Source: Haematococcus lacustris (taxonomy: Eukaryota > Chlorophyta > Chlorophyceae > Chlamydomonadales > Haematococcaceae). Taken from it: a DNA stretch of 64,000 nt. The stretch covers positions 8,874,358 through 8,938,357 of the forward strand of contig JASKMD010000029.1 of NCBI GenBank assembly GCA_030144725.1. Reading direction: 5' to 3'. Both the position numbers and the translations under genes were made by a program. This document shows, piece by piece, positions 1 through 64,000 of this stretch (position 1 is the first letter of the stretch; each line of letters starts with the position of its first letter). Under the pieces are notes generated by a model. The model was not told the DNA's origin and did not search any database. It was given only the letters and a program-made list of their open reading frames with translations.

Positions 1-1615
1 ACTGCACTCGTGACTGCACTCGTGACTGCACTCGTGACTGCACTCGTGACTGCACTCGTGACTGCACTCGTGACTGCACTCGTGACTGCACTCGTGACTG
101 CACTCGTGACTGCACTCGTGACTGCACTCGTGACTGCACTCGTGACTGCACTCGTGACTGCACCCGTGACTGCACTCGTGACTGCACTCGTGACTGCACT
201 CGTGACTGCACTCGTGACTGCCCTCGTGACTGCACTCGTGACTGCTCTCGTGACTGCACTCGTGACTGCACTCGTGACTGCACTCGTGACTGCACTCGTG
301 ACTGCACTCGTGACTGCACTCGTGACTGCACTCGTGACTGCACTCGTGACTGCACTCGTGACTGCACTCGTGACTGCACTCGTGACTGCACTCGTGACTG
401 CACTCGTGACTGCACTCGTGACTGCACTCGTGACTGCACTCGTGACTGCACTCGTGACTGCACTCGTGACTGCACTCGTGACTGCACTCGTGACTGCACT
501 CGTGACTGCACTCGTGACTGCACCCGTGACTGCACTCGTGACTGCACTCGTGACTGCACTCGAGACTGCCCTCGTGACTGCACTCGTGACTGCACTCGTG
601 ACTGCACTCGTGACTGCACTCGTGACTGCACTCGTGACTGCACTCGTGACTGCACTCGTGACTGCACTCGTGACTGCACTCGTGACTGCACTCGTGACTG
701 CACTCGTGACTGCTCTCGTGACTGCACTCGTGACTGCACTCGTGACTGCACTCGTGACTGCACTCGTGACTGCACTCGTGACTGCACTCGTGACTGCACT
801 CGTGACTGCACTCGTGACTGCACTCGTGACTGCACTCGTGACTGCACTCGTGACTGCACTCGTGACTGCACTCGTGACTGCACTCGTGACTGCACTCGTG
901 ACTGCACTCGTGACTGCACTCGTGACTGCACTCGTGACTGCACTCGTGACTGCACTCGTGACTGCACTCGTGACTGCACTCGTGACTGCACTCGTGACTG
1001 CACTCGTGACTGCACTCGTGACTGCACTCGTGACTGCACTCGTGACTGCACTCGTGACTGCACTCGTGACTGCACTCGTGACTGCACTCGTGACTGCACT
1101 CGTGACTGCACTCGTGACTGCACTCGTGACTGCACTCGTGACTGCACTCGTGACTGCTCTCGTGACTGCACTCGTGACTGCACTCGTGACTGCACTCGTG
1201 ACTGCACTCGTGACTGCACTCGTGACTGCACTCGTGACTGCACTTGTGACTGCACTCGTGACTGCACTCGTGACTGCACTCGTGACTGCACTCGTGACTG
1301 CACTCGTGACTGCACTCGTGACTGCACTCGTGACTGCACTCGTGACTGCACTCGTGACTGCACTCGTGACTGCACTCGTGACTGCACTCGTGACTGCACC
1401 CGTGACTGCACTCGTGACTGCACTCGAGACTGCACTCGAGACTGCCCTCGTGACTGCACTCGTGACTGGCACTCGTGACTGCACTCGTGACTGCACTCGT
1501 GACTGCACTCGTGACTGCACTCGTGACTGCACTCGTGACTGCACTCGTGACTGCACTCGTGACTGCACTCGTGACTGCACTCGTGACTGCACTCGTGACT
1601 GCACTCGTGACTGCA
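1..1615. repeat. 12-bp tandem array, unit ACTGCACTCGTG
   Basis: About 134 nearly identical copies of ACTGCACTCGTG, with rare substitutions (CTGCACCCGTGA, CTGCTCTCGTGA, CTCGAGACTGC) and one inserted G near 1469 that shifts the reading frame. The array runs off the left edge of the window. Because the period is a multiple of three and holds no stop in this frame, it reads as an endless V-T-A-L repeat; I regard this as a by-product of the period, not a gene. The unit is closely related to the CTGCACTCGTCC array at 25,853-26,216. Confidence 0.97.
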
Positions 1616-2032
1616 GGGTGCAGGCACGGGCACGGGCACGGGCACGGGCACGGGCACGGGTGCGGGCACGGGCACGGGCACGGGCACGGGCACGGGTGCG
1701 GGCACGAGTGAAGGCACGGGTGCAGGCACGGGCACGGGCACGGGCACGGGCACGAGCACGGGCACGGGCATGGGCACAGGCACGGGCACGGGCACGGGCA
1801 CGGGCACGGGCACGAGCACGAGTGCGGGCACGGGTGCGGGCACGGGCACGGGCATGGGCACGGGCACGAGTGCGGGCACGGGTGCAGGCACGGATGCAGG
1901 CACGAATGCATGCACGAATGTAGGCACGAATGTAGGCACGCTGCCACGAATGCATGCACGAATGTAGGCACGAATGCAGGCACGAATGCAAGCACGAATG
2001 CAGGCACGAAGGCACGATTGCAAGAATGCGGT
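1616..2032. repeat. Degenerate GGCACG / GGCACGAATGCA array
   Basis: The 12-mer array passes abruptly into GGGCAC hexamers (GGCACGGGCACG, with GTGCGGGCACGA variants) to about 1890, then into a 12-mer of the form GGCACGAATGCA to about 2010. It looks like progressive degeneration of one family towards the flank. The open frames across it are low-complexity Ala/Arg or Gly/Thr runs and are not supported as genes. Confidence 0.93.
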
Positions 2033-3079
2033 GAACCCCGTGCGAAGAACCCTGTGCGGGGGAACCCATGCGAGGTATCCCGTGCAAGGTATCTCGAGGC
2101 ATACACATGAAGAACCATAACTCATCACTGGCTGGGACTATTTGCATGCTACCTATTAGGTTGGGAAGCTGAATGCATCCTTTACAATCGTTTATATCCA
2201 TATTTCATGAGAGCTCACTTTGGTCACTCGGTACCATCTCCCTTAGCAAAAATCAGGATCACAGCCTAGCACCTTGTCTAACAACTCATCACCTTTTGAG
2301 AATTACACTTGGGCCCAAGGAAGTTTTGTTGTTTTCTAGGTTACAATAGACTACGTACCGGGTTACAAGCTTGAACTCCCAAGTTGGCTCGGATTGCATT
2401 AACTCCCATGTTTCGAAGCCAGCCATGAACTAATTTGTACGAGTGATTTCACAGCATCACAAGGGCTGACAATCTTGAGCACTGTGGCCCCAAGGGAGTC
2501 TCGTCCTCCTCTAAGTCACAACACCCTACATACCAAACGTTAGGCGTTAACTACCAAGTTTTGCAAGCCAGCTATACACTATTTTGTATGAGTGCGCTGT
2601 GCAATTGACCCATCAATGGTGACGTCCACTGGTCCATTAGCTTTGCTGGCAACCTACGCAACACCATGATCACACAACATTCATACTCATGTCATGACAT
2701 ATGGCAGCAAGATAGGTCCTGATAGTGGGCAGTGCAAAAGTGCGCTCTAGGGTATCCAACTCCCAACCAAGTGGGTGCAGCAACAGCTTCGGGTGCCTGG
2801 CTTGTGCTTCGTATGGGCAGCTGAGGCAACGAGCACCCACCAGGGCAAAGCTGCTTCCATACGGCAACACATTGTGCCTAAAGTTGATGGTGTCAGGACT
2901 GGTGATGGCTTGCGTTTCAGGACTGGTGATGGGGTGCAGGTGCACTAGCAGCACTGCCTGCAGCTCTCCAGCCCCTGTCAGGGCGGTGTTGGGACCTGCA
3001 TGCACACATGCACATGCATAGGACATAGCGGTTATGGCACATCACAACACAGTTAAACCAAGTGGACCATAGGAAGGTT
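2033..3079. other. Non-coding interval with degenerate duplications
   Basis: This is single-copy-looking DNA of lower GC than its surroundings. I recognise no gene: open frames are short and overlap in opposite directions. Two diverged copies of a roughly 175-bp unit can be aligned by eye, one around 2310-2450 (GGCCCAAGGAAGT ... GCCAGCCATGAACTAATTTG) and one around 2485-2595 (GGCCCCAAGGGAGT ... GCCAGCTATACACTATTTTG). It is best described as old degenerate tandem repeat between the two arrays. Confidence 0.6.
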
Positions 3080-6000
3080 ACCAGAGTGGTGTCAGCAGTG
3101 GGGTTAGACATGTGCTGACATGTGGTGGGGCCGCAGTGGGCATGTGCTGGTGCAGCGGCGGGCATGCCATGGTGCAGCGGCGGGCATGCGTTGGTGTCGC
3201 AGCGGGCAGGCAGTGGTGCCATAGCAGGCATGGGGTGGGGCAGAACGGGCAGGGGGTGCGGCCGCAGCGGCCATGTGGTGGGGCAGCAGCGGGCATGGGG
3301 TGCAGCCGCAGCAGACATGGGGTGGGGCAGCAGCGGGCAGGGGGTGGGGCCTCAGCGGGCATGGGGTGGGGCAGCAGCGGGCAGGGGGTGGGGCCTCAGG
3401 GGGCATGGGGTGGGGCAGCAGCGGGCATGGGGTGCAGCCGCAGCGGACATGGGGTGGGGCAGCAGCGGGCAGGGGGTGGGGCCGCAGCGGGCATGGGGTG
3501 CGGCCGCAGCAGGCATGGTGTAAGGCAGCAGCGGGCATGGGGTGGGGCAGCTGAGGGCATGGGGTGCGGCCGCAGCGGGCATGGGGTGGGGCAGCAGTGG
3601 GCAGGGGGTGGGGCAGCAGCTGGCATGTGGTGCGGCCGCAGTGGGCATGGGGTGGGGCCGCAGCGGGCATGGGGTGGGGCAGCAGCGGGCATGGGGTGCG
3701 GCCGCAGCGGGCATGGGGTGGGGCAGCAGCGGGCATGGGGTGGGGCAGCAGCGGGCATGGGGTGGGGCTGCAGCGGGCATGTGGTGGGGCAGCAGCGGGC
3801 ATGGGGTGGGGCCGTAGCGGGCATGGGGTGGGGCAGCAGCGGGCAGGGGGTGGGGCAGCAGCGGGCATGGGGTGGGGCAGCAGCCGGCAGGGGGTGGGGC
3901 CACATCGGGCATGGGGTGGAGCAGCAGCGGGCATGAGGTGGGGCAGCAGCGGGCAGGGGGTGGGGCAGCAGCTGGCATGTGGTGCAGCCGCAGCGGGCAT
4001 GGGGTGGGGCCGCAGCGGGCATGGGGTGGGGCAGCAGTGGGCAGGGGGTGTGGCCGCAACGGGCATGGGGTGGGGCAGCAGCAGGCAGGGGGTGGGGCCG
4101 CAACGGGCATGGGGTGGGGTAGCAGCGGGCAGGGGGTGGGGCCGCAGCGGACATGAGGTGGGGCAGCAGCGCGCATGCGGTGGTGCCACAGCGGGCATAC
4201 AGTGGGGCAGCAGCGGGCAGGGGGTGGGGCCGCAGCGGACATGAGGTGGGGCAGCAGCGGGCAGGGGGTGCGGCCGCAGCGGGCATGAGGTGGGGCAGCA
4301 GGGGGCAGGAGTGGGGCAGCAGCTGGCATGTGGTGTGGCCGCAGTGGGCATGGGGTGGCGCCGCAGCGGGCATGAGGTGGGGCAGCAGTGGGTAGGGTGG
4401 GGGCAGCAGCGGGCATGGGGTGGGGCCGCAGCGGGCATGGGGTGGGGTCGCAGCGGGCATGAAGTGGGGCTGCAGCAAGCATGCAATGGGGCCGCAGTGG
4501 CAACCGGTGGTGCCGCAACGGGCATACAGTGGGGCCGCAGCGGGCATGGGGTGGGGCAGCAGCTGGCATGTGGTGCGGCCGCAGTGGGCATGGGGTGCGG
4601 CCGCAGCGGGCATGAGGTGGGGCAGGAGCGGGCAGGGGGTGCGGCCGCATCGGGCATGGGGTGGGGCCGCAGCGGGCAGGGGGTGCGGCCGCAGCGGGCA
4701 TGAGGTGGGGCAGGAGCGGGCATGGGGTGGGGCCGCAGCGAGCATGGGGTGGGGCAGCAGCTGGCATGGGGTGGGGCAGCAGCGGGCAGGGGGTGGGGCC
4801 GCAGCAGTATGGCATGGGGCTGCAGCGGGCATGGGGTGTGGCCGCAGCGGGCATGGGGTGGGGCAGCAGCAGGGAGGGGGTGGGGCCGCAACGGGCATAA
4901 GGAGCGGCCGCATCGGGCATGAGGTGAGGAAGGAGCGGGAGGGGGTGGGGCAGCAGCTGGCATGTAGTGCGGTCGCAAGGGGCATGGGGTGGGGCCGCAG
5001 CGGGCACGAGGTAGGGCAGCAGCGGGCAGGGGGTGGGGCCGCAGCGGGCATGAGGTGAGGCAGGAGCGGGAGGGGGTGGGGCAGCAGCTGGCATGTAGTG
5101 CGGTCGCAAGGGGCATGGGGTGGGGCCGCAGCGGGCAGCAGCGGGCAGGGGGTGGGGCCGCAACGGGCATGGGGTGGGGCAGCAGCTGGCATGTGGTGGG
5201 GCCGCAGCGGGCATGGGGTGGGGCAGCAGCGGGCAGGGGGTGGGGCCTCAGGGGGCATGGGGTGGGGCAGCAGCGGGCATGGGGTGCAGCCGCAGCAGAC
5301 ATGGTGTAAGGCAGCAGCGGGCATGGGGTGGGGCAGCTAAGGGCATGGGGTGCGGCCGCAGCGGGCATGGGGTGGGGCAGCAGTGGGCAGGGGGTGGGGC
5401 AGCAGCTGGCATGTGGTGCGGCCGCAGTGGGCATGGGGTGGGGCCGCAGCGGGCAGGAGCGATAGGGGGTGGGGCAGCAGCTGGCATGTAGTGCGGTCGC
5501 AAGGGGCATGGGGTGGGGCCGCAGCGGGCACGAGGTAGGGCAGCAGCGGGCAGGGGGTGGGGCCGCAGCGGGCATGAGGTGAGGCAGGAGCGGGAGGGGG
5601 TGGGGCAGCAGCTGGCATGTAGTGCGGTCGCAAGGGGCATGGGGTGGGGCCGCAGCGGGCATGAGGTAGGGCAGCAGCGGGCAGGGGGTGGGGCCGCAGC
5701 GGGCATGAGGTGAGGCAGGAGCGGGAGGGGGTGGGGCAGCAGCTGGCATGTAGTGCGGTCGCAAGGGGCATGGGGTGGGGCCGCAGCGGGCATGAGGTAG
5801 GGCAGCAGCGGGCAGGGGGTGGGGCCGCAGCGGGCAGGGTTTGGGGCCGCAGCTGGCAGGGGGTGGGGCCCATCGGGCAGGGTGTAGGGCCGCAGCAGGC
5901 GGGGGGTGGGGCCGCAGCGCGCATGAGGTGGGGCCGCAGCAGGCAGGGGGTGGGGCCGCAGCGGGCAGGGGGTGGGGCAGCAGCGGGCATGGGGTGGGGC

Positions 6001-7365
6001 CGTAGTGGGCATGTGGTGGTGTTGCAGCGGGCAGGGAATGCGGCAGCAGCGGGCAGGGGGTGGGGCAGCAGCGGGCATAGGGTGGGGCAGCAGCCAGCAG
6101 GGGGTGGGGCAGCAGCGGGCATGAGGTGGGGCAGCAGCGGGCAGGGGGTGGGGCAGCAGCAGGCATGGGGTGCAGCCGTTGCGGACATGGGGTAAGGCAG
6201 CAGCGGGCATAAGGTGGGGCAGCAGCGGGCATGCGTTGGTGCCACAGCGGGAAGGGGGTGGGGCCGCAGTAGGCAGGGGGTGGGGCCACAACGCGCATGA
6301 GGTGGGGCCGCAGCGGGCAGGGTGTGGGGCCGCAGCGGGCAGGGGGAGGGGCAGCAGCAGGCATGAGGTGGGGCCGCAGTGGGCAGGGGATGGGGCCGCA
6401 GCGGGCAGGGTGTGGGACCGCAGCGGGCAGGGGGAGGGGCAGCAGCAGGCATGAGGTGGGGCCGCAGCGGGCAGGGTTTGGGGCCGCAGCGGCCAGGGGG
6501 TGGGGCCGCAGCGGGCAGGGGGTGGGGCCGCAGCGCGCATGAGGTGGGGCCGCAGCAGGCAGGGGGTGGGGCCGCAGCGGGCAGGAGGTGGGGCAGCAGC
6601 GGGCATGGGGTGGGGCCGTAGTGGGCATGTGGTGGTGTTGCAGCGGGCAGGGAATGCGGCAGCAGCGGGCAGGGGGTGGGGCAGCAGCGGGCATAGGGTG
6701 GGGCAGCAGCCAGCAGGGGGTGGGGCAGCAGCGGGCATGAGGTGGGGCAGCAGCGGGCAGGGGGTGGGGCAGCAGCAGGCATGGGGTGCAGCCGTTGCGG
6801 ACATGGGGTAAGGCAGCAGCGGGCATGGGGTGGGGCAGCAGCGGGCATGCGTTGGTGCCACAGCGGGAAGGGGGTGGGGCCGCAGTAGGCAGGGGGTGGG
6901 GCCACAACGCGCATGAGGTGGGGCCGCAGCGGGCAGGGTTTGGGGCCGCAGCGGGCAGGGGGTGGGGCCGCAGCGCACATGAGGTGGGGCCGCAGCGGGC
7001 AGGGTTTGGGGCCGCAGCGGGCAGGGGGTGGGGCCGCAGCGGACAGGGGGTGGGGCAGCAGCAGGCAGGGGGTGGGGCAGCAGCAGGCAGGGGGTGGGGC
7101 AGCAGCGGGCAGGGGGTGGGGCAGCAGCAGGCAGGGGATGGGGCAGCAGCGGCCAGGGGGTGGGGCAGCAGCGAGCAGGGGGTGGGGCAGCAGCGGGCAT
7201 GGGGTGGGGCAGCAGTGGGCATGTGGTGGTGTGGCAGCGGGCATAGGGTGGGGCAGCAGCCGGCATGAGGTGGGGCCGCAGCGGGCATGGGGTGGGGCCG
7301 CAGCGGGCATGGGGTGGGGCCGCAGCGGGCATGGGGTGGGGCAGCAGCAGGCAGGGGGTCGGCCG
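3080..7365. repeat. 21-bp GC-rich minisatellite (about 200 units)
   Basis: Tandem units of about 21 bp of the type GCAGCGGGCATGGGGTGGGG, varying mainly in CAGCAG versus CCGCAG and GGGCATGG versus GGGCAGGG. Larger blocks are themselves duplicated: a block containing CGTAGTGGGCATGTGGTGGT occurs at about 6001 and 6617 (offset ~616 bp), and a block containing GAGGTGAGGCAGGAGCGGG recurs at 5051, 5575 and 5706. The period is divisible by three, so several frames on both strands stay open for hundreds of codons, giving Cys/Pro/His/Ala-rich (minus) or Gly/Trp/Gln-rich (plus) translations. None has non-repetitive protein sequence of note, so I do not call them genes. G-runs on the plus strand suggest G-quadruplex potential. 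Confidence 0.95.
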
Positions 7366-7440
7366 CACCTGTGATGCCTATGAACATGCGTACGTAGCCT
7401 GGCTGATGCCGCTGCTGGCCATCTCTCACTGCTGAGCTCT
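7366..7440. other. Junction between two minisatellite domains
   Basis: A short non-repetitive link. Its CCTGGCTGATGCCGCTGCTG and GGCCAT elements recur almost exactly at 10,069-10,094, where the 21-bp-like island again meets the CAGG array. The two junctions therefore appear to be copies of one ancestral boundary. Confidence 0.7.
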
Positions 7441-13820
<6,380 letters not shown>

Positions 13821-14570
13821 GCGCTGCTGCTGCTGTTGCTGCCCTGCTGTTGCTGCTGCCCTGCTGCAACTGCCCTGCTGCAGCTGCTGCTCTGCTGCAG
13901 CTGTTGATGTCCTTTGTGAATGTTTGGTTAGAGGCCTGCAGGCACGAGCACACAACAACATAGTTCAGTATCGTCATCCATGCGTGGCAACCTCGTCAAC
14001 TCACCCCTGCTGGCCTACTCCGCGCCTAGCTCAGCTCCACGCCTGCCTTCCTGCTGTCCTTGAGCTTCGTCGTTACCTGCATGCCTCGCGTGGTCAAACT
14101 CCTGCGTGAAGAAACAACGAACCACAATTACATATCCGGCGTGCGCTAGACCCGTTAGCTGGGGCTAGCCGTTTGTGAACTTTCCTATGCGTACTATTCG
14201 AGGCAGCCTAAGAAAGCGAGTTATTGCGCTACTTACCTCGTTCTTTGCGTCTTTAAGCGCCTTCTTGCCTTCGTCCCCATCGCCCAGCTCCCTCCTTGCG
14301 GAAAAGCTGGCCCCATTCTGCGGGCTGCCCGCGTCGACTGCTGCAGTTAATGGGGTGGCCATGGCTAGCTGCATTTCGGCTGTTGCGTGTCGCGTCAAGT
14401 GTGTTGGTTTGTCCAACCCAATTATGCCCATGTCATTTCATGCTTGCAAGAAATCCACTTCCAGTCCTAACTTCTCAAGCCTACATTAGGTAGTCCTTCC
14501 GCGAAGCCCTTGTACTCATGTAAGGTTCAGCTTAGTCAAATGGTTCAAGTAAGGTGCAAGTTAGACCTGG
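13821..14570. other. Non-repetitive interval, no gene recognised
   Basis: The first ~90 bp are CTG/CAG-rich degenerate satellite edge. The rest is mixed-composition sequence with short overlapping open frames on both strands (up to about 100 codons, for example 14,165-14,431 minus and 14,175-14,489 plus). None resembles a family I recognise, and no splice pattern stands out. A short exon cannot be excluded. Confidence 0.5.
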
Positions 14571-15300
14571 ACATGTCGACTCCTTCATTTCTGGTTTTCA
14601 TTTTCAATACGCTCCCTCATGCTGTCGCGCTTGTTGCAACGCGCGTATTGGCACGGTGTAACTCTACGATTCCTTAGTGAAAAATTTATCGCGATTTTCT
14701 CGGAAGACTCGCATGACCTTAACATGTCGACCACTTGGTTTCTGACTCTCATTTTCAGTACGCCCCCTCTTGTTATTGCGCGTGTTCTAACGCGCGTGTT
14801 CGCACGGTGTAGCAACACGGTTCCTCCGAGAAAACTGTTTTTCGCGATTTCCTTGAAAAAGTCGAATGACAGGCGACGTGTCAACCACGCTCTCTCCAAG
14901 TCATTCGCAAGCCCCATCCAACGCACCTACTCTTGCTCGAAATGACCAAGTGGTTGCGGAGATTAACCCCGGTTAGGGTAAGGTTAGGGTTAGGGTCGAG
15001 GTTAGGGTCGAGGGTCAACTTTTGATAACCGATAAATCGCCCCTCTATTTTGGAGCGTTCGGTCCAGCGCTCCTATTCGCGAGATCTAACTCTCAAAAAA
15101 CACATTCCTTAGGCGACCCCTTTTTCGAGGTTTTCTCGCAAAAGTCCAATGACACCCCGGTTTTCAACCTCAGTTCTAACGCCGCACCCGTGCGGCCTAT
15201 CGAACGCACTATCGCTCGTCCGAAATGACCGACCGTACGTTAGGTTCTATGTCCCGCCAGTTCCTTAGGCGACCCCTCCGAGGACCCGTAACACAATGTT
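14571..15300. repeat. Degenerate subtelomere-like repeats
   Basis: Two diverged units begin with ACATGTCGAC at about 14,571 and 14,721 (offset ~150 bp) and share TTTCTG, ATTTTCA, TACGC, ACGCGCGT, CACGGTGTA and CGCGATTT blocks in the same order. A second pair shares CGAACGCAC-like text followed by CGAAATGACC near 14,915-14,945 and 15,200-15,228. Composition is more AT-rich than the arrays. Position next to telomere-type repeats in both orientations suggests subtelomeric origin. I see no gene here. Confidence 0.6.
14964..15012 (+). repeat. Short degenerate G-strand telomere-like tract
   Basis: GGTTAGGGTAAGGTTAGGG, then TTAGGGTCGAGG twice: about five TTAGGG-like motifs in 50 bp on the plus strand. 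The orientation is opposite to the main array at 15,304, which is CCCTAA on this strand. Confidence 0.75.
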
Positions 15301-15303
15301 AGT

Positions 15304-15745
15304 AACCCTAACCCTAACCCTAACCCTAACCCTAACCCTAACCCTAACCCTAACCCTAACCCTAACCCTAACCCTAACCCTAACCCTAACCCTAACCCTA
15401 ACCCTAACCCTAACCCTAACCCTAACCCTAACCCTAACCCTAACCCTAACCCTAACCCTAACCCTAACCCTAACCCTAACCCTAACCCTAACCCTAACCC
15501 TAACCCTAACCCTAACCCTAACCCTAACCCTAACCCTAACCCTAACCCTAACCCTAACCCTAACCCTAACCCTAACCCTAACCCTAACCCTAACCCTAAC
15601 CCTAACCCTAACCCTAACCCTAACCCTAACCCTAACCCTAACCCTAACCCTAACCCTAACCCTAACCCTAACCCTAACCCTAACCCTAACCCTAACCCTA
15701 ACCCTAACCCTAACCCTAACCCTAACCCTAACCCTAACCCTAACC
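15304..15745. repeat. Telomeric array (CCCTAA)n, about 73 perfect copies
   Basis: About 440 bp of uninterrupted CCCTAA hexamer (TTAGGG on the minus strand). The left edge follows ACACAATGTTAGTAAC. The right edge passes directly into coding sequence of LINE copy A: on the minus strand CAGGAGATC is followed at once by GGTTAGGG. Perfection of the repeat suggests recent telomerase synthesis or an assembled chromosome end rather than an old interstitial relic. For a chromosome extending to the right, CCCTAA is the correct orientation of a left end. Confidence 0.97.
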
Positions 15746-17617
15746 GATCTCCTGGGACATCTGGTAGTAGATACTGTCCTGATTGGCGAGACCGAGGCCG
15801 TGTTTGCGGTGCATGTGTGCTCGCACGCTTTGGCGGCAATCCGGCAATGGGGCGGGGGATTCGCCGTCGGCTTCGTTGCTGAGCCAGGTGTTGGTCTCTT
15901 TCCGTGTGGTCGGGCGGTAGGCTGGGGTGTTGGCAAGCTCTGGGTGTAATGCCGCGTGCTTGGCGAGGGCATCGGCGCCTTCGTTGCCGATAATTCCCGA
16001 GTGGGCCCGGACTTTGTAGAAGTGGATCGTGACGGGGCTATTGATGATGAGGGTAGCGATAGCGGTCAGGATGTCGTTGTGCCTGTGTGTGATGAGCGAC
16101 ATCGGGTTAGCGAGGGCTCGGCGGATTTGGTAGATAGAGCAGAGGCTGTCGGTGGCGATGCGTTTGACCCCCGCTTTGAGTGCCGCGTGTATCGCCGTGA
16201 GTTCCGCCTTGTTGATGGTGTTGCTTTCTGGGTCGTCCAGGGTGACGGTGATGAGGACGTTGGTCTCCGGGATGTAGACCCCCGCCCCGACGCTCGCTGG
16301 GGCTGTCCCCGAGGTCTTAATGCAGCTGCCGTCCGTGTACGCGAGCGTGGCCCATTCGGTGATGGCCATCCGTGGTTGTGTCGTGGAGTGTTGCGTGAGC
16401 AGTTGGTGGCTGCGTTGGTGCCCCGCGGTGGGGAGGTCCCTGTCCAACGGCAAGCGCATGTGTTGTTTGTGGCCGCTGGGGGGTGTGGCCGGCTGGCTTT
16501 GATTCGTTGGTCTCTTGTGGATTGGGTGTGTGTCTCGTTGAGGGTGGAGGGCAGTGGCAGTGCTAGCCAGCCATCCTTGGGGGTTGCCTTTGGTGACGAG
16601 TTGTTGTCCCGCTGCATTCCAGATGACGTAGATGTGGAGCTTGGCGTGCTTGCCTGGATTGGAGCAGGTGGTCTTGGTGGGGGGTATGCTGGCCAGGTGC
16701 TGGCAGTATTCTAGGTAGCGTCTTAGGGTGTCAATGTGTTTGGGGTAGGAGATGCCTTTTTTTCCAGGGATCAGCATGATGGTGGCCATGGCCTCCTCCT
16801 GGGTAGCTGAGTGTATAGCATGGTTGACGCATTTGAGTGCCACCGCATCGTCTGCCGGTACGTTCCATGTGGATAGCCCAGTGTGGCGTACCAGTAGGCA
16901 GTTGTGGTGTGCCCCAAAGGCCGTGTCATTGATGTCAGGGCTCCAGTAGGTAGTGGTCTCCGGACTAACTGTGAGTGGATCAGCCCACCTCTGGACGGTA
17001 CTTGGAAAGCTTCGTGTGGTGTGTAGAGTGGCGAGGGCTTTGTCTTGTGCCGCTCTCATGGGGTAGTGGTTGCTCTGTGTGTCATGTCTCCTTAGGAGGG
17101 CCACCAATTATGTGGCCAGGTCGCGTGCGTGTGGTGTGTGTTGTAACCAAGCGTGTAGGTGTTGGTGTTGTTGTTTTGTTAGTAGGCCTGCTGTGCGGCC
17201 CGACTCGTCGTGAACCGTTACATGTTGCACTAGGTTGTGCTTTGGCATGATGGGCTCCCCCGTGCGAAGGCTCATCGCGGGGGTGGTCATGTGCGGGTGC
17301 AGTTGGAGGAAGGTTTCGCATTTGCCCGTTCCAACGATGTCCGTCTGCGGGTTGATGGGGTAGGTGTGGAAGGTGGCCTTCGAGTGCAGGTTGGTGCACC
17401 GGGGTAGCCAGGTGTGCGGGTCCGGTAATCCTTGCCGGGTGTGGTCCGGCAGGTTCGCGTCAGGCCTCGCATGTTTGTCCTCTAGGATCGTTCTGTTTTC
17501 CTCGTCGTAGATGTTGCGCTTAGCCGTGTAGTCCAGGTGTGCCGTGATGAGCGGTGCCGGTTCAAGGGTGGGGCGCCAGTGTACTCGTATGAGGTCCGAG
17601 TGCGCTGACTGACGCAT
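15746..17617 (-). pseudogene. LINE copy A polyprotein, C-terminal part: RNase H, truncated
   Basis: Same frame as the upstream polyprotein, continuing past the TAG at 17,663. A second nonsense codon (TAA at 17,108-17,110, GAG in copy B) separates a 169-codon linker segment from the RNase H part. RNase H signature residues are all present: Asp in YTDGSCIK, Glu in NKAELTAI, Asp in ATDSLCSI and Asp in GNEGADALAK. Coding sequence stops at the telomeric array, so the zinc-knuckle and restriction-like endonuclease seen in copy B (39,973-40,330) are absent. The RNase H removes RNA from RNA:DNA hybrids during element copying. Confidence 0.88.
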
Positions 17618-17662
17618 GGTCGCCTTGAAGTCGTTGCTGCCAAACTTGCATATAGGGCACAG

Positions 17663-20600
17663 CTAGTAGCTTGCTTCCTTATGTCCTGACAGGAGGGCTT
17701 TCTCAAGGCAGGCTGGGTGGTAGGCTCTCTTGCAGTTGTGGCACATTGGGCTGTCCCCTCTTGGCAGCCAGCATAGCTCACATGTGCATACGTCCTTAGC
17801 CTCTTCCCTACTGATGGTCTCTGTGTGTGTGGGTGTATAGCCTTCTTTTGCACATAGGTGTAATGCCCACCTTTCTATGACTGTAGGTTTCCAGTTCACC
17901 TTGTAGTAGCTTTCCTTATTGATGCCGTCCCATTGCCACCCGTCTATGTTGGTGATGACCTCTTGGTGGTCGAACATGGCCCCAAGTGTGCGCCCTAAGT
18001 CCGTGAGTTTGCACCGGCAGGCTTTATCCACCTTCCAGCTTGAGAGCCCCGGGAGGTCAAGGCCTGGTATGCGCACGATGTCAGCCGGGATTGTGTGGAC
18101 ATGTCTGCCGTCCTTGTGCCGTTTAGTGCCCGCCTTGGGCCGGGTAGGCTCCGTTGGGTTCGGGGGTGTTGCTCGTTGCTCTCTTTGCAGCAGCCGTGAG
18201 CTTGACCTAATGGCCTCGTGGGCTGCGGGCGCCGCTGCTGCCCGCTCCGTCGTGTCTGGTCGCGTTGCGTGCATGACCGCATACGCTTTCATATCCATAT
18301 AGCGGGATCTAGTGTCCGGCACGGCGGGTGTGGGCGCAAGTTCCGTGAGGCCCGCGGCCCATGGTGTGATTTTGCGTTGGTCGGGCGGTAGGGTGAGTGA
18401 TGTGTTGCGGCTGTCCCGGATGGTGCGCGTTGCGGTCGCGTCAGGGCATGTGGGCTGGGCCGCCATGGCCGCAAGTTTGTTCAGGGCAATGATGTGTTTC
18501 TGCTTGACCTTCTTTCCGTACTTCGATGTGAGCATGCTACCCGTGATGATGTGTGTGTTGCCCTCGCAGCTAAGCTCAGATGCGCGGGTGATGCCTAGGC
18601 TTTTGAGGCAGGTGATGCTGGCACTAACGACATCGTGTGCATGAGAACTGTTGGCTTGCGTGATGAGGCGGCCGAGTGTGTGGCATTCCTCGGGGTAGAG
18701 GGGTAGTCCCCCTTCCGTGGCTGACAGCCCGGCTAGTGAGGTATAAACTAGTTGCCGTGCCCTGAGGGTATGGTGGAAGAGGGTGAGCATGCGGTGTCCT
18801 TGAGTGTTGGCCTGGGTATTGAGCCATGTGATTTGTTTGTGTAGCATGCTCCTTGATATGTGGGCGTGCGTCACATCTGTGGACTGGAGGCTGTGTGTGA
18901 GAGCTGTTGTGTTGCGAGCGTGATATTCTTGGGCTGTGGAGCTGATGCCCATGCCTAGTTTTCCGGCGTCTTCTCTGACGATGGCGTTGGGCGTTCCCAG
19001 GGGGAGTCTGAGTTTAAGCTTAACGCATTGATTGATGGACCTGTCATACAGCTCAAGGTCCCCTGGGGTGCAGGGCACGGCGCAGAAGCTGTAGGCTAGA
19101 CTGGGTATGATGGCCGTGCGGATGATGTGTATGGCCTGTCTAGCGCTAGCAAAGGAGCGTCTGAGTCTCTCTAATTTTTGGCGTAGCTGGGTAATCATAG
19201 CGGTGTGTTGTGGTTTCCAGTCCAGCGTCATGGTGATGAGCACACCCAGGTAGGTGAAGGGTGAGGTCGGGCGGTGGTATGTGACGGATTTCCCTTGTAA
19301 GCTTACAGTTTGGAGTTGTTGGCGGGCCCGCTTATCCGCTTCGGCCGCGTTGCTGCACATGCCAGTTTCGACCGAGTGATGAAGCGCCGCGGTTGCGAGG
19401 GTTTTACTGTGTGAGATGACGAGGTGTCCCCAGTCCGAGAAAGCCGAGAGTTTGTCCGCTTGACAACGGAGGTTTCGGAGTGTGTTGCAAAGGATTGCTA
19501 TGTCGTCGGCATAGTCTATGCTGCTGACGATGGCGCGCTCTCCGCTGTCAGCCGTCGCTGATTTGAATTTATAGCCCCTCGCGCCCACCTGCAGCCAGCG
19601 CAGGAGGGGTTCGATATAGATGAGGAACAGGAAGGGTGAGAGTGAGTCGCCCTGGATCGTGCCCCGGTCTACGGGTACCGGGTCGGTGGGGCCGTAGGGA
19701 GTTCTGAAGCGCGTTGTAGCGCCCGTGTAAAGGTCCTTCACTGCGTCAGTCGCGTCTGTGGGAAAGCCTAGGTCGTGCATGATCCATAGTAGTTTGTCCT
19801 GGCAGGTGGTGTTGAACGCACTTGTAAAGTCCACCAGGAGCGCGTAGATATCTGCCTTAGCCAGCTTAGCATCCTCAAGGGCCATGACAAGCATCTGTAG
19901 CTGTTGCGTAGTGTTCCTATGGGAGCGGAACCCTGCTTGGTTCTTGCTGAGCATCCCATTGGCTTCAGCATACTCAGAAAGTATCTTAGTTATGAGGCTG
20001 GTCCACAGCTTGTAAACGGTGTTGGCTAGGCCCACTGGCCTGTAAGAGTTAAGGTCCGTTTCCTGGCCCTTGTCTTTGTAAAGCAGGCATGTGTCACTTG
20101 TTTTCCACGTGGTTGGTGTGCAGCCTGTAGCCCACATGATGATGAACAGCTGGTGTATGGTGTCCCTCATCTCCCATGGCAGCATCTTGATGATCTCGTT
20201 CTCAATGCCGTCTGGTCCTGGGGCTTTGCCCCCCGACAACCTACTGAGGCATTCCTGAAAGCCTGCCTTGTCCATGATGGCTGTGTGTAACCAATGTACG
20301 TTTTGGCAGGTGTGCATCGTGAAAGGGTCGTCCGCTTTGGCGCGGGCCCACGGGTAGTTTCTTGTCTGCGTGTTTGTGTAGTGGCCAGTTTTGGGGGTCG
20401 GCGGCGCCAGCTTCGTTCCATAGGCATCGGTAATTATCCGGTTTAGGTCGGTCGGGGCTGTGCATACCCTGTTGGTGATGGGGTCGGCTAGCGCCTGCAG
20501 GCCTTTGTGATCAGTGCGGGACGGGCGTAGGATGTATTTATTTGCTTTCTTAGGCTGGGTGCTGATTAGTTGTTGCATTCTGACACGGGCTTGTGCGATG

Positions 20601-23600
20601 GCGAGTGCGGAGTCGTCGTCGTCTAGCTTGTGAATTTGGTCGCGGTACGAGTTGGTCAGCCGGGCGAGCGCGGCCTGCACGTGGTTTTCGGTTGTGTCGT
20701 CGCCCTGGCGCGCTTGCACCGCCTCCCTTGTTTCCGCATTTGTCGTATCAGTAGCTGGAATAAGTTCATCGATGGTTGGGTGCACGTTGTTTTGTTTGAA
20801 AAGCAATCTAGCCTTCCGGCTGAGTTCTCTGGTGGTTTTGAGCTTTCTGCCTAGTGCCAGTCTAATCCTACACATTGTCCTGCGTTGGTAGTGCTGGCCT
20901 CCCCTTGTTAGGGTCTTAGTGTTGCAAGTCTTCATAGCTGTCGTCCTGCAGGTTTGCAGTAGGGTTGTGAGCATGGTAGCTGCGGTGTCTACAGCTTCCC
21001 TGGCTGGGAGTCCTGCCACCAGCGTCAGGCGCTGTGGTTGTTGGGGGTTGGCCTTGTCGATTGTGGTCAGGAAGTGGATAGCATCAGTGTACATGGGAGC
21101 AAGGTATGCTGTCAGGTGTGCATGCAGTTGTGGGGCACCTGAGCTGGGTTGTTGCACTGCCAGGCGGTAGGCTTCCCTGTCCTCATTGGTAATGGGGGTG
21201 GTAAGGATGGTGTGGCTGTGCTTCTGAGATTTTTGTGGTGCTGCCAGGTCTATGCCCAGTCGGGCTGTACTCAGTGTGGCGGTGAGTGGCCTGTGGTCAC
21301 TAAGAAATGCGTGTGTGTCGACGTGCGTGCGGTGTTCAGGGCCGTGTCGCGCGTCGCGCGTCAGGATGGCGTCGATGCGGCTGTTGCAGTGCGGTTGTTG
21401 GTAGGTCCAGGCCCGGTCGCCGGAATCAGCTTCGGACAGGCGCATCTCTGTGGCGAACTCCCTCATCATGTTGTCTTGTATGTATTCGGTGTGTTCGGAG
21501 CGATCCTCTGTCCTCATCGTGGCGTTGATATCTCCCGCCAGGATGAGTGAGCCGGGCAGGTGTCCGGCGGCTGCTCGTATGTGTTCTTGCATCTTTCTCC
21601 TTAGTGGGATCGCGTCGTCGTTGTTCCCCGAGGGCCAGTACGTGGCGACAAGTGTGAGCTCTTCGCTTTGCCGTTGGCGGAGGCTCAGGATGACGCAGCG
21701 GGTGTTTACATCCGCATCTATGCACGGTTGTATCATGGTAGCTTGCATCTGGATGGCTAGATCATGTCTGATGCCAATGAGGACTTCACTGTGGCCTTCG
21801 TGGCGGTGGACAGTATAGTTGGGCATAACCCTCTTCAGCCAGCCAGAGCTAGGGTTGTTGCTCCTGGGTTGGGTCATGGTTTCAGTAAGGATCAGGATGT
21901 CCGGGCTTTGGCTGTGTACAAGGTTTAGAACTTCGTTTCTAGATCTGTGTAGGCCTCTGACGTTGAAGGTTGTGAGGGTGATGTGTTGCCGGTTGGGGGT
22001 GGGTGGCGGTGGGGGGCTGTGATGTTGGTTCGTACCAAGGTCGATGTCGGGCGTGGATTTAGGTGTCTCGTCTATGGTGGAGGCTGGCACAGTGTTGTGG
22101 GTCTTAGCGGTGGGTTTGCAAAGATATTTGAACATGAGGGTTTGAGTGTGTGTGTCGTTACCGTGTCTCTTGGTGACTCGAACGCGCTTTTTGGCAGCGT
22201 CGGTGGCGTTGTCGAGGGGCGTAGTGGGTCGATGAATATGTGGCGTTGTTTGCGGACGGAGAGTGACCGTGGGTGTGTCCCGGCGCTGTCGCAACCGGGT
22301 AGGCTCGCCGTGTGGGAGGGTGCCCTCTGCTGTCGCCCTGCGCTTGCTATCGGTTGTGCAGCTGGTCTCGGCGTTAGTGGTGGTCACGTGCAAGGGGCCA
22401 GGGGTCTCTCTTGCCTCTGTGTGGTCTGTAGTAAGGTCTATTAGGTCCAGGTGATCTCGGAAGTGTGCTGCAAGCGCTGATGGGGTGGTGGCCTCCAGTG
22501 GGTCCGCTATCCAGATCTCCCTCCTAATGAATCTTGTGTGTCTCACGTCGCCTGTGCAGATAGTGAGGATGTTCCCTTGAAGGCTGCTCCAGTCGTCAGG
22601 TGTAGAGAGTGGTTTAGGCACCCGGTTGAATGAGTCCAGTTGGTGCCAACCATGTGGTGTGTGCTTGATGGCAGTAGCGTGTTGGTGTGATAGTAGGATG
22701 ACAGCCGTGTGTGTTGCGCCGGTGCTTGTTATAGCGTTAGTGATCGTCTCAGGGGTGATACTCTGGGTGGGTAGGTAGGTTGAGGCTGGATGCAGGTACA
22801 TGTGCATCTCATGGTGTTTGCGATGAAGGTAGTGATTCAGTGTGTCAGATGAGAACTTGCCTTTCGCATGGTAGATATGGTCGGTTTTGAGGGTTTGGAT
22901 TGTGTGCCCTGCAGCTCGTGCTTCTTGTGCTAAGTGTTGTAGGTGCTCTGCTAGCTGCTTGCAGTGGCTGATGACTGCGTGGTAGTCAATACATTTTTCC
23001 CCCATGGCCATGTTGAAAGCATGTACTAGGCAGCACTCTTCGTATTGCCTTTCCATGTAGCCATGGTCTAGGTTACGGGCCGTTACTGTGGGGTGGGCCG
23101 TTACTGTGGGGTCGACTGCTGTGGCGTTGTGACCGTGTCCTGTTTGTTCCACATGGCTGATGATGTGATGGATGTCCTTTTCAGCGCACATGCGCATCTG
23201 TTCCCGTGAGCGGGTGTTGGGCGTGATGACAAAGAGTTGATGCATAGTCCGCATAGTTGCAGTAGGGATGTGAGAGAGGGGCGTCGGTGTTCTTTCCATG
23301 GAGTCCAGTAGGTTCCATGCGCCGTCAATGCACTTCATGGCCATGCTATGGCCTAGCTTTTTGCACAAAAATGTGTGTGTACCGTATTGGCCAGCGAGGA
23401 TTCCCAGGTTGTCAGCAGACCAGTCACTGGGTTGGTTGAGTTGGGCAATGCTCTGAACTGCTAGGCCGTAGTGGACACGTAAGTACATCTCAATGACTTC
23501 GTCGGAATAGCCGTCAACACCTCTTGCCATTAACCATGCGCCGCGCTCAAAGTGATCAGTAAACTGAAGGAGCCTGTTCTCATAAAATAAGTCTATGTCT

Positions 23601-25789
23601 TGCATGGTGACCCATTCATGTCCCGCTGCATTGTTCAAACAATAAACCTGGCACGCGGAGCTATGCCTGGCCTGCATGTAGTGCTCGTTGGTTGGGCCGG
23701 GGTTCGCTTCAACATCCCCAGCGGCGAGCAGTAGCCAGGCCATGTATATGAGGGAAATAGTGGAGTAAACTGTGGTGATGACGCCCAACCACTGTGTAGC
23801 CGTAGCCAGCAGGCAAGAGGGTAGCATGGTATTGTGCACACCCTGCTTGCTAGTGATGCCTATCTTATAGATAGTGTAGCGATGCAACGTTGTGTTGTAG
23901 TGGTGGACGATAAGGGAGGCCCTTGGCCCACTATGGGTGAAGTGTCCATGTGTAGTCCAGTTGTCCATGCACACAGAGAGACAAAGTATAGCGTTGTGTC
24001 GTGGGGCGCTGCCATCCAGGTATGGGCAGAGGGGGAGGGCTGACATAACAATGACACCCTTCCACCTACGCGCTCTCTTGATATGTTTGAGCAAGCACGC
24101 TTTGGATTGGGAGGGGGTGGTAACCTGGGTGCGTTGGGAAGGGGTACGGAGATGGAGCCCGAGCATGCTAAAGAGAGCTATGGTGATGTGAATGAGATAC
24201 GCCTTGCCCCCCACCACTTTGTTCAGATCAAGAGGCAACACGTCAATATATAGGTCATGTATGGATGGTCCATGGGGTATCGGCCAGCCATGTAGCTGCT
24301 CACATGGCTGCTCATCCTCCGCTCCATTGGTGTGGGCATGGGGGTACCTGGAGCGGGGCGGCATGCCAGCGTGTGGTGCATACACAGCTGGTCCTGGCAG
24401 CATGCTGGGCTGTGCACACGGCTGCTCAACCTCTGTCTCGTTGGTGTAGGCATGGGGGTACCTGGAGCATGGCGGCGGGTCAGCATGTGGTGTATACTTG
24501 GCTGGTCCTGGCAGCGTGCTGAGCTGATCACAAGGCTGCTCCTGGGCGCCATGTCTTATGCCGGCCTGCATGTCAACATGAGTGGTTGGCATCACTGTAG
24601 CGACTGGCTGGTCATGCAAGGCTGTAGCAAGCAGGGCTGGCAGGTGTTGGTAAGGCTGAGCGCCATGTCTTGTGCCGGCCTGCATGTCAACATGAGTGGT
24701 TGGCATCACTGTAGCGGCTGGCTGGTCATGCAAGGCTGTAGCAAGCAGGGCTGGCAGGTGCTGGTAAGGCTGAGCGCCATGATTTGTGCCGGCGTGCATG
24801 TCAACATGAGTGGTTGGCATCACTGTAGCGGCTGGCTGGTCATGCAAGGCTGTAGCAAGCAGGGCTGGCAGGTGGTGGTAAGGCTGAGCGCCATGTCTTG
24901 CGCCGGCCTGCATGTCAACATGAGTGGTTGGCATCACTGTAGCGGTTGGCTGGTCATGCAGGGCTGTAGCAAGCAGGGCTGGCAGGTGCTGGTAAGGCTG
25001 AGCGCCATGTCTTGTGCCGGCCTGCATGTCAACATGAGTGGTTGGCATCACTGTAGCGGCTGGCTGGTCATGCAAGGCTGTAGCAAGCAGGGCTGGCAGG
25101 TGGTGGTAAGGCTGAGCGCCATGTCTTGCGCCGGCCTGCATGTCAACATGAGTGGTTGGCATCTCTGTAGCAGCTGGCTGGTCATGCAAGGCTGTATCAG
25201 TCAGGGCCGGCGGGTGGTGGTAAGACTGAGCGCCATGTCTTATACAGGCATGCAAACAGGGGTATGTGTTCATTTGCCCTGGTTGTGTATCCTTCAATTG
25301 TGCCTTCACAGGAGGCCTTTGTTTGAGTGGGGGAACATAGATGTTGAGAATAGCATCTGAGATGGGGTTGCATGTTGGCAGCAGAACATTAGTGGTTGCA
25401 GTCCGATGGTGGAGGGCATAGCACTGCTTGTTCAAGAACCTGGGCATAGCACTGCTTGCATTCGCGGGCATTTGCCCTGGGGACGAGATAAGGCTAGGCT
25501 GGGTGTACCAGCTTTCGCGCAGACTTGGGCCTGTGCCCGGAGCCAACCTGTCTGCACGGTCACCGATTGTGGTGCCTTCTGAGTGGATTGACAAGCGGCT
25601 GGGGGTGGCTTTGGTAGGCCAACCCCCGAGCGCGCCCCAACTCCACCCAGTGCAGTACAGGGTCAAGACAGCAAATAGGAGGAACAACGCAGGCCATCGT
25701 CTACCTGCTGCGCCTCCTATCGCCTCGTCTTGACCTCGCTCAGGGTCGGACGAAACTTCGCTCATTCTGCTCCTTTTCGGACGCTGCAC
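17663..25789 (-). CDS. LINE copy A polyprotein: N-terminal repeats, 2A motif, two Josephin-like proteases, AP endonuclease, reverse transcriptase
   Basis: A 2,708-codon open frame. Residues ~29-55 form a hydrophobic segment. Residues ~170-420 hold 38-residue repeats. GDVEANPGP at 691-699 is a 2A-type motif. A first cysteine-protease-like domain has Cys713 in ACQVYCLNN, followed by a GHSMAMK..W....D motif; a second has Gln915, Cys920 (ECCLVHAFN) and His/Trp/Asp in HATAIKH..GWHQLDS. An AP endonuclease spans ~1270-1505 (TFNVRGL, DILILTET, GDINA, SDHRPL). Reverse transcriptase spans ~1800-2130 (KAPGPDG, LLVDFTSAFN, YADD at 19,504-19,515). A PHD-like Cys/His finger begins near 2668 and is cut by a TAG that replaces a Trp codon conserved in copy B. 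I chose the first ATG; MSEVSS a few codons later is an alternative. Role: target-primed reverse transcription of the element. Confidence 0.9.
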   Translation of the reverse strand: MQRPKRSRMSEVSSDPERGQDEAIGGAAGRRWPALFLLFAVLTLYCTGWSWGALGGWPTKATPSRLSIHSEGTTIGDRADRLAPGTGPSLRESWYTQPSLISSPGQMPANASSAMPRFLNKQCYALHHRTATTNVLLPTCNPISDAILNIYVPPLKQRPPVKAQLKDTQPGQMNTYPCLHACIRHGAQSYHHPPALTDTALHDQPAATEMPTTHVDMQAGARHGAQPYHHLPALLATALHDQPAATVMPTTHVDMQAGTRHGAQPYQHLPALLATALHDQPTATVMPTTHVDMQAGARHGAQPYHHLPALLATALHDQPAATVMPTTHVDMHAGTNHGAQPYQHLPALLATALHDQPAATVMPTTHVDMQAGTRHGAQPYQHLPALLATALHDQPVATVMPTTHVDMQAGIRHGAQEQPCDQLSTLPGPAKYTPHADPPPCSRYPHAYTNETEVEQPCAQPSMLPGPAVYAPHAGMPPRSRYPHAHTNGAEDEQPCEQLHGWPIPHGPSIHDLYIDVLPLDLNKVVGGKAYLIHITIALFSMLGLHLRTPSQRTQVTTPSQSKACLLKHIKRARRWKGVIVMSALPLCPYLDGSAPRHNAILCLSVCMDNWTTHGHFTHSGPRASLIVHHYNTTLHRYTIYKIGITSKQGVHNTMLPSCLLATATQWLGVITTVYSTISLIYMAWLLLAAGDVEANPGPTNEHYMQARHSSACQVYCLNNAAGHEWVTMQDIDLFYENRLLQFTDHFERGAWLMARGVDGYSDEVIEMYLRVHYGLAVQSIAQLNQPSDWSADNLGILAGQYGTHTFLCKKLGHSMAMKCIDGAWNLLDSMERTPTPLSHIPTATMRTMHQLFVITPNTRSREQMRMCAEKDIHHIISHVEQTGHGHNATAVDPTVTAHPTVTARNLDHGYMERQYEECCLVHAFNMAMGEKCIDYHAVISHCKQLAEHLQHLAQEARAAGHTIQTLKTDHIYHAKGKFSSDTLNHYLHRKHHEMHMYLHPASTYLPTQSITPETITNAITSTGATHTAVILLSHQHATAIKHTPHGWHQLDSFNRVPKPLSTPDDWSSLQGNILTICTGDVRHTRFIRREIWIADPLEATTPSALAAHFRDHLDLIDLTTDHTEARETPGPLHVTTTNAETSCTTDSKRRATAEGTLPHGEPTRLRQRRDTPTVTLRPQTTPHIHRPTTPLDNATDAAKKRVRVTKRHGNDTHTQTLMFKYLCKPTAKTHNTVPASTIDETPKSTPDIDLGTNQHHSPPPPPTPNRQHITLTTFNVRGLHRSRNEVLNLVHSQSPDILILTETMTQPRSNNPSSGWLKRVMPNYTVHRHEGHSEVLIGIRHDLAIQMQATMIQPCIDADVNTRCVILSLRQRQSEELTLVATYWPSGNNDDAIPLRRKMQEHIRAAAGHLPGSLILAGDINATMRTEDRSEHTEYIQDNMMREFATEMRLSEADSGDRAWTYQQPHCNSRIDAILTRDARHGPEHRTHVDTHAFLSDHRPLTATLSTARLGIDLAAPQKSQKHSHTILTTPITNEDREAYRLAVQQPSSGAPQLHAHLTAYLAPMYTDAIHFLTTIDKANPQQPQRLTLVAGLPAREAVDTAATMLTTLLQTCRTTAMKTCNTKTLTRGGQHYQRRTMCRIRLALGRKLKTTRELSRKARLLFKQNNVHPTIDELIPATDTTNAETREAVQARQGDDTTENHVQAALARLTNSYRDQIHKLDDDDSALAIAQARVRMQQLISTQPKKANKYILRPSRTDHKGLQALADPITNRVCTAPTDLNRIITDAYGTKLAPPTPKTGHYTNTQTRNYPWARAKADDPFTMHTCQNVHWLHTAIMDKAGFQECLSRLSGGKAPGPDGIENEIIKMLPWEMRDTIHQLFIIMWATGCTPTTWKTSDTCLLYKDKGQETDLNSYRPVGLANTVYKLWTSLITKILSEYAEANGMLSKNQAGFRSHRNTTQQLQMLVMALEDAKLAKADIYALLVDFTSAFNTTCQDKLLWIMHDLGFPTDATDAVKDLYTGATTRFRTPYGPTDPVPVDRGTIQGDSLSPFLFLIYIEPLLRWLQVGARGYKFKSATADSGERAIVSSIDYADDIAILCNTLRNLRCQADKLSAFSDWGHLVISHSKTLATAALHHSVETGMCSNAAEADKRARQQLQTVSLQGKSVTYHRPTSPFTYLGVLITMTLDWKPQHTAMITQLRQKLERLRRSFASARQAIHIIRTAIIPSLAYSFCAVPCTPGDLELYDRSINQCVKLKLRLPLGTPNAIVREDAGKLGMGISSTAQEYHARNTTALTHSLQSTDVTHAHISRSMLHKQITWLNTQANTQGHRMLTLFHHTLRARQLVYTSLAGLSATEGGLPLYPEECHTLGRLITQANSSHAHDVVSASITCLKSLGITRASELSCEGNTHIITGSMLTSKYGKKVKQKHIIALNKLAAMAAQPTCPDATATRTIRDSRNTSLTLPPDQRKITPWAAGLTELAPTPAVPDTRSRYMDMKAYAVMHATRPDTTERAAAAPAAHEAIRSSSRLLQREQRATPPNPTEPTRPKAGTKRHKDGRHVHTIPADIVRIPGLDLPGLSSWKVDKACRCKLTDLGRTLGAMFDHQEVITNIDGWQWDGINKESYYKVNWKPTVIERWALHLCAKEGYTPTHTETISREEAKDVCTCELCWLPRGDSPMCHNCKRAYHPACLEKALLSGHKEASY
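23693..23719 (-). other. 2A-type ribosome-skipping motif (copy A)
   Basis: Encodes GDVEANPGP, matching the canonical D-V/I-E-x-N-P-G-P consensus, preceded by the hydrophobic MAWLLLAA run typical of active 2A regions. In 2A peptides the ribosome skips the final Gly-Pro bond, releasing the upstream product and continuing downstream. Here it would separate the N-terminal repeat/membrane part from the protease-endonuclease-RT part. Confidence 0.85.
24548..25260 (-). repeat. 114-bp in-frame repeats in the LINE copy A N-terminal region
   Basis: Six to seven units of exactly 114 bp (starts at 24,548, 24,662, 24,776, 24,890, 25,004, 25,118, 25,232), each encoding 38 residues with the words RHGAQPYHHLPALL, HDQPAAT and MPTTHVDMQAG. 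Downstream (24,250-24,540) are about three units of a second 38-residue type (PHAHTN, EQPC, LPGPA). The shared period and an in-between unit (RHGAQEQPCDQLSTLPGPA) suggest the two types are related. Confidence 0.92.
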
Positions 25790-25852
25790 CGGGTCCTGCT
25801 GCCCGTTTAAGCTGCCGTCGTTACTAGAGAGCGTAGTCGTGAGTTGAAGTTA

Positions 25853-26216
25853 CCGCCCTGCATTCGTCCCTGCACTCGTCCTTGCATCCGTCCCTGCACT
25901 CGAGCCCTGCATTCGTCCCTGCACTCGTCCCTGCATTCGTCCCTGCACTCGTCCCTGCATTCGTCCCTGCACTCGTCCCTGCATTCGTCGCTGCACTCGA
26001 GCCCTGCATTCGTCCCTGCACTCGTCCCTGCATCCGTCCCTGCACTCGAGCCTTGCATTCGTCCCTGCACTCGAGCCCTGCATTCGTCCCTGCATCCGTC
26101 CCTGCGTCGGTCCCTTTGTCCCTACATTCGCCCCTGCATTCGCCCCTGCGTCCGTCCCTGCGTCCGTCCCTGCGTCCGTCCCTGCACTCGTCCCTTCGTC
26201 CGTCCCTGCGTACACT
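25853..26216. repeat. 12-bp tandem array, unit CTGCACTCGTCC / CTGCATTCGTCC
   Basis: About 30 units of CCTGCATTCGTC / CCTGCACTCGTC with CGAGC and TCCGTCC variants, immediately upstream of the 5' end of LINE copy A. It differs from the 1-1615 unit mainly in the last two bases (CC for GA), so the two arrays are probably one family. Open frames are repeat by-products. Confidence 0.94.
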
Positions 26217-26624
26217 CGACGGGCCGCCGAGCCTCCGCCTTTAACTTTTTTGACCTGATTTCTTTTGCGCTGGGTTCTTTACATCACAAACTACCAGCGT
26301 GCTAAGTTTCAGCCTGATCGGACAAGGTCGGTCAAAGTGCAGGGACGGACGCAGGGACGAATGCCTACGACGCGCGTCCCTGCATCCGTCCCTGCGTTGG
26401 TCCCTTCGTCCCTGCACTCGTCCCTGCGTCCCCCCTTCCATCCCTGCATTCGTCCCTGCGTTTACGCCACGGGCCGCCGAGCCTCCGTCTTTGACTTTCT
26501 TGACCTGATTTCTTTTGGGATGGAATCCTTACATCACAAGCTAACAACTAGCTAAGTTTCAGCCCATTTGGGCAAGGTTGACAAAAGCGCAGGGAAGAAC
26601 GCAGGGACTAAATTGTAGGAGTGC
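26217..26624. repeat. Roughly 245-bp repeat unit, two copies
   Basis: The segment GGGCCGCCGAGCCTCCG ... TTGACCTGATTTCTTTTG ... ACATCACAA ... AAGTTTCAGCC occurs at about 26,220-26,345 and again at about 26,470-26,595, each followed by GCAGGGACGGACGCAGGGAC-like 12-mers. The array is cut by the N gap, so more copies may be hidden. Confidence 0.8.
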
Positions 26625-27124
26625 NNNNNNNNNNNNNNNNNNNNNNNNNNNNNNNNNNNNNNNNNNNNNNNNNNNNNNNNNNNNNNNNNNNNNNNNNNNN
26701 NNNNNNNNNNNNNNNNNNNNNNNNNNNNNNNNNNNNNNNNNNNNNNNNNNNNNNNNNNNNNNNNNNNNNNNNNNNNNNNNNNNNNNNNNNNNNNNNNNNN
26801 NNNNNNNNNNNNNNNNNNNNNNNNNNNNNNNNNNNNNNNNNNNNNNNNNNNNNNNNNNNNNNNNNNNNNNNNNNNNNNNNNNNNNNNNNNNNNNNNNNNN
26901 NNNNNNNNNNNNNNNNNNNNNNNNNNNNNNNNNNNNNNNNNNNNNNNNNNNNNNNNNNNNNNNNNNNNNNNNNNNNNNNNNNNNNNNNNNNNNNNNNNNN
27001 NNNNNNNNNNNNNNNNNNNNNNNNNNNNNNNNNNNNNNNNNNNNNNNNNNNNNNNNNNNNNNNNNNNNNNNNNNNNNNNNNNNNNNNNNNNNNNNNNNNN
27101 NNNNNNNNNNNNNNNNNNNNNNNN
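26625..27124. other. Assembly gap, exactly 500 N
   Basis: A 500-base run of N. The identical length of the second gap (54,924-55,423) indicates a fixed-size placeholder, so the true distance and the linkage across it are unknown. Confidence 0.98.
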
Positions 27125-27481
27125 GGTTCTGCCGCACGCCTACAGGGTCCTACGACATTCGCCCACAGGGTCCTGCCGCACGCCTACAGGGTCCTACGAC
27201 ACAGGTCTACAGGGTTCTGCCGCACGCCTACAGGGTCCTGCGACATGAGTCTACAGGGTCCTGCCGCACGCCTACAGGGTCCTGCGACATGAGTCTACAG
27301 GGTTCTGCCGCACGCCTAGAGGGTCCTACGACACACGTCTACAGGATTCTGCCGCACGCTTACAGGGTCCTGTGACACACGTCTACAGGGTCCTGCCGCA
27401 CGCCTTCAGGGTCCTGCGACATGAGTCTACAGGGTCCTGCCGCACGCCTACAGGGTCCTGCGACATGAGTCTACAGGGTCC
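27125..27481. repeat. ACAGGGTCCTG minisatellite, left of LINE copy B
   Basis: Alternating units ACAGGGTCCTGCCGCACGCC and ACAGGGTCCTGCGACATGAG, with TACGACACACGTCT variants. The same family resumes at 40,738, right after LINE copy B, so B was inserted into this array. It also occurs at both outer ends of the palindrome. Confidence 0.94.
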
Positions 27482-27884
27482 GGGTTTGCGAAAACCGACG
27501 AAGTTTTCTGAAGCACGCACGCATCCATCGCGAGAACAGTGAACACCATTGAAACCAGCTCGTTATTTGACGCCGTGAGATATGTGGACCGCCACTTGGA
27601 CACCCTGGACGCTCGCCGCGGCCAGCCACTGCAAACTCGCAGTGCCGAGTAAGCCTCGTAAAACATACATATGCCTGTGCATAGCGTTGGTCCTGATCGC
27701 CCTGCAGCTGAACTATCGCTGCTTTGGCCTGGGGCCACGAAGGACGCAGGCACACTCATCGCTAATGAGCAGCTCCAACCCAACCTATCGCGTTGAATAC
27801 GAGAGGTTTCATGTTCTGCCTGCCTGGACTGCAATGCCTGACTGTTGTGAGCTGAAGGGCACAATGAGCCTCAGCAAGGGTGTG

Positions 27885-28135
27885 CACTCGGAGAAACAAT
27901 CGGAGACACCATTTGGAGATAACTCGGAGAAACATTCGGAGTCATTATTTGGAGAGAACTCGGAGACCACAACTCGGAGACACAACTCGGAGACCACAAC
28001 TCGGAGACCACAACTCGGAGACCACAACTCGGAGACACAACTCGGAGACACCATTTGGAGATAACTCAGAGACCATAACTCGGAGACACAACTCGGAGAC
28101 ACAACTCGGAGACAACTCGGAGAATAAACAACTTG
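27885..28135 (+). repeat. ACTCGGAGACCACA minisatellite in LINE copy B
   Basis: Short units of the form ACTCGGAGACCACA, ACTCGGAGACACA and CATTTGGAGATA. Its variable unit lengths explain the frame change between the N-terminal segment (27,582-28,064) and the main frame. The region is not present in copy A. Confidence 0.88.
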
Positions 28136-28371
28136 GTGAAGGATGGAAATCATCACAAACTATTCGGAGACAGCTAGGGGCTTGCCAACCTTGGTGGTCC
28201 CAGCTGAGACAAACGAAAGTCATCACCATTTGGAGACGCATGGTCCGGGCCAACACCGGCTGGGCATGCAACACCTCACTGCCCCTGGTCCTTACACCAT
28301 GCAGGCCCCTACCTCCACACTCAGAACACACTCCAGAGGTACACCTCAACGCACCTGAAATGCAGCACAGA

Positions 28372-29015
28372 CCTGCACATGCTGGCCTGCTGCCCCGCAC
28401 CAGGTACCTACACGCCCACACCAACGAGCTTGAGGATATGCAGCCGTGTGAACAGCCCAGCACGCTGCCAGAACCAGACATGTATGCACCACATGCTGGC
28501 CTGCTGCCCCACACCAGGTACCCACACGCCCACAACAGTGAGCCGGAGGATGCGCAGCCATGTGAACAGCCCAGCACACGGCCAGGACCAGCCACGCTTG
28601 CACCACATGCTGGCCTGCTGCCCTGCACCAGGTACCCCTATGCCCACACCAACAACCCAGAGGATGAGCAGCCTTGTGATCAGCTCAGCACGCTGCCAGG
28701 ACCAGCCAAGTATACACCACATGCTGACCCGCTGCCATGCACCAGGTACCCCCATGCCAACACCAAAGAGACGGAGGATGAGCAGCTGGGTGAACAGCCC
28801 AGCATGCGGCCAGGGCCAGCCATGCATGCTGGCATGCCGCCCCGCACCAGGTACCCCCATGCCTACACCAACGAGACAGAGGATGAGCAGCCGTGTGCAC
28901 AGCCCAGCATGCTGCCAGGACCAGCTGTGTATGCACCACACGCTGGCATGCCGCCCCGCTCCAGGTACCCCCATGCCCACACCAATGGAGCGGAGGATGA
29001 GCAGCCATGTGAGCA
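28372..29015 (+). repeat. 114-bp in-frame repeats, second type, in LINE copy B
   Basis: About five to six units of about 114 bp encoding 38 residues with the words HAGLLP, TRYPHAHTN, EQPS and LPGPA. Copy A has only about three such units followed by six of the other 38-residue type, so the N-terminal repeat composition differs between copies. Confidence 0.88.
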
Positions 29016-29592
29016 GCTACATGGCTGGCCGATACCCCATGGACCATCCATACATGACCTATATGTTGACGTGTTGCCTCTTGATATAAACAAAGTGGTG
29101 GGGGGCAAGGCGTATCTCATTCACATTACCATAGCTCTCTTTAGCATGCTCGGGCTCCATCTTTATACCCCTCCCCAACGCACCCAGGTTACCACCCCCT
29201 CCCAATCCAAAGCGTGCTTGCTCAAACATATCAAGAGAGTGCGTAGGTGGAAGGGTGTCATTGTTATATCAGCCCTCCCCCTCTGCCCATACCTGGACGG
29301 CAGCGCCCCACGGCACAACGCTCTACTTTGTCTCTCTGTGTGCATGGACAACTGGACTACACATGGACACTTTACCCATAGTGGGCCAAGGGCCTCCCTT
29401 ATCGTCCACCACTACAACACAACGTTGCATCGCTACACTACCTATAGGATAGACATCACTAGCAAGCAGGTTGTGCACAATACTATGCTACCCTCTTGCT
29501 TGCTGACTACGGCTACACAATGGTTGGGCGCCATCACCACAGTTTACTCCACTATTGCCCTCATTTACATGGCCTGGCTACTGCTCGCCGCT

Positions 29593-29619
29593 GGGGATAT
29601 TGAAGCGAACCCCGGCCCA
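29593..29619 (+). other. 2A-type ribosome-skipping motif (copy B)
   Basis: Encodes GDIEANPGP after MAWLLLAA. It differs from copy A by a single V-to-I change that the 2A consensus allows. Conservation of every consensus residue in a copy that is otherwise accumulating nonsense mutations indicates that the ancestral element carried it. Confidence 0.85.
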
Positions 29620-32600
29620 ACCAACGAGCACTACATGCAGGCCAGACATAGCTCCGCGTGCCAGGTTTATTGTTTGAACAATGCAGCGGGACATGAATGG
29701 GTCACCATGCAAGACATAGACTTATTTTATGAGAACAGACTCCTTCAGTTTACTGATCAGTTTGAGCGCGGCGCATGGTTAATGGCAAGAGGTGTTGACG
29801 GCTATTCCGACGAAGTCATTGAGATGTACTTACGTGTCCACTACGGCCTAGCAGTTCAGAGCATTGCCCAACTCAACCAACCCAATGACTGGTCTGCTGA
29901 CAACCTGGGAAACCTCGCCGGCCAATACGGTACACACACATTCTTGTGCAAAAAGCCAGGCCATAGCATGGCCATGAAGTGCATTGACGGCGCATGGAAT
30001 CTACTGGACTCCATGGAAACAACACCGACGCCCCTCTCTCACATCCCTACTGCGACTATGCGGACTATGCATCAACTCTTTGTCATCACGCCCAACACCC
30101 GCTCACGGGAACAGATGCGCATGTGCGCTGAAAGGGACATCCATCACATCATCAGCCATGTAGAACAAAAAGGACACGGTCACAACGCCACAGCAATCGA
30201 CCCCGCTTACCCCGAAGTAACGGCCCGTAACCTAGACCCCAGCTACATGGAAAGGCAATACGACGAATGCTGCCTAGTACACGCTTTCAACATGGCCATG
30301 GGAAAAAAATGTATTGACTACCACGCAGTCATCAGCCACTGCAAGCAGCTAGCCGAGCACCTACAACACTTGGCACAAGAAGCACGAGCTGCAGGGCACA
30401 CAATCCAAACCCTCAAAACCGACCATATCTACCATGCTAAAGGCAAGTTCTCATCTGACACACTGAATCACTACCTTCATCGCAAACACCATGAGATGCA
30501 CATGTACCTGCATCCAGCCTCAACCTACCTACCCACCCAGAGTATCACCCCTGAGACGATCACTAACGCTATAACAAGCACCGGCGCAACACACACTGAG
30601 GCTGTCATCCTTCTATCACACCAACACGCTACTGCCATCAAGCACACACCACATGGTTGGCACCAACTGGACTCATTCAACCGGGTGCCTAAACCACTCT
30701 CTACACCTAACGACTGGAGCAGCCTTCACGGGAACATCCTCACTATCTGCACAGGCGACGTGAGACACACAAGATTCATTAGGAGGGAGATCTGGATAGC
30801 GGACCCACTGGAGGCCACCACCCCTTCAGCGCTTGCAGCACACTTCCGAGATCACCTGGACCCGATAGATCTTACCACAGACCACACAGAGGCAAGAGAG
30901 ACCCCTGGCCCCTTGCACGTGACCACCACTACCGCCGAGACCAGCTGCACAACCGATAGCACGCGCAGGGCGACAGCAGAGGGCATCCCCCCACACGGCG
31001 AGCCTACCCGGCTGCGACAGCGCCGGGACACACCCACGGTCACTCTCCGTCCGCAAACAACGACTCGTATCCATCGACCCACTACGCCCCTCGACAACGC
31101 CACCGACGCTGCCAAAAAGTGCGTTCGAGTCACCAAGAGACACGGTAACGACACACACACTCAAACCCTCATGTTCAAATATCTTTGCAAACCCACCGCT
31201 AAGACCCACAACACTGGGCCAGTCTCCACCATAGACGAGGCACCTAAATCCACGCCCGACATCGACCTTGGTACGAACCAACATCACAGCCCCCCACCGC
31301 CACCCACCCCCAACCGGCAACACATCACCCTCACAACCTTCAACGTCAGAGGCCTACACAGATCTAGAAACGAAGTTCTAAACCTTGTACACAGCCAAAG
31401 CCCGGACATCCTGATCCTTACTGAAACCATGACCCAACCCAGGAGCAACAACCCTAGCTCTGGCTGGCTGAAGAGGGTTATGCCCAACTATACTGTCCAC
31501 CGCCACGAAGGCCACAGTGAAGTCCTCATTGGCATCAGACATGATCTAGCCATCCAGATGCAAGCTACCATGATACAACCGTGCACAGATGCGGATGTAT
31601 ATACCCGCTGCGTCATCCTGAGCCTCCGCCAACGGCAAAGCGAAGAGCTCACACTCGTCGCCACGTACTGGCCCTCGGGGAACAACGACGACGCGCTCCC
31701 AGTACGGAAGAAGATGCAAGAGTATATACGAACAGCCACTGGGCACCTGCCCGGCTCACTCATCCTGGCGGGAGATATCAACGCCACGATGAAAACAGAG
31801 GATCGCTCCGAACACACCGAATACACACAAGACACCATGATGAGGAAGTTCGCCACAGAGATGCGCCTGTCCGAAGCTGACTCCTGCGACCGGGCCTGGA
31901 CCTACCAACAACCGCACTGCAACAGCCGCATCGACGCCATACTAACGCGCGACGCAAGACACGGCCCCGAGCACCGCACGCACGTCGACACAAACGCATA
32001 TCTTAGTGACCACAGACCACTCACCGCCACACTGAGTACAGCCCGACTGGGCATAGACCTGGCAGCCCCACAAAAACCTCAGAAGCATAGCCACACCATC
32101 CTCACCACCCCCATATCCAATAAGGACAGGGAAGCCTACCGCCTGGCAGTGCAACAACCCAGCTCAGGTGCCCCACAACTGCATGCACACCTGACAGCAT
32201 ACCTTGCTCCCATGTACACCGATGCTATCCACTTCCTGACCACAATCGACAAGGCCAACCCCCAACAACCACAGCGCCTAACGCTAGTAGCAGGCCTCCC
32301 AGCCAGGGAAGCTATAGACACCGCAGCTACCATGCTCACAACCCTACTGCAAACCTGCAGGACGACAGCTATTAAGACTTGCAATACTAAGACCCTAACA
32401 AGGGGAGGCCAACACTACCAACGCAGGACCATGTGTAGGATTAGACAGGCACTAGGCAAAAAGCTCAAAACCACCAGAGAACTCAGCCGGAAGGCTAGAG
32501 TGTTTTTCAAGCAAAACAACGTGCACCTAACCATCGATGAACTAATCCCAGAGACAGATACGACAAATGCGGAAACGAGGGAGGCGGTGCAAGCGCGCCA

Positions 32601-35600
32601 GGGCGACGACACAACCGAAAACCACGTGCAGGCCGCGCTCGCCCAGCTGACCAACTCCTACCGCGACCAAATTCACAAGCTAGACGACGACGACTCCGCA
32701 CTCGCCATCGCCCAAGCCCGTGTCAGAATGCAACAACTAATAAGCACCCAGCCTAAGAAAGCGAACAAATACATCCTACGCCCGTCCCGCACCGATCACA
32801 AAGGCCTACAGGCACTAGCCGACCCCATCACCAACAAGATATGCACGGCCCCGGCCGACCTGAACCGGATAATTACCGATGCCTATGGAACGAAGCTGGC
32901 GCCGCCGACCCCCAAAACTGGCAACTACACAAACACGCAGACTCGAAACTACCCGTGGGCTCGCGCCAAAGCAGACGACGCCTTCACACTGCACGCCTGC
33001 CAAAACGTACATTGGTTACACACAGCCATCATGGACAAGGCAGGCTTCCAGGAATGCCTCAGTAGGCTGTCAGGGGGCAAAGCCCCAGGACCAGACGGCA
33101 TTGAGAACGAGATCATCAAGATGCTGCCGTGGGAGATGAGGGACACCATACACCAGCTGTTCATCATCATGTGGGCTACAGGCTGCACACCAACCACGTG
33201 GAAGACCAGTGACACATGCCTGCTCTACAAAGACAAAGGGCAAGAAACGGACCTTAACTCCTACAGGCCAGTGGGCCTAGCCAACACCGTTTACAAGCTG
33301 TGGACCAGCCTCATAACTAAGATACTTACTGAGTATGCTGAAGCCAATGGGATGCTCAGCAAGAACCAAGCAGGGTTCCGCTCCCATAGGAACACTACAC
33401 AACAGCTACAGATGCTTGTCATGGCCCTTGAAGATGCTAAGCTGGCTAAGGCAGATATCTACGCGCTCCTGGTCGACTTCACCAGTGCGTTCAACACCAC
33501 CCGCCAGGACAAACTACTATGGATCATGCACGACCTAGGCTTCCCCACGGACGCGACGGACGCGGTGAAGGACCTATACACGGGCGCTACAACGCGCTTC
33601 AGAACTCCCTACGGCCCCACCAACCCGGTACCCGTAGACCGGGGCACCATCCAGGGCGACTCACTCTCACCCTTCCTGTTCCTCATCTACATCGAACCCC
33701 TACTGCGCTGGCTGCAGGTGGGCGCGAGGGGCTATAAATTCAAATCCGCGACGGCTGACAGCGGAGAGCGCGCCATCGTCAGCAGCATTGACTATGCCGA
33801 CGACATAGCAATCCTCTGCAACACACTCCGCAACCTCCGCTGCCAAGCGGACAAACTCTCAGCCTTCTCCGACTGGGGTCACCTCGTCATCTCACACAGT
33901 AAAACCCTCGCAACCGCGGCGCTTCATCACTTGGTTGAAACTGGCATGTGCAGCAACGCGGCCGAAGCGGACAAGCGGGCCCGCCAACAACTCCAAACCG
34001 TCAGCCTGCAAGGGAAACCCGTCACCTACCACCGCCCGACCTCACCTTTCACCTACCTGGGAGTGCTCATCACCATGACGCTGGACTGGAAACCACAACA
34101 CACCGCTATGATTACCCAGCTACGCTAAAAACTAGAGAGACTCAGACGCTCCTTTGCTAGCGCTAGACAGGCCATACACATCATCCGCACGGCCATCATA
34201 CCCAGTCTAGCCTACAGCTTCTGCGCCGTGCCCTGCACCCCAGGGGACCTTGAGCTGTATGACAGGTCCATCAATCAATGCGTTAAGCTTAAACTCAGAC
34301 TCCCCCTGGAACGCCCAACGCCATCGTCAGAGAAGACGCCGGAAAACTAGGCATGGGCATCAGCTCCACAGCCCAAGAATATCACGCTCGCAACACAACA
34401 GCTCTCACACACAGCCTCCAGTCCACAGATGTGACGCACGCCCACATATCAAGGAGCATGCTACACAAACAAATCACATGGCTCAATACCCAGGCCAACA
34501 CTCAAGGACACCGCATGCTCACCCTCTTCCACCATACCCTCAGGGCACGGCAACTAGTTTATACCTCACTAGCCGGGCTGTCAGCCACGGAAGGGGGACT
34601 ACCCCTCTACCCCGAGGAATGCCACACACTCGGCCGCCTCATCACGCAAGCCAACAGTTCTCATGCACACGATGTCGTTAGTGCCAGCATCACCTGCCTC
34701 AAAAGCCTAGGCATCACCCGCGCATCTGAGCTCAGCTGCGAGGGCAACACACACATCATCACGGGTAGCATGCTCACATCGAAGTACGGAAAGAAGGTCA
34801 AGCAGAAACACATCATTGCCCTGAACAAACTTGCGGCCATGGCGGCCCAGCCCACATGCCCTGACGCGACCGCAACGCGCACCATCCGGGACAGCCGCAA
34901 CACATCACTCACCCTACCGCCCGACCAACGCAAAATCACACCCTGGGCCGCGGGCCTCACGGAACTTGCGCCCACACCCGCCGTGCCGGACACTAGATCC
35001 CGCTATATGGATATGAAAGCGTATGCGGTCATGCACGCAACGCGACCAGACACGACGGAGCGGGCAGCAGCGGCGCCCGCAGCCCAGGAGGCCATTAGGT
35101 CAAGCTCACGGCTGCTGCAAAGAGAGCAACGAGCAACACCCCCGAACCCAACGGAGCCTACCCGGCCCAAGGCGGGCACTAAACGGCACAAGGACGGCAG
35201 ACATGTCCACACAATCCCGGCTGACATCGTGCGCATACCAGGCCTTGACCTCCCGGGGCTCTCAAGCTGGAAGGTGGATAAAGCCTGCCGGTGCAAACTC
35301 ACGGACTTAGGGCGCACACTTGAGGCCATGTTCGACCACCAAGAGGTCATCACCAACATAGACGGGTGGCAATGGGACGGCATCAATAAGGAAAGCTACT
35401 ACAAGGTGCACTGGAAACCTACAGTCATAGAAAGGTGGGCATTACACCTATGTGCAAAAGAAGGCTATACACCCACACACACAGAGACCATCAGTAGGGA
35501 AGAGGCTAAAGGTGTATGCACTTGCGAGCTGTGCTAGCTACCAAGAGGCGACTGCCCTACGTGCCACAACTGCAAGAGGGCCTACCACCCAGCCTGCCTT

Positions 35601-36110
35601 GAAAAAGCCCTCCTGTCTGGACATAAGGAACTAGGCTACTGGCTGTGCCCCATATGCAAGTTTGGCAGCAATGACTTCAAGACTACCATGCGTCAGTCAG
35701 CGCACTCGGACCTCATACGAGTACACTGGTGCCCCACCCTTGAACCGGCACCTCTCATCACGGCGCATCTGGACTACACGGCTAAGCGCAACATTTACGA
35801 CGAGGAAAACAGGACGATGCAAGAGGAAAGACATGCGAGGCCTGACGCGAACCTGCCGGACCACACCCGGCAAGGATTACCGGACCCGCACACCTGGCTA
35901 CCACGGTGCACCAACCTGCACTCGAAGGCCACCTTCCACACGTACCCCATCAACCCGCAGACGGACATCGTTGGAACGGGCAAATGAGAAACCTTTCTGC
36001 AACTACACCCCCACATGACCACTCCCGCGATGAGCTTCAACACGGGGGAGCCCATCATGCCCAAGCACGACCTAGTGCAACATGTAACGGTTCACGACGA
36101 GTCGGGTCGC

Positions 36111-36117
36111 ACAGTAG
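36111..36117 (+). repeat. Target-site duplication ACAGTAG, left copy
   Basis: ACAGTAG occurs here and at 38,371-38,377, on either side of the 2,253-bp insertion. Removing the insertion and one copy (2,260 bp) rejoins the LINE reading frame exactly (RTVGLLTKQQHQ in place of the copy A sequence RTAGLLTKQQHQ). Confidence 0.9.
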
Positions 36118-36718
36118 TCAGGATGTCCCAACATGGGGTTGGTAATCTTCATGCAAGTACTCTTTCAATACTGAGCCGTTTTCGATAGCGTTCATCACAC
36201 TGGTAGCTGCGAATTATTGCGCATCTACTGGCAAGCGGCGCGTTAACTCTTGCGAGTGAGGCCATGCCGGCGCAAGCGAGCGCGGATACACCTCAGCTGC
36301 TCACCATCGATTGTTCTAGTGGTATGTAGCGGCATCAGCGATTGAACTGCGCCTTGCATCGAGCAAGAAGTACAATCTCATTTCAGCCCGCCAAGCTCGC
36401 ACCGCGAGCCTTTTACTTGTGCAGGCTGCGTCGGAGTGCCATCGTTGGGCAAGAAATAACTCGACATTGTAGCGAAGTGCGAATGGGTAGAGGTCTCTCT
36501 AGGCAGCCACACAGAAAAAGGGACCCCCTTGCACAAACTGGCATGCGGTGAGCTGACCACTGTGAGTTATTAGACTTTCGAGTTATTACTCTGTTCGTAA
36601 CTCAACGACACAGCTGTTGGAGAAGAAAGCACGGCAATCCATCAACCAGGGCCGCCTCCTCACCCTTTGGCGTGACCCGACTCTGCCTTGCAGGATTTTC
36701 TAGCCTACTCCGACCGCC

Positions 36719-37022
36719 TGGACCCTGCCCCCTCCCAGCCCCCTCCCAGCCCCAGCCCCGCCTTCCCCACCCCTCCCACTCCCAGCCCGCGCTCCCACCC
36801 CCTCCCAGCCCCAGCCCCACCCTCCCACCCCCTCCCAGCCCCCTTGCAGCCCCACCACCTCCCAGCCCCCGCAGAAGCCTCCCACCCCCTCCCGCCCCCT
36901 CCCAGCCCCCTTACTGCCCCGCCACCCCTTCCCAACCTCTCCCAGCCCCTCCCAGCCCCCTCACTGCCCTCCCACCCCCGCCCCCCCCCCCCCCCCCCCC
37001 CCTCCCCGCCCCCTGGCCCTAG
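36719..37022 (+). repeat. C-rich tract with a long poly-C run
   Basis: About 300 bp of (CCCAGCCCCCTC)-like sequence with a run of more than 20 C near 36,980. The minus strand is G-run rich and could fold into G-quadruplexes. Reading frames here are Pro/Ser runs with no supported protein. Confidence 0.85.
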
Positions 37023-37147
37023 CAAGTCATTGTAAGACGCAAACCCATGGTCCACAGCCGGCAGCGTGCTCATCTTGCAGCACTTGTAAAGTCACCAAGG
37101 GCTGCTTATCTGCACAGTCCTAATGGCTTGAAAGCCGCAGCAAGGAA

Positions 37148-37927
37148 GTGCGGCGTGAGGAGGCAGCAGCAGCTATGGCCCGACGGATAGCAAAGGCGGA
37201 GATGAAAGCAACAGCAGCAACTCATAGAGTGGGACAGGTGGTGGTTGATGTGGGGGACCATGAGGGGCAGCATAGACTGTCAGCAGCATATGCTCTGACC
37301 TATGATGGGCGCGATTACAGCCACACCACTGTCGAGGAGGCTGAGAAGCTATCTGTTAGGGAGCTGCAAGCTTACCTTCGCTTCCACCAGCAGGAGCTTA
37401 TGAAGGGGTGGCTGAAGCCCAAGCTGAAGGGTCTTGTCATGGCCCATATCTGCAACACAGTAGCCGCCTTGCATGGCGATGAGCTGGGGGTAGCAGCAGG
37501 TGCCGGTGCTGGTGCCGCCCCTGACCTGCCCCCCCCTCCTGCTGCACCCCCCTGGCAGCAGCAGGCAGCTGGTGCTGGTGCCGCCCCTGACCTGCCCCCC
37601 CCTCCTGCTGCACCCCCCTGGCAGCAGCAGGCAGCTGGTGCTGGTGCCGCCCCTGACCTGCCCCCCCCTCCTGCTGCACCCCCCTGGCAGCAGCAGGCAG
37701 CTGGTGCTGGTGCCGCCCCTGACCTGCCCCCCCCTCCTGCTGCACCCCCCTGGCAGCAGCAGGCAGCTGGTGCTGGTGCTTCCCCTGGGCTGCCCACCCC
37801 TCCAGCTGAGCAGCAGGGGGTCAGGGCGGAGTTGGACACAAGCTCGACACGCAAGCGGAGGGCGGGCGGGAGGGATCGGACCCAACATATCGAGCAAGGT
37901 AACGTAGCAATGGCCCACACACCTTGA
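37148..37927 (+). CDS. Exon-like open frame inside the DNA transposon, unknown protein with 21-residue repeats
   Basis: A 259-codon frame. The first ~105 residues are non-repetitive and mixed-charge; the stretch LSVRELQAYLRFH followed by KPKLKGLVMAHI resembles a SAP-type helix-extended-helix DNA-binding motif, which is only a by-eye resemblance. It is followed by four tandem 63-bp repeats (residues ~117-205, AGAAPDLPPPPAAPPWQQQ) and a basic tail (TRKRRAGGRDR). A good donor (CAAG|GTAACG) at 37,898 suggests the true coding end is a splice site rather than the TGA at 37,925. It is either a captured host gene fragment or part of the transposon's own gene; function unknown. Confidence 0.45.
   Translation: MRREEAAAAMARRIAKAEMKATAATHRVGQVVVDVGDHEGQHRLSAAYALTYDGRDYSHTTVEEAEKLSVRELQAYLRFHQQELMKGWLKPKLKGLVMAHICNTVAALHGDELGVAAGAGAGAAPDLPPPPAAPPWQQQAAGAGAAPDLPPPPAAPPWQQQAAGAGAAPDLPPPPAAPPWQQQAAGAGAAPDLPPPPAAPPWQQQAAGAGASPGLPTPPAEQQGVRAELDTSSTRKRRAGGRDRTQHIEQGNVAMAHTP
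37497..37770 (+). repeat. 63-bp tandem repeat, four copies
   Basis: Four near-identical 63-bp units, each encoding GAAPDLPPPPAAPPWQQQ-type 21-residue repeats. Almost no divergence between units indicates recent expansion. Confidence 0.93.
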
Positions 37928-40737
37928 GTGGCCTTACCGAGTGGCCAGGTAGTAGGTACTACTCACGTAGCGGTCAAGCAATGCAGCAGCCTTGTATACT
38001 TCCGAGCATGGGTTGAGGGGCGTCGTTACATCGGTTTGGCGTGCCATGTGCATTGTTTTGACTGCGGCGACTGTCCCTGACTGTTTGCAGAGGCTACTAG
38101 GCCACGTCGGTCGCGGCGGTCGGTCGCGGCGAGGCCCGCATGAGCAAAACTGGCATGCATTTGAATGTCAAGATTTGAGCCGCCTTAGCACTCAGCACAA
38201 TGCACAGTATTTATTGATACATGTTTCACCGCATAGCTGACGGAGTCCTCTATCCAGGCATGTGCAAAACATAAATAGAAACCACGTGGCTGAGACGCGG
38301 CGTCGTTTTGATTACCAGGGGTCGGTTTCCTATCATTTCCTGTCATTTTTTGCTAGTTGGGGTCGCCTGAACAGTAGGCCTTCTGACTAAACAACAACAC
38401 CAACACCTACACGCTTGGTTACAACAGACACCACAACACACACGCAACCTGGCCACAGAGATGGTGGCCCTCCTAAGGAGACATGACACACAGAGCAACC
38501 ACCACCCCATGAGAGCGGCACAAGACAAAGCCCTAGCCACTCTACACATCACACGAAGCTTCCCAAGTACCGTCCAAAGGTGGGCTGATCCACTCACAGT
38601 TAGACCGGAAACCACTACCTACTGGAGCCCTGACACCAATGACACGGCCTTTAGTGCACGCCACAACTGCCTACTGGTACGCCACACCGGGCTATCCACA
38701 TGGAACGTACCGGCAGACGATGCGGTGGCACTCAAATGCGTCAACCACGTTATACACTCAGCTACCCAGGAGGAGGCTATGGCCACCATCATGCTGATCC
38801 CTGGGAAAAGGGGCATCTCCTACCCCAAACACATTGACACCCTAAGACGCTACCCAGAATACTGCCAGCACCTGGCCAGCATAACCCCCACCAAGACCAC
38901 CGGCTCCAAGCCAGGCAGGCACGCCAACCTCCACATCTACGTCATCTGGAATGCAGCGGGACAACAACTCGTCACCAAAGGCAACCCCCAAGGATGGCTG
39001 GCTAGCACTGCCACTGCCCTCCACCCTCAACGAGACACACATCCAATCCACAACAGACCAACGAATCAAAGACAGCCGGCCACACCCCCCAGCGGCCACA
39101 AACAACACATGCGCCTGCCGTGGGACAGGGACCTCCCCACCTCGGGGCACCAACGCAGCCATCAACAGCTCACGCAACACTCCACGACGCAACCACGGAT
39201 GGCCATCACTGAATGGGCCACGCTCGCGTACTCGGACGGCAGCTGCATTAAGACCTCGGAGGCAGCCCCAGCGCGCGTCGGGGCGGGGGTCTATATCCCG
39301 GAGACCAACGTCCTCATCACCGTCGCCTTGGACGACCCAGAAAGCAACACCATCAACAAGGCGAAACTCACGGCGATACACGCGGCACTCAAAGCAGGGG
39401 CCACACGCATCGCCACCGACAGCCTCTGCTCTATCTACCAGATCCGCCGAGCCCTCGCTAACCCGATGTCGCTCATCACACACAGGCACAATGACATCCT
39501 GACCGCTATCGCCACCCTCATCATCGATAGCCCCGTCACGCTCCACTTCTACAAAGTACGGGCCCACTCGGGAATTATCGGCAACGAAGGCGCCGATGCC
39601 CTCGCCAAGCACGCGGCATTACACCCAGAGCTTGCCAACACCCCAGCCTACCGCCCGACCACACGGAAAGAGACCAACACCTGGCTCAACAATGAAGCCG
39701 ACGGCGAAACCCCCGCCCCACTGCCCGATTGCCGCCAAAGCGTGAGAGCACACATGCACCGCAAACACGGCCTCGGTCTCGCCAATCAGGACAGTATCTA
39801 CTACCAGATGTCCCAGGAGATCACCAAAGCCGCGGCGAAAGGAGCTGGCGAAAGGGTGATGGCCGACACGAACATCTCCACACCCGCGCAACGAACTGCC
39901 CTTCTCTATCGCACCGGCGGGCTCTATAACCAAAAGCTGGCCATGCGTTGGAAACGGGCGACCGACGACCGGTGCCCACTCTGCGGGGAAGCCGACAGTG
40001 CCACTCACCTCCTCTCGGGCTGCAGCGAGACACTACCGATGGTGCAAGAAAGGCATAACGGGGCCGGCCGCCTCATCGCTAAAGCCATAAGCAAGGGTAC
40101 CCTAGGCGGGTACATCAGCTTCGCGGACACCGGCAGCTGGGAGAAGGGCGCAAAAGAAGACCTCGACCTCCCTAACGACACACTACACACAACACTACGA
40201 GCACTCGGACTAAAGACAACAGCAACCAAAAACACCACCAGACCGGACATTCTCATGGTAATGCCACCAACGAAGACGGGCACACGTGGCAAAGCCATCA
40301 AACGGGTCACTATCATAGAAATCAAGTACTGCTCGGACTCAAGGTGGACGGATCAATTAGACAAGGCACTCAACCAACACACCAATCTAGCTCATACCAT
40401 ACGCAAGGAAGGCCACATGGTGGAGATTATACCAATCCTCCTGGGCATAGGGGGCATAACGTATGAAGCACACACGCGGCAACACCTCCTGGCCCTGGGG
40501 ATCTCACAAGATAACACTACTAAACTATTACACAAGTTAACAAGACACGCGGTGGAGACAGCCCACTCCGTTGCAAAGACAAGCTACAGACTCAGGGCTG
40601 CTAAGAGGGAGGGAGGGTAGGGGGGTCGCCTCTTCTTTTGGTTTGATTGGTGGGAGCAGGCCGCGCCCCAGGCGGTAGCTCCTCCCTTAATGCACGCCGG
40701 TGAATACCGGAGTAGTCTTCTTCTTTCTTCTTCTTCT

Positions 40738-41262
40738 ACAGGGTCCTGCCGCACGCCTACAGGGTCCTGCGACATGAGTCTACAGGGTCCTGCCGCACGC
40801 CTACAGGGTCCTACGACACACGTCTACAGGGTTCTGCCGCACGCCTACAGGGTCCTACGACACACGTCTACAGGGTTCTGCCGCACGCCTACAGGGTCCT
40901 ACGACACACGTCTACAGGGTTCTGCCGCACGCCTACAGGGTCCTACGACACACGTCTACAGGGTCCCGCCGCACGCCTTCAAGGTCCTGCGACACACGTC
41001 TACAGGGTCCTTCGATGAGTGTCTTTCTTCACAGAGTCCTGGTAGCACACCACAGGGTTGTGGCTTACAGGGTCCTGGCACCACACCACAGGGTCCTGGC
41101 TTACAGGGTCCTGGCACCACACCACAGGGTCCTGGCACCTCACCACAGGGTCCTGGCACCACACCACAGGGTCCTGGCACCTCACCACAGGGTCCTGGCA
41201 CCTCACCACAGGGTCCTGGCACCACACCACAGGGTCCTGGCACCACACCAGCCCATGCTGTC
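40738..41262. repeat. ACAGGGTCCTG minisatellite between LINE copy B and the palindrome
   Basis: Continues the array broken by LINE copy B, first with CCGCACGCCT/CGACACACGTCT spacers (to ~41,010), then with GGCACCACACC spacers (ACAGGGTCCTGGCACC units, 41,030-41,260). From about 40,963 rightward the sequence is part of the left palindrome arm. Confidence 0.93.
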
Positions 41263-41279
41263 CATGCATTGTCAATCGT

Positions 41280-44200
41280 TCAAATACGCTGATAAGGCCT
41301 GTATGGCTCTGAGATTCTGACCCACTGGCCTGCCATGCCGCGCCTGTTCCAGTCTGCCATCTTGGGCCCAATGCCCTCATCCTGGATGGGCTGAAACAAC
41401 CCATGGTACAAGTCCCCCAGCTCAAAGGTGTTCATGGTGGTGTTGTCAGCCACTGTGTCAGGCCGGCCAAAGCCATACAGCCTGGCGCAGCACGAGCCAG
41501 CCACCCCCACGTTGCCAGCATGCACTGTGTTGCCTCGGAACAACACCAGCTGCCGAGCCTTCACCAGGACCTCTGTGCCCAGTTGATGCGGCAAGGTCAG
41601 GGCCAGGGCATCCATGTCCTCCACTTCCACCACTTGCTTTTTACCATCAGCCGTCCGCCAGCAATGGGCTGCAGCCAACTGGGAAAGTTTGTGGCTGCCC
41701 ATGTAGGCAACCAGGGGGAAGTCCTGGAGAGCCAGCAGGAACACCAGGCCGTCATCCATCCCTGGGCCAACAGGGAGGAAGTCGGTGTGGGGAGCCTGTG
41801 CCTGAGCCAGCTGCTTGGCCAGTGCAACCACCAGCTCCCCCTTCCTGTTCAGGCAACGCTGCCAGGTGGGGTCAGTGATGATGGTAGCTAGGGCGTTTAG
41901 GGGGCGGCCCAGCAGCTGCTTCAGCACCGGCTGCAGGAGAGTGAGGTACTGCGTCAACACTATCTTGGCCTCATCCACCTACAAACACACCCAGAGTGCT
42001 GTCTATTGTGCTTCACACAACCCTGACTCAAGGTAAGTTAGGAAATGCCTCTGCCGCAATGGCTATGTACTACTGCTGTGGCTTGTGTCATCTGCTGCAC
42101 ACCTTAATCTATCTGTCTCTCACCTCCTTCTTCTTCTCTGCTGTCAGCGCTGTACACAGCCGCGTTATATTTGTCTGACAACAGCTTTAGGGTTGTGTCT
42201 AGGTCGCCACTGCTGTTCTTGTCCGACTTGGCCAACACCACCTGCACCCTCTGGCCAGTGCCATACTGTGTCTTGCTGTTGGCATTGACCGAGCTGAAGA
42301 CCATGTGGTTATAGACCCTGGTGATCAAGATGCTGGCCGCAACCACCGCTGCCATATCTATGGCTAGCTGTGGCAGCTGAAAGATGGTCAGGCCATGAGC
42401 TAGAGCTGCTAGGCGACACTGCTCTAGCTCATGAGGCTGGTAGACATCCCTTGTGTATGGCAGCAAGGTGGGCAGCTGATACACCATTCCCTGCGTGTAA
42501 GGTAGCAATGCACGACATGCTCACAAGCATCCCGTCACTATCGATTCATATCAGCTAGTTATGCCTTTCGTACCTGTGTATTCTTGGGAAACCGCACTGC
42601 TCCTCCATGCAGCAGGGTGCCTCCGGTGCTTTCCTGCAAACACAATCCACACATATCCTACTGAGCCACAGCTGGAGTCAGTGAAACCCTGCACTAGGTT
42701 AGTGAAGCCCTGCACTAGGTTATTGAAACCCTGTGCTAGGTCAGCGTAACAGTGCACACTGTTTAAACCTGTTGTAGGCTATCAGTAGCTGCTCACCTGC
42801 TCTCCTGACTGGCCACTCCCAGTCAAGGTTGTGTTTGCCAACACGTGCAGCCGTCTTCTTCCCATCAGCTCATCCTACATTCAGTGTGATCGTTTACAAG
42901 TTGGTAATGTTGTTATGCCTCTTTGGCAGCTTGTGTCCCACCTCCAATCTGTTCACTGAGTTCTGCACGGTGTCCACCTTCTGAATCAGGTACTGTATGA
43001 GGGCCTGCAATGGCAAATGAAGCAATGGGAATCTGAGCCACTGTCACAATGCACCATGATGTTGTCTTGCTCCTCATGCTGTAATGTTGTAATTCTACCT
43101 GAACCTCGGCAGGCCTTGGCCTCTTGGATGATGAGGGACCAGCACCGTCCCCTCCATGCTGCTGCTGCTCCCCTTCAGTCACCTGTCCCAGGTCCTGCTG
43201 CTGGTGCTGGTACTGCTGCCCACCTGTTGCTGTGCCTGCCGCCTGGGTGCTGGTGCCCACCTGTGCCCACTGCACTCTGCGTGCCTGGCCATGGTTCTGC
43301 ACTGGCGGATTGTGCTGATGCTGCCCTCCTGCTGCTGGTGTAGGCAACAGGCGAATGGCAGGGGCAGGGCTGAGTTGCACACCTGCTGCTGGTGCACGCC
43401 GCTGGACAGGGGAGGGGGCAGGGCTCCGCTGCCCACCTGCTGGCAGTGCAGTACCTAGGCCTGTGGTGGGGGCCTTCAATCCAGCTACACCCGCTGTTGG
43501 TGTGGCGGGGGGCTGCCGCACAACCGCTGCTGAGGCTGGCTGTTGGATAGGGGTTGGGGCTGGGTGCTGCTGCACACCTGCTGCTGGGGCTGGCTGTGGG
43601 GCAGGGGTGGGGGCAGGGGGGTGCTGCACACCTGCTGCTGGGGCTGGCTGGGGGACAGGGGCCGGGGCAGGGGGCTGCTGCACACTTGCTGCTGGGGCTG
43701 GCTGTGGGGCAGGGGTGGGGGCAGGGGGGTGCTGCACACCTGCTGCTGGGGCTGGCTGGGGGGCAGGGGTGGGGGCAGGAGAGGGAAGGGTAGGGGGCTC
43801 TGTTCCTAACACAAACTCTGCCAATGTAACACACCCCGCTCTACCCTGCACTTCGCAGAGGTACACATAATCAGTGTCACCTTGACTCTTCATCTTCGCA
43901 TCTGCACATGATAGTTAATAGTGTCATGAATGCATGGCTACCTTGAAGGCCTGCTGACAACTAGTTAGCCATGCCCACTCATCACCTTGCTTGTATATGT
44001 CCCACAAGCTAGCGAAAGGCTTTAACCCCTCAGGTGGACTGGTTTCTTGTATGCCCTTGAAATGGTTGTTGAAGTAGGCGAAGTACTTGTCCCACTTGAG
44101 CAGTTTTGGGGAACCTGGTTGGGGGTACTTCGCTGCAACCAATTTCCAGGTCCTGTATTGCAAACAAGACACACACTTGGGCACGTCCTCATGAGCATTG

Positions 44201-44503
44201 GGGTGCATTGGCACTCACCTGCCCACTATGGCCTCTGTGTTAATCTGTGTGGCCATATCACAAGGCACAACAGTTTTGGCCACGCAAAATCCACAACACA
44301 CATCACGCCAGGGGGCATTCATGCTGGCCAGGCCTGTCCCATCCTACATGCAAGTAGCCATCGTGGATGAGTGTAGTGCTACCGATGTGGCGTGTTAGGC
44401 TAGATTTTGCGTTTACCTGGTTGCGGGGGCCGCATCGCGCCAGGAAGTTAATCATGTCAACGGCGACTTCTTCCAATGCCTTATTGTCTGCTGCTGCTGC
44501 CAT
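41280..44503 (-). CDS. Gene 2, left-arm copy (apparently intact): unknown protein with Pro/Ala repeats and an HAG-motif C-terminal domain
   Basis: Multi-exon gene read from splice-like borders: exons at about 44,417-44,503 (MAAAADNKALEE), 44,219-44,244, 43,942-44,152, 43,099-43,893/43,901, 42,942-43,004, 42,797-42,874, 42,574-42,633, 42,124-42,490 and 41,280-41,978; the exon 3/4 and 8/9 borders need transcript evidence. The middle exon encodes Pro/Ala/Gln-rich ~25-residue repeats (PAPTPAPQPAPAAGVQ). The last exon holds VAYMGSHKL and LVLFRGNTVHAGNVG with RLYGFG, resembling the second half of a double-stranded beta-helix (2OG-Fe(II) dioxygenase/cupin) fold; this is by-eye inference. No stop or frameshift is seen in this copy. 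Function unknown. Confidence 0.62.
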
Positions 44504-44813
44504 TGTGCGTAGCCTTGCTAGTGTGCGCGTGGCCTCAATTTACTTTCGAAACTCTAGTCTGATGGCATGGGATCAATAATGCTGCAAGTCACGGGCATGG
44601 TGATATGCACAGCTTGCCTTATCCCAGTGTTCAGTTGTGTTGCGTGTTATGCCTCGTTCAGGTATATGTAGACACCTTCTAGTGCACTTTACACGGGGTC
44701 ACTGAAACCCTGCACACGGTCAGCGAAACCCTGCACTAGGTTGGCGAAACCCTGCACTAGGTCAACAAAACCCTGTGCAAGGTTTGGATCGACTATGAAC
44801 CTCTAGCATCTCA

Positions 44814-47698
44814 TCAATCAAACAAGTCACTAAGTGCTGTTGCTGCTGCCACTGCTGCATCTGCATCTGCTGCTGCTGCTGCCACTGCCTCTGCTACTGC
44901 CCCTGCCCCTGCCCCTGCCTCTGCCCCTGCTGTGCCGGGTGCCACTGGCCCTGCCCCTGCCACTGGCCCTGCCCCTGCCACAGCCCCTGCTGCCCCTGCT
45001 GCCCCTGCCACAGCTGCTGCTGCCCCCACTGCCCCTGCTGCCACCACTGCGCCACCACTGCGTCTACCCCTTGCCTTTGCCCCTGCCTTTGCCCCTGCCC
45101 CTGTCCCTGCTGCCCCTGCTGCTGCCCCTGCCGCCCCTGCTGCCCCTGCTGCTGCCCCTGCCGCCACTGCTGCCCCTGCTGCCAAGCCTGTCATTAGCGC
45201 AGCGGCGAGCTCTTATACCTCTGCCCCTGCTTCTCGGCCTGCAGGCCTCTCCTTGGCACCCCCGCCTCCCAGAGCCTTACGCTTGGCTGCAGCTGGTGTG
45301 GTGTGAGCTGCCTTGGCAGCTGCCTTGCCCCCTCGGCGAGGGGGTGAAGCTGGGCCTGCCTGCTGCCCTGCACTGCTGGCATCCTGCAGCTCCAGCAACA
45401 GCTTCGCCTTGTACTCCACAAGCCGGGTCTGGGTTGTCAACTGCACACAACAAGGTGGCAATATGAATCTTGGAAGGTAAGACATGGTATGTGGTATGGT
45501 AGGGAATGGTAGGGTAATCACGTTAGATATTAGCTACTTGCCTTCCACCATGATTGGTCCTGGGTGCATGCCTCCAACAGCAGCGTCTTGGCCTTCGCCT
45601 CCGTCGCCACCTGCACAGCATCAAGCAAAGCACACATACTCGGCCAACATGTAAAACTGCATACCTCAACCAGCATTGCAATGAGGTACATACCGGGTCT
45701 GCATCGCTGCCGCCGGGGATAGACCTTGCTAGGTCACGGGCCACCTCGTCAAACTGGTCATAGAATGTCTGGGACATTGCTTTCCAGGCCTTGGCAGCTT
45801 CCGGGTGCTTGCCTTCTGGCGTCTGGTCTGGTTTCTTCCAGTTCTCTGCGATCAGGGGTGCACGCAATGTCATGGGTTAGCTCCACAGGGTCCTGGTACC
45901 ACACCACAGGGTCCTGGCCTACAGGGTCCTGGCACCTCACCACAGGGTCCTGCTGACACCTACAGGGTCCTGGCACCACACCACAGGGTCCTGGCCTACA
46001 GGGTCGTGACACCTCACCACAGGGTCCTGCTGACACCTTCAGGGTCCTGGCACCTCACCACAGGGTCCTGGCTTACAGGGTCCTGACACCTCACCACAGG
46101 GTCCTGTTGCACACCTACAGGGTCCTGGCACCTCACCACAGGGTCCTGGTGACCTGGGTGTGATAGTGGAACCACAGGGTCATGGCCCAACACCACAGGG
46201 TCCTGGCCCCACACCACAGGGTCCTGGCTCCACTCACCTGAGGCTGCTTTCAACTGAGCAGCTTAAGGCAGGAATTGCTCCATGTCAGTGGGTACAACAT
46301 CGTCATTGCTGAACGGGATGCCAGCCGCCACCGCTGTTGCCTTGCCTTCCAACAACCGGCGTCCAAACTTCGACTCCCACGCCTCATCTATCTTCTGGGT
46401 CTCTGCTGCTTTGGATGTTGTCGGCGGCACCCGGGCCAGCTGCTTAGGAGTGCTCGGACGTCTAACCCAATCGTATGACCTACACGTACAAGGGTTGCAG
46501 GCCGATGATGACGACCTGTACTAATGACACAGTGGGTTGCGGGCTATGGGTGCATGATGGGTGGATGCATGCTATGGGTGCATGCTATGGGTGGATGCAT
46601 GCTATGGGTTGCATGCTATGGGTGCATGATGGGTGGATGCATGCTAACCACTTTTTGAATGCCGCCAGCAACATCCAGTAGCTCAGCAAATCCAGGTAGG
46701 GTGGGTTGGCCTTGGTGAACTCCTTCCAAATGAGGCCGATGATTGCCCGCATGGGGACATTCCACCTGGCCTCCACCGAGTTGCTGCCCAGTTTGGGGTA
46801 TTCCCCGGGTGCATAGCCGGGGATGGTGTACTGCAAAACACACATCAAGAACATTCACTAACATTCACATCAGAGAGCAAATTGGGTTGGTTACATGGCT
46901 ACACCATTCATTGCACAATCACCTGGCCCACAGAACGCGGGCACCACATCCGGATGTATTTGGGGGCGAACTTGCCCCAGAGACTGACGACATGTTGCTG
47001 CAAGGATGCATTGGGTATAGATAACCAAGGTGACATGGGCAGTAATGAATTGAGGCTATGGTGAATTGTTGTGTGAACACTACACTAACCTCATATTTGC
47101 CCAACACGCTGAAGGGCTTGTCGGCGTTGGGTGCATGATCCCTGAACTGAAATCACATGGCAACGATGGGTCATGGTTAGCAAAGGACATTGAGGCACAG
47201 GCAACGTGACCACAGCAAACCAGGCAGCATAGGCACGCAACACCATGCTCACCCGCGCATGGACGATCTTGCTGAACTCATCGGGGACCTGCTTCCTCCC
47301 TTTGCGCGACCGTTTCTTGGCGGGCTCCTGCTTCTGCTTCTCTTCCTCCCCCTCCTCCTCCCCCTCATCCTCCTCCTCCGCCCCCTCACCCTCCTCCCCC
47401 CCATCCTCCTCCTCCAGCTCCTCCTCCTCACCCTCCCCCTCCCCTTCATCACCAGAAGAGGCAAAAGGCTCAAGGGGCCGCCTCTTTGGTCGCTGGGCCA
47501 AAGGCAAGTCATCGGACTCGTGCCCAGAGTCAGCTGTGCGAGGGGCTGCAGCCTCAATCTACAGCAACGATAGTTCATGGAGTTATTGAAAGCATGAAGG
47601 TGCCTGGCACGGTAAGGCATTGCGGCAAGCGGTATTGATACACGAATTACTATACCTTCTTTGCGGTGGGCTTAGTGACGATGGGCTTGTTGGCGACC
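44814..47698 (-). pseudogene. Gene 1, left-arm copy: start lost at the palindrome border and premature stop
   Basis: Mirror of the right-arm gene 1, with exons at about 47,656-47,698, 47,253-47,558, 47,090-47,146, 46,923-46,997, 46,649-46,830, 46,238-46,479, 45,694-45,845, 45,542-45,610 and 44,814-45,440. Two differences matter. The arm ends inside the first exon, so the ATG seen at 48,174 on the other side is absent and an in-frame TAA lies 21 bases upstream. In the last exon a TAA at 45,213-45,215 replaces GAG, removing the ~126-residue Ala/Gly tail. A zinc-finger-like exon upstream (47,775-47,942) could supply a new 5' end, but no clean acceptor joins it. Confidence 0.65.
45884..46233. repeat. 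ACAGGGTCCTG minisatellite in an intron of gene 1 (left arm)
   Basis: Nearly the whole intron between the exons ending ...KAAS and starting ENWKK consists of ACAGGGTCCTGGCACC-type units, the same family as at 27,125-27,481, 40,738-41,262 and 54,630-54,923. Confidence 0.93.
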
Positions 47699-48187
47699 GT
47701 GAGGTGCACGCATTAGCTGCCTCATGCGCACATGTACGTCGGCACGTACTAACTAACAGCAAGCGACATCTTACTGCCGACTCTTGCGATGTGTGTTGTT
47801 GTGCGTCTGGGGACTGAGCTGTCGCCTTAGCCTGCCTCTCCGCCCAAGCCTTCGTGCCTTCAGCTCCCACGAACTGGGGATGGCGCTTGGAACAGTGAGT
47901 GCGCATTCCTCTTATGCCGCCTGATTCTCCGCACACTTGGCACTAATAGGCTTTCTCCACCATGATTGCCTGTGTCTTGGGAAGCCTGAAGAGCAAATGG
48001 TCGCATTGTGTCCGCTGGGCCATCGCGGCCCGCTGTGAGTGTACCCACCCGGCGTCGCTTGCAGGCCGACAAAGTGACTTTTGGTTCACTGTGGCTTGGA
48101 CGAGAATTTTGTGAGTAAGCACCGCTACATCGTATTGTGGCCGTCTTGCCAACCCGCAACAACATCCTTTGAAATGTACCGCAACAA
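47699..48187. other. Palindrome spacer, 489 bp
   Basis: Unique sequence between the two arms. Its left half contains the zinc-finger-like open segment on the minus strand; its right half contains the ATG (48,174) that gives the right-arm gene 1 its start. Both arm edges fall at the same word, GGTCGCC. No inverted repeat remains inside the spacer. Confidence 0.9.
47775..47942 (-). CDS. Putative zinc-finger exon in the spacer
   Basis: A 168-bp open segment bounded by TATTAG on the upstream side and GCA|GTAAGATG as donor. It encodes a Cys2-His2-like motif CQVCGESGG....RTHCSKRH followed by an Ala/Gln-rich stretch. It lies just upstream of the left-arm gene 1 on the same strand and keeps phase 0, but the acceptor expected before the next exon is missing (CTCACGGTCGCC). 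It could be the remnant of another gene's exon. Confidence 0.4.
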
Positions 48188-51072
48188 GGTCGCCAACAAG
48201 CCCATCGTCACTAAGCCCACCGCAAAGAAGGTATAGCAATTCGTGTATCAATACCGCTTGCCGCAATGCCTTACCGTGCCAGGCACCTTCATGCTTTCAA
48301 TAACTCCATGAACTATCGTTGCTGCAGATTGAGGCTGCAGCCCCTCGCACAGCTGACTCTGGGCACGAGTCCGATGACTTGCCTTTGGCCCAGCGACCAA
48401 AGAGGCGGCCCCTTGAGCCTTTTGCCTCTTCTGGTGATGAAGGGGAGGGGGAGGGTGAGGAGGAGGAGCTGGAGGAGGAGGATGGGGGGGAGGAGGGTGA
48501 GGGGGCGGAGGAGGAGGATGAGGGGGAGGAGGAGGGGGAGGAAGAGAAGCAGAAGCAGGAGCCCGCCAAGAAACGGTCGCGCAAAGGGAGGAAGCAGGTC
48601 CCCGATGAGTTCAGCAAGATCGTCCATGCGCGGGTGAGCATGGTGTTGCGTGCCTATGCTGCCTGGTTTGCTGTGGTCACGTTGCCTGTGCCTCAATGTC
48701 CTTTGCTAACCATGACCCATCGTTGCCATGTGATTTCAGTTCAGGGATCATGCACCCAACGCCGACAAGCCCTTCAGCGTGTTGGGCAAATATGAGGTTA
48801 GTGTAGTGTTCACACAACAATTCACCATAGCCTCAATTCATTACTGCCCATGTCACCTTGGTTATCTATACCCAATGCATCCTTGCAGCAACATGTCGTC
48901 AGTCTCTGGGGCAAGTTCGCCCCCAAATACATCCGGATGTGGTGCCCGCGTTCTGTGGGCCAGGTGATTGTGCAATGAATGGTGTAGCCATGTAATCAAC
49001 CCAATTTGCTCTCTGATGTGAATGTTAGTGAATGTTCTTGATGTGTGTTGTGCAGTACACCATCCCCGGCTGTGCACCCGGGGAATACCCCAAACTGGGC
49101 AGCAACTCGGTGGAGGCCAGGTGGAATGTCCCCATGCGGGCAATCATCGGCCTCATTTGGAAGGAGTTCACCAAGGCCAACCCACCCTACCTGGATTTGC
49201 TGAGCTACTGGATGTTGCTGGCGGCATTCAAAAAGTGGTTAGCATGCATCCACCCATCATGCACCCATAGCATGCAACCCATAGCATGCATCCACCCATA
49301 GCATGCACCCATAGCATGCATCCACCCATCATGCACCCATAGCCCGCAACCCACTGTGTCATTAGTACAGGTCGTCATCATCGGCCCGCAACCCTTGTAC
49401 GTGTAGGTCATACGATTGGGTTAGACGTCCGAGCACTCCTAAGCAGCTGGCCCGGGTGCCGCCGACAACATCCAAAGCAGCAGAGACCCAGAAGACAGAT
49501 GAGGCGTGGGAGTCGAAGTTTGGACGCCGGTTGTTGGAAGGCAAGGCAGCAGCGGTGGCGGTTGGCATCCCGTTCAGCAATGACGATGTTGTACCCACTG
49601 ACATGGAGCAATTCCTGCCTATAGCTGCTCAACTGAAAGCAGCCTCAGGTGAGTGGAGCCAGGACCCTGTGGTGTGGGGCCAGGACCCTGTGGTGTTGGG
49701 CCATGACCCTGTGGTTCCACTATCACACCAAGGTCACCAGGACCCTGTGGTGAGGTGCCAGGACCCTGTAGGTGTGCAACAGGACCCTGTGGTGAGGTGC
49801 CAGGACCCTGTAAGCCAGGACCCTGTGGTGAGGTGCCAGGACCCTGTAGGTGTCAGCAGGACCCTGTGGTGAGGTGCCAGGACCCTGTAGGCCAGGACCC
49901 TGTGGTGTGGTGCCAGGACCCTGTAGGTGTCAGCAGGTCCCTGTGGTGAGGTGCCAGGACCCTGTAGGCCAGGACCCTGTGGTGTGGTACCAGGACCCTG
50001 TGGAGCTAACCCATGACATTGCGTGCACCCCTGATCGCAGAGAACTGGAAGAAACCAGACCAGACGCCAGAAGGCAAGCACCCGGAAGCTGCCAAGGCCT
50101 GGAAAGCAATGTCCCAGACATTCTATGACCAGTTTGACGAGGTGGCCCGTGACCTAGCAAGGTCTATCCCCGGCGGCAGCGATGCAGACCCGGTATGTAC
50201 CTCATTGCAATGCTGGTTGAGGTATGCAGTTTTACATGTTGGCCGAGTATGTGTGCTTTGCTTGATGCTGTGCAGGTGGCGACGGAGGCGAAGGCCAAGA
50301 CGCTGCTGTTGGAGGCATGCACCCAGGACCAATCCTGGTGGAAGGCAAGTAGCTAATATCTAACGTGATTACCCTACCATTCCCTACCATACCACATACC
50401 ATGTCTTACCTTCCAAGATTCATATTGCCACCTTGTTGTGTGCAGTTGACAACCCAGACCCGGCTTGTGGAGTACAAGGCGAAGCTGTTGCTGGAGCTGC
50501 AGGATGCCAGCAGTGCAGGGCAGCAGGCAGGCCCAGCTTCACCCCCTCGCCGAGGGGGCAAGGCAGCTGCCAAGGCAGCTCACACCACACCAGCTGCAGC
50601 CAAGCGTAAGGCTCTGGGAGGCGGGGGTGCCAAGAAGAGGCCTGCAGGCCGAGAAGCAGGGGCAGAGGTAGAGGAGCTCGCCGCTGCGCTAATGACAGGC
50701 TTGGCAGCAGGGGCAGCAGTGGCGGCAGGGGCAGCAGCAGGGGCAGCAGGGGCGGCAGGGGCAGCAGCAGGGGCAGCAGGGACAGGGGCAGGGGCAAAGG
50801 CAGGGGCAAAGGCAAGGGGTAGACGCAGTGGTGGCGCAGTGGTGGCAGCAGGGGCAGTGGGGGCAGCAGCAGCTGTGGCAGGGGCAGCAGGGGCAGCAGG
50901 GGCTGTGGCAGGGGCAGGGCCAGTGGCAGGGGCAGGGCCAGTGGCACCCGGCACAGCAGGGGCAGAGGCAGGGGCAGGGGCAGGGGCAGTAGCAGAGGCA
51001 GTGACAGCAGCAGCAGCAGATGCAGATGCAGCAGTGGCAGCAGCAGCAGCACGTAGTGACTTGTTTGATTGA
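48174..51072 (+). CDS. Gene 1, right-arm copy (apparently intact): unknown acidic/basic, probably nuclear protein
   Basis: Nine exons join in a single frame to 589 codons including the stop: 48,174-48,230, 48,328-48,633, 48,740-48,796, 48,889-48,963, 49,056-49,237, 49,407-49,648, 50,041-50,192, 50,276-50,344 and 50,446-51,072. All introns are GT-AG except after 50,344, which uses GC (GCAAGT). Exon 2 encodes a long Glu/Asp tract followed by KKRSRKGRKQ, a likely nuclear signal. Exons 4-5 (LWGKFAPKYIRMW and the following WNVPMRAIIGLIWKEF) look like folded core. The last exon ends in an Ala/Gly run from GGGGCAGCAG repeats. TGTAA, the volvocine poly(A) signal, occurs at ~51,193. No family recognised. 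Gene 2 follows 310 bp downstream on the same strand. Confidence 0.68.
49653..50005. repeat. ACAGGGTCCTG-family minisatellite in an intron of gene 1 (right arm)
   Basis: Mirror of 45,884-46,233, read here as CAGGACCCTGTGGTG units. It occupies most of the 392-bp intron between 49,648 and 50,041. Confidence 0.93.
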
Positions 51073-51382
51073 TGAGATGCTAGAGGTTCATAGTCGATCC
51101 AAACCTTGCACAGGGTTTTGTTGACCTAGTGCAGGGTTTCGCCAACCTAGTGCAGGGTTTCGCTGACCGTGTGCAGGGTTTCAGTGACCCCGTGTAAAGT
51201 GCACTAGAAGGTGTCTACATATACCCGAACGAGGCATAACACGCAACACAACTGAACACTGGGATAAGGCAAGCTGTGCATATCACCATGCCCGTGACTT
51301 GCAGCATTATTGATCCCATGCCATCAGACTAGAGTTTCGAAAGTAAACTGAGGCCACGCGCACACTAGCAAGGCTACGCACA

Positions 51383-54300
51383 ATGGCAGCAGCAGCAGAC
51401 AATAAGGCATTGGAAGAAGTCGCCGTTGACATGATTAACTTCCTGGCGCGATGCGGCCCCCGCAACCAGGTAAACGCAAAATCTAGCCTAACACGCCACA
51501 TCGGTAGCACTACACTCATCCACGATGGCTACTTGCATGTAGGATGGGACAGGCCTGGCCAGCATGAATGCCCCCTGGCGTGATGTGTGTTGTGGATTTT
51601 GCGTGGCCAAAACTGTTGTGCCTTGTGATATGGCCACACAGATTAACACAGAGGCCATAGTGGGCAGGTGAGTGCCAATGCACCCCAATGCTCATGAGGA
51701 CGTGCCCAAGTGTGTGTCTTGTTTGCAATACAGGACCTGGAAATTGGTTGCAGCGAAGTACCCCCAACCAGGTTCCCCAAAACTGCTCAAGTGGGACAAG
51801 TACTTCGCCTACTTCAACAACCATTTCAAGGGCATACAAGAAACCAGTCCACCTGAGGGGTTAAAGCCTTTCGATAGCTTGTGGGACATATACAAGCAAG
51901 GTGATGAGTGGGCATGGCTAACTAGTTGTCAGCAGGCCTTCAAGGTAGCCATGCATTCATGACACTATTAACTATCATGTGCAGATGCGAAGATGAAGAG
52001 TCAAGGTGACACTGATTATGTGTACCTCTGCGAAGTGTAGGGTAGAGCGGGGTGTGTTACATTGGCAGAGTTTGTGTTAGGAACAGAGCCCCCTACCCTT
52101 CCCTCTCCTGCCCCCACCCCTGCCCCCCAGCCAGCCCCAGCAGCAGGTGTGCAGCACCCCCCTGCCCCCACCCCTGCCCCACAGCCAGCCCCAGCAGCAA
52201 GTGTGCAGCAGCCCCCTGCCCCGGCCCCTGTCCCCCAGCCGGCCACAGCAGCAGGTGTGCAGCACCCCCTTGCCCCCACCCCTGCCCCACAGCCAGCCCC
52301 AGCAGCAGGTGTGCAGCAACACCCAGCCCCAACCCCTATCCAACAGCCAGCCTCAGCAGCGGTTGTGCGGCAACCCCCCGCCACACCAACAGCGGGTGTA
52401 GCTGGATTGAAGGCCCCCACCACAGGCCTAGGTACTGCACTGCCAGCAGGTGGGCAGCGGAGCCCTGCCCCCTCCCCTGTCCAGCGGCGTGCACCAGCAG
52501 CAGGTGTGCAACTCAGCCCTGCCCCTGCCATGCGCCTGTTGCCCACACCAGCAGCAGGAGGGCAGCATCAGCACAATCCGCCAGTGCAGAACCATGGCAA
52601 GGCACGCAGAGTGCAGTGGGCACAGGTGGGCACCAGCACCCAGGCGGCAGGCACAGCAACAGGTGGGCAGCAGTACCAGCACCAGCAGCAGGACCTGGGA
52701 CAGGTGACTGAAGGGGAGCAGCAGCAGCATGGAGGGGACGGTGCTGGTCCCTCATCATCCAAGAGGCCAAGGCCTGCCGAGGATCAGGTAGAATTACAAC
52801 ATTACAGCATGAGGAGCAAGACAACATCATGGTGCATTGTGACAGTGGCTCAGATTCCCATTGCTTCATTTGCCATTGCAGGCCCTCATACAGTACCTGA
52901 TTCAGAAGGTGGACACCGTGCAGAACTCAGTGAACAGATTGGAGGTGGGACACAAGCTGCCAAAGAGGCATAACAACATTACCAACTTGTAAACGATCAC
53001 ACTGAATGTAGGATGAGCTGATGGGAAGAAGACGGCTGCACGTGTTGGCAAACACAACCTTGACTGGGAGTGGCCAGTCAGGAGAGCAGGTGAGCAGCTA
53101 CTGATAGCCTACAACAGGTTTAAACAGTGTGCACTGTTACGCTGACCTAGCACAGGGTTTCAATAACCTAGTGCAGGGCTTCACTAACCTAGTGCAGGGT
53201 TTCACTGACTCCAGCTGTGGCTCAGTAGGATATGTGTGGATTGTGTTTGCAGGAAAGCACCGGAGGCACCCTGCTGCATGGAGGAGCAGTGCGGTTTCCC
53301 AAGAATACACAGGTACGAAAGGCATAACTAGCTGATATGAATCGATAGTGACGGGATGCTTGTGAGCATGTCGTGCATTGCTACCTTACACGCAGGGAAT
53401 GGTGTATCAGCTGCCCACCTTGCTGCCATACACAGGGGATGTCTACCAGCCTCATGAGCTAGAGCAGTGTCGCCTAGCAGCTCTTGCTCATGGCCTGACC
53501 ATCTTTCAGCTGCCACAGCTAGCCATAGATATGGCAGCGGTGGTTGCGGCCAGCATCTTGATCACCAGGGTCTATAACCACATGGTCTTCAGCTCGGTCA
53601 ATGCCAACAGCAAGACACAGTATGGCACTGGCCAGAGGGTGCAGGTGGTGTTGGCCAAGTCGGACAAGAACAGCAGTGGCGACCTAGACACAACCCTAAA
53701 GCTGTTGTCAGACAAATATAACGCGGCTGTGTACAGCGCTGACAGCAGAGAAGAAGAAGGAGGTGAGAGACAGATAGATTAAAGTGTGCAGCAGATGACA
53801 CAAGCCACAGCAGTAGTACATAGCCATTGCGGCAGAGGCATTTCCTAACTTACCTTGAGTCAGGGTTGTGTGAAGCACAATAGACAGCACTCTGGGTGTG
53901 TTTGCAGGTGGATGAGGCCAAGATAGTGTTGACGCAGTACCTCACTCTCCTGCAGCCGGTGCTGAAGCAGCTGCTGGGCCGCCCCCTAAACGCCCTAGCT
54001 ACCATCATCACTGACCCCACCTGGCAGCGTTGCCTGAACAGGAAGGGGGAGCTGGTGGCTGCACTGGCCAAGCAGTTGGCTCAGGCACAGGCTCCCCACA
54101 CCGACTTCCTCCCTGTTGGCCCAGGGATGGATGACGGCCTGGTGTTCCTGCTGGCTCTCCAGGACTTCCCCCTGGTTGCCTACATGGGCAGCCACAAACT
54201 TTCCAGTTGGCTGCAGCCCATTGCTGGCGGACGGCTGATGGTAAAAAGCAAGTGGTGGAAGTGGAGGACATGGATGCCCTGGCCCTGACCTTGCCGCATC

Positions 54301-54605
54301 AACTGGGCACAGAGGTCCTGGTGAAGGCTGGGCAGCTGGTGTTGTTCCGAGGCAACACAGTGCATGCTGGCAACGTGGGGGTGGCTGGCTCGTGCTGCGC
54401 CAGGTTGTATGGCTTTGGCCGGCCTGACACAGTGGCTGACAACACCACCATGAACACCTTTGAGCTGGGGGACTTGTACCATGGGTTGTTTCAGCCCATC
54501 CAGGATGAGGGCATTGGGCCCAAGATGGCAGACTGGAACAGGCGCGGCATGGCAGGCCAGTGGGTCAGAATCTCAGAGCCATACAGGCCTGATCAGCGTA
54601 TTTGA
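51383..54605 (+). pseudogene. Gene 2, right-arm copy: nonsense codon and frameshift
   Basis: Same exon layout as the left copy: 51,383-51,469, 51,642-51,667, 51,734-51,944, 51,985/51,993-52,787, 52,882-52,944, 53,012-53,089, 53,253-53,312, 53,396-53,762 and 53,908-54,605. Two lesions are absent from the left copy: TAG at 52,038-52,040 in place of CAG (CEV*GRAG), and loss of one C near 54,201 (CTTTCCAG versus CTTTCCCAG), which shifts the last exon out of frame before the HAG motif. Either would abolish a full-length product. Confidence 0.68.
53140..53215. repeat. Short TGCAGGGTTTCACTGACCTAG-like repeats near gene 2
   Basis: Three to four units of about 23 bp (CTAGTGCAGGGTTTCA / CTAGCACAGGGTTTCA). 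The same family lies between genes 1 and 2 (51,105-51,190) and at the mirror positions in the left arm (42,670-42,746 and 44,696-44,781). Confidence 0.8.
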
Positions 54606-54629
54606 ACGATTGACAATGCATGGACAGCA

Positions 54630-54923
54630 TGGGCTGGTGTGGTGCCAGGACCCTGTGGTGTGGTGCCAGGACCCTGTGGTGAGGTGCCAGGACCCTGTGG
54701 TGAGGTGCCAGGACCCTGTGGTGTGGTGCCAGGACCCTGTGGTGAGGTGCAAGGACCCTGTGGTGTGGTGCCAGGACCCTGTAAGCCAGGACCCTGTGGT
54801 GTGGTGCCAGGACCCTGTAAGCCACAACCCTGTGGTGTGCTACCAGGACCCTGTGAAGAAAGACACTCATCGAAGGACCCTGTAGACGTGTGTCACAGGA
54901 CCCTGTAGGCGTGCGGCAGGACC
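54630..54923. repeat. ACAGGGTCCTG minisatellite at the outer end of the right arm
   Basis: Mirror of 40,963-41,256, read as CAGGACCCTGTGGTG units. It runs into the gap. Confidence 0.93.
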
Positions 54924-55423
54924 NNNNNNNNNNNNNNNNNNNNNNNNNNNNNNNNNNNNNNNNNNNNNNNNNNNNNNNNNNNNNNNNNNNNNNNNNNNNN
55001 NNNNNNNNNNNNNNNNNNNNNNNNNNNNNNNNNNNNNNNNNNNNNNNNNNNNNNNNNNNNNNNNNNNNNNNNNNNNNNNNNNNNNNNNNNNNNNNNNNNN
55101 NNNNNNNNNNNNNNNNNNNNNNNNNNNNNNNNNNNNNNNNNNNNNNNNNNNNNNNNNNNNNNNNNNNNNNNNNNNNNNNNNNNNNNNNNNNNNNNNNNNN
55201 NNNNNNNNNNNNNNNNNNNNNNNNNNNNNNNNNNNNNNNNNNNNNNNNNNNNNNNNNNNNNNNNNNNNNNNNNNNNNNNNNNNNNNNNNNNNNNNNNNNN
55301 NNNNNNNNNNNNNNNNNNNNNNNNNNNNNNNNNNNNNNNNNNNNNNNNNNNNNNNNNNNNNNNNNNNNNNNNNNNNNNNNNNNNNNNNNNNNNNNNNNNN
55401 NNNNNNNNNNNNNNNNNNNNNNN
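54924..55423. other. Assembly gap, exactly 500 N
   Basis: Second fixed-size run of N. It hides the end of the right palindrome arm and the 5' part of LINE copy C. Confidence 0.98.
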
Positions 55424-56547
55424 CTGTGCAAAAAGCCAGGACATAGCATGGCCATGAAGTGCATTTACGGCGCATGGAACCTACTGGACTCCATGGAAAC
55501 AACACCGACGCCCCTCTCTCACATCCCTACTGCATCTATGCGGACTATGCATCAACTCTTTGTCATCACGCCCAGCACCCGCTCACGGGAGCAGATGCGC
55601 ATGTGCGCTGAAAAGGACATCCATCACATCATCAGCCATGTAGAACAAACAGGACACGGTCACAACGCCACAGCAGTAACGGCCCGTAACCTAGACCCCA
55701 GCTACATGGAAAGGCAATACGAAGAGTGCTGCCTAGTACATGCTTTCAACATGGCCATGGGGAAAAAATGTATTGACTACCACGCAGTCATCAGCCACTG
55801 CAAGCAGCTAGCAGAGCACCTACAACACTTAGCACAAGAAGCACGAGATGAAGGGCACACAATCCAAACCCTCAAAACCGACCATATCTACCATGCGAAA
55901 GGCAAGTTCTCATCTGACACACTGAATCACTACCTTCATCGCAACCACCATGAGATGCACATGTACCTGCATCCAGCCTCAACCTACCTACCCACCCAGA
56001 GTATCACCCCTGAGACGATCACTAACGCTATTGCAAGCACCGGCGCAACACGCACTGAGGCTGTCATCCTACTATCATACCAACACGCTACTGCCATCCA
56101 GCACACACCACATGGTTGGCACCAACTGGACTCATTTAACCGGGTGCCTAAACCACTCTCTACACCTGACGACTGGAGCAGCCTCCAAGGGAACATCCTA
56201 ACTATCTGCACAGGCGACGTAAGACACACAAGATTCATTAGGAGGGAGATCTGGATAGCGGACCCAGTGGAGGCCACCACCCCATCAGCGCTAGCAGCAC
56301 ACTTCCAAGATCACTTGGACCCGATAGACTTGACCACAGACAACACAGAGGCAAGAGAGACCACCGCCCCCCTACACGCGACCACCACTAACGCCGAGAC
56401 CAGCTACACAGCTGATAGCAAGCGCAGGGCGACAGCAGAGGGCATCCCCCAACACGACGAGCCCACCCGGCTGCGACAGCGCCGGGACACACCCACGGTC
56501 ACTCTCCGTCCGCAAACAACGCCAAGTACCAATCGACCCACTACGTC
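55424..56547 (+). mobile_element. LINE copy C, first part (Josephin-like domains)
   Basis: Begins in the gap with LCKKPGHSMAMK, the His region of the first protease-like domain, and continues through the complete second domain (Gln in RQYEE, Cys-Cys in ECCLVHAFN, HATAIQH, GWHQLDS) into the linker before the AP endonuclease. Interrupted at ACGTC (56,543-56,547) by the copia element. If the copia element and one ACGTC are removed, the reading frame continues exactly into 62,520 onward, and no stop is visible in either part, so this copy may have been intact before the insertion. Confidence 0.9.
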
Positions 56548-56830
56548 TGTTGGAAGATCACGGGCAGACGCGGACACCAGTTCAGGGTAGTTACATTGAT
56601 CTGCCACAACTGCTAGCGCGCAACCTTGCGTCAACCTTGCGCAACCTTGCGCCTACCTGTTGGAAGAGCACGGGCAGACGCGGACACCAGTTCAGGGTGC
56701 CTACGACTGCCGGGTGTCTGCCCTAAATACGGCAGTCACACTCGCACTCATCGCGGCCGGGCCGCTGGCAGGCACACCCTACAATCCCGGTGCTTGATCT
56801 CAACTGCACCGGGAGGGTATGCAACTAACA
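56548..56830 (-). repeat. 3' LTR of the copia element
   Basis: 283 bp, TG...CA ends. Contains an internal direct repeat of about 41 bp (TGTTGGAAGA, one variable base, CACGGGCAGACGCGG...) at 56,548 and 56,658, offset 110 bp. Confidence 0.95.
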
Positions 56831-57104
56831 CTCCCACTCAGAGGTCTGGCTAGGTGAGAGCAACAACTTAGCGCTTCCAACAACTGTTTGAGCAAACAAC
56901 TGGCGGTCAACAGGCATGCAAGCCTGAGCCAAGCAACAACTGCGGGCAACTCTCAGTTCATGGCAAAAGCACACCATGCTGAGACTGACAGGCTGTTAAC
57001 AGGCATGCAGGCCTGTGCCTAGAAACCTTCCATGCTCCAGTCCTGATAAACATCACAGGCTGGATACCACAGGCTGTTTCATATCAGATAAGACCTGTGC
57101 CTGT

Positions 57105-58004
57105 TCAGCTAAACACTCCACATCCTTGCTTGCCCATGTTAAACTGGACTGCTGCCAAGGGCTTGGTGAGGATATCTGCCAGCATGCTGGAGGTGTGGCA
57201 GTAGTGAAATGCTACCTCACCCCTGCTGATGCGCTCTCTGACAAAGTGATGGTGTACGTTAATATGCTTTGCTCGTGAGGTGGCCATGGGGTTGTGCAGA
57301 AGCTGAATGGCTGCCTGATTGTCACAGGCCAGGTGCACACAGCTGGCATCTAGCTGCAGATCCCTCATGAGCTTGCGCAGCCACAAAGCCTCCTTGGCTG
57401 CGCTTGAAGCTGCCATATACTCTGCTTCTGCTGTTGACATAGCCACAGTTGGCTGGAGGCGGCTGGACCAGCTGATGGCACCCCCATTCAGAGTGAAGAT
57501 GTACCCAGTGGTGCTTCTGGCTGTGTCCTTGTCCCCTGCATAGTCTGCATCAGAGAATCCCTGCAGCCCTGACACACCACCAAACAGGAGTCCTTGATCT
57601 GCTGTGCCCTTCAAATAACATAGCACACTGCAGGCGGCCGCCCAGTGCTGCTTGGTGGGAGCTGACATATGCCTGGCCAAGGCGCCCACAGCAAAAGCAA
57701 TGTCTGGCCGTGTGCAGCAGGTCAGGTATAGCAGGCTGCCCACAAAGGCACTGTAATGATGCAGAGTCGTGTCCAAGGCATCCCCTTCCCTGACTAGCTT
57801 AACAGCAGGAGCCATGGGCAGAGGCTTGCTGTGAGCTGCTGACTTGCTGTTGGCTGTGACCAGCTCCTGGATGAATTTGTGCTGGTCAAGCTTGATGGTG
57901 CCCTCAGCCCTATCCCTGGTCAGCTGCATTCCTAGGAACCACCGGGCCTCACCCAAGTCCTTCAGCTTGAAGGCTGAGGACAGCTGCTTCTTCACGTAGG
58001 TCAA
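57105..58004 (-). pseudogene. Copia pol, C-terminal part: end of reverse transcriptase and RNase H
   Basis: Continues in frame after the TAG at 58,023: QGDTAGLTYVKKQ, then LGEARWFLGMQ and the RNase H region (DADYAGDKD, STAEAEYMA, CDNQAAIQL, ADILTKPL). A single internal stop separates it from the main frame. The stop falls inside the reverse-transcriptase domain, so I read it as an inactivating mutation; readthrough (TAG followed by CAG) is possible but unsupported. Confidence 0.88.
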
Positions 58005-58022
58005 GCCTGCGGTGTCCCCCTG

Positions 58023-61000
58023 CTAGGTGCACAGAAGGCAGTCGTCCACATACACTAGCAGGTACATCATGCCAGTGCTCAGCTGCAGGGTAAACAGAGC
58101 AGGGTCTGCCTCAGAGGCCTTGAAGCCCATGCTCAGCAGCTCCTCACACAGCCTGGCATGCCACGCCCTAGGGGCCTGCCTCAGACCATACAGAGCCTTC
58201 TGCAGACGGCAAACAGTGTTAGTGCTGCCCTCCTCAAAACCCTCTGGCTGCTGCACATAGATGACTTCCCCTGGCTCTAGCTTGCCGTTCAGGAAGGCTG
58301 TCTCAAAGTCTAACTGATGAATCTCCATGTCCTCAGCTGCTGCCTTGGCCAGGAGGGTGCGCAATGTGGTATGCTTGCTGACAGGTGCATAGACGTCTCC
58401 TACATCCACACCTGATTGTTGATAGAACCCCTTTGCCACTAGCCTGGCCTTCAGCTTCTCAATGTTCCCTGCAGCATCACGCTTCACTTTGAGTACCCAT
58501 TTGGTGGGCAGCACACGTGCATTGGCAGGACGCTCTTCAAGGCACCATGTTTGGTTGGCATGCAGGGAGGCCAGCTCAGCATTCATAGCTTCAATCCACA
58601 AGTCTGCCATGGGACCGGCTAGGGCCTCTGCCGCAGTGGGTGTGTCATTGACAGGAGAGTCTGACACATTCATGGCAAACAAGTCAGAGTCCCTGAACCT
58701 CTCAGGTAGGTGCCTCTCTCTGGATGGGTTGCGCCGTGGCACGGGTGCAGCAGGTGCTTCAGGTGAGGCAGGCCGTGGGTCAGGTGCAGGAGGCATGGGC
58801 ATAGAGGGGTGCACTGCCGGTGCTGCCTGTCTTGCTGCTGCTGATGTTGGGATCAGAGGAACACGGAGCGCAGGCTGTGCCAAGCCTGGTCTGGCTGCTG
58901 CTGCTGGTCTAGCAGCTGCTGTTACTGGTGCTGCCGATCTTGCTGCTGTTGGTGCTGCAGCTGATGCTGACGGTCTGACTGTTGCTGGTGCTGCTGGTGG
59001 TGCTGCAGCTGGTGCTGCTGGTCTTGCTGCTAGTGCTGCAGCTGGTGTTGCTGGTCTGGCTGCTGCTAGTGCTGCAGCTGGTTGTGCTCCCACTGTCTCC
59101 CTGGCTAGAGGCATAGAGCGAAGGCTGAATCTGCCTATTCCTGGTCTGGGTAGTCTGCTGATGAGCTCTAGTTGTTGTTGGTGCCACATGTGAGAGCCTG
59201 GCTCATATCTGGCAGTGAGGCTGACATGCTCGCCGGGTTCTTGCTCACTGGGTGGAGAGTCTGAGCTGCTGCTGTCCTGATGTGCCCCTATGCTTTCCAG
59301 AGGTCTGGACTGTGGTCGCTGTGCACTGCTGCCTGGCCTGCTGATGCTGCTGCTGCTCCCACTGTCCTCAGAGCTACTGCTGCTGGTCTGCTGCAGACTG
59401 TTGCCCCCCTCAGCAGGAGCTGCTGGTGACAGTGGCTCAGAGGGGTTGTTGGGGCTGGGTGGGAGGGGTAATAGAAACACAGGCTGGGCTGGCTGGTCTT
59501 GCTGGCGAGCAGGCTGCAGGACAGACAGCTCGTCAAACACTATGTCCTTGCTGCAGGTCTCTCTGCCGTTGACCAAGACCTTGTAGACCTTAGAGCCAGG
59601 CTCATAGCCTATGAACAGGCCCTCAACAGACTTGGCCTGTAGCTTGCTGCGCTGGTGATCAGGAACATGGAGCCAGACTCTGCAGCCAAACACCCTGAGT
59701 CCTGACAGGTCAGGCTTGACTCCGTAGAAGGCCTCCCAGGGTGTGAGCGGCTGACCTGACACAGGTAGCTGGCATCTGACATGGTTTGCAAACACGACAG
59801 CATGTGCCCAGAAGCTGAGAGACATATCAGCTGCGTGGATGATGCTGCGAGCCTTCTCAAAGATAGTCCTGTTCAGGCGCTCAGCTGCACCATTCTGCTG
59901 GGGGCTGTAAGGTGCTGAGTGCTGGTGCACTATGCCTTTGCTGCTGCAGTACTCTGTCATGCGGCTGTTGACATACTCTGTGCCATTGTCTGTTCGGATG
60001 GCTTTGCAGCGGAAGCCAGACTGATTCTCAAGGCGCTCAATGACTGTCTTAACTATGTCAGGTACCTGAGCCTTGCTGCTGATGGGCACACACACAGACA
60101 ACTTTGTGTGCTCATCAAGGAAAGTTGCCACATACAGGCTGCCGTCCCTGGCTCTGGCATGCATGGGGCCACAGACATCCATGTGGATCAGCTGTAGGGG
60201 AGCTGTCACTGGTGCTGCATTGGGGGAAGGTCCTGCGAAAGCCACATTCTTGTGCTGTTTACCCTTGACACAGCCTATACACACAGCTGGATCAGAGGCA
60301 GATGCTCGGAATTGTGCAGCTGTGATGGGTACCCCTGACACCATGCCTTCTGACTGCATGCGTGCTAGAGCATCATAGGAAGCATGACACAGGCGCTGGT
60401 GCCACACCTGAGGAGAGTTGGAGGTGGCGCTGTTGGCGGAGGGCGCAGCTCTGTTGGTCAGAAGCTCCAGCTGCACCCTGTTGTCTGGCTGCAGCTGAGA
60501 CTGACGGACGTTGTACAGCTTAGCACCCTGCTCCTGCTCAGAGACTGTGTCTGGGCCATCTGGCATGGGGACAGCTGCCAGGATGTAGGAGTTCCTGACC
60601 TTGTGTGCGTTCACCCTGAACATGCTGCCAAACTGGTTGCTGCTGATCTGGCACAGATCTTCACGGAACAGAAAACTGTAGCCATCCTCTGTTGCAGCTG
60701 CCACTGAGATGAAGTTCTGCTTGCTGTCAAGAACATACAAGGCATGGCTGAGGAACCAGGAGCCACGCTTGGTGCTGAGGAACACACTGCCTGACCCAAC
60801 TGCCCAGACCCTGTGGCCTGCAGCTGCCAGTCTCACAGGCCTGTGTTTGTCTGGCGCAAAGGCTGTGTAGTTGTAGAAGAACTGCAGGTCTTTCAGGATA
60901 TGCTGTGAGGCACCTGAGTCAATGCAGAAGGGGCTGTACAGGTCGCTGTTGAAGTTCAGTCTAGGCTGCACCATCTGCATGAGGACATCATCAAGATCAT

Positions 61001-62144
61001 CATCATCATCATCATCATCATCGTCAGCAGCAGCAGCAGTGGAGCAGGTGAATAGGCTGGCTCCCCTGGATGGGCTCTGAGTTGCTGCCCTGCCAGGGGT
61101 CTGGGCCCTGCCTCTGCTGGGGCTGGATGTCCTGGCTGGGCTAGAGCTCCTGCCTGGACTGGGACGTCTGCCTGGGCTGCTGGGTCTGACAGGGTTGCTG
61201 AACAGGGTCTTCATGCGGTTGCGCTGATCCCTGTCAAAGGTGAAGCATTCAGACATGATGTGGCCTGGCTTAGCACAGTAGTTGCAGGTCAGGTGAGCAT
61301 GTGAGCTGACATCCCTGGTGGACCTGTCAGGTGACTGTGCTCTGGGCTGCTGTTGCTGTGCTGTGTTCTGCTGCTCACGAGTCTGCTGAGGTGGCCTGAA
61401 CCTGCCCCTGCCCCCCTGTCCGCCTGAACTACCAGCCCCCCTGCTGTCAGAAGGAGAGGAGTAGGACCAGAGTGAGGATGAGGAGGTGCTGAGTTGCTGC
61501 TGCATCTGCTTGCTGAGGAGGTCGGCTTCCTTGGTCAGCAGCACACGCTTGATGCGCTCGACTTTCAGGTCGGCGCTGGTCTGATCATAGCGCAGCCTTT
61601 CGATTGTGCTTTCATACTCAGGCGGTAGGGCTGCCAAAATGGCGAGTACCACTGTGGATTCAGAGGTCTCGCAGTTGCAAGCTTCCAGCTCTGTTAGCAG
61701 CTGCTGCAAACGCGCATAGAAGCGCGCTACTGACTCGCCGGGTTCCATGCGCAGGAGGCTGAGTTGCTGCTGAAGCTGCGACTGTCGCGCGACTGACGAT
61801 TCGGTGAACTGGGATTCGAGGGTTTCCCAGGCGTCTTGCGCTGAGTCTGCGGACTTGACAGTGAAGATGTGGAGGTTGGAGACGTGCCGCTGGATAAAGG
61901 CTTTAGCTTTGCGATCCAGCGCGCTGTCTGCACGAGATCGGGCTAGCTCGACAGCATACGCTGCCCGCTCCTCGTGAGTGGCGTTAGGTGCTGGCGCGGT
62001 GGGTAAGGGGGTGACGCCGTCGTCGACTACGGACCAGAGGCCTGCTTCGACCAGCAGGCCTTCGGTGCGGATGCTCCAAATTGGCCAGTTGCCGTCATCG
62101 AGAATGGTGGCTTGATTGCCAGAGGCTGAAGGAGAAGTTGCCAT
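58023..62144 (-). CDS. Copia gag-pol, main part
   Basis: A 1,373-codon frame starting MATSPSASGN, 88 bases inside the 5' LTR. Gag ends with a CCHC zinc knuckle (CNYCAKPGHIMSEC). Protease active site DSGA lies at about 60,910-60,926. Integrase has an N-terminal HHCC motif (VWHQRLCHAS ... CIGC) and the TDNGTEY/NGAAERLNR core with the catalytic Asp and Glu. A Ser/Pro/Ala-rich spacer follows, then reverse transcriptase with LDFETAFLNG and YVDD (58,034-58,048). The frame ends at TAG (58,023-58,025) just after YVDDCLLCT, although homologous coding continues in the same frame. Confidence 0.95.
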   Translation of the reverse strand: MATSPSASGNQATILDDGNWPIWSIRTEGLLVEAGLWSVVDDGVTPLPTAPAPNATHEERAAYAVELARSRADSALDRKAKAFIQRHVSNLHIFTVKSADSAQDAWETLESQFTESSVARQSQLQQQLSLLRMEPGESVARFYARLQQLLTELEACNCETSESTVVLAILAALPPEYESTIERLRYDQTSADLKVERIKRVLLTKEADLLSKQMQQQLSTSSSSLWSYSSPSDSRGAGSSGGQGGRGRFRPPQQTREQQNTAQQQQPRAQSPDRSTRDVSSHAHLTCNYCAKPGHIMSECFTFDRDQRNRMKTLFSNPVRPSSPGRRPSPGRSSSPARTSSPSRGRAQTPGRAATQSPSRGASLFTCSTAAAADDDDDDDDDDLDDVLMQMVQPRLNFNSDLYSPFCIDSGASQHILKDLQFFYNYTAFAPDKHRPVRLAAAGHRVWAVGSGSVFLSTKRGSWFLSHALYVLDSKQNFISVAAATEDGYSFLFREDLCQISSNQFGSMFRVNAHKVRNSYILAAVPMPDGPDTVSEQEQGAKLYNVRQSQLQPDNRVQLELLTNRAAPSANSATSNSPQVWHQRLCHASYDALARMQSEGMVSGVPITAAQFRASASDPAVCIGCVKGKQHKNVAFAGPSPNAAPVTAPLQLIHMDVCGPMHARARDGSLYVATFLDEHTKLSVCVPISSKAQVPDIVKTVIERLENQSGFRCKAIRTDNGTEYVNSRMTEYCSSKGIVHQHSAPYSPQQNGAAERLNRTIFEKARSIIHAADMSLSFWAHAVVFANHVRCQLPVSGQPLTPWEAFYGVKPDLSGLRVFGCRVWLHVPDHQRSKLQAKSVEGLFIGYEPGSKVYKVLVNGRETCSKDIVFDELSVLQPARQQDQPAQPVFLLPLPPSPNNPSEPLSPAAPAEGGNSLQQTSSSSSEDSGSSSSISRPGSSAQRPQSRPLESIGAHQDSSSSDSPPSEQEPGEHVSLTARYEPGSHMWHQQQLELISRLPRPGIGRFSLRSMPLARETVGAQPAAALAAARPATPAAALAARPAAPAAAPPAAPATVRPSASAAAPTAARSAAPVTAAARPAAAARPGLAQPALRVPLIPTSAAARQAAPAVHPSMPMPPAPDPRPASPEAPAAPVPRRNPSRERHLPERFRDSDLFAMNVSDSPVNDTPTAAEALAGPMADLWIEAMNAELASLHANQTWCLEERPANARVLPTKWVLKVKRDAAGNIEKLKARLVAKGFYQQSGVDVGDVYAPVSKHTTLRTLLAKAAAEDMEIHQLDFETAFLNGKLEPGEVIYVQQPEGFEEGSTNTVCRLQKALYGLRQAPRAWHARLCEELLSMGFKASEADPALFTLQLSTGMMYLLVYVDDCLLCT

Positions 62145-62231
62145 CGCTGATCGACTGGGGTGTCAACCACACGAACCCTAGCCAGCAACTTACTGGAGTC
62201 CTATCGCGCGTCAGCGCGTGGGCCCATAACA

Positions 62232-62514
62232 TGTTGAAAGAGCACGGGCAGACGCGGACACCAGTTCAGGGTAGTTACATTGATCTGCCACAACTGCTAG
62301 CGCGCAACCTTGCGTCAACCTTGCGCAACCTTGCGCCTACCTGTTGGAAGAGCACGGGCAGACGCGGACACCAGTTCATGGTGCCTACGACTGCCGGGTG
62401 TCTGCCCTAAATACGGCAGTCACACTCGCACTCATCGCGGCCGGGCCGCTGGCAGGCACACCCTACAATCCCGGTGCTTGATCTCAACTGCACCGGGAGG
62501 GTATGCAACTAACA
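62232..62514 (-). repeat. 5' LTR of the copia element
   Basis: 283 bp, same ends and the same 110-bp-offset internal direct repeat (62,232 and 62,342). Differs from the 3' LTR at about three bases (for example TGTTGAAAGAG versus TGTTGGAAGAT). The bases just inside it on the minus strand (TTATGGGCCCACG) would be the primer binding site region, but I cannot match them to a tRNA. Confidence 0.95.
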
Positions 62515-64000
62515 ACGTCCCTCCGGGCACGCGCCACCAAGGCACACCAAAGCGACACACACACTCAAACCCTCATGTTCAGATATCTTTGCAAACCCAC
62601 CGCTAAGGCCCACAGCACTGGGCCAGTCTCCACCATAGACGAGACACCTAAATCCACGCCCGACATCGACCTTGGTACGAACCAACATCACAGCCCCCCA
62701 CCGCCACCCACCCTCAACCGGCAACACATCACCCTCACAACCTTCAACGTCAGAGGCCTACACAGATCTAGAAACGAAGTTCTAAACCTTGTGCACAGCC
62801 AAAGCCCGGACATCCTGATCCTGACTGAAACCATGACCCAACCCAGGAGCAACAACCCTAGCTCTGGCTGGCTGAAGAGGGTTATGCCCAACTATACTGT
62901 CCACCGCCACCAAGGCCACAGCGAAGTCCTCATTGGCATCAGACATGATCTGGCCATCCAGATGCAAGCTACCATGATACAACCGTGCACAGACGCGGAT
63001 GTAAACACCCGATGCGTCATCTTAAGCCTCCGCCAACGTCAAAGCGAAGAGCTCACACTCGTCGCCACGTACTGGCCCTCAGGGAACAACGACGACGCGC
63101 TCCCACTACGGAAGAAGATGCAAGAGCATATACGAACTACCACTGGGCACCTGCCCAGCTCACTCATCCTGGCGGGAGATATCAACGCCACGATGAAGAC
63201 AGAGGATCGCTCCGAACACACCGAATACACACAAGACAACATGATGAGGGAGTTCGCCACAGAGATGCGCCTGTCCGAAGCTGACCCCGGCGACCGGGCC
63301 TGGACCTACCAACAACCGCACTGCAACAGCCACATCGACGCCATCCTGACGCGCGACGCGCGACACGGCCCTGAGCACCGCACGCACGTCGACACACACG
63401 CATATCTTAGTGACCACAGGCCACTCACCGCCACACTGAGTACAGCCCGACTGGGCATAGACCTGGCAGCCCCACAACAACCTCTGAAGCACAGCCACAC
63501 CATCCTTACCACCCCCATTACTAACAAGGACAGGGAAGCCTACCGCCTGGCAGTGCAACAACCCAGCTCACGCGCCCCACAATTGCATGCAGAGCTGGCA
63601 GCATACCTAGCTCCCATGTACACAGATGCTACCCACTTCCTAACCACACTCGACAAGGCCAACCCCCCAAAACAACAACGCCTAACGCTGGTGGCAGGCC
63701 TCCCAGCCAGGGCAGCTGTAGACACTGCAGCCACCATGCTTACAACCCTCCTACAAGCCTGCAGGGCGACAGCTATAAAGACATGCAACACCAAGACCCT
63801 AACCAGGGGAGGCCAACACTACCAACGCAGGACCATGTGCAGGATCAGACAAGCACTAGGCAGAAAGCTCAAAACCACCAGAGACCTCAGCCGGAAGGCT
63901 AGGTTGCTTTTCAAGCAAAGCAACGTGCACCCAACCATCGATGAGCTTATCCCAGAGACAGATACGACAAACGCGGCAGCCAGAGAGGCGGTACAAGCGC
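62515..64000 (+). mobile_element. LINE copy C, second part (AP endonuclease onward), runs off the window
   Basis: Resumes after the ACGTC duplication with DTHTQTLMF and continues through the AP endonuclease: TFNVRGL, DILILTET, GDINA and SDHRPL. The conserved Arg of the NSRIDAIL motif in A and B is His here (NSHIDAIL). The frame is open to the end of the window, within the linker before reverse transcriptase. Confidence 0.92.

Follow-up and report, generated by a model that had tools for sequence, protein, structure and literature searches.

Most LINEs are viewed as an RNA-binding protein together with a reverse transcriptase (RT) that comes with an endonuclease. A cysteine protease was reportedly found in addition in the Dualen/RandI elements of Chlamydomonas by Kojima and Fujiwara in 2005. 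Josephin enzymes are ubiquitin proteases that remove ubiquitin, and their key residues in ataxin-3 numbering we take to be Gln9, Cys14, His119, Trp130 and Asn134.

Among the closest described systems, the Dualen/RandI elements are presented in a passage of PMC4640811 as having APE and RLE in one element, along with RNase H, and a passage of the same source places an Ulp1-like cysteine protease ahead of the RT in the NeSL and Utopia LINEs. Helentrons carry OTU-like proteases (excerpt of PMC4067079), and the 2A/StopGo motif D(V/I)ExNPGP is described for non-LTR retrotransposons, namely the trypanosome L1Tc and sea urchin elements (excerpt of PMC4981915).

The element studied here lies in a 64-kb window, by which we mean the whole stretch of Haematococcus DNA that was analysed. 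It appears to share APE, RLE and RNase H with Dualen/RandI, a likeness that the R2-nearest RT of the family protein P0025 fits; the difference is that the protease is here identified as a tandem Josephin pair behind a 2A motif. As in L1Tc and the sea urchin elements, this motif lies in frame within a LINE protein, but the putative 2A is here directly ahead of a Josephin domain. NeSL and Utopia are similar in placing a protease of a ubiquitin-like-protein family ahead of the RT, and one relative of the present element (P0112) itself has Ulp1; however, Ulp1 is another protease family and those elements belong to RLE-encoding clades. Helentrons likewise are transposable elements with a deubiquitinase-type cysteine protease, but theirs is of the OTU family and sits in a rolling-circle DNA transposon, whereas no OTU match is listed for copies A and B of our element. 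The Josephin deubiquitinases themselves (ataxin-3, Josephin-1 and Josephin-2) are alike in profile and fold, and domain 2 resembles human Josephin-2 in having Gln five residues before the Cys, a His, and Asp 15 residues after the His; what differs is that two domains lie in tandem within a retrotransposon protein and that in copies A and B the Gln of domain 1 is at −7.

In a literature search, no title or beginning of an abstract among the papers listed mentions a Josephin domain in a transposable element, although the 2005 Dualen paper may describe part of what we see; the ataxin-3 paper that it returned concerns primate retrocopies and not a Josephin domain in an element, and no paper was found that joins Haematococcus, non-LTR and LINE. 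A LINE with a protease is of a known kind; what looks new is that the protease is a Josephin, that the tandem is old and that it is linked to 2A.

The locus and the class of the element

The window holds three copies (A, B and C) of one non-LTR retrotransposon. In a protein search the top match, at 94% identity over the query region, carries the label Haematococcus lacustris, which points to this alga or a near relative as the source. The features of copy A, numbered from the first position of the window, are:

17663–25849, minus strand: main ORF, 2,728 aa stop to stop (ORF translation, Pfam)
24542–25241, minus strand: 38-aa (114-bp) repeats of the pre-2A protein, 6.1 copies (repeat scan, translation)
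23720–24232, minus strand: non-repetitive segment of the pre-2A protein, about residues 540–710 (translation)
23693–23737, minus strand: 2A/StopGo-type motif WLLLAAGDVEANPGP, residues 705–719 (motif search)
23153–23695, minus strand: Josephin-type domain 1, about residues 719–899, C733/H834/W845/D849, Gln at −7
22463–23065, minus strand: Josephin domain 2, about residues 929–1129, Q935/C940/H1057/W1068/D1072
21293–21970, minus strand: APE endonuclease, Exo_endo_phos, residues 1294–1519 (Pfam)
19241–20053, minus strand: reverse transcriptase, RVT_1, residues 1933–2203 (Pfam)
15746–17662, minus strand: continuation past the stop codon (homology), ending at a TTAGGG array short of the RLE zinc knuckle

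Those of copies B and C are:

27868–34128, plus strand: copy B main ORF, 2,086 aa, comprising the 2A motif, the Josephin pair, APE and RT (translation, Pfam)
29575–29619, plus strand: copy B 2A/StopGo-type motif GDIEANPGP (motif search)
29617–30159, plus strand: copy B Josephin-type domain 1 (approximate ends)
30238–30843, plus strand: copy B Josephin domain 2 (approximate ends; Pfam, translation)
34302–36155, plus strand: copy B continuation in a different frame (homology)
38371–40617, plus strand: copy B RNase H to RLE segment (homology to P0025 2155–2901)
55424–56551, plus strand: copy C His-Trp-Asp half of Josephin 1 and complete Josephin 2 (homology)
62524–63999, plus strand: copy C continuation, APE and beyond (homology), after an intervening stretch with a Copia-like ORF

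Along the ORF of copy A the order is pre-2A protein, 2A motif, Josephin 1, Josephin 2, APE, RT and a weak PHD-like finger, within which the stop codon falls. The segment at 23720–24232 resembles by eye the distant copy P0035 and has a hydrophobic stretch at its end. The 38-aa tandem repeats are also present in copy B (28376–29017, 5.7 copies), and their unit sequences differ between the two copies. An intervening stretch (36156–38370) separates the other-frame part of copy B from its RNase H to RLE segment.

Judged from its sequences, the family has an APE, an R2-like RLE and RNase H, which is the dual-endonuclease plan of Dualen/RandI LINEs. An RLE with a zinc knuckle and PD..ExK is present in the family, Pfam RNase_H is matched in P0025 and P0040 with the corresponding region of copy B assigned by homology, and when the RT of P0025 was compared by sequence with the PDB, R2 (4.3e-22) came ahead of L1 (4.7e-12).

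Of six non-Haematococcus relatives scanned, five (P0128, P0095, P0112, P0121 and P0103) have a PCIF1-type domain (PF12237) flanked by the PHD finger and RNase H, three above and two just under the Pfam cutoff, and two aligned Haematococcus copies have a diverged version of the region. We considered whether this could be a working adenine methyltransferase, for which an NPPF-like motif is the mark looked for; a pattern search for that motif gave no match in the 50 non-Haematococcus RT relatives described below.

Two tandem Josephin-type domains and their relatives

We conclude that copy A encodes two tandem Josephin-type domains at 22463–23695 on the minus strand. A first-pass annotation had guessed at this assignment from residue spacing, and it is upheld by profile, by PDB sequence search in the case of domain 2 and by the fold of the pair; the interval it gave, 22630–23661, does cover both catalytic sets, but the whole domains run from about 22463 to 23695. 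The Pfam Josephin profile (PF02099, gathering score 26) matched copy A with 42.6 bits (E 7e-11) and copy B with 45.1 bits (E 1.2e-11), in each case over two stretches. Excised and scanned alone, domain 2 gave a match in 10/10 members (best 5.1e-12; copy A 40.9 bits), and domain 1 did so in eight of nine members at E up to 10 (best 1.7e-8), that of copy A scoring 16.3 bits against the cutoff of 26. The profiles of domains 1 and 2, when compared with each other, gave a probability of 95.5, E 1.6e-8 and 19% identity, and by this comparison the domains are related to each other.

Searched by sequence against the PDB, domain 2 matched human Josephin-2 at 5.9e-5, the four remaining matches being capsid proteins at E 0.15 or worse; all five matches of domain 1 were Josephins, but at E 0.25–1.5. 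In a PDB structure comparison with an AlphaFold2 model of the pair, Josephin structures rank first, and domain 2 is predicted to have the Josephin fold. For domain 1 the structural scores do not tell Josephin apart from C39-type papain-like domains, Z differences under 1 being ties. The structure matches include the bacterial Josephin-like PcJOS, BpJOS and PaJOS, with PcJOS top-ranked for domain 1. Among viral structures, the pair is matched best by an Orpheovirus protein named as a Josephin (E 6e-5).

An OTU protease identity, the alternative that had been named for checking, was rejected: the Pfam matches that were listed for copies A and B up to E 10 include no OTU family, in a scan where HMMER filters discard most matches above about 0.1. 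The Josephin identity is strong for domain 2 and weaker for domain 1, and we call the latter ‘Josephin-type’ because its Gln is not at −5 in copies A and B.

In both domains of copy A, Trp follows the His by 11 residues and Asp by 15. The set Q935/C940/H1057/W1068/D1072 of domain 2 is spaced just as first described, and so is C733/H834/W845/D849 of domain 1, where the lack of a Gln at −5 had also been recognised correctly; the correction is that domain 1 of copies A and B has a Gln at −7. A plain loss of the Gln from domain 1 was considered and rejected, as Gln at −7 is also found in relatives outside Haematococcus: of the ten rows of the first-domain clade (see below), seven carry it at −7 and three (P0035, P0040 and P0041) at −5. 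Copy B keeps both domains and copy C keeps domain 2, again as first described. The Cys of domain 1 in copy C cannot be called lost, because the remaining half of that domain is directly preceded by a 500-N gap (54924–55423).

We then counted these residues in a Haematococcus set of 82 proteins (80 from protein searches and the two window ORFs), of which, by a joint Josephin profile, 50 have two domains, 11 have one, 1 has four and 20 have none. Only matches with a domain E of 1e-10 or better were taken, short or cross-matching ones being dropped (3/56 for domain 1, 3/64 for domain 2), and decayed copies are under-represented in the counts because these draw on annotated gene models and strong matches only. 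It can be seen that in domain 1 the Cys (43/43), His (51/51), Trp (52/52) and Asp (52/52) are invariant, with 19 of 181 columns equally conserved, and that in domain 2 the Gln at −5 (55/55), Cys (55/55), His (61/61), Trp (61/61) and Asp (61/61) are likewise invariant, with 38 of 206 columns equally conserved. Random substitution of Cys, His and Asp across the family, a possibility raised at the outset, was not seen among the Haematococcus matches counted. When 35 Josephin domains were aligned, Cys, His and Trp were kept in all 35 and Asp in 33, domain 2 of P0094 having lost its Asp.

Between copies A and B, dN/dS was 0.27 for domain 1 (bootstrap 0.08–0.83) and 0.16 for domain 2 (0.03–0.54), compared with 0.54 before the 2A site (0.25–1.61), 0.90 for the linker between the Josephin domains (0.16–3.24) and 0.64 for the stretch after the pair (0.29–2.42), the intervals of the Josephin domains, the pre-2A part and the linkers overlapping. 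The APE gave 0.26, the stretch before the RT 0.16 and the RT 0.04. For domain 2 the values were 0.42 between copies A and C and 0.22 between B and C.

The first-pass annotation had also expected that a tandem Josephin-like pair would be distinctive. We reject the view that it is special to the Haematococcus family, as distant relatives carry Josephin domains, some of them in tandem. Among the best 120 of 172 matches of an RT search, 50 were without a Haematococcus label (RT 45–55% identical); with P0044, which came from a domain 2 profile search, these make up a set of 51 non-Haematococcus proteins. Pfam's own Josephin label falls on five of the 50 (P0093, P0094, P0114, P0117 and P0128), P0117 at 26.1 and P0128 at 26.8 bits being barely over the cutoff of 26. 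By a limit set after seeing the data, 25 of the 50 are long enough to show the Josephin region (RT start 899 or later), and the other 25 have too little protein before the RT (RT start 681 or earlier). Haematococcus-only Josephin profiles matched 17 of the 25 long-enough relatives, counting whole-protein E of 1e-3 or better with the domain 2 profile and E-values for 51 sequences. The joint profile, built from seven Haematococcus proteins and 17 others, matched 21 of the 25, two of these with only its C-terminal part; this count is partly circular because 16 of the 17 other profile members are among the 21, the five matches from outside the profile being P0099, P0100, P0110, P0113 and P0125; the Haematococcus-only profiles are free of this circularity. 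With the joint profile no Josephin was found in P0087, P0103 and P0121, and Pfam scans of P0103 and P0121 listed no other protease; a further one of the 25, P0112, is the relative with Ulp1.

The first domains of P0044, P0117 and P0094 are scored more highly by the Haematococcus domain 1 profile than by the domain 2 profile, and for their second domains the reverse is true (for P0044, 66.5 versus 26.1 bits and 96.3 versus 20.8 bits, respectively). In a tree of 35 Josephin domains, seven Haematococcus first domains group with those of P0044, P0117 and P0094 in one clade (98/97), inside which two long branches meet; the second domains fall into no single clade, and P0120 has a tandem that stands apart. 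Because the first domains form one supported clade, the tandem predates the split of the Haematococcus, P0044, P0117 and P0094 lineages. Josephin presence is scattered on the RT tree, a pattern due at least in part to the many proteins whose short length would hide the domain. A search with the domain 2 profile for stand-alone Josephin proteins (candidates of 0.55–1.75 times its length) gave only P0044, a tandem pair.

Copies A and B both have the 2A motif D(V/I)ExNPGP in frame immediately before Josephin 1, and these equivalent places account for its two occurrences in the six frames of the window; in copy A it ends at Pro719. In the Haematococcus set it lies no more than 70 residues upstream of 43 of 44 first-domain Cys motifs, the exception being P0074, and of 23 distinct contexts, 15 have a mean hydropathy above 1 over the 20 residues that precede the motif. 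Two of the 51 non-Haematococcus proteins were also found to have it: P0095 has two motifs with Josephin sequence after each (the first partial), and P0112 has one with an Ulp1 protease (Peptidase_C48, 1.3e-22) further on and no Josephin match.

Proposed role of the pair

We consider it on balance probable that this is a Dualen-type LINE in which, after the 2A site, a tandem Josephin pair acts as a deubiquitinase sparing the element from ubiquitin-dependent removal. At the putative 2A the ribosome would skip at NPG/P and leave the repeat-rich upstream product behind, so that the replication protein would begin with Josephin 1, Pro719 being residue 1 and the catalytic C733 residue 15. The pair, or domain 2 at least, might then strip the RT/endonuclease protein or its RNP of ubiquitin in cis, or alternatively do so in trans to host factors at the target, and this removal would spare the element. 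In domain 1, where the Gln-to-Cys loop is longer, the substrate may be a different one, or the role may lie more in binding ubiquitin than in cutting it. Deubiquitination is the simplest reading because catalytic residues are kept in both domains, a 2A motif precedes them and one relative has Ulp1; the titles of the PDB structures matched by the pair agree with the ubiquitin-protease role of Josephins. The element may in this way tamper with the host ubiquitin system, and a deubiquitinase shielding the element's own proteins is the most likely role for the pair.

The main rival explanation is that the pair processes the polyprotein, for example by cutting the variable linkers between Josephin 2, APE and RT. 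The main ORF is indeed very long and multi-domain, the linkers around Josephin 2 are loosely conserved by the A versus B dN/dS values given above, with their wide intervals, and deubiquitination is combined with polyprotein processing in some viral papain-like proteases. However, the 2A motif can make the front separation, so that protease processing there would be unnecessary, and this, in our judgement, tilts the balance to ubiquitin; Josephins being known as ubiquitin proteases, with PDB match titles in agreement, we regard polyprotein processing as unlikely. The altered Gln-to-Cys loop of domain 1 and the lost Asp of P0094 domain 2 would sit well with ubiquitin-binding or structural modules that need no catalysis, but none of the Haematococcus matches counted departs from Cys, His, Trp and Asp in either domain, which makes this improbable.

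Rather less probable still is that the domains clip ubiquitin irreversibly, disabling it locally with no recycling. PcJOS, BpJOS and PaJOS are among the structure matches, PcJOS on top for domain 1, and irreversible ubiquitin cleavage by bacterial Josephin-like enzymes features in a title cited in PMC12751079; fold likeness is nevertheless silent on the position of cleavage, and the Z differences are ties. It would be very surprising, finally, if the pair were an accidentally captured host fragment without a role. Retrotransposons do capture host sequence, but the pair is found across lineages with RTs about half identical, dN/dS between copies A and B is below 1 in both domains and the catalytic sets are invariant.

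Returning to the deubiquitinase, we put forward more tentatively, as a possibility somewhat short of probable, that in a whole algal lineage of dual-endonuclease LINEs, element-encoded deubiquitinases are a standing component of the replication machinery, in the form of an ancient tandem that has one canonical and one re-tuned active site and whose N-terminus is, in Haematococcus, freed by StopGo. Were a conserved paired deubiquitinase confirmed, escaping or using the host ubiquitin system would belong to the replication of these elements, ubiquitin would be a battleground between LINE and host, and the cysteine protease reported for Dualen elements would have a testable job. The position of 2A ahead of Josephin 1 also suggests one reason why some LINEs keep 2A, namely to provide a natural N-terminus for the downstream enzyme.

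Repeats, gaps and other features of the window

Copy A is truncated between RNase H and RLE, where it adjoins a perfect array of 73.8 TTAGGG-type telomere repeats at 15303–15745. The orientation of the array is consistent with a broken end healed by telomere addition, but because 15.3 kb of other sequence lies beyond it, it represents an interstitial telomere or an assembly join.

The window has two assembly gaps of exactly 500 N each, one at 26625–27124 between copies A and B and the other, at 54924–55423, cutting domain 1 of copy C. Just past the first gap and upstream of copy B there is a 44-bp-type repeat (GGTCCTGCCGCACGCCTACAG...) at 27125–27481, and a like repeat lies at about 40700–41100, behind the copy B stop codon; the one ahead of copy B is perhaps a remnant of another element's 3′ end. 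The ORF between the two pieces of copy C (58023–62162, minus strand) encodes a Copia-like polyprotein, so named by eye from its translation. Very long minisatellite arrays were seen at 3119–7367 and 7442–13903 (22-bp unit, 193 copies; GCT/CAGG mosaic).
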